This document shows positions 1 through 30,241 of a stretch of DNA of 30,241 nt, one piece after another. This DNA comes from Betaproteobacteria bacterium (GTDB taxonomy: Bacteria > Pseudomonadota > Gammaproteobacteria > Burkholderiales > SG8-41): contig JANYDM010000144.1 of the NCBI GenBank assembly GCA_025363575.1, forward strand, positions 1 to 30,241, in the 5' to 3' direction. Both the position numbers and the translations under genes were made by a program. The first letter of the stretch is position 1. Each line of letters opens with the position of its first letter. The notes beneath the pieces are model-generated. The model did no database searches, was not told where the DNA came from, and saw nothing but the letters and a program-made list of their open reading frames with translations.

Positions 1-24
1 TCCCGGATGCGTTCGTAGGCGAAT

Positions 25-240
25 TCAAGCTTCGCGCCGAAGGCCGGGTTCGCCACGCTCACCCTGCGGTCCGGGCGGGCCGGGAACTGCTACCGGCACC
101 TGCACCACAACCGGCGCCGGGGCAGGTGCGGCGGGTTCCGGCGTCGGCGCCGTGACCACGACTGATGACGGGGCGGGCCGGTCGCATGCGGTAAGCGCGA
201 GCGGGGCGAGTAGTGCAATCAACAGCAATGAGCGTTTCAT
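25..240 (-). CDS. small lipoprotein with collagen-like tail
   Basis: A 71-residue protein. The N-terminus is a lipoprotein signal peptide: MKR, a leucine/alanine-rich core, then the lipobox LTAC with the acylated Cys at about residue 19. The mature part is proline-, alanine- and valine-rich and ends in a short collagen-like stretch, GPPGPQGERGEPG. An AAGGAA ribosome site lies about 10 bases upstream of the ATG, which supports the start. It is followed on the same side by another small envelope-type gene. I recognise no enzymatic family. A surface-exposed or periplasmic spacer lipoprotein is an inference from composition alone. The collagen-like part is too short to form a stable triple helix without partners. 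Confidence 0.65.
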   Translation of the reverse strand: MKRSLLLIALLAPLALTACDRPAPSSVVVTAPTPEPAAPAPAPVVVQVPVAVPGPPGPQGERGEPGLRREA

Positions 241-284
241 GTTTTATGTTCCTTTCAGATTTCGATTGAGTTGCGGTGACGCGC

Positions 285-443
285 TCAGATCTTTCCCATC
301 AGCAGCAATATCACCAGGATCAGCACCACCAATCCCACGCCGCCGCTCGGGCCGTAACCCCAGTTGCTGCTGTGACCCCAGGTCGGCAGCACGCCTACCA
401 GCGCCAGAATCAGCACGATCAACAGAATCATTCCGATACTCAT
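285..443 (-). CDS. DUF3309 family small membrane protein
   Basis: A 52-residue protein, MSIGMILLIVLILALVGVLP at its start, then a conserved WGHSSNWGYGPSGG loop and a second hydrophobic segment ending in LLLMGKI. This two-helix pattern with a central tryptophan/glycine loop is typical of the DUF3309 family, which is widespread in proteobacteria and of unknown function. I chose the ATG at 443 because an AAGGAG ribosome site sits just upstream; an in-frame codon twelve residues earlier has no such support. It is transcribed toward the lipoprotein gene at 25-240 and is divergent from the other small membrane gene at 629-781. A role in envelope stress is often supposed but not shown here. Confidence 0.8.
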   Translation of the reverse strand: MSIGMILLIVLILALVGVLPTWGHSSNWGYGPSGGVGLVVLILVILLLMGKI

Positions 444-628
444 GTGCGTCTCCTTGTGTTCGTTTTTCACAACGAGCACGGATTATCATTCAGCGCGCGA
501 ACACATTCCGTGCGTTGTCGTACAGATGGCGGACTATCTGTATATGTGCGGGACCGCACGGAACCGGGATGGCAGTAGGCGTAAACCTTACAAGGCGCAA
601 TCGCGCAAACCGTTTTGAGGAAAAACCC

Positions 629-781
629 ATGACTATCAATCTCGGACTTACCCCGCTCGTCTCGCTGATCGCCGGCATACTCATACTCCTCGTGCCGCGG
701 CTGCTGAATTACATCGTGGCTTTTTACCTCATCATCATCGGCGTGATCGGACTCACCGGCGCCGGCAGCTTTCACTTCTGA
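629..781 (+). CDS. DUF3096 family small membrane protein
   Basis: A 50-residue protein, MTINLGLTPLVSLIAGILIL at its start, that is almost entirely hydrophobic: two membrane helices separated by a short PRLLNY turn. The sequence pattern fits the DUF3096 family of short bacterial membrane proteins of unknown function. The ATG at 629 is preceded by TGAGGA, a usable ribosome site. A longer in-frame extension back to 152 exists but has no coding character. The gene is divergent from the DUF3309 gene; both are tiny two-helix proteins and may share the control region at 444-628, which is an inference. Confidence 0.75.
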   Translation: MTINLGLTPLVSLIAGILILLVPRLLNYIVAFYLIIIGVIGLTGAGSFHF

Positions 782-794
782 ACGCCGGCAAACC

Positions 795-1130
795 ATGCTG
801 GTGACATTCAACAGCAAGGCATGGAGCCGGATCACTATGTTCGGTGACGTCGCAATCGCATTGCTGAAAATGGCCGGGCACAGCGGCACCGTCCCGAGCG
901 CGCTGCTGGCGGCCGATATCCCCGCCGCGCTGCAAAAACTGCAGCAGGCGCTCGCGGTGGCCGAGCACGCAGAAAACGACCATGCGCCGCAAGTGGAAGA
1001 TGTGGACGAGCCCGGTATCGAGACGCCGGTCGGCATCCGGAAACGCGCCTATCCGCTGATCGAATTGCTGACCGCGGCGGCGGCGCAGGGATGCGATGTC
1101 ACCTGGGAAGCGGGCGCGCCGGTAATTTGA
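795..1130 (+). CDS. DUF1840 domain protein
   Basis: A 111-residue soluble protein. The N-terminus MLVTFNSKAWSRITMFGDVA followed by a KMAGHSGTVPSALLAADIP block is the hallmark of the DUF1840 family, found mostly in betaproteobacteria and of unknown function. A variable acidic linker (about residues 55-80) precedes a conserved C-terminal block, RKRAYPLIELLTAAAAQGCDVTWE. Length and both end blocks agree with the family, so the gene looks complete. It starts 13 bases after the DUF3096 gene and is probably co-transcribed with it. Confidence 0.85.
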   Translation: MLVTFNSKAWSRITMFGDVAIALLKMAGHSGTVPSALLAADIPAALQKLQQALAVAEHAENDHAPQVEDVDEPGIETPVGIRKRAYPLIELLTAAAAQGCDVTWEAGAPVI

Positions 1131-1245
1131 GCGCGGCAACCGGGCGCGAGCGCACGCAACCGCGACGTCACCAGTTGGGACTTCGGAATGGGTGCAAAAA
1201 AAGCCCGCGCCGCGTTGTCCAGTGCGCTAGTGCACTTGCAGCCCG

Positions 1246-1587
1246 CTACTCGACGCAGGCCTGTACCCGTGCCGCGCCTTGCAGCAAATCGCCGACCATC
1301 CAAGTGTCATGCAAATGCAAGTAGGTGGACATTTCCGCGGCGCCATCACTACCGTCGCGCCCCACATTGGAGTGTCCTGACTGCGCACTAACAGTAGCAG
1401 CGCCCCCACCCGCCGTAAGCATGGCCCATAGACTGCGCTCAGAGGAAAATCCGGGGCGCACTTCGGAAGGTGCGACCTTCGATTGCGCAACGTCGCGCGT
1501 GACGATCGCCGGCCGGCCGCCCGCGATCAAGAGCAAAGACAACGATAGTCCGCCAAGCCAGAGTATCTTGGGGGTGCTCAGCATCAT
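1246..1587 (-). CDS. hypothetical secreted small protein (doubtful)
   Basis: A 113-residue reading frame with an apparent signal sequence (MMLSTPKILWLGGLSLSLLL and on) and an alanine- and glycine-rich remainder. I recognise no family and see no clear ribosome site before the ATG. Third-position GC is moderate, which weakly favours coding. It is convergent with the DUF1840 gene and divergent from the pigment operon starting at 1823. It could be a real exported protein or a chance open frame in GC-rich DNA. Confidence 0.35.
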   Translation of the reverse strand: MMLSTPKILWLGGLSLSLLLIAGGRPAIVTRDVAQSKVAPSEVRPGFSSERSLWAMLTAGGGAATVSAQSGHSNVGRDGSDGAAEMSTYLHLHDTWMVGDLLQGAARVQACVE

Positions 1588-1654
1588 GAGGTGGCCCGTT
1601 CCGGGTTGCAGGCGTCAATCGGATGTCAACGATAGTCCAACGGCATAAACGGCG

Positions 1655-1672
1655 TTGTACGCTAACGCACAA
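1655..1672. promoter_or_regulatory. candidate operator upstream of the pigment operon
   Basis: The sequence TTGTACGCTAACGCACAA is an imperfect inverted repeat (14 of 18 positions symmetric). It lies about 150 bases before the ACP gene that opens the plus-strand operon. The core TGTACGCTA.CG.ACA matches the perfect palindrome at 14244-14263 at 14 of 16 positions, and that palindrome precedes the minus-strand accessory operon. Two near-identical palindromes at the heads of two functionally linked operons suggest a shared dimeric regulator. No regulator gene is evident in the window. Confidence 0.55.
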
Positions 1673-1822
1673 ATGGCGGCAGCCGCGAGACGCAAACTGC
1701 TCGCTACAGTGATTTGGCCCTGTGTTGGATACCGCACAGAACTTTGCCCGCCGGCCGCTAATAATTGCGATGTCAGTCAGCCGTTTGATTGTATTAAGTT
1801 TTAACTCCGAACAGGCGGTCAA

Positions 1823-2161
1823 ATGCGAGCACTCAACGAAAGCCCTTCCTCCCTGTCGCCGGAACTTCCGGCAACGAACGCCGGGGAGCCCGACAGCGAC
1901 ATCGCCACACCGGACGAGCTCGAACTCGCAACCTTGATCGTCGCCACACTCAACCTGGACGTCACTGCCGCCGAAATAAATCCGACCGCCCCGCTATATC
2001 GCGACGGACTGGGACTCGACTCGATTGACGTGCTCGAGCTGGCACTCGCGATCGCCAAAACCTACGGCCTGCAACTGCGTTCGGACGACGAGAACAATCA
2101 AATTATTTTCAGCTCGTTGCGCAACCTGAACCGGCATATTCAGCAACATCGCGCCGGCTAA
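1823..2161 (+). CDS. acyl carrier protein of the aryl polyene pathway
   Basis: A 112-residue protein with an ACP domain over about residues 30-105. The phosphopantetheine attachment motif is DGLGLDSIDVLELAL; the serine in LDSIDV carries the prosthetic group. The N-terminal 30 residues are a polar, proline-rich extension that may or may not be translated; a later start is possible. It is the first gene of a plus-strand operon and its stop codon directly abuts the next start. By analogy with XanC of the xanthomonadin pathway and ApeE/ApeF of aryl polyene clusters, it should carry the aryl starter or the growing polyene chain. Only one ACP is found here, whereas related clusters often have two. 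Confidence 0.88.
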   Translation: MRALNESPSSLSPELPATNAGEPDSDIATPDELELATLIVATLNLDVTAAEINPTAPLYRDGLGLDSIDVLELALAIAKTYGLQLRSDDENNQIIFSSLRNLNRHIQQHRAG

Positions 2162-2833
2162 ATGGCACGGCGGGCCGCCTGGCTATGGCCGGCATTGCTG
2201 GTGCCGGCGGGCATCGCGTATCAATACCTCGTCCATTCCGCCGTGGCTGGCGGACAAGACCACTCGGTGCGCGTCGCCCTCGCCTTCATGCCGCTCCTCG
2301 CACTTGCGGGCTGGATCTTCGCGCGCACGCACAACAAGCTGCGCTGGTCGCTGATCGTGGCCGCCGCGGCGGTTGCCCTCTACGCACTGGAAACCCGGGT
2401 AGCGTGGGGGCTCGACGCGGTCTATGGCCTGCCCCATGCGGCGATCTACTGCTCGTTGCTGTGGCTGTTTGGCAGCACGCTGCGCGCGGACCGGGAGCCG
2501 CTGATCACGCGCTTCGCGCGCCGCGTGCATGGCACCCTGCCCGCCGGCATGGTGGCATACACGCGCAGTGCGACTTACGCCTGGAGCGTGTTTTTTGCCG
2601 CTCAGCTCATCATTTCCGCGCTGCTGTTCCGGTTCGCGCCGCTCTACTGGTGGTCGCTTTTCATTAACGTGCTGAACCTGCCGCTGCTCGCTTTGATGTT
2701 CGCCGGCGAATACGCGTACCGGACTGTAAAGCACCGCGATTTTCTCCATGCCTCTCTGCTCGACGGCATACGCGCGTTCACCGCGGACACTGCGCAGCGC
2801 AACGATATAACGTGCGCGGGGCCGCGGCCATGA
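2162..2833 (+). CDS. COG4648-like integral membrane protein
   Basis: A 223-residue protein with about six hydrophobic segments, separated by basic loops such as RTHNKLRW and TLRADREP. A membrane protein of this size (COG4648 type) is a regular member of xanthomonadin/aryl polyene clusters, between the ACP and the ligase, and the same order is seen here. Its biochemical role is not known. The ATG follows the ACP stop codon with no gap, and its own stop overlaps the ligase start in an ATGA junction, so all three should be translated together. It may anchor the synthase to the inner membrane, which is inference. Confidence 0.72.
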   Translation: MARRAAWLWPALLVPAGIAYQYLVHSAVAGGQDHSVRVALAFMPLLALAGWIFARTHNKLRWSLIVAAAAVALYALETRVAWGLDAVYGLPHAAIYCSLLWLFGSTLRADREPLITRFARRVHGTLPAGMVAYTRSATYAWSVFFAAQLIISALLFRFAPLYWWSLFINVLNLPLLALMFAGEYAYRTVKHRDFLHASLLDGIRAFTADTAQRNDITCAGPRP

Positions 2834-4170
2834 GCGGTCTGCCCATCGTGCGGGGGCATGATGAGGGCGCGGCATTCGCCTACCGCGGCGGTCTGCCGCT
2901 GGGCGTCGGCCGTTTCCTTGGCGATGTCGCCGCGCTCGCGTCGCTACTGCCCGCGCGCCGGCATATACTCAATCTGTGCGCAGACCGGTATCGGTTCACG
3001 GTCGGTTTTTTCGCTGCGTTAATGCGAGAACAGATCAGTCTGCTCCCGCCCAATCACACGCCCGCCCTCGTTCAACAGCTCGTGTCCTGCTATCCGGATA
3101 TCTATTGTCTGACCGATGCCGCCGCGGCGAGCACGCCGCTGGCGACGGTGTTTTATCCGCAATTGAGCGGCACGCTTCCGGCGGTGCCAGCGGTTCCCTC
3201 TGTGGCCGCGGAGCAGATCGCCGCAATAGTCTTCACTTCCGGCTCGACCGGTCAGCCCGTGCCGAACGAAAAATCATGGGGCGCGCTCGCGCGCAGCGCC
3301 CGCGCTGAACTGGCGCGACTCGGCCTGCAGTCGCGGCGCGGCATGGCGATACTGGCAAGCGTGCCGCCGCAGCACATGTACGGGCTCGAATCGTCCGTGC
3401 TGATGGCCGTCCAGGGCGGTCTCGCCCTGCACGCCGGCAGGCCGTTTTATCCGGCCGACATCGTCTCAAATATTGCCGCCATGCCGCGTCCGCGCTGCTT
3501 TGTGACCACGCCTGTCCACCTGCGCGCGCTTCTCGCCGAAGCCACGGCGTTGCCCCCGCTGGATCTGCTGGTGTGCGCAACCGCGCCGCTCTCGCCGCAA
3601 CTGGCGGCAGCAGCAGAAATGCGTTTTGGCGCGCCGCTATATGAAATCTACGGCTGCACCGAGGCGGGACAAATCGCTACGCGCCGCACGACGACTGGCG
3701 CTGAATGGCAAACGCTGGCGGATATCACGCTGCGCCAGGACGAGCACGGAACCTGGGCGCGCGGCGGACATGTGCACGCTGAAGTGCTGCTTCAGGACAT
3801 GCTGGAACTGCGCGGCAACACGCGGTTTCTGCTGCACGGCCGCAACGCCGACCTCGTCAACATCGCCGGCAAGCGCACTTCGCTCGCGAGTCTCAACCAC
3901 CAGCTGAACTCGATTGCGGGCGTGCGCGACGGCGTGTTCGTTATGCCGGAAGAAGAAGGGGGCGCGGTCACTCGCCTGACCGCGTTCGTCGTCGCGCCGG
4001 ATTTAAACAGCGAAGACGTGATGCAAGGACTGCGCGAGCGCATCGATGCTGCATTTCTGCCGCGCCCGCTATGGCTGGTCGCTGCATTGCCGCGCAACGA
4101 CACCGGCAAGCTGCCGCGTGCAGCGATGGCACAACTCGTCCCGGCACCAGCGACGCCGGCGGAACACTGA
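2830..4170 (+). CDS. aryl acyl-ACP ligase (AMP-forming)
   Basis: A 446-residue adenylate-forming enzyme. The phosphate loop TSGSTGQPVPNEK lies near residue 136, the YEIYGCTEAGQ motif in the middle, and NADLVNIAGKRTSL marks the hinge to the small C-terminal domain. The A10-type lysine is in RNDTGKLPRAAM close to the end. It should activate hydroxybenzoate as its adenylate and load it on the ACP, as XanA2 and ApeH do. I chose the ATG at 2830 because it overlaps the previous stop (ATGA); an ATG six codons earlier is also open. It is shorter than CoA ligases of central metabolism, as expected for this subgroup. Confidence 0.88.
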   Translation: MSGLPIVRGHDEGAAFAYRGGLPLGVGRFLGDVAALASLLPARRHILNLCADRYRFTVGFFAALMREQISLLPPNHTPALVQQLVSCYPDIYCLTDAAAASTPLATVFYPQLSGTLPAVPAVPSVAAEQIAAIVFTSGSTGQPVPNEKSWGALARSARAELARLGLQSRRGMAILASVPPQHMYGLESSVLMAVQGGLALHAGRPFYPADIVSNIAAMPRPRCFVTTPVHLRALLAEATALPPLDLLVCATAPLSPQLAAAAEMRFGAPLYEIYGCTEAGQIATRRTTTGAEWQTLADITLRQDEHGTWARGGHVHAEVLLQDMLELRGNTRFLLHGRNADLVNIAGKRTSLASLNHQLNSIAGVRDGVFVMPEEEGGAVTRLTAFVVAPDLNSEDVMQGLRERIDAAFLPRPLWLVAALPRNDTGKLPRAAMAQLVPAPATPAEH

Positions 4171-4469
4171 TGCCTGCCGCCGAGCGCTTTTTCGCCGCTG
4201 ATCATCCCACGGCGCCCGGACACTTCCCCGGCAATCCCGTTATTCCCGGCGCATTGTTGCTGAGTGAAACGTTGCAGGCGATTACAGCCAGTCACGCGGT
4301 GGATCCCTGGCCGCGTGGCCGGCTGGTGTCCGCCAAGTTTCTGCATCCCGCGCGGCCGGGCGACAACGTCAGTATAGAATTCACCGTACCGGTCGCCGGC
4401 CGGATCAAGTTCGCGTGCAGCGTCGCCGGCACGACCGTGCTGACAGGCACAGTATGCGAGGCGCCATAG
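4170..4469 (+). CDS. FabZ-like hotdog dehydratase (ApeI type)
   Basis: A 99-residue single hotdog domain with the FabZ/FabA-type active-site segment PGHFPGNPVIPGALLL; His18 is the likely catalytic base. It should dehydrate 3-hydroxyacyl-ACP intermediates to the conjugated enoyl form, so that repeated cycles give the polyene. The ATG at 4170 overlaps the ligase stop codon (TGATG). An open frame extends about 33 codons further upstream but lies wholly inside the ligase gene. A second dehydratase-like gene closes the operon at 10516-10950, which matches the ApeI/ApeP pair of aryl polyene clusters. Confidence 0.82.
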   Translation: MPAAERFFAADHPTAPGHFPGNPVIPGALLLSETLQAITASHAVDPWPRGRLVSAKFLHPARPGDNVSIEFTVPVAGRIKFACSVAGTTVLTGTVCEAP

Positions 4470-5419
4470 ACACCGGCGGGCAGGACGCCGCGCGCGCCGC
4501 AGCACAGGGCGCGCCGGACGAAAACGGCAGGCCAAACCCGCCGCTGCCGGAATGGGTCGCGCGTCCCGAGCGCAGCAATTCGATCGCGCTGGGCATCGCC
4601 GTGTGGGTGGCGTTGAAATTCGGCCGGCCCGTCGCGCGAGCGATGCTGTATCCGATCTGCCTGTACTTTCTGCTTTTTTCGCCTGCCGCGTATGCAGCAT
4701 CGCGGAAATACCTGCACAAGGTGCTCGGACGGGAGCCGAATCTCGCCGATGCATTCCGTCATTGCCATACCTTCGGCGCGACGCTCGTCGACCGGATTTT
4801 CCTTTATAACGACCAATACGCGCAGTTCGACGTGCGCGTGCACGGCGCGGAAGTACTCGATGCGATACTGGCGCGCGGCGACGGCTGCTTTTTGCTCGGC
4901 GCGCACATGGGAAGCTTCGAAATCATCCGCGCGCTGGGCCGGCACAACACCAGCCATCGCGTCAGCCTCGTCATGTACGAGAACAACGCCAGGATATTCA
5001 GTTCGGTGCTTCACGCGATCAATCCCGGGCTGGCCACGCAGGTGATCGCGCTGGGCAAGATCGATTCCATGCTCAAGGTCGAAGCCGCCTTGAAGCGCGG
5101 CGATATGGTCGGCATGCTCGGCGACCGCACGTTCGAAGGTGACGGGACTGTCGCGTGCCGGTTTCTGGGCGCGCAGGCGCAAATCCCCAACGGCCCGTTT
5201 CGTCTCGCCGCGATGCTGAACCGGCCCATGTTCCTGATGTTCGGCATTTATCGCGGCGGCAACCGCTACGACGTTCATTTCGAACGCCTGGTCGACGCAT
5301 GGCCGGCCGCGCGCGACAACCGTATCAAGGACGCCTTGCACAGCTACGTCGGTCGCCTCGAGCACTATTGCCGCAGCGCGCCTTACAACTGGTACAACTT
5401 CTATGATTTCTGGCGCTAG
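4454..5419 (+). CDS. LpxL-like lysophospholipid/lipid acyltransferase
   Basis: A 321-residue protein of the lipid A biosynthesis acyltransferase family. The signature HX4E is visible as HMGSFE (His151, Glu156), followed downstream by GDRTFEGDGTV, a typical block of the family. One membrane segment lies near residues 60-80 (AMLYPICLYFLLF). In aryl polyene clusters such an enzyme is thought to attach the finished polyene or a fatty acyl group to a lipid anchor. I prefer the ATG at 4454, which overlaps the dehydratase end by 16 bases; a start 13 codons earlier would lie deeper in that gene. Confidence 0.82.
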   Translation: MRGAIDTGGQDAARAAAQGAPDENGRPNPPLPEWVARPERSNSIALGIAVWVALKFGRPVARAMLYPICLYFLLFSPAAYAASRKYLHKVLGREPNLADAFRHCHTFGATLVDRIFLYNDQYAQFDVRVHGAEVLDAILARGDGCFLLGAHMGSFEIIRALGRHNTSHRVSLVMYENNARIFSSVLHAINPGLATQVIALGKIDSMLKVEAALKRGDMVGMLGDRTFEGDGTVACRFLGAQAQIPNGPFRLAAMLNRPMFLMFGIYRGGNRYDVHFERLVDAWPAARDNRIKDALHSYVGRLEHYCRSAPYNWYNFYDFWR

Positions 5420-5452
5420 CCGCCGGCGGTCGCCGCGCGGGCGTCGGGCATC

Positions 5453-7816
5453 ATGAGTAAGCGCGCCACGTCGCGCCTGGCGATTGCCTGCTGGCTCGCC
5501 GCCATGCTGGGCTGTGCCGCAGTGATTGCGCGAACGGAATTCAGCGCCGACCTGTCTGCTTTCCTGCCGCGCTCGCCCACGCCGGCGCAGCAGTTGCTGG
5601 TCGAGCAGTTGCGCGACGGCGTGGTGTCGCGGCTGATCCTCATCGCCATTGAAGGCGCCGCGCCCGATGCGCTCGCGCGCACCAGCCGGCACATGGCGGC
5701 AAACCTGCGTCAACATCAGCAGAACTTCGCGGCCATCGACAACGGCGAGGATGTCGGCACCGCTGCCGACCGCGAATTCCTGTGGCACAACCGTTATCTG
5801 CTGAGCCCGGCGGTTGGCGTCGGTCATTTTTCCGGTGCGACGCTGCGGGTCGCGCTGGAGGAAAACCTGCGCGCGCTGGGTACGCCCGCGGGCGTGCTGA
5901 CGCAGCGTTTGCATTCGCAGGACCCGACCGGCGAATTGCTGCGGCTGGCCGCACAACTCGGCCAGCAGGCGCGCCCTGCGATGCAGGACGGCGTCTGGTT
6001 TTCCGCGGACGGCGGCCGTGCGCTGCTGGTCGCGCAAACCCGCGCGGCGGGCTACGACATCGATGCGCAGGAACGCGCGCTCGCGCTGATCACCAGCGCG
6101 TTTGCTGACGCGAGCGCGGGCGAACCGCGCGGCGCGCAGAAGCTGCTGGTCACGGGCCCAGGCGTGTTCGCGGTGACCACGCGCGCGCGCATCAAGGACG
6201 ATGCGCTGCGCTTTTCCGTCATCGCAACCGCGCTCGTCGCCGCCCTGCTGCTTGCCGTCTACCGTTCGCCGCGCCCATTGATGCTCGGCCTGCTGCCGGT
6301 CGCCAGCGGGGCGCTCGCGGGCATCGCCGCCGTCAGCCTCGGCTTCGGGGCGGTGCACGGTATTACGCTCGGCTTTGGCGCCACCTTGATCGGCGAAGCA
6401 GTTGATTATGCGATTTACCTTTTCACGCAAATTACGCCGGGCACGACTGCGACCATCACCCTGGACCGAATCTGGCCGACCCTGCAACTGGGACTGCTGA
6501 CATCCGTCTGCGGGTTCAGCGCTATGTTGCTGTCCGGCTTTCCCGGGCTCGCGCAGCTGGGACTTTTTTCGATCGCGGGGCTCATCACCGCGGCCGCGGT
6601 CACGCGCTACGTGCTGCCGGTCCTGCTGCCCGCGGGATTTACGGTGCACGCCGCGGCAGGAATCGCGCCGCGACTCGCCGCCAGTACGCATCGGGCGCAG
6701 GTGCTGCGTTATCCGCTGCTGCTCCTCATGCTCGCCGCCGCTGCTTTCCTGGCGACGCAGCGCGACCGCCTGTGGAGCACAGAGCTTGCCAGCCTGAGCC
6801 CTGTCGCGGCCGCCGACCGCGCGCTCGACGAGCGACTGCGCCGCGACATCGGCGCGCCGGATGTGCGGCATCTGGTGGTAATCAATGCGGCGAGCGCGGA
6901 TGCTGCGCTCGCCGCCAGCGAAAAAGTTGCCGCAGTATTGCAACGCGACGTCGACCGCGGCTATCTGGCGGGCTTTGACTCGCCAGCCGCCTATCTGCCG
7001 AGCGCCGCCACTCAGCGCGCGCGCCAGGCGGCAATACCGGAGCCGACACTGTTGCGCGCGAGCATGCTTGAAGCGCAGCGGGGCCTGCCGTTTCGCACGG
7101 GCGCCTTCGAGCCATTTCTGCGCGATGCCGAGGCCGCGAGGACGCAACCCTTGCTGACAAGTGCTGATCTGCGCGGCACCGCGCTCGCGCTGAAACTGGA
7201 TGCGCTGCTGGTCCGTCGCCATACGGCGGACGGCGCGGGCTGGGCCGTCATGCTGCCGCTGCGCGGCGTGACGAATGCAGCGGCCATCTCGCGCGATGTC
7301 GATCAGTTGCCCGATGACGACTCCGTGGTGGTCGACCTCAAGCACGAATCGGATGCGCTCTACCAGGGCTACCGTCGCGAGGTCGCGCTTTATGCGTTGC
7401 TCGGGACCGGCGCCATCGTGCTGCTGTTGCTGGTGACGCTGCGCTCGGCGCGGCGCACGCTCTCGGTAATGACGCCGCTCGCGGCGGCCGTCATCATTAC
7501 CTTCGCGTTGCTCGTGATGAGCGGCACCGCGCTGTCCATTTTTCATCTGGTCGGACTGCTGCTGGTGGTAGCGGTCGGCTCCAACTATGCGCTGTTTTTC
7601 GAGCGCAAGGCGGCGAACGCGGCGGAACGCGAACGCACGATAGTCTCGCTGCTGTTCGCGAACCTGACGACACTCACCGGCTTCGGGCTGCTCGCGTTTT
7701 CGCATGTGCCCGTGCTGCACGCCATTGGCGGCACCGTGGGTATCGGCGCGTTTCTGAGCCTCGTGTTTTCGATGATCCTGATCGGCCCCGCACCTAAACG
7801 CGCAGCGCTCCAATGA
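5453..7816 (+). CDS. MMPL/RND-family exporter
   Basis: A 787-residue inner-membrane transporter with the twofold RND/MMPL plan: one N-terminal helix, a periplasmic domain (about 28-230), five helices, one further helix near 420, a second periplasmic domain (about 445-635) and a final helix bundle. The first half has GEAVDYAIYLF, with an Asp suited to proton relay; the second half has VGSNYALFF, where Asn takes the equivalent place. Exporters of this kind are standard in aryl polyene clusters and are thought to move the lipid-linked pigment toward the outer membrane. Related clusters usually have a LolA-like carrier next to it; only 33 bases separate it from the acyltransferase here. Confidence 0.87.
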   Translation: MSKRATSRLAIACWLAAMLGCAAVIARTEFSADLSAFLPRSPTPAQQLLVEQLRDGVVSRLILIAIEGAAPDALARTSRHMAANLRQHQQNFAAIDNGEDVGTAADREFLWHNRYLLSPAVGVGHFSGATLRVALEENLRALGTPAGVLTQRLHSQDPTGELLRLAAQLGQQARPAMQDGVWFSADGGRALLVAQTRAAGYDIDAQERALALITSAFADASAGEPRGAQKLLVTGPGVFAVTTRARIKDDALRFSVIATALVAALLLAVYRSPRPLMLGLLPVASGALAGIAAVSLGFGAVHGITLGFGATLIGEAVDYAIYLFTQITPGTTATITLDRIWPTLQLGLLTSVCGFSAMLLSGFPGLAQLGLFSIAGLITAAAVTRYVLPVLLPAGFTVHAAAGIAPRLAASTHRAQVLRYPLLLLMLAAAAFLATQRDRLWSTELASLSPVAAADRALDERLRRDIGAPDVRHLVVINAASADAALAASEKVAAVLQRDVDRGYLAGFDSPAAYLPSAATQRARQAAIPEPTLLRASMLEAQRGLPFRTGAFEPFLRDAEAARTQPLLTSADLRGTALALKLDALLVRRHTADGAGWAVMLPLRGVTNAAAISRDVDQLPDDDSVVVDLKHESDALYQGYRREVALYALLGTGAIVLLLLVTLRSARRTLSVMTPLAAAVIITFALLVMSGTALSIFHLVGLLLVVAVGSNYALFFERKAANAAERERTIVSLLFANLTTLTGFGLLAFSHVPVLHAIGGTVGIGAFLSLVFSMILIGPAPKRAALQ

Positions 7817-8520
7817 GCATGCAGGCAACATACGATTACGCGCGACAAGCGGGCGCCCAGCGCATCATGCTCATCATGCTGCCGGCCGCGCTGAGCGCGC
7901 CGCAAGATCTGCTGGAAAGTGGATTCATCGACGCGGTGCGCGACCGCGGCGGCCCGATCGACGTGGTGCTGGCGCATGCGCATCCGGACTACTATCTCGA
8001 TGGCACACTATGCAAGCGGCTGGCAGCGGACATTATCGGGCCGGCGCGTGATGCGCAGTACCGGCGCATCTGGCTGATGGGCATTTCGCTCGGCGGGATG
8101 GGCGCCCTCCTCTACGCATGCATGCACGCAGCGGATATCGAAGGCGCGATAGTGCTGGCACCCTATCTCGGCGCCAGCCGGCCGGTCACCGCAATCGCCG
8201 ACGCAGGAGGACTCGCGTACTGGCAGCCGCCCGCGCACGCCGATGACGATGAGACACGGCTGCTGACATGGCTCAAGGCGTATCAGCCCGCGTGCCCCGC
8301 CGCACCCCGCCTCTATCTCGGCTATGGCACCGGCGACCGATTCGCGCCAGCGAGCACCTTGCTTGCGCAGAAGCTGCCCGCGTCGCAAGTCGTCACCGTC
8401 GACGGCGGGCATGACTGGCCGACGTGGATCCGCCTGTGGCGGCAACTGCTCGACAAAGATCCGTTCTCGGTTGCCGCCATGGCGGCGCGCCCTCACACTG
8501 CGCACGCCTGCGCGCGCTAA
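7813..8520 (+). CDS. alpha/beta hydrolase in the pigment operon
   Basis: A 235-residue protein with an alpha/beta hydrolase fold. The nucleophile elbow is GISLGG (Ser near residue 94), followed by a likely acidic residue in GTGDRF and the catalytic His in DGGHDW. It starts inside the exporter stop codon (ATGA), so it belongs to the same translation chain. The substrate is not evident. Given its place between exporter and ketosynthase, release or editing of a polyene thioester or ester is a reasonable inference. I cannot match it to a named member of the E. coli or Xanthomonas clusters. Confidence 0.78.
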   Translation: MSMQATYDYARQAGAQRIMLIMLPAALSAPQDLLESGFIDAVRDRGGPIDVVLAHAHPDYYLDGTLCKRLAADIIGPARDAQYRRIWLMGISLGGMGALLYACMHAADIEGAIVLAPYLGASRPVTAIADAGGLAYWQPPAHADDDETRLLTWLKAYQPACPAAPRLYLGYGTGDRFAPASTLLAQKLPASQVVTVDGGHDWPTWIRLWRQLLDKDPFSVAAMAARPHTAHACAR

Positions 8521-8543
8521 ATACTTCGAGCCCTCAACCTGAC

Positions 8544-9728
8544 ATGCAGCCGCTCGCCATCAGTCATTTCTCCGCCATCAACTGTCTGGGCGCAGGCAGC
8601 GCGGAGATCGCGCGCGCTTTGCTCGAAAGGCGCGCCGGCCTCGTGCCGTGCGATTTCGAGAGCGTAGTACTGGACACCTGGATCGGACGGGTTGCCGGAC
8701 TGGATGAAGCCGCCGTGCGCGCGGACCTCGCCGCGTTTGACTGCCGCAACAATCGACTCGCGCAGCTAGGCCTCGAGGCAGACAGCTACGCCGAAGCCAT
8801 CGCAGCGGCACGCGACAGATACGGCGCCGCGCGGATCGGCGTATTCATGGGCACGAGCACTTCCGGCATGCTTCAAACAGAACTCGCCTACCGCCGCCGC
8901 GACGCGGCCAGCGGCGCTTTGCCCGCGGACTTCAATTATGCCGGGACGCAGAATTCTTTTTCAGTGGCGGATTTCGTGCAACGCTACCTGCGCCTTACCG
9001 GCCCCGCGCTGGTGGTGTCGACCGCATGCTCGTCCTCCGCCAAAGTTTTCGCGCACGCCGCGCGCGCGATGTCGGCGGGCGTCTGCGACGCCGCGGTCGT
9101 CGGCGGCGTCGACTCGCTGTGCCTGACTACGTTGTACGGCTTCAGCTCGCTACAGCTGACCTCAAATTCACCCTGCCGCCCGTACGACCGCGACCGCAAC
9201 GGCATATCGATAGGCGAAGGTGCCGGCTTCGCACTGCTGGAAAAAGGGCCGGCCGGCGCCGGCGCGATGGAAGTGCTGGGCATAGGCGAATCCTGCGATG
9301 CGTACCATATGTCGACGCCGCATCCCGAAGGCGTGGGCGCGCGGCGCGCGATGCATGAGGCACTGGCCGCCGCAGCGCTCGCGCCGGCCGATATCGATTA
9401 CATTAACTTGCATGGAACCGCGACACGGGCCAACGACGCGAGCGAAGACAGGGCCGTCTACGATTTGTTCGGCGCGGCCGTGCCGGTGAGTTCCACCAAA
9501 GGATCGACCGGCCATCTGCTCGGCGCCGCCGGCATTTCCGAAGCGATCATCGGCCTGCTCGCAATCAAACACGACGCGCTGTTCGGCGGCATGCAGACGC
9601 AAACCCTCGATCCTGCTTTGCGCTGCAATTACCTGCTCGACAATCGCAGCGCGCGAGTGCGGCGCGTGCTGAGCAATTCATTCGGCTTCGGCGGCAACAA
9701 TTGCAGCCTGGTGCTGGGAGCCGCGTAA
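8544..9728 (+). CDS. beta-ketoacyl-ACP synthase (ApeO type)
   Basis: A 394-residue condensing enzyme with the full Cys-His-Lys-His set: Cys162 in VVSTACSSS, His290 in NLHGTAT, Lys319 in SSTKGST and His324 in TGHLLGAAG, plus the C-terminal SNSFGFGGNN loop. It should perform the decarboxylative condensations with malonyl-ACP that extend the aryl polyene. The ATG at 8544 lies 23 bases after the hydrolase gene. Its stop overlaps the start of the next gene, whose product resembles a chain-length factor; together they would form the heterodimeric synthase described for ApeO-ApeC. Confidence 0.92.
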   Translation: MQPLAISHFSAINCLGAGSAEIARALLERRAGLVPCDFESVVLDTWIGRVAGLDEAAVRADLAAFDCRNNRLAQLGLEADSYAEAIAAARDRYGAARIGVFMGTSTSGMLQTELAYRRRDAASGALPADFNYAGTQNSFSVADFVQRYLRLTGPALVVSTACSSSAKVFAHAARAMSAGVCDAAVVGGVDSLCLTTLYGFSSLQLTSNSPCRPYDRDRNGISIGEGAGFALLEKGPAGAGAMEVLGIGESCDAYHMSTPHPEGVGARRAMHEALAAAALAPADIDYINLHGTATRANDASEDRAVYDLFGAAVPVSSTKGSTGHLLGAAGISEAIIGLLAIKHDALFGGMQTQTLDPALRCNYLLDNRSARVRRVLSNSFGFGGNNCSLVLGAA

Positions 9729-10525
9729 TGCGCGTATGCGTGGAAGGCATCGGTCTGCTCGGCCCCGGCCTGGACGGGTGGACTGCCGCGCGCACGGTAC
9801 TTGCGGGCGGGCCGGCCTACGCAAGCGCACCGATCGTGCTGCCGCCCAACGACCTGCTGCCGCCCGCCGAACGGCGCCGCGTCGGCCTCCCGGTCAAACT
9901 TGCCCTCGCCGCCGGACATGCCGCCTTCGCGCACGCGCAACGCGACGCCGCCGCCACCGCGACAGTGTTTACATCGTCGTCGGGCGACGGCGAAAACCTC
10001 GACAATATCTGCGCCACGCTCGCGTCCCCCGACCGCAAGATATCGCCGACCCGTTTCCACAATTCGGTGCACAACGCGCCGGCCGGCTACTGGAGCATCG
10101 CTACGCATTCACAAGCGCCATCGACCAGCCTGTGCCGCCACGACGACAGTTTCGCCGCTGGCCTGATCGACGCCGCTGCGCAAATCACCGTCGATGGCAC
10201 GGCAGTGGGCCTCATAACGTACGATCAACCGTACCCGGAACCGCTGAACACGGTGCGGCCGATCGCCGCGAGTTTCGGCGCCGGCATCGTGCTGGCGCCA
10301 CCCGCTGCCGCGCGCGCACTTGCGGAACTCGAGATCAGCGTTATCGCGGCGAAAGCGTGCGCAACGCGGATGACGGATGAAAGCCTCGAAAAATTACGCA
10401 TCGGCGTGCCCGCCGCACGCTGCCTTCCTTTGCTTGCGGCGCTGGCGCAAGGCGTTCCTGCAGTCGTCATACTTGATTACGGTCCGGACGCTCACGTGCG
10501 GGTCACAGTAACGCCATGCAACTGA
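9728..10525 (+). CDS. ketosynthase-like chain length factor (ApeC type)
   Basis: A 265-residue protein matching the short beta-ketoacyl synthase N-terminal-like family, with the blocks FTSSSGDGENLDNIC, FHNSVHNAPAGYWSIAT and SFAAGL. It lacks the HGTAT and K/H motifs of the full synthase encoded just before it, so it is unlikely to condense on its own. It retains a cysteine (Cys136 in STSLCRHD) near where the nucleophile would fall. As ApeC does with ApeO, it probably pairs with the upstream synthase and sets chain length. Its ATG overlaps the synthase stop (TAATG). Confidence 0.8.
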   Translation: MRVCVEGIGLLGPGLDGWTAARTVLAGGPAYASAPIVLPPNDLLPPAERRRVGLPVKLALAAGHAAFAHAQRDAAATATVFTSSSGDGENLDNICATLASPDRKISPTRFHNSVHNAPAGYWSIATHSQAPSTSLCRHDDSFAAGLIDAAAQITVDGTAVGLITYDQPYPEPLNTVRPIAASFGAGIVLAPPAAARALAELEISVIAAKACATRMTDESLEKLRIGVPAARCLPLLAALAQGVPAVVILDYGPDAHVRVTVTPCN

Positions 10526-10950
10526 GCAAAGCGGACATTGCGCGCCTTATTCCCCACGCCGGCACGATGTGCCTGCTCGACGGCGTGCTGCAATGGGATG
10601 CGGCGCATATCAGTTGCGTCAGCCGCAGCCACTGCGACGCCGGAAACCCGCTGCGCGCGGGCGGACAACTGCCTGCGTTGTGCGGAATCGAGTACGCGGC
10701 GCAGGCGATGGCGGTGCACGGCGGGCTCGCCGGCAATATCGGGGCACGCCCGCGTAGCGGCTACCTGGTCGGCCTGCGCGAAGTCGTCTGCCGGCTGCAG
10801 CGGCTCGACGATCTCGACGGCGATCTGATAGTCGACGCCGAAAAACTGATGGGCGACGGGAGCCGCGTCATCTATTCGTTCGCGCTGCGGGTTGCAGACC
10901 GCGTGGTATTGAGCGGCCGCGCTACGGTCGTGCTCGATACCGCGGCGTGA
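10516..10950 (+). CDS. hotdog dehydratase (ApeP type)
   Basis: A 144-residue hotdog-fold protein. The N-terminal IARLIPHAGTMCLLD carries a probable catalytic His14, and the central helix GIEYAAQAMAVHGG includes Glu59, the pattern of ApeP-like 3-hydroxyacyl-ACP dehydratases. It overlaps the end of the chain-length-factor gene by ten bases and closes the plus-strand operon. With the shorter dehydratase at 4170-4469 it would make the pair of dehydratases known from aryl polyene biosynthesis. No ketoreductase follows; the next gene is convergent and begins 18 bases beyond the stop. Confidence 0.82.
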   Translation: MQLSKADIARLIPHAGTMCLLDGVLQWDAAHISCVSRSHCDAGNPLRAGGQLPALCGIEYAAQAMAVHGGLAGNIGARPRSGYLVGLREVVCRLQRLDDLDGDLIVDAEKLMGDGSRVIYSFALRVADRVVLSGRATVVLDTAA

Positions 10951-10968
10951 TGAATTAAATCTACGCCG

Positions 10969-11823
10969 TCATGGGCGCAATAAATTGACGAGCCGCTGCG
11001 CGGCAAGACGACCGAGCAGCCACGGCAGACGCACTGCGAATTCGAGCAGCAGGCGCAGATACATCCGGGTCAGCAGCGCATTGTCGCGCAGGTAGTTGAA
11101 ATGCGATACGCCGCCCTGCGCGGCGGTGAAATATTTAACCGGCGCCGCCAGATTGATCGGCCTGATCCCCTGCCAGCACAGCCGCACAGCGGCTTCCGGC
11201 TCGAAATCGAATTGCCGCATCCCGCGCTGTTCCTCCATGATTTCGAGGAGCGGCGCCAGCGGATAGACGCGAAAACCAAACAGCGAATCGCCGACGCCGC
11301 ACCAGAGCGTCTGCAGATCGGTCACCCCGTTCGCGATCTTGCGCCAGTAAACCCTGATCCAGGGCGCGCTGGCGTCGAACACCGGCTGCCCGAGTATCAT
11401 CGCCTGCGAGTGCAGCCGCGAAGAAGCGATGAACTCGGGAATCTTGTACGCCGGATGCTGACCGTCGGCATCCATCGTCAATACGTGCGTAAAGCCCGCG
11501 GCTGCGGCGGCGCGCAGGCCGTGCAGGACGGCGGCACCTTTGCCTTCGTTACGCGCCAGCACCAGTACGTGCAATTCGGCATCGGCAACCGCGAGCGCCT
11601 GCAGCGCTTCGGCAGTGCCGTCGGTGCTGCCGTCGACGACGACCCAGACCGGCCCCCAGTAGCGTCTGGCGTCGAGCACCGTATCGATGACTTTAGGTCC
11701 GGTGTTGTAGCTCGGTATCAGGATGCAATAAGCGCCGGGGCCGACGTCGGCGCCGGGCAGGCGGCTCGTGGAATCGCAGGCGGTTGCGCCCGCTACGGGC
11801 GGCATTTCCTGGTCGCGCGGCAT
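10969..11823 (-). CDS. family 2 glycosyltransferase
   Basis: A 284-residue GT-A fold glycosyltransferase. It has IPSYNTG at the nucleotide-binding strand, DGSTDGT, and the metal-binding DADGQHP. The C-terminus is rich in basic and hydrophobic residues (about 240-284) and may lie on the membrane. It is the last gene of a minus-strand operon behind the chorismatase, five bases away. Aryl polyene and xanthomonadin clusters regularly include such a transferase, which may act on the lipid carrier of the pigment. The start at 11823 lies just after the chorismatase stop; an open frame upstream to 11946 lies inside that gene and has no coding support. Confidence 0.82.
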   Translation of the reverse strand: MPRDQEMPPVAGATACDSTSRLPGADVGPGAYCILIPSYNTGPKVIDTVLDARRYWGPVWVVVDGSTDGTAEALQALAVADAELHVLVLARNEGKGAAVLHGLRAAAAAGFTHVLTMDADGQHPAYKIPEFIASSRLHSQAMILGQPVFDASAPWIRVYWRKIANGVTDLQTLWCGVGDSLFGFRVYPLAPLLEIMEEQRGMRQFDFEPEAAVRLCWQGIRPINLAAPVKYFTAAQGGVSHFNYLRDNALLTRMYLRLLLEFAVRLPWLLGRLAAQRLVNLLRP

Positions 11824-11828
11824 GCGGG

Positions 11829-12872
11829 TCAGTCTACCACCGTGACCTGGCGCAGTGGTGCCGCGAATGGCGCGGCCGTTCTGCTCAAACAGACGGCTTC
11901 GACCTCCAGCAGCAGGTCGGCGCGGCAGATGTCGGCCTGCAGGCACAGCACGCGGGCTGCGCTGCCGAACGCCAGCTTGAGAGCGTCGCGGAGCATCGGC
12001 ATGTCGCTCCGGTTACGCAGGTAGGCTTTCATCAGCAACTCGACGCGCGCACCGCCGGCGTCCAGTTGCGCCTGCGCAATCACGGCGCGCAAGTTCGCGA
12101 TCGTCTCGCGCGCTTGCGCCGACGCGTCCCCCGCATGCAACGTGCGGTGGCCGACGATGCTGGCCGTTCCCGACACAAACAAGACTGGCGATTCCGCACT
12201 GTGCATCAGCATGGCGCGCGCGAACGTCGGGCTGCGCGGCCCGTACTGCGCCGGGTAATGGAACGCGCTCGTCTGGCGCGGATTCTCGACCAGCTGGCCG
12301 GGCTGTTTGGCCGCCAGAAAGTAGACGGCAAGGTCGTTGCCGCGGCTGCCCAGCGCGCAAGCGGCCGGCGTGTCCGTGCCGATCACGCGGCCGGCGGCGG
12401 TGAAGGCTTCGTGGCGCCCGACGTTGAAATGTTGATAGCGCTCGAGTCCGTCGGCGTCGCCGTTGATATCGGGCACGTAATTCCAGACGCGCAGAAGATG
12501 AGCGTAACCGCGGCTGTCGATGAAATCGAACAGGCGGCTGTAGGCCAGATAACTCGTCGCATCGAGCCGGCGGTCAAGCCTGATGCGCAAACAGCCAAAC
12601 AGTACGCCGTCGTCGCGCGCGCTTGACAGGTCGACGGTATCTTCGCGCACGACCGGCTGTGCGGAGGTCCACACCTCGTACGCCGTTTCACTCTCCAGCA
12701 GCGGCATATCAACCCACGCGCGGGGATAGCCCGCTGACGGAATATGCAGGGGCTGCGCCCCGAACGCGATGGCGCCTAAAATCCTGCCATCGCACTGTGC
12801 GCTGTGCATCGCGAGTCGCGCCGGCGTCATGAACGCAAGGGCGGGGGCCGCCGCGGCAAGTCCCTGCCGCAT
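11829..12872 (-). CDS. chorismatase, XanB2/Hyg5/FkbO family
   Basis: A 347-residue protein of the chorismate-hydrolysing family once called pteridine-dependent dioxygenases. Typical blocks are RVWNYVPDIN (about 129-137), ERYQHFNVGRHEAF and AFHYPAQYGPRSPTFARA. Near the C-terminus DICRADLLLEVE holds Cys316 and, seven residues later, Glu323, a likely catalytic pair. The family splits chorismate to pyruvate plus a dihydroxycyclohexadiene or hydroxybenzoate. In Xanthomonas, XanB2 supplies 3-hydroxybenzoate as the pigment starter, and the same role fits here. The ATG overlaps the halogenase stop (TGATG); the open frame continues upstream to 13715 but there it is only a shadow of the halogenase gene. 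Confidence 0.88.
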   Translation of the reverse strand: MRQGLAAAAPALAFMTPARLAMHSAQCDGRILGAIAFGAQPLHIPSAGYPRAWVDMPLLESETAYEVWTSAQPVVREDTVDLSSARDDGVLFGCLRIRLDRRLDATSYLAYSRLFDFIDSRGYAHLLRVWNYVPDINGDADGLERYQHFNVGRHEAFTAAGRVIGTDTPAACALGSRGNDLAVYFLAAKQPGQLVENPRQTSAFHYPAQYGPRSPTFARAMLMHSAESPVLFVSGTASIVGHRTLHAGDASAQARETIANLRAVIAQAQLDAGGARVELLMKAYLRNRSDMPMLRDALKLAFGSAARVLCLQADICRADLLLEVEAVCLSRTAAPFAAPLRQVTVVD

Positions 12873-14200
12873 CAAGTTGCGTTCGTTTCGGCCGCCGGTT
12901 CGGCGACCATCTGCTTGCGTCTTTTCCATGCGTCCAGCGTGCGACGGGGGTTGAAAAAATTGGTCAAATAGTAAATGGCCTTGAACGCCAGCAACCTGAG
13001 CGTCAGCGGCGTCTGGCGGAAAACATCGCCGGCGAGCACGGACAGCACGCCTTCCTGAATGTTGAAAAACCGCGGCTTCATGAACAGATTGCGCAACGTC
13101 GGCGTCGTGACCCGGTAGATGAACCACGAAAAGACCCTCGGGCCGTGACGCATGCTGCGGTCGAACGCGCGCAAAGCGCCGGCCGCGCGTTGCTCGTCGG
13201 CGAGACACGTTGTTATCGTATCGGCAGCTGCAAAGGCACTTTGCATGGCGAACAGGACACCGGTCGAAAACACCGGATCGATAAATGTAAAGGCGTCGCC
13301 CAGCAGCAGGTAACTGCGTCCGGTCGCGCGCTTGACCTCGTACGAATAATTGCCGGTCGCCGTCACCGGGGAGCATAGCGTTGCGTCGCGCAAGCGTTGC
13401 GCGAGCGCCGGGCACAGCGCGATAGTGTCCATGAAAAACGCCTGCGGATCGACGCGGCGCGACTTCATGTAGTAGGGCCAGCACACCGCGCCGACACTGG
13501 TAACGCCGTGCTGCAGGGGTATGTACCAGAACCAGCCATGGTCGAACCAGAACAGCGTGATATTGCCTTCCGCCTTGCCGGTCAGCCGTTCGGCGCCGGT
13601 GAAATGACCGAAGATCGCGGCGCTGTTGTGCCTTGGATTGCGGCGCTTGGTGCCAAACCGATTGGCGAGCAAGGTGTCGCGGCCGGACGCATCGGCCACG
13701 AACCGCGTCTGCCATTCCTCCTCGGCACCGCTCTCATGGCGCACCCTGACGGCGGCGCCCCCGGCATGGAAATCGACTGCGGTCGCGCGGCAGCCTTCGA
13801 ATGTCCGCGCGCCTTTGCGCGCGGCGTTGCGGAACAGGATCTCGTCGAACTCCGAGCGCCGCACCTGGTACGCGTAGGGATGCGCCTTGTCGACGGCGTT
13901 CGCAAAATCAAAAGTACTCCCGCGCTCGTGCCAGGGCGATACGAATTCAGCACCGTACTTGGGCATGCCAATGCGCGCCATTTCCGCGGATACGCCCAGC
14001 CGCTCGAACAAAGGCAGGTTGAGCGGCAGCAGCGATTCGCCGATGTGAAAGCGCGGATGGACGGATTTTTCGATTAGCACGACATCGCGCCCGCGCTCGG
14101 CCAGCAATGCCGCCAGCGTCGAGCCGGCCGGGCCGCCGCCGATCACGAGCACGTCACTTCGCACCGCATCAAGCGGCGCCGCGTTAGCGGCATCAGGCAT
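12872..14200 (-). CDS. FAD-dependent halogenase-like enzyme
   Basis: A 442-residue flavoprotein. The FAD-binding GGGPAGSTLAALLAERG starts at residue 21, GDAFTFIDPVFSTG lies near 315, and the flavin halogenase signature WXWXIP is present as WFWYIP (223-228). Lys81 in MPKYGAEF lies where the catalytic lysine of tryptophan halogenases is found. Halogenases of this type occur in clusters making brominated xanthomonadins, so halogenation of the aryl head is the likely role. Some relatives are only monooxygenases. A GGAGG ribosome site precedes the ATG. It is the first gene of the minus-strand operon with the chorismatase and glycosyltransferase, behind a perfect palindrome. Confidence 0.82.
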   Translation of the reverse strand: MPDAANAAPLDAVRSDVLVIGGGPAGSTLAALLAERGRDVVLIEKSVHPRFHIGESLLPLNLPLFERLGVSAEMARIGMPKYGAEFVSPWHERGSTFDFANAVDKAHPYAYQVRRSEFDEILFRNAARKGARTFEGCRATAVDFHAGGAAVRVRHESGAEEEWQTRFVADASGRDTLLANRFGTKRRNPRHNSAAIFGHFTGAERLTGKAEGNITLFWFDHGWFWYIPLQHGVTSVGAVCWPYYMKSRRVDPQAFFMDTIALCPALAQRLRDATLCSPVTATGNYSYEVKRATGRSYLLLGDAFTFIDPVFSTGVLFAMQSAFAAADTITTCLADEQRAAGALRAFDRSMRHGPRVFSWFIYRVTTPTLRNLFMKPRFFNIQEGVLSVLAGDVFRQTPLTLRLLAFKAIYYLTNFFNPRRTLDAWKRRKQMVAEPAAETNAT

Positions 14201-14243
14201 GGTAAACCTCCGTGCCCGAGATTACCGCGGAGGCCGTTCAATC

Positions 14244-14263
14244 TATGTACGCTAGCGTACATA
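14244..14263. promoter_or_regulatory. perfect 20-bp palindrome, candidate operator
   Basis: TATGTACGCTAGCGTACATA is a perfect inverted repeat, centred about 53 bases before the halogenase start. It matches the imperfect palindrome at 1655-1672 at 14 of 16 core positions. On the minus strand TACATA-like hexamers within it could serve as a -10 element, so a bound protein would block the promoter. The neighbouring upstream gene cbpM ends before this site and runs in the same direction, so the site should serve only the halogenase operon. Confidence 0.62.
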
Positions 14264-14312
14264 ATTGCGACGCCGCGCGGAGCCGGGCCGCTGGATTTAC
14301 CGGCGGCGCACT

Positions 14313-14639
14313 CTAACGCGGTTGCCGCGGCGCCTGCGCGCGCAATTTGACCACCTGGTTCTCCAGCCCGTGGATGCGCTCGAGCAGCGATACGATGAGG
14401 GCGACGCCTTGCGGATCGAGGTCGAAACTCACGCGCAGGCGGCAGGCTGTGCGTATCGTCAGCAGGCATTTGCCGTTAAATACCCACGGCTGCGCACCGG
14501 TATCGACCGGGGCAACGGCGCCGTAATCGACGAGCTCGCGCAGTTCGTTTTCCGTGATGCCTGCGAGCTCCGCCAATTGCTGCAGCGAAAACTCGTTGTC
14601 TTCGGTCAGCCAGACCGCTTCCGTATGTTCGGATTTCAC
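14313..14639 (-). CDS. cbpM: chaperone modulator CbpM
   Basis: A 108-residue MerR-like helix-turn-helix protein without a DNA-binding wing partner. The block [20 protein letters not shown] is the conserved helical pair, and a coiled stretch near the end reads [15 protein letters not shown]. CbpM binds the J domain of CbpA and inhibits its co-chaperone activity. It begins with GTG overlapping the stop codon of the cbpA-like gene (GTGA), the standard cbpA-cbpM order. Length matches the family. Confidence 0.88.
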
Positions 14640-15583
14640 TTGCCACCTCCTGTTTCAAAACGCGCCCGCGGCTTGAACGTCGAACCTTCGCTCAACTGTT
14701 TGAATAACTCGCGCTCCCGCTCGTCCGCTGAGTCGGGGACGACAATTTGTGCGATGGCGAAGAGATCGCCTTCGCCACCGCCGGGTTTGGCCAGTCCCCG
14801 GCCGGCGAGCCGCAACTGACGGCCGGCATTCGTGTTGGGCGGCACTTTGAGGCGCACCGTTCCGCCGAGCGTGGGAACTTCGACCGCACCGCCGAGCACC
14901 GCTTCCCACGGCGCCAGCGGCAGATCGAGATACAGATCGTAACCGCTGACGCGATACAGCGGATGCGGCTGCAACGCGATGTGCAGGTACAAATCGCCAT
15001 CGCGCCCGCCGTTGTAGCCTTTGCCGCCTTTGCCGGCAAGGCGCAGTTTCTGACCGTCGGCCGCGCCTTTCGGAATTCGCACCTTGAACTTGCGCGGCAC
15101 GCGGCGCATGGCGCCTTTGTCGTCATACTCGGGCATGCTCAGATTGAGCTCGACCTCGGTGCCCGTGTAAGCATCTTCCAAAGAAATTTGCACGGTGACG
15201 TCGTAGTCCTCGCCCGGGATACGCATCTGCCCGCCGCTCGCGCCGCCATGGCCTCTGCCTGCGCGGAGCCCTGCAAATAAATCTGCGAGGTCGACATCGT
15301 CGAACGAGGATTGCTGGTCGCCGAACTGCCTGCCCCAATCCGGCGGCGGCCGAAAATCTTCGCCGCCGCGGTGACTGCCCAGCTGGTCAAAGGCCGCGCG
15401 CTTCTCGGGACTCTTGAGAGTCTCGTACGCTTCGGCGACCTCCTTGAATTTCTCCTCGCCTTGCGGATCTTTGGAAACGTCCGGGTGATATTTGTGCGCC
15501 AGCTTGCGGTAGGCTTTTTTGACGTCGTCGGCGCTGGCGCCGCGCTCGACGCCCAGGACGGCATAGTAGTCTTTATATTTCAT
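14636..15583 (-). CDS. cbpA: curved DNA-binding protein / DnaJ-like co-chaperone
   Basis: A 315-residue type II J-domain protein. The J domain occupies about residues 1-70 with the essential HPD in [11 protein letters not shown] glycine/phenylalanine-poor linker (about 75-125) follows, then two beta-sandwich substrate-binding domains (blocks [20 protein letters not shown] and [17 protein letters not shown]). The cysteine-rich zinc domain of DnaJ is absent. It should stimulate DnaK and bind unfolded proteins, and CbpA also binds DNA in E. coli. A TACAAT hexamer at 15611-15616 on this strand could be its -10 box, though no good -35 is visible. Confidence 0.92.
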
Positions 15584-15674
15584 CGATCGGGCTCGCTGTC
15601 ACGGAAAAACATTGTAATTGTCGCGCCCACCCGCTCTGTGCGCTGACGTACGCAGTGTGCACGCCAACTTCGCG

Positions 15675-17147
15675 TCAATTCGGCAATTGCGCGAGCTGCG
15701 GCCTGAATTGCGCCTGCCACTTCGCGGCGAGCAGCGCGCGCGGCACGAGCGCGCCGCGCAGGACTACGCGGTCGATGCGCCGCGTGTTGGCGATATTGTC
15801 GAGCGGATTGGCGTCGAGCACGATGAAATCCGCATTGCGGCCCGCCGCCACCAACCCGGTATTGACGTGCGCGACCGCCGCCGCATCACGCGTCGCGGCG
15901 ACAATCGCCTCATTGGGCGTCATGCCGATGGCAACCATGCTTTCGAGATCGAGATGGTTGAAATAGCCGATCCAGAAACGCGCTTGGCCGGTGTCCGTGC
16001 CGGAGACAATCTGCATGCCGGCCGCGCGCAACAGCATCGCGTTGCGGCCGTCGCGCTCGAAATTGCCGCGTGCGCGCGCGACGGCTTCGGGCGTCATCTT
16101 GCGCAGCGGATCGCCCCAATGCGCCTCGATATCGCGCGACGAATAGGTCGCGCGCAACAGCGGATCGTCCAGCCACGCCGGACGCCCGCCGCCCTGCGTG
16201 TTCATCCACGCGGTAATCAGCGACAGCGTGATCCACTGGTTCGGCCGGTCGTTGCGCGCGATGCGTTCCTTCACGATCGAGATCAACTCGTCATCGACGA
16301 CGTCGCCGCCGCGCACGGGCACGTGCAGCCAGCCTTCGATGCCCGCGCGCATCAACGCCTTCGCGTCGGCGAGCTTCACGTTGTGCACGGCGACCGGCAC
16401 GTTGAACCGGTGGGCTTCGTCGGCAATCGCGCGATACAACGGTGGTGTCAACGTGGGTTTGCGTCCGCCGCGATCGTCCACCCAGATCTTGATGAACTCC
16501 GGCTGCATGCGCACGTAGTCGCGCACGGCCGCGCGGACCTCCTCGACCGTGGACACCGGGTAAGCGACGTCGACGCGCGACGGGTGGCCCTGCGCGCCCG
16601 ATCCCGGCCACGCCATGCCGGCGCCGGCGGTGCGGAACAGCGCTGCGCCCGGCACGACTTCGGCGCGCAGCCCCAACGGCACGTCACCCCAGTTCGTGCG
16701 GCCGCCCTTCATATCCGAGCGATCGACGAGGTCGCCGACGCCGATGGCCGCGCCCACGCCGTGATAAGCAAGTCGCCGCATATGATCGATCAAATTCTCG
16801 CGCGTAAAGTCCTGCTTCGACATAGTGCCCCGGGCAACGTCCTGGAAACCAAAGTGCCCGTGCAGGTCGACGAGCGCCGGCATTACGGTCTTGCCGGTGA
16901 GGTTTACGTGCGTGGCGCCCGCGGGCACGTTCACTTCGCCGCGCCGCCCGACGCGCGCAAACCGGTCGTCGGCGACGACGATCACCGCGTTCTCGATGGG
17001 CGGGCTGCCATCACCCGTGATCAGGCGCGCGCCCTCGTATACCGTGACTGTCTTGCCGGCAGTGTCGATTTCGGGCGCACTGCAGGCAGCCAGCAAAATG
17101 ATTGCAGCACCGATGAACCCCGCGGTGACGTAATTCGCGTTTATCAA
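15675..17147 (-). CDS. amidohydrolase-family lipoprotein
   Basis: A 490-residue metal-dependent amidohydrolase. Visible metal-site features are HGHFGF (HXH), an EFIKIWVDD strand end, VHNVKLADAK and SGTDTG with the late Asp. The TTG at 17147 is my chosen start: GGGAGG lies seven bases upstream and it opens a lipoprotein signal peptide with lipobox LLAAC (Cys22). A start further upstream at an ATG would add a region with no signal and would overlap the preceding gene. Relatives are imidazolonepropionase- and prolidase-like exported enzymes; the substrate is not evident. It follows the dehydrogenase gene by ten bases. Confidence 0.82.
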   Translation of the reverse strand: MINANYVTAGFIGAAIILLAACSAPEIDTAGKTVTVYEGARLITGDGSPPIENAVIVVADDRFARVGRRGEVNVPAGATHVNLTGKTVMPALVDLHGHFGFQDVARGTMSKQDFTRENLIDHMRRLAYHGVGAAIGVGDLVDRSDMKGGRTNWGDVPLGLRAEVVPGAALFRTAGAGMAWPGSGAQGHPSRVDVAYPVSTVEEVRAAVRDYVRMQPEFIKIWVDDRGGRKPTLTPPLYRAIADEAHRFNVPVAVHNVKLADAKALMRAGIEGWLHVPVRGGDVVDDELISIVKERIARNDRPNQWITLSLITAWMNTQGGGRPAWLDDPLLRATYSSRDIEAHWGDPLRKMTPEAVARARGNFERDGRNAMLLRAAGMQIVSGTDTGQARFWIGYFNHLDLESMVAIGMTPNEAIVAATRDAAAVAHVNTGLVAAGRNADFIVLDANPLDNIANTRRIDRVVLRGALVPRALLAAKWQAQFRPQLAQLPN

Positions 17148-17157
17148 ACCCGCCTCC

Positions 17158-18054
17158 CTAGCGTTTGATGCCGGACAGATCTTCGTACAGCAGGCCCATG
17201 GATGCATTGTCGAGCTCGGCGCGCCCGGTCGCGCAGAGCGCGGCAAGCATTTGCGCGCCGAGTGCAGTGACAGGCATGTAGGAGCCGCACGCCACCCCGG
17301 CGCCGAGCGCGAGCTTGATGTCCTTCAGCATGAGGTTTGAGCGAAATCCCGGCGCCAGCGTGCCGTCGAGCAGTCGCTTGCCGTGGTTTTCGAGGACAAA
17401 GCTTTTGGCGGTGCCGCCAAGCAGCGCGTCGCGCACCTTGTAGGGATCGATATTCATTTTCTTCGCCAGCGCGAACGCTTCGGCCACGCCCATCATCGTC
17501 GCCGTGTTGACCAGCTGATTGCACGACTTGCACAGCTGGCCGGCGCCGCTTGCGCCGATATGCGTAAAAGTCTTGCCGATCGCCTTGAACACCGGCATGC
17601 AGCGTTCGACGATCGCAGCGTCGCCGCCTATCATGCACGACAGCGTGCCGTCGATCGCTCCCTTGGGTCCGCCGCTGATCGGTGAATCGATGAAATGCGC
17701 GCCTTTGTCCGTGATGCGCCGCGCGAAGTCGACCGTCGCGGTCGCCGAGATCGTGCTGCAGTCGATGACGACCGCATCCTTCGCGATGCCCTGCACGACG
17801 CCGTCGTCGCCGAACAGAACTTTCTCGACATCCGGCGTGTCGGGCACGCAGAGCAGCACGACTTCAGCCGCGCGCGCGACGCCGGCGGGCGATTTGCCGT
17901 CCGTTGCTCCGGCGGATACCAGCTCATCGACTTTGCCGCGGCTGCGGTTATGCACTGTGACTTTGAACCCTGCCTTGAGCAAATTTTTTGCCATGGCGTG
18001 GCCCATGATGCCAAGGCCGATGAATCCAAGAGGTGTAGTCGTCGTGACTGTCAT
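17158..18054 (-). CDS. NAD(P)-dependent beta-hydroxyacid dehydrogenase
   Basis: A 298-residue protein of the 3-hydroxyisobutyrate dehydrogenase / tartronate semialdehyde reductase family. The N-terminal Rossmann motif is GFIGLGIMGHAMAKNL, the substrate loop is DSPISGGPKGA, and the catalytic lysine is in GQLCKSCNQLV. The C-terminal domain is all-helical. I chose the ATG at 18054, which has AGGAA upstream; a longer start at 18111 adds an unrelated leader. Substrate cannot be told from sequence. It is divergent from a Bug receptor gene across 94 bases and ahead of the amidohydrolase, so a catabolic role with an imported organic acid is possible. Confidence 0.87.
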   Translation of the reverse strand: MTVTTTTPLGFIGLGIMGHAMAKNLLKAGFKVTVHNRSRGKVDELVSAGATDGKSPAGVARAAEVVLLCVPDTPDVEKVLFGDDGVVQGIAKDAVVIDCSTISATATVDFARRITDKGAHFIDSPISGGPKGAIDGTLSCMIGGDAAIVERCMPVFKAIGKTFTHIGASGAGQLCKSCNQLVNTATMMGVAEAFALAKKMNIDPYKVRDALLGGTAKSFVLENHGKRLLDGTLAPGFRSNLMLKDIKLALGAGVACGSYMPVTALGAQMLAALCATGRAELDNASMGLLYEDLSGIKR

Positions 18055-18148
18055 CTGCCGTTCCTGTGAGAGATAAAAAGCAAGTTGACAATCTAGTTCC
18101 CTCGCCCACAATACGCAAGCTAAAACCGTCCGTCATGGGCTCACTCCA

Positions 18149-19117
18149 ATGAAAAAATTTCTCGCGCTTCTCTTGCTGACATTGCTGCCCGGCGCAACGA
18201 CGCTTGTGCAGGCCCAGAACTACCCGGCGAAATCCGTGCGTATCGTCGTTGGCTTCACGCCGGGCGGCGTCACGGACGTGGCGGCACGCATCATCGCGCA
18301 GAAACTGACCGAGCTCTGGGGACAAACGGTCGTCGTCGACAACCGTCCGGGCGCGAGCGGCATCATAGGCGCCGAGTCGGTGGCGAAAGCGGCACCCGAC
18401 GGCTACACACTGCTGGTAGCGCCGCAGACCAGCACGTCGGTCGCGACCACGCTCTATCCCAAGCTCCCCTACGACGTCGTGCGCGACATTCCCATCATCA
18501 CCGTGCTGGGATCGTCGCCGCAACTGCTCGTGCTGCATCCGTCGCTGCCGCCGCGCTCGTTCAAGGAGTTCGTGCCTTTCGCGAAGGCGAATTACAAAAC
18601 GTTGAGCTTCGGCTCGGGCGGCCTCGGCTCGACGCCGCACCTTGCCGGCGAACTGCTGAACCTTTCGCTGCAGATCAAGATGGTGCACATCCCGTACAAA
18701 GGAGAAAACACCGCCATTGCCGACGTGCTGGGCGGCCAGTTGCCGCTGATGTTCTCCAGCCTGCCCGTTTCTTTACCGTTGTCCAAAGCCGGCAAGCTGC
18801 GCGCACTGGCGATTACCAGCCCGCAGCGCACGCCGCTCGCACCGGAGTACCCGACGATTGCCGAATCCGGAATTCCCGGATTTGAAACCGCGACCTGGGT
18901 GGGCCTGCATGCGCCCGGCAATATCAACAAGGACCTGCTTGTGCGCCTCAACGCCGACGTAATCAAAGTATTGAATTTGCCGGATACGCGCGAACGCCTG
19001 GCACAACAAGGCATAGACCGTGTCGGCAACTCGCCCGACGAAGCCGCCGCTTACGTGAAATCCGAGACCGTCAAGTGGGCGAAGGTGATCAAAGCTGCGA
19101 ACGTGCGCATCGACTAG
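18149..19117 (+). CDS. Bug-family tripartite tricarboxylate receptor
   Basis: A 322-residue periplasmic binding protein of the TctC/Bug family. It has a cleavable signal peptide (MKKFLALLLLTLLPGATTLV, cleavage near AQN), then YPAKSVRIVVGFTPGGVTDVAARIIAQKL and GQTVVVDNRPGASGIIGAESVAKAAPDGYTLL-type blocks that define the family. Such proteins bind small carboxylates or other compounds for tripartite uptake or act as orphan sensors. No membrane subunits (TctA/TctB) are nearby. The next gene, oxyR, starts 12 bases after its stop. Confidence 0.9.
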   Translation: MKKFLALLLLTLLPGATTLVQAQNYPAKSVRIVVGFTPGGVTDVAARIIAQKLTELWGQTVVVDNRPGASGIIGAESVAKAAPDGYTLLVAPQTSTSVATTLYPKLPYDVVRDIPIITVLGSSPQLLVLHPSLPPRSFKEFVPFAKANYKTLSFGSGGLGSTPHLAGELLNLSLQIKMVHIPYKGENTAIADVLGGQLPLMFSSLPVSLPLSKAGKLRALAITSPQRTPLAPEYPTIAESGIPGFETATWVGLHAPGNINKDLLVRLNADVIKVLNLPDTRERLAQQGIDRVGNSPDEAAAYVKSETVKWAKVIKAANVRID

Positions 19118-19129
19118 TCCGGAGCAGCA

Positions 19130-20071
19130 ATGACTCTGACCGAATTGCGCTACATCGTCGCGCTCGCGCGCGAACGCCACTTCGGGCGCGCGGCGGAGAA
19201 ATGTTTCGTCAGCCAGCCGACCCTGTCGGTCGCCATCAAGAAACTTGAGGAAGAGCTCGGCATCGCGCTGTTCGAGCGTCATACCTCGGACGTCACCGTG
19301 ACGCCCCTTGGTACCCGCATCATCGAGCAGGCGCAGCGCGTGCTGGAAGAGACAGCCGCAATTAAACACATTGCCGCGCAGGGCAAAGACCAGCTCGCCA
19401 CACCATTGCGCGTCGGCGCGATTTACACCGTGGGCCCGTATCTGCTGCCGCAATTGATTCCCCTCATGCACAAGCGCGCGCCGCAGATGCCGCTCCTGTT
19501 GCAGGAGAACTACACCGCGAAGCTTGCCGCGGTGCTCCGGAACGGCGACCTCGACGTCGCGATCCTGTCGCTGCCGTTTGCCGAGACCGGCATCGTCACG
19601 CAAGCCGTTTACGACGAGCCGTTTCGCGTCGTGATGCCGGCGGACCACGCGTGGAGTAAAAAAGCGAAAATCACGGCCGCACAACTGTGCAACGAAACCC
19701 TGCTCCTGCTCGGCGCCGGCAATTGCTTCCGCGACCAGGTGCTGCAGACGTGCCCGAAGAGGGCACGGGCGGGCGCGAGCAACCTGCAGCAGGCCCTTGA
19801 AGGCAGCTCGCTCGAGACCATCCGCCACATGGTCGCCTCCGGGGTCGGTATCACGGTGTTGCCGTCGACGGCTGCGGAAAGCAAATCCGCCGCGAGCCCG
19901 TTGCTCGCAGTCAGGCCGTTCGCGGCGCCGCAACCCAGCCGGCGCATAGCGCTCGCATGGCGCGCAAGCTTTCCGCGTCCGCAGGCGATCGAGGCGCTGC
20001 GGCGGGCTGTGCTGGCGTGCAAGTTGCCGGGAACGACGCCGCTGCCGGACGCCAACATTCAGACTGGGTGA
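19130..20071 (+). CDS. oxyR: hydrogen peroxide-sensing LysR regulator OxyR
   Basis: A 313-residue LysR-type regulator. The winged helix (1-60) reads TLTELRYIVALARERHFGRA and SQPTLSVAIKKLEEELG. The redox cysteines fall at Cys199 and Cys208 in GNCFRDQVLQTC, the same spacing and numbering as in E. coli OxyR, followed by SSLETIRHMVASGVGITVLP. Oxidation to the disulfide should switch on target genes. It starts 12 bases after the Bug gene with a GGAGC ribosome site. A consensus OxyR site lies downstream in front of the rubrerythrin gene, about 92 bases past its stop codon. Confidence 0.93.
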   Translation: MTLTELRYIVALARERHFGRAAEKCFVSQPTLSVAIKKLEEELGIALFERHTSDVTVTPLGTRIIEQAQRVLEETAAIKHIAAQGKDQLATPLRVGAIYTVGPYLLPQLIPLMHKRAPQMPLLLQENYTAKLAAVLRNGDLDVAILSLPFAETGIVTQAVYDEPFRVVMPADHAWSKKAKITAAQLCNETLLLLGAGNCFRDQVLQTCPKRARAGASNLQQALEGSSLETIRHMVASGVGITVLPSTAAESKSAASPLLAVRPFAAPQPSRRIALAWRASFPRPQAIEALRRAVLACKLPGTTPLPDANIQTG

Positions 20072-20084
20072 TACAACTGAATTG

Positions 20085-20160
20085 GATTGCGGCCCAGGTA
20101 CCCGCCAAGCCCTGCCCATCCCCAACCCAGCCCACCCCTTAGAGGAGAAGGAGAAATTTC
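20085..20160. repeat. degenerate REP-like intergenic repeat
   Basis: A strongly strand-biased stretch (pyrimidine-rich CCCATCCCCAACCCAGCCC followed by CTTAGAGGAGAAGGAG) resembles the dispersed GGGTTGGGGTGGGGATG-type REP/hairpin elements seen between genes in many proteobacteria. A second, better preserved element of similar look is at 29111-29150. It lies between oxyR and its likely target site. Confidence 0.4.
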
Positions 20161-20163
20161 GTG

Positions 20164-20200
20164 ATAGTTGTAAACTATCATTTCTATAATAATAATCCAT
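20164..20200. promoter_or_regulatory. OxyR-type binding site
   Basis: The 15-base half ATAGTTGTAAACTAT (20164-20178) matches ATAGNTNNNANCTAT exactly and sits within an 8-base inverted repeat, TGATAGTT-GTA-AACTATCA. A weaker half (ATAATAATAATCCAT, 20186-20200) follows at the expected 22-base centre spacing. Together they fit the two-site arrangement used by OxyR tetramers. The site lies 79 bases before the rubrerythrin ATG and downstream of oxyR itself. Confidence 0.7.
20185..20190 (+). promoter_or_regulatory. probable -10 box of the rubrerythrin promoter
   Basis: A perfect TATAAT hexamer lies about 90 bases before the rubrerythrin start and inside the weak half of the OxyR site. No good -35 hexamer stands at the right distance, as expected for an activator-dependent promoter. 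An alternative is TTGTAA (20168-20173) with AATAAT (20191-20196) at a 17-base spacing. Confidence 0.5.
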
Positions 20201-20278
20201 TGGATCAATCGAGGCGGCGCTTCTAAGATGGCTTCCGTGGCAGCACAAAACCCACGCCAAACCATTACAGGAGAACTT

Positions 20279-20749
20279 ATGAAAACGGAATCCGCAACCC
20301 TCAAGAACCTCGAATCGGCATTCGCGGGTGAGTCGATGGCGCACATCAAGTACATGTATTTCGCAAAGATCTGCCGTGCCGCCGGCGACCTCGTGACGGC
20401 AAAAGTTTTCGAGGAAACCGCCGCGCAGGAAGTACAGCATGCATTCGGCCACCTCGACCTGCTCTACCCGGCGGTGGAAATGACGCCGGCGAAAGCACTC
20501 ACGATGGCGATTGAAGGCGAGACTTACGAGTACACCGAAATGTACCCGCAGTTCCGCCATCTCGCCGAGCAGGAAGGCAATCGGCAAGCAGTCGCCGAAA
20601 TGGACGAGCAGATCGTCGAATCGAAAGAGCACGCGCAGCGCTTCCAGGCGACGCTCGCGAAAGCCGCGAAACGTTTTGCCGCGCTCACGAAAGTCGAAGA
20701 GCGCCACGCGAACCAGTACCGCGCGACGCTGGCGAAAATCGCCGCTTAA
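20279..20749 (+). CDS. rubrerythrin (diiron, no rubredoxin domain)
   Basis: A 156-residue ferritin-like four-helix protein. Diiron ligands are suggested by FAGES (Glu18), EVQH (Glu51/His54), EGETYEY (about 80-85) and ESKEH (His118) in the expected helices. The usual C-terminal rubredoxin-like cysteines are missing; a separate rubredoxin gene follows 24 bases later. It reduces hydrogen peroxide with electrons from rubredoxin. The ATG at 20279 has a clear AGGAGA ribosome site; an upstream ATG would add a 17-residue leader with none. The OxyR site before it suggests peroxide induction. Confidence 0.9.
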   Translation: MKTESATLKNLESAFAGESMAHIKYMYFAKICRAAGDLVTAKVFEETAAQEVQHAFGHLDLLYPAVEMTPAKALTMAIEGETYEYTEMYPQFRHLAEQEGNRQAVAEMDEQIVESKEHAQRFQATLAKAAKRFAALTKVEERHANQYRATLAKIAA

Positions 20750-20773
20750 TCACACACCATCAGGAGACGGAAC

Positions 20774-20944
20774 ATGAAAAAGTGGCAATGCATAGTGTGC
20801 GGCTATACCTACGACGAAGCCGCCGGCGACCCGGAGCACGGCATCAAGGCGGGCACGCGCTGGGAGGACATACCGTCCGGCTGGTCGTGTCCTGACTGCG
20901 GCGTGGCGAAGGCGGATTTTGAGATGGTCCTGCTCGCCGCGTAA
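20774..20944 (+). CDS. rubredoxin
   Basis: A 56-residue protein with both rubredoxin knuckles: CIVCGYTYD near residue 6 and CPDCGVAK near 39. Typical [16 protein letters not shown] lies between them. The four cysteines bind a single iron. An AGGAGA site stands just before the ATG. It is too short for many gene callers, but every family position is in place. It would pass electrons from the reductase encoded next to the rubrerythrin encoded just before it. Confidence 0.93.
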
Positions 20945-20972
20945 TGCAGCGCTTGCAGTAAAATAGCAGCAC

Positions 20973-21004
20973 CAGCTTCGCCGGCCGCTCGGCCGACGAA
21001 GCTG
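20973..21004 (+). terminator. hairpin between rubredoxin and reductase
   Basis: An inverted repeat with arms CAGCTTCG and CGAAGCTG encloses a second stem CGGCC/GGCCG with a GCTC loop. It is followed by a short T-run (GTTTC). It could terminate or attenuate transcription so that the reductase gene is expressed less than the two upstream genes. The T-run is weak, so it may instead be a processing or stability element. Confidence 0.5.
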
Positions 21005-21028
21005 TTTCAATCCTGGAACGGCTCATCT

Positions 21029-22174
21029 ATGAACCCTATCGTCATCGTCGGCAGCGGGCTTGCCGGCTACAACGTCGCGCGCGAATTGCGCAAGCTCGAC
21101 AAGGAAGTCCCGCTCACGCTGATAGCGGCGGACAGCGCGCATTTTTATTCAAAGCCCATGCTGTCGAGCGCGCTCGGCTCCGGCAAGGCGCCGGCGGCGA
21201 TCGCAATGAACACCGCGGAACAAATGAGCGCTCAGCTCAATGCAACGGTGCGCGCGCATGTCCACGTGACTGCAATCGAGCCCGCACAACATGCAGTGCA
21301 CCTCTATCAGGAAACGTTGCATTATTCGAAGCTGGTGCTCGCGCTGGGCGCGGACCAGATCGTGCTCACGATCGCCGGCGACGCCGCCGAAAGCGTCATG
21401 ACTGTCAACGATCTCGGCGATTACACGAAGTTCCGCGCGGCGATTGCGGGCAAGGAAGCCGTCGCGGTAATCGGCGGCGGGCTGATCGGCTGCGAATTTG
21501 CGAACGACCTCACGAGCGGCGGATTTAAGGTCAGCGTGATCGACATCGCGCCGCAGCCGCTGTCGCGACTGCTGCCGCCTCAAGGCGCAGCGATGCTGCA
21601 AAGCAGGCTCGCCGCGCTGGGCGTCGACTGGCGCCTCGGCACCAGCGTGACCGCGATCGACGCCAGTGGCGACAAACTCCAGCTCACTTTGGCGAACGGC
21701 GAAAGCCTGCTCGTGGACTCGGTGCTGTCGGCAGTGGGCTTGCGTCCGCGCATCACGCTGGCGCAGGCGGCGGGACTCAAGACCAATCGCGGCATCACCG
21801 TCGACCGCAATCTTGCGACGAGCGATCCCGATATCTATGCCTTGGGCGACTGCGCCGAAGTCGCCGGGCTCGTGCTGCCGTACGTGATGCCCATCATGCA
21901 CTCGGCACGCGCGCTGGCCGCCACTCTTGCCGGCAAGCCGACGCCTGTCGCTTATCCGGCGATGCCCGTCCTCGTGAAAACGCCGGCATGTCCGACCATC
22001 ATCTCGCCGCCGCCGGCCGGCGTCGATGGCGAGTGGATCGTTACCGCGGATGCCGACGGCGTGAAATCGGTGTTTCAGGACGCCGCGGGAAAAATGCTGG
22101 GCTTTGCGCTGAACGGCAAAGCGACGGCCGAACGCGCTGCATTAACGCCGCAACTGCCGCCGGTACTTGCCTGA
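21029..22174 (+). CDS. FAD-dependent rubredoxin reductase
   Basis: A 381-residue pyridine nucleotide-disulfide reductase-type flavoprotein without a redox disulfide. The FAD site is VGSGLAGYNVAREL at the N-terminus, the NADH site is VIGGGLIGCEFAND near 148, and ALGDCAEV closes the FAD site. The C-terminal part (about 310-380) is a short rubredoxin reductase-type domain. It should move electrons from NADH to rubredoxin. It lies 84 bases after the rubredoxin gene, separated by a hairpin. Confidence 0.88.
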   Translation: MNPIVIVGSGLAGYNVARELRKLDKEVPLTLIAADSAHFYSKPMLSSALGSGKAPAAIAMNTAEQMSAQLNATVRAHVHVTAIEPAQHAVHLYQETLHYSKLVLALGADQIVLTIAGDAAESVMTVNDLGDYTKFRAAIAGKEAVAVIGGGLIGCEFANDLTSGGFKVSVIDIAPQPLSRLLPPQGAAMLQSRLAALGVDWRLGTSVTAIDASGDKLQLTLANGESLLVDSVLSAVGLRPRITLAQAAGLKTNRGITVDRNLATSDPDIYALGDCAEVAGLVLPYVMPIMHSARALAATLAGKPTPVAYPAMPVLVKTPACPTIISPPPAGVDGEWIVTADADGVKSVFQDAAGKMLGFALNGKATAERAALTPQLPPVLA

Positions 22175-22223
22175 AGAGCCTTTAGCCCGGGAGACAGGCG
22201 TTGTTGCTTGCTTCATCCTTGAT

Positions 22224-23090
22224 TTACTTACTACCGGGCCAGCAGCGCGCAATCGCGTTTTCTATCCAGGCTATTTCTGGATCCAGCGTACTGTAACTGA
22301 CGCCATCGCCCCCGCTGTCCGTGCCTCTGCTGATGCGATGCAGGGCTGCCGACCGCAAATTGGCGTCGTTGACCGCGTAACCCAGACGCGCATAGCGCTC
22401 CGCCTCGATGGCGGTTTCCTCGCGCGGCCCGTCGCCAAACCAGATCCAGCGCGCGACGAATTGCTGCGCGAGTTGCTTTAACTCGCGATAGTCGGCTTCC
22501 GCCAGCGCCTCGGGCGGATCAATCTCGTTGTATTCCGCGGCGCCGCTGGCGGACAGTCGCCAGGAGCGGCTCCATTCCGCCGCGCCCTGCGTCGACCACA
22601 GTTCGATGACGCCATCGGCGGGCTCGCGCGCGATGCGGAAGAGCGCGTCTTCGGTGCCCGTCAGCATGTAACCGCAGCACTCGTCGCTGCCGGTGCGTAT
22701 GGCAGTCAACGCCAGCGCCAGATAGCCGCCGGCGTTTACGCGTATTGCGACCGATGGATCAGCGTCAGCGATCTCGATGTTCTCGATCAGTTTTTCGGTC
22801 AACTCGCCGCGCTTGATGACCGCCGTGCCGTGCACGCCGCTGCCGGCCGCTACCCAATCCGCCTCCACCACAAGATCGGGATACTCGCCCGACGCAATTG
22901 CGAACGGCGGGAACGGGATGCCGCTTTGCGCCTTGAAGCTGTAATGCAGCTTATCGGCGGAATGCATTTCGTCGCATTCGCCGTCGAGCTGGTGCTCGGC
23001 AAACAGCACCTTGAGCCGCGCATCGAATGCCGGCAATTGCGCCGGCGCGCCACTTACCTTGAATACGACGTGGGTCAGCATCACTTTCAT
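22224..23090 (-). CDS. hypothetical protein, unknown family
   Basis: A 288-residue soluble protein that I cannot assign. The N-terminus MKVMLTHVVFKVSGAPAQLP and the block SGEYPDLVVEADWVAAGSG suggest alternating strands; the C-terminal half contains a helix-rich stretch (ADYRELKQLAQQFVARWIWF). There is no signal peptide or membrane segment. Its ATG overlaps the stop of the MFS gene (ATGA), so the two are probably co-translated. It ends the minus-strand run and is convergent with the rubredoxin reductase gene. Confidence 0.72.
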   Translation of the reverse strand: MKVMLTHVVFKVSGAPAQLPAFDARLKVLFAEHQLDGECDEMHSADKLHYSFKAQSGIPFPPFAIASGEYPDLVVEADWVAAGSGVHGTAVIKRGELTEKLIENIEIADADPSVAIRVNAGGYLALALTAIRTGSDECCGYMLTGTEDALFRIAREPADGVIELWSTQGAAEWSRSWRLSASGAAEYNEIDPPEALAEADYRELKQLAQQFVARWIWFGDGPREETAIEAERYARLGYAVNDANLRSAALHRISRGTDSGGDGVSYSTLDPEIAWIENAIARCWPGSK

Positions 23091-24298
23091 CGCGTCTCTC
23101 CCGCGCGAAAGCGCGCAACCAGAAAATACGGCAGGCTGCCCGCGAGCGTCGCCACGCCGATCAACGTGAATGCCGGCGTATAGCTGCCGCTGACCGCGAC
23201 CGTCAGCCAGAATACGACCGGCGCAACTACGATGCCCATGAACGTGAATGTGATGACCGCACCGGTCGCCAGCGCGACGTTTTCGCCGGACGTAATGCGC
23301 GCGACTTCGGCGATGTAGATGCCGTTCCAGCCGAACGCGCTGGCGCCGCATGCCGCACACAATGCGATGATGGCCGCGTACGGCCACTGCGGCGACACCA
23401 GCGTTATGGCAAGCGCGCACAAGGTCATCGTCACGCCGAGCAATCCGAGCACAAGGCGCGCGCGATCAAAATAGTCCGCGAGCCCGCCCCACACCATGCG
23501 ACCCGCAATGCCGGCGAACATCGCCGACGAATACGCGGCGCCCGCGTCGATGAGGCTCATGCCTGTGCGCTCCGTCAGGAATACCACAAGGAAGCTGCCG
23601 AAACACATCTGCGCGCCTGCGTACGTAAATGACGTGAACGCGCCGAGGCGCAACTCGGGTTGTTTGAGCACCATGCGCAGCAGGAACAGATGCGAGCCAT
23701 GCCCGGGCGGCCGCGTGCCGGTGCGCTCAGCATCGAAACGTTCGCGCGCCGTCTGCAGCAGAACCGCGAACAGCACGCACAGGACCGCAACGACCGTCGC
23801 TGCGGTGCGCCAGCCCCAGGCCACGCTCAGGCCCGGCAGTAACACGCCGGCAAAAACGCCGCCCAGCGTCACGCCCGATTGACGTATGGACATGATGATG
23901 TTGCGCAAGCGGTCGGGGGTCCGCGCGGCGAGCAGCGCGGAACTCGCCGGCGTGACGGGACCATAGGCGAGCCCCATCGCAAGCGCGCCGCCCGCGATTA
24001 CCGCAGGCACCGCGCTCATGAACAGCAGAATGCCGCCGGCCGCCCAGAGCAGGCAGCGCTGGCTCACGCGCACCGGGCCGCTGCGCATTACGCTTGCGCC
24101 GCCGAGCGGCGCTGCGTACGCCGCCGCCAAAAACACGAGCGCCGTAAACAGGCCGACAGAGTTCGCCGTCAAGCCGATCTCCGCCTGTGCGGCCGGCGCC
24201 AGTACGGCAGGCGCATAAACCGCCATCGATATCAGCGCCTGCGCGAGTGTAGCCAGCGTGAGCGCGACGATCAGTTCGCGCGTATCGGCAGCGCTCAC
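23087..24298 (-). CDS. MFS transporter
   Basis: A 403-residue protein with about twelve membrane helices and a cytoplasmic loop in the middle (RERFDAERTGTRPPGHGSHL). The motif between helices 2 and 3 is reduced, but GGLADYFDRARLVLG in the second half fits the family. Substrate is not evident. It overlaps the end of metY by four bases and the following unknown gene by four bases, so the three form a translation chain. Confidence 0.87.
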   Translation of the reverse strand: MSAADTRELIVALTLATLAQALISMAVYAPAVLAPAAQAEIGLTANSVGLFTALVFLAAAYAAPLGGASVMRSGPVRVSQRCLLWAAGGILLFMSAVPAVIAGGALAMGLAYGPVTPASSALLAARTPDRLRNIIMSIRQSGVTLGGVFAGVLLPGLSVAWGWRTAATVVAVLCVLFAVLLQTARERFDAERTGTRPPGHGSHLFLLRMVLKQPELRLGAFTSFTYAGAQMCFGSFLVVFLTERTGMSLIDAGAAYSSAMFAGIAGRMVWGGLADYFDRARLVLGLLGVTMTLCALAITLVSPQWPYAAIIALCAACGASAFGWNGIYIAEVARITSGENVALATGAVITFTFMGIVVAPVVFWLTVAVSGSYTPAFTLIGVATLAGSLPYFLVARFRAGETR

Positions 24299-25584
24299 CG
24301 CCGTTGAGCCGTGGCGAGCGCCTGGTCGATGTCCCAGATGATGTCATCGATAGTCTCGAGGCCGACCGACAGCCTGATCATGTCGGGCGTGACGCCGGCC
24401 TTGATTTGTTCTTCCTCCGACAGCTGCCGGTGCGTCGTCGATGCGGGATGTATCACCAGCGTCTTGGCGTCGCCGACGTTGGCGAGATGGCTCATGAACT
24501 GCGCCGCCTCGATAAATTTCTCGCCGGCAGCGGCGCCGCCCTTGATGCCGAACGTCATCACGGCGCTGGCGCCCTTGGGCAGATATTTCTGCGCCAGTGC
24601 ATAGTACTTGCTGCTTTTCAGCCCCGGATAATTGACCCACGACACTTGCGGATGCTGTTCGAGATGTTCCGCCACGGCAAGCGCGTTCGCGCAATGCCGG
24701 TCCATGCGCACGTGCAGCGTTTCCAGGCCCTGCAGCAGCATGAATGCATTGAACGGTGACAGTGCGGCGCCGAGCGTGCGCAGCGTTTCCATGCGCGCTT
24801 TCATCGTGTAGCCGAAGTCGCCGAACGTTTCGTAGAAGCGCACGCCGTGATAGCCGCGCGACGGCTCGGTCATATCGGGGAAATTGCCGTTGTCCCACGG
24901 AAACGTGCCGGACTCGACGATGACCCCGCCCATGGTCGTGCCGTGTCCACCGATGTACTTGGTTGCCGAGTGCACGACGATGTCGGCGCCGAACTCTATC
25001 GGCCGGCACAGATAGGGCGACGCGAACGTGTTGTCTATCATCAGCGGTATGCCCGCTTCGCGCGCGATCTTCGCGACCGGCTCGATGTCGAGCACGTTGA
25101 TCTGCGGGTTGCCGATGGTCTCGGCGTACAGCAGCTTGGTCTTCTTCGTAATCGCCTTGCGGAAATTTTCAGGGTCGTCGGGATTGACGAAGGTGGTGTT
25201 GATGCCGAGGTTGCGCAAATTCACTTCGAACAGCGCGTACGTGCCGCCGTACAGCGTGCTCGCCGAGACGATTTCGTCGCCCTGCTTGCACAGCGCAAGC
25301 ACCGCGGTCGTTTCCGCTGCCTGACCGGTCGCAAGAGCCAGGCCAGCGCGACCGCCCTCGAGCGCGGCAACACGCTCCTCGAAAACGGCGGTGGTCGGAT
25401 TGGAAATGCGCGTATAGACATTGCCGAATGTCTGCAGATTGAAGAGACTCGCTGCGTGATCCGCGCTGTCGAACACATACGACGTCGTCTGGTAGATCGG
25501 CACCGCGCGCGCGCCGGTTGCCGCATCGGGCACCTGGCCGGCATGCAGGCACAGCGTTTCAATTCCAAATTTTCTGTCAGGCAT
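24295..25584 (-). CDS. metY: O-acetylhomoserine aminocarboxypropyltransferase
   Basis: A 429-residue PLP enzyme of the Cys/Met metabolism family. The PLP lysine is Lys209 in VVHSATKYIGGHG, with YTRISNPTT near residue 58 and the ATGQAAETTAVLAL phosphate-binding block near 85. It makes homocysteine from O-acetylhomoserine and sulfide, a direct sulfhydrylation step to methionine. Length and motifs match the MetY group rather than the shorter cystathionine lyases. It lies 18 bases after the small membrane protein gene. Confidence 0.92.
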   Translation of the reverse strand: MPDRKFGIETLCLHAGQVPDAATGARAVPIYQTTSYVFDSADHAASLFNLQTFGNVYTRISNPTTAVFEERVAALEGGRAGLALATGQAAETTAVLALCKQGDEIVSASTLYGGTYALFEVNLRNLGINTTFVNPDDPENFRKAITKKTKLLYAETIGNPQINVLDIEPVAKIAREAGIPLMIDNTFASPYLCRPIEFGADIVVHSATKYIGGHGTTMGGVIVESGTFPWDNGNFPDMTEPSRGYHGVRFYETFGDFGYTMKARMETLRTLGAALSPFNAFMLLQGLETLHVRMDRHCANALAVAEHLEQHPQVSWVNYPGLKSSKYYALAQKYLPKGASAVMTFGIKGGAAAGEKFIEAAQFMSHLANVGDAKTLVIHPASTTHRQLSEEEQIKAGVTPDMIRLSVGLETIDDIIWDIDQALATAQRR

Positions 25585-25602
25585 GACTCGCGTTGCCCGC
25601 GA

Positions 25603-25929
25603 TTAAGAGCCGATAAATTTGATGAATATCAGCCACGACCACGGATTGGCCACATACAAAGCGGCCGGCACGACCGCCAGCAAACAGTTGATGCCCGCAA
25701 ACTCCTTGAAATAACCGGTGACGCACAGCGCAAGGCCGGCAATCGCGAGCCACGCGCCGGCGATAAAGCCGCCGGCCTGCAGGCCGCTGCGGCGCGTGAA
25801 CATCATGTCTGCGTGCGCCGCAACGTCGGGCACGAAAAACGCCGCGTACGTGAGCGTCGCGATGAAAATCGCCCAGCCTGCGAGACCCGCGATCAGACCC
25901 CAAGTGACAAGCTTGCCGCAAACTTTCAT
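25603..25929 (-). CDS. small integral membrane protein
   Basis: A 108-residue protein with about three hydrophobic segments: GLIAGLAGWAIFIATLTYAA, an alanine/glycine-rich one near 55-70, and the C-terminal part from ending WSWLIFIKFIGS. I recognise no family. It lies between metY and a CoA-binding protein gene with gaps of 18 and 24 bases, so it is probably part of the same transcript. Function unknown. Confidence 0.68.
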   Translation of the reverse strand: MKVCGKLVTWGLIAGLAGWAIFIATLTYAAFFVPDVAAHADMMFTRRSGLQAGGFIAGAWLAIAGLALCVTGYFKEFAGINCLLAVVPAALYVANPWSWLIFIKFIGS

Positions 25930-25953
25930 GCCGTCTCCCCTGCCGCCAACCGG

Positions 25954-26418
25954 TTATTGCGCCTGCGCGCGCCGGGCGGAAATGACGCCCGTATTGACGC
26001 CGACCCAGCCGAGCCCGCCGAAAAATCGCGCGTGCTCGATCTTCACGCAGCGGTTCATCACGACGTCGAGTCCCGCTGCGCGCGCTTTCTGCGCCGCTGC
26101 TTCGTTGATCACGCCGATCTGCATCCACAGCGCTTTGGCGCCGATCGCGATCGCATCCTCAGCCAGCGGCATGATCTCTTCGCTTTTGCGGAAGCAATCG
26201 ACGATGTCGACCTTCTCTGGAATATTGCGCAGCGACGGATAACATTTCTGACCGAGCACTTCTTTACAGGACGGGTTGACGGGGATCACGCGGTAGCCGT
26301 GATCGAGCATGTACTTCGCCGCGAAAAAGCTCGGCCGGTACCAGTTTGCCGACAAGCCGACGATGGCGATGACACGGTTGTCTCTGAGAATGCGGCGCAG
26401 CGTCGCGATGTCGTCCAT
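25954..26418 (-). CDS. YccU-like CoA-binding protein
   Basis: A 154-residue single Rossmann-type CoA-binding domain. Typical blocks are VIAIVGLSANWYRPSFFAAK, YRVIPVNPSCKEVLG and KALWMQIGVINEAAAQKARAAG. It resembles the N-terminal domain of succinyl-CoA synthetase alpha subunits but stands alone, as in YccU. Its exact role is unknown. It lies 18 bases after the Bug receptor gene. Confidence 0.87.
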   Translation of the reverse strand: MDDIATLRRILRDNRVIAIVGLSANWYRPSFFAAKYMLDHGYRVIPVNPSCKEVLGQKCYPSLRNIPEKVDIVDCFRKSEEIMPLAEDAIAIGAKALWMQIGVINEAAAQKARAAGLDVVMNRCVKIEHARFFGGLGWVGVNTGVISARRAQAQ

Positions 26419-26436
26419 AGGCGAAGAAGTATAGCG

Positions 26437-27402
26437 CTACTCGGGCTTCGCACCCGACGCTTTGATGACTTTCGCCCATTTTTCGATGTCAGTGCGCAGT
26501 ATTTTCCCGAACGCCTCCGGCGTCGTCGGCACCGGCTCCAGGCCCTGGTTACCGAACTGCTCTTTGAGCGCGGGAGAATGCAATATCGCTACCGTTACGT
26601 CGTGTAGCTTCGCGAGTATCGGTTTCGGCGTGCCGCCGGTGACGAGCATTCCGTACCAGCCGCTGCTCTCGTAGCCCGGCACGCCGGATTCAATTACCGT
26701 CGGCGTGTCGGGAAACATGTAGAAGCGTTTGGCTGTCGTCACTGCCAGCAAGCGCAGCTTGCCTGCTTTCACATGCGGCAGCGCGGTCGACACATTGGAC
26801 ATCAGCATCTGCACCTGGCCACCGAGCAGATCGGTCATCGCCGGCCCTAGCCCCTTGTAAGGAATATGCAGCATGTCGAGCTTTGCCTTCTGCAGAAACA
26901 GCACGGTAACGAGATGGCTTGTGCTGCCTATCCCGCCGGACCCGTAACTGATCTGGCCCGGCTGCGCGCGTGCGAGCGCGATGAGCTCGGTCATTGACTT
27001 CGCCGCCACAGAAGGATGGACGACGACGATGTTGGGTTGCTCGCCGACCATGGTCACGGGCGCTAAATCCTTCAGCGTGTCGTACGGCAGTTTCGGATAA
27101 AGCACGGCGTTCACCGCGAGCCCCATGCTTGCAATCAACAACGTGTGACCGTCGGGTGGCGCTTTCGCGACGATGTCGGCGCCTATGGTGCCGCCCGCTC
27201 CGCCGCGATTGTCGACCACCACTGGATGACCGAGCGCTTCACTCAATCTGACCGCGACGATGCGCGCTACCACGTCGTTGGCGCCGCCCGGAGCGAAGGG
27301 CACCATCAGGCGTATGGGTTTGGTCGGGTATTGCTGAGCGCCCGCGACCCCGGAAATAAACAGTCCGGCGACGGCGGCCAATGCGATCGCTATTCGTTTC
27401 AT
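26437..27402 (-). CDS. Bug-family tripartite tricarboxylate receptor
   Basis: A 321-residue TctC/Bug periplasmic receptor with signal peptide (MKRIAIALAAVAGLFISGVA, cleavage near AQQ) and family blocks YPTKPIRLMVPFAPGGANDVVARIVA, VVDNRGGAGGTIGADIVAKAPPDGHTLL and PYKGLGPAMTDLLGGQVQ. I chose the ATG at 27402; a GTG four codons earlier is also possible and neither has a strong ribosome site. It sits 13 bases after the UGSC-family gene, hinting that the bound solute may be linked to that pathway. Confidence 0.88.
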   Translation of the reverse strand: MKRIAIALAAVAGLFISGVAGAQQYPTKPIRLMVPFAPGGANDVVARIVAVRLSEALGHPVVVDNRGGAGGTIGADIVAKAPPDGHTLLIASMGLAVNAVLYPKLPYDTLKDLAPVTMVGEQPNIVVVHPSVAAKSMTELIALARAQPGQISYGSGGIGSTSHLVTVLFLQKAKLDMLHIPYKGLGPAMTDLLGGQVQMLMSNVSTALPHVKAGKLRLLAVTTAKRFYMFPDTPTVIESGVPGYESSGWYGMLVTGGTPKPILAKLHDVTVAILHSPALKEQFGNQGLEPVPTTPEAFGKILRTDIEKWAKVIKASGAKPE

Positions 27403-27415
27403 CCTGCGAGGCACT

Positions 27416-27946
27416 TCAATCGGTGAGCTGCTTGACGAACTGCTCGACGAATCCGCGCGTGACCTTGCTCATTTGCTCGGCGGTTAGGTTGCTGATCGGA
27501 TGCGGCAACTCGATGAACGGGTGGCCGTCCATGCCTTTGGCGCGGAACGAATGGATGGCCGCATTCTTGAATGTCGAGGTCAGGAATACGGTCGCCGGGA
27601 TGCCGCGTTTTTCGAACTCCACTGCGTCGTGCACACTGCACAACGTGCATGACCCTCACCCGCCGACGGCCGCAGCCGCCACCTGCACTCTCTTCGCCAT
27701 CGCATCGAGCTGCGCGGGCGTGGCCGGTTTCGAAAACGCTTCCTTTTTCTCGATGATGACTTCCTTCACGCCATAGCGCGTCTTAAGCTCGTGCGCGATG
27801 GTTTCGAGGATGACATCGGCCTGCTCTTTGGTGTTGTCGATGAGCCCCACCACCTTGCCGACGAGATCGATCGGCCGCGGCGCCAGCGGAATCTTTGTCT
27901 TGTTGCCGCCGGCCGTGGGGTCGACGAACCAGAGTTCTTGTGACAT
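27416..27946 (-). CDS. UGSC-family selenoprotein (in-frame TGA)
   Basis: Two open frames on the minus strand lie in the same phase and are separated only by TGA at 27656-27658. Read through, they give one 176-residue protein with the junction AAAAVGG-U-GSCTLCSVHDAVEFEKRGIP. This is the diagnostic motif of the UGSC family, whose members carry Sec or Cys at this very place. The start at 27946 has AAGGAA upstream. Before the motif lie a LVGKVVGLIDNTKEQAD strand-turn and a VKEVIIEKKEA stretch; after it, PATVFLTSTF. A SECIS-like hairpin follows the TGA. Redox chemistry at the Sec is likely, the substrate unknown. An inactivating point mutation of a CGSC form is the main alternative. Confidence 0.85.
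27626..27644 (-). promoter_or_regulatory. candidate bacterial SECIS hairpin
   Basis: Within the mRNA, GUUGUGC and GCACGAC pair over seven positions (one U-G) around the five-base loop AGUGU. The loop starts 18 bases after the UGA, and G is its second base. Known bacterial SECIS elements have a loop 16-37 bases from the UGA with a G among the first two loop bases, so the fit is good. A further CAC/GUG pairing past a bulge could lengthen the stem. Confidence 0.65.
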
Positions 27947-27966
27947 TTCAGTTCCTTTCATGTCTC

Positions 27967-28035
27967 GTGATGAGTGATGAGTGATGGGTGAGGTGTTAAA
28001 GGCGAAGCGATTTTATCCATTACCCATTGCTCATC
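27967..28035. repeat. 7-mer tandem repeat with inverted partner
   Basis: Three copies of GTGATGA/G lie at 27967-27987. Part of this, GATGAGTGATGGGTGA (27976-27991), pairs with CATTACCCATTGCTCATC (28018-28035) at about 14 of 16 positions, giving a hairpin with a 26-base loop. It fills the gap between the UGSC-family gene and its upstream partner. It looks like a dispersed intergenic element rather than a terminator, as there is no T-run. Confidence 0.55.
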
Positions 28036-28047
28036 GCCCTTTACTGT

Positions 28048-29067
28048 TCATTCCACCGAATACTTCCCATGCACCGCCTTGCTCGTTTCATTCCACCCAT
28101 GACACACCGCCGTGATCGGACCGAATCCGCCCGCGACAATCAGATGCAGGCCCGCCGGGTCTTTCACCGCTTTGATCATTGCATTGTCGTCATTGGGATC
28201 GATGCCCATATACTCCGCACGCTCGGGGCGCCAGTTGCCGCCGCGTTTCAGATTGCTCTGCGGACGCACCGCCAGCTCGCACAGCCGCGCATGCACTTGC
28301 GCGCGCGTCATGCCGGCATCGGCGCAAAGCTTCGCGTGCTGCGGGCTCATCGCGACGACTTCATTCGACTTGAACCACATGTTCCACGATCCGGTCGATG
28401 TCATCGAATCCGCAATACCGGTTAGCAGGCGCTCGGGTTCCGTGCTGACGTCGTCGAAGTGCAGGCGCGGGCATTCGACCATCGCGATGGTGATCACGTT
28501 GTCTTCCGGCTTGTAGCCGCGCGACACCGCGAGCGTTTCCCACGGCGTACGCTCCATGTTCTCGGTGATGCAAGCCGTGTAACGCATCGGCGAGCTGAAT
28601 ATCGTCGCCGAAGCCAGACCTGAAATCCCGCCGCCAAGATTCAGCAGCATCAAACGGATCGCGCGGCCGATGGACACGTTCGCGCGAAAGCCGGGGCCGA
28701 AGCAGCCGTTGCCGCCGTGCAGGCCGATCTTCTGCGCGTACGGCCCGTTGACGATCATCATGGGCGCGACGCCGTGCATCGTGCACTGCACGCCCCCCAT
28801 GTTCAGCTCTTCGCGAATGATCTGCTCGAGGCCGCCGAGCACTACCGGCAGATATTCCGGCTTGCAGCCCGCCATCAGCGCGTGGATCGCCACCGTGCGC
28901 ACGGTTGCCGGCTCGAGCGCCGGCGGAACGCGCCCGACCAGCTCATCAGGATTGCGCTTCGTGCCGGTCAGCATCCACTGGATGCGCTCTTCGGTCGGCG
29001 TGACCATCGGAAAGCCGTCCGACCATTCTTTGTCGAAAAAAAACTCGAACTCGTCGATCTTGCCCAT
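28048..29067 (-). CDS. conserved protein upstream of the UGSC gene
   Basis: A 339-residue soluble protein, MGKIDEFEFFFDKEWSDGFP at its start, with blocks GVQCTMHGVAPMMIVNGP, GLHGGNGCFGPGFRANVSIGRAIRLMLLNLGG and IVAGGFGPITAVCHG. I do not recognise a named enzyme family. Several conserved-looking glycine and cysteine positions suggest an enzyme. A GGAGGAG ribosome site supports the ATG at 29067; the open frame continues upstream to 29286 but runs through the REP-like hairpin and is not coding. It is the first gene of the run that includes the UGSC protein and probably acts with it. Confidence 0.78.
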   Translation of the reverse strand: MGKIDEFEFFFDKEWSDGFPMVTPTEERIQWMLTGTKRNPDELVGRVPPALEPATVRTVAIHALMAGCKPEYLPVVLGGLEQIIREELNMGGVQCTMHGVAPMMIVNGPYAQKIGLHGGNGCFGPGFRANVSIGRAIRLMLLNLGGGISGLASATIFSSPMRYTACITENMERTPWETLAVSRGYKPEDNVITIAMVECPRLHFDDVSTEPERLLTGIADSMTSTGSWNMWFKSNEVVAMSPQHAKLCADAGMTRAQVHARLCELAVRPQSNLKRGGNWRPERAEYMGIDPNDDNAMIKAVKDPAGLHLIVAGGFGPITAVCHGWNETSKAVHGKYSVE

Positions 29068-29110
29068 TAGATTGCTCCTCCAGGATTCGTCCCCGCGCCA
29101 ACACGTGAGC

Positions 29111-29150
29111 CCCCTCGCCCCGCTTTCGGGGAAAGGGCCGGGGTGAGGGG
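29111..29150. repeat. REP-like intergenic hairpin
   Basis: CCCCTCGCCCCG (29111-29122) pairs with CGGGGTGAGGGG (29139-29150) over twelve positions with one G-T. An alternative inner hairpin CCCCG-CTTT-CGGGG lies inside. This form resembles dispersed CCCTCACCCC...GGGGCGAGGGG elements of proteobacterial intergenic regions. It lies 44 bases upstream of the start of the 28048-29067 gene. Confidence 0.6.
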
Positions 29151-29676
29151 CAAGCAAGCAGATTTTTCGCTTGTGCGGAAGCGGTGATGACTGAGTACAG
29201 AGCCGGAATTTTACTTGGATTGGAGATAGCGGTATTCGCGCGCGGCAGCGCTGCTTGACAGCGCAGACGTAGACCCGATTTGACACGGTTGCCCTACCCC
29301 AGCCACGACCGACCTCGTGCTGACTATTTTTTAAGCAATTCCCGTCTTTGGTGCAAAAAAGAATGTTTCAGTGCACAAAAACGACTGTCCGGAAATCCCT
29401 TACAGCTCCTCGTACCGGACTTCATCGGCCGGAGCCAAGCACATGATTTTAGAATCAATCGATTTCGTCGATGACACGGGCATAGGCGGCGTCAGCTGAA
29501 AAATTTGCAATCCTGATTAATCCAGTATCAAAATGTCGCCGGCATGTGATGTATGCACTTGACATGCACCTTAAGCAGTATTCACGGCGCGCCACGCAGC
29601 AACGAGAATCAAGCACAGTTTCGATAGGACGCGCATTCATTAGCGTGCCCGCCGGGCTGTATCAGGGAGAATTGCA
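29151..29676. other. intergenic region without a recognised gene
   Basis: No convincing gene is seen. The region is lower in GC than its surroundings, with an A-rich patch near 29352-29390. It has perfect TTGACA hexamers at 29255-29260 and 29559-29564, but neither has a matching -10 at normal distance. Divergent promoters for the genes at 29067 (minus) and 29677 (plus) must lie here, but I cannot fix them. Confidence 0.5.
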
Positions 29677-30241
29677 ATGCCGCTGGTCAGGCACAAGATC
29701 AAGCGTTACGGCTGGGTGGCCGACACTCCCGATCAGCGCGACCACCTGTACGCGGCCCCGCTCGCGCACCTGAAAAATCTGCCGCCGAAAGTCGACCTGC
29801 GCGCGCAGTGCCCGAAAACAATCTACGACCAGGGCCAGCTCGGTAGCTGCACCGGCAACGCCATCGCCTGCGCCATCCAGTTCGACCGCCTGAAGCAGAA
29901 GCGCAAACCCGATTTCGTCCCTTCGCGCCTTTTCATCTATTACAACGAGCGCGACATGGAAGGCACCGTCGCCTCCGATAGCGGTGCGCAGATCCGCGAC
30001 GGCATCAAAACGGTCGCCAAGCTTGGCGCGTGCCCCGAACCCGCATGGCCTTACGACATTTCGAAATTCTCGATCAAGCCGGCCGCGAGCTGCTTCAAGC
30101 AGGCCATCAAGTACAAGGCCGTGCTCTATCAACGCGTAATTCAAACCCTGAACCAGATGAAAGGCTGCCTGGCGTCGGGCTTTCCGTTCGTGTTCGGCTT
30201 CTCCGTCTACGAAAGCTTCGAAAGCCCGCAAGTCGCCAAGA
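29677..30241 (+). CDS. papain-like (C1) cysteine peptidase, 3' end cut off
   Basis: The first 188 residues of a protein that runs off the window. The segment YDQGQLGSCTGNAIACA holds the oxyanion Gln and catalytic Cys58 typical of bacterial papain-like C1 peptidases. SRLFIYYNERDMEG and the SDSGAQIRDGIKTVAKLGACPEPAWPY stretch follow in the usual order. The catalytic His and Asn should lie beyond the edge. There is no signal peptide. An AGGGAGA ribosome site precedes the ATG. Relatives are found in many soil bacteria and phages; the target is unknown. Confidence 0.85.
   Translation, partial: MPLVRHKIKRYGWVADTPDQRDHLYAAPLAHLKNLPPKVDLRAQCPKTIYDQGQLGSCTGNAIACAIQFDRLKQKRKPDFVPSRLFIYYNERDMEGTVASDSGAQIRDGIKTVAKLGACPEPAWPYDISKFSIKPAASCFKQAIKYKAVLYQRVIQTLNQMKGCLASGFPFVFGFSVYESFESPQVAK

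Follow-up and report, generated by a model that had tools for sequence, protein, structure and literature searches.

A probable UGSC-family selenoprotein and its partner N340, a gene pair with many copies in genomes of uncultured Betaproteobacteria

The window that we analysed, the whole stretch of 30,241 nucleotides, carries on its minus strand a gene that very probably encodes a UGSC-family selenoprotein in which UGA 97 is read as selenocysteine (Sec). A sequence-only reading had proposed such a protein, and the proposal is upheld by family models, by conservation of the TGA, by a covarying SECIS-like hairpin and by tRNA-Sec, selA, selB and selD in relatives. The gene is a further member of a known selenoprotein family, in print since 2008. 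Beyond this, we tentatively suggest that UGSC and an adjoining gene, which we call N340, are the two subunits of a large and so far unrecognised selenoenzyme family, with up to 38 Sec copies per genome in uncultured Betaproteobacteria, and that the pairs may differ in the small organic acid to which each is adapted.

When TGA is read as U, positions 27946-27419 of the minus strand form one frame of 176 codons with a lone TGA at codon 97. The coding sequence (27416..27946, minus strand) runs from an ATG at 27944-27946 to a TGA stop at 27416-27418, and the Sec97 codon lies at 27656..27658 (minus strand) in the motif VGG-U-GSCTLCSVHDAVEFEKRGIP. The earlier description of two same-phase frames flanking a single TGA had the right coordinates and left the minus strand unsaid. 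It expected simple gene calling to split the gene; translation table 11 gives a 101-aa ORF, or 96 aa when counted from the internal ATG 27946, and a 75-aa ORF from TTG 27643. ATG 27946 is our preferred start because AAAGGA sits a few bases upstream. By itself the open frame is little proof, because the chance of 79 open codons after a stop is about 0.11 at 63% GC; the case therefore rests on conservation. Of 511 homologues found in the protein database, in a search that allowed lengths up to 1.75 times 176, all 120 that were listed measure 96-108 aa, which fits gene callers that end UGSC genes at the TGA. Since gene callers seem to cut there, metagenome annotation conceals much of the family.

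The read-through product matched the UGSC model PF24696 with 165.7 bits (cut-off 25) and NF041046, 'UGSC family (seleno)protein', with 133.4 bits (cut-off 125). The U/C-G-S-C motif stands at the conserved position, and in 42 aligned sequences U97 and G98 are invariant columns and S99 and C100 nearly invariant. Cys100 (27647..27649, minus strand), the C of U-G-S-C, is a candidate resolving cysteine. Cys103 (27638..27640, minus strand), the last C of U-x-x-C-x-x-C, is present in 63/63 members of the close set defined below and gives way to other residues in the majority of paralogues. In 2008 the Global Ocean Sampling selenoproteome listed a 'UGSC-containing protein' with 255 sequences in the Sec form and 21 in the Cys form (PMC2398784), and these proteins and the window gene are alike in sequence model, in the UGSC motif and in Sec at the U position. 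Later selenoprotein inventories also contain the family (PMC13188914, PMC9312934 and PMC5029168), and Table 3 of PMC5029168 gives 33 UGSC selenoproteins from 26 organisms.

Scanning GTDB contigs, we obtained 67 loci with 74 HSP rows, in which the codon at the Sec site was TGA in 69 and TGC in 2 (distant paralogues), with the site uncovered in 3. The close set consists of the window and 65 loci. The Sec site is covered in 62 of these loci, every one of which has TGA, as has the window (63 in total), and no further stop. Five Cys-form relatives that were examined have TGC there. The TGA is also kept among paralogues, in 41/41 copies from two genomes (G001 and G077) and in 38/38 examined in a third (G008, with 39 matches at 1e-6). 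Moreover, one in-frame TGA is contained in 109 of the 110 UGSC matches above the cut-off in seven genomes (G001 18, G003 7, G020 19, G068 9, G077 24, G117 9 and G120 24). Between the window and its nearest relative, L001 (95% identical), 93 of 96 residues are identical before the TGA and 73 of 78 after it, and synonymous against nonsynonymous codon differences number 28/3 before and 20/5 after; this comparison of codon differences covered 6 of the 67 loci.

Because TGC (Cys) forms of the family are known, the TGA could be a sequencing or assembly error for TGC or TGT, or the gene could be broken, but the identical TGA in every covering close locus from other assemblies, the constraint on both sides of it (6 loci compared) and the covarying hairpin behind it make this exceedingly improbable. 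A genome-wide reassignment of TGA, for example to Trp, would fit an open frame through TGA alone and deserves hardly any credence, as TGA ends 13 of the 22 main ORFs of the window, relatives have a tRNA-Sec with anticodon TCA, each of 79/79 UGSC copies checked has a single TGA, and the five non-TGA relatives examined use TGC and not TGG.

Bacterial SECIS elements are stem-loops just downstream of the UGA with a G in the loop, which lies about 16-37 nt after the UGA. The SECIS-like hairpin of the window (27625..27645, minus strand) has a 9-bp stem at nt 11-31 after the TGA, a 3-nt GUG loop (27634-27636) that begins at nt 20, and covariation, in agreement with these bacterial elements; its assignment draws on folding, covariation and frozen synonymous codons 100-107. 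In 20 distinct contexts chosen from 72, both sides of the stem changed in 5 of 9 pairs (13 cells), and 0/500 shuffles reached the observed covariation. A competing hairpin showed no covariation in the same 20 contexts. Synonymous identity in the close set averaged 0.81 over codons 98-108 versus 0.48 elsewhere, and at codons 102-105 the commonest residue is written with one codon throughout (TTG, TGC, AGT and GTG).

For paralogues we used 42 sequences, the window and all 41 copies fetched from G001 and G077. The stem beat every shuffle for paired cells, both-side cells and covariation. In this set the count of pairs changed on both sides was not beyond shuffles (84/500 reach it), and one slid control register had more both-side cells than the stem (49 vs 43). 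The folding energy of 34 nt was below the mean of its own single-base shuffles in 37 of 38 G008 copies and in 39 of 41 copies from G001 and G077. Taken alone, the energy of the window hairpin is unexceptional (z -1.20; 24/200 shuffles fold equally well). The sequence after the terminal TGA folds differently and less well (-7.5 vs -14.3 kcal/mol). According to our model, SelB and tRNA-Sec would read UGA 97 as selenocysteine, with the closely following SECIS hairpin as guide.

The machinery for such decoding was searched in the genomes of 24 relatives, all picked via their own UGSC locus. All 24 have tRNA-Sec, with 72.7-77.7 bits and next matches of at most 48.5, and the anticodon was TCA in 8/8 checked. 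Matches over the cut-off were found for selB in 21/24, selA in 21/24 and selD in 22/24. Over the cut-off, G004 and G005 had neither selA nor selB, and selA was likewise not found in G018; G013 had a partial selB, and G004 and G015 were without selD. Where selD was found, its best match has one in-frame TGA in all 22 genomes, which suggests that SelD is probably a selenoprotein there as well. From this machinery in relatives we infer that the window organism uses selenocysteine.

In a sample of 120 genomes from the order, which includes G001 and G020, tRNA-Sec was found in 36. It occurred in 12 of 13 genomes with UGSC over the cut-off versus 24 of 107 without (Fisher p 1.2e-6). One sampled genome, G081, has a TGA-containing UGSC gene and gave no tRNA-Sec among the 150 of 567 candidates scored; it may be an incomplete genome or may have lost the trait. 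These frequencies speak against the earlier remark that Sec is uncommon among betaproteobacteria, as does PMC1794560 (2006), which lists Betaproteobacteria among the groups in which no fewer than 10 genomes, or half of all, decode Sec. That paper calls FdhA the sole selenoprotein of these organisms. Hence, more unusual than Sec use is a selenoprotein other than FdhA in Betaproteobacteria.

In four of the seven genomes with full lists (G001, G003, G010 and G022) a UGSC gene and one of selA, selB and tRNA-Sec are no more than about 1.1 kb apart; in G006, G008 and G020 none is that close to a sel gene. In four further genomes in which only tRNA-Sec was placed (G068, G077, G117 and G120), the tRNA-Sec contig has no UGSC gene, and the linkage is 4/11 if these are also counted. 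UGSC-N340 pairs adjoin selA, selB and tRNA-Sec genes on contig C257 of G003 (26486-37225) and on contig C82 of G001 (L109). The selA-selB-selC-fdhA locus of Betaproteobacteria described in PMC1794560 similarly clusters Sec genes with a selenoprotein gene, as in four of our seven relatives. In contrast to that locus, the relatives have UGSC as the neighbour (together with N340 in G001 and G003), and their genomes contain many more UGSC copies.

Copies of UGSC in the 24 relatives number 3-38 per genome (median 10.5; threshold 1e-12), with at least six in 22 of them, and Chloroflexi, Nitrospinota and other genomes examined have 3-12. As many as 28-38 UGSC genes were seen in single genomes (G008, G022, G010, G006, G018 and others), and nearly all matches listed have one in-frame TGA. 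In G008 even the ten best-matching stretches shared by copies span just 30-41 bp, so the copies are not assembly duplicates. A few of them are partial. One copy, G008:C250:6781-7239 (L154), has an in-frame TAA in addition to the Sec TGA and is probably a decaying paralogue. Copy numbers carry a risk from binning, because all 67 loci except L018 are titled metagenome-assembled genomes, though the G008 copies are distinct. Several loci (L004, L024, L025, L029 and others) are titled 'Bordetella parapertussis' and L057 'Chitinophaga pinensis'; their UGSC loci resemble those of uncultured Betaproteobacteria, and the names look like mislabels.

Our literature search found no account of a UGSC-N340 pairing or of a multiplication of UGSC in these genomes, and the passages on UGSC in PMC2398784 describe neither multiplication within a genome nor a fixed partner gene. 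The largest bacterial selenoproteome named in PMC5029168 has at least 39 genes. Set against the FdhA-only view, the 33 UGSC selenoproteins in 26 organisms and this maximum, the relatives, in which UGSC genes number up to 38, seem to form a selenoprotein-rich group that has gone unreported.

The partner, N340, is encoded at 28048..29067 (minus strand), 101 bp upstream of UGSC, and has 339 aa. It gave no Pfam or NCBIfam family match and no clear fold match. A relative of N340 lies within 400 bp on the same strand in 106 of the 110 UGSC copies in seven genomes, upstream of 31 and downstream of 75. The copies without an adjacent N340 are on G077 C30, G020 C11, G001 C101 and G068 C27, those on G077 C30 and G001 C101 being near contig ends. 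UGSC and N340 are fused in a single ORF at L131:3793-5391 (+) in G120 and at L134:1600-2925 (-) in G123, both with TGC at the Sec site, and these fusions indicate that the two proteins are functionally linked. In PMC2398784 UGSC is fused to a domain called 'Unknown_1', which may be N340. Moreover, the distances of UGSC and N340 across 39 pairs are correlated (0.82; 0/2000 permutations as high). Pairing, natural fusion and co-divergence together suggest that UGSC and N340 form one two-subunit oxidoreductase. The gap between the genes holds short repeats of GTGATGA type and a ATGAGCAATGGG-like stretch (27960-28045, by eye); a search for 10-bp repeats listed none.

Downstream of UGSC, at 13 bp, follows a TctC/Bug-type solute-binding receptor (26437..27402, minus strand, start ATG 27400-27402; PF03401, 246.9 bits), and then a CoA_binding_2 protein (25954..26418, minus strand; PF13380, 142.7 bits) and an O-acetylhomoserine/O-acetylserine sulfhydrylase (24295..25584, minus strand; TIGR01326, 672 bits). 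Both latter genes stand in the same order in L001, which keeps the order N340-UGSC-TctC-CoA_binding-OAH sulfhydrylase-MFS. The neighbours of other UGSC copies are varied, with 139 families among 120 proteins and none in more than 4. TctC is enriched near UGSC copies, the size of the enrichment being uncertain. Two relatives, G001 and G077, each have at least 150 genes for TctC receptors, and because of this number nearness to TctC is weak evidence.

The model of UGSC (pLDDT 89.9) has strands and helices alternating in Rossmann/flavodoxin fashion. The fold matches listed are CheY-, flavodoxin- and Rossmann-like, with no thioredoxin among them, which does not exclude that fold. In this alpha/beta domain Sec97 is predicted to open a helix that follows a strand, and Cys100 would be positioned to form a selenenyl-sulfide with it. 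A Pfam scan of 42 members gave one weak match to Redoxin (E 0.0035) and one to Thioredoxin_3, also weak (0.068).

These last matches bear on the function of the protein. It could be a selenoprotein that serves as a general redox protector of thioredoxin or peroxiredoxin type and not as a subunit of a catabolic enzyme; the 2008 paper supposes a thioredoxin-like fold (PMC2398784), U-x-x-C is a usual redox motif, and the single weak Redoxin and Thioredoxin_3 matches point the same way. We consider this unlikely, since the model and the listed matches are Rossmann/flavodoxin-like (thioredoxin not being thereby excluded), and since 3-38 divergent copies, almost all accompanied by an N340 of their own and set in varied neighbourhoods, fit a diversification of substrates better. 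Somewhat more doubtful still is that the pair acts as an isomerase, decarboxylase or lyase akin to Asp/Glu racemases, with Sec or Cys as nucleophile and without net redox chemistry. In favour of this we count a presumed resemblance to the Asp/Glu-racemase superfamily, in which we take the fold to be flavodoxin-like and the nucleophile to stand at a helix start after a strand, and two Asp_Glu_race genes were found among the 120 neighbour proteins. Against it, no Asp/Glu racemase appears among the fold matches listed or in the Pfam scan, and a second Cys, almost invariant at U+3, points to a redox pair.

We prefer the reading of UGSC-N340 as a catabolic oxidoreductase, which may act on a small organic acid supplied by the adjacent TctC receptor. 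Paralogous pairs may serve different substrates, in the manner of the substrate-specific protein B variants of glycine reductase. Delivery by TctC and a substrate that differs by pair is a possibility to which we give somewhat less than even confidence; the diversification is suggested by the varied neighbours, the TctC enrichment of uncertain size and the analogy to protein B. Like UGSC-N340, protein B of glycine reductase (GrdB/GrdE) and its fluoroacetate relatives FarB/FarE combine Sec, a partner subunit and a SECIS behind an in-frame UGA (PMC10838667). According to the same paper, many bacteria have several substrate-specific sets of protein B, with eight grdB in strain MFA1, and some sets adjoin transporter genes. 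UGSC differs from GrdB in size and partner and has no GrdB or PrdB sequence match in the 42 members; no model of either was among the Pfam matches listed to E 10, most of those above 0.1 being dropped by filters.

If the pairs are as we tentatively suggest, bacteria reputed to have FdhA only would be counted with the organisms richest in selenoproteins, and selenium would be required for their carbon catabolism. The UGSC family alone, with up to 38 copies in relatives, nearly equals the largest bacterial selenoproteome named in PMC5029168 (at least 39 genes). If the pairs are catabolic, the function of UGSC, open since 2008, becomes testable by paired purification and by substrate screening guided by the adjoining receptor genes.

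Two other regions of the window drew our attention by eye. At 19130-22174, LysR/OxyR-like regulator, rubrerythrin-like and rubredoxin-reductase-like ORFs stand in a row, perhaps as an oxidative-stress set. At 2162-14200, AMP-ligase-, acyltransferase-, MMPL-exporter-, ketosynthase-, glycosyltransferase- and flavin-oxidoreductase-like ORFs make up what we take to be a likeness to a cluster of aryl-polyene type.
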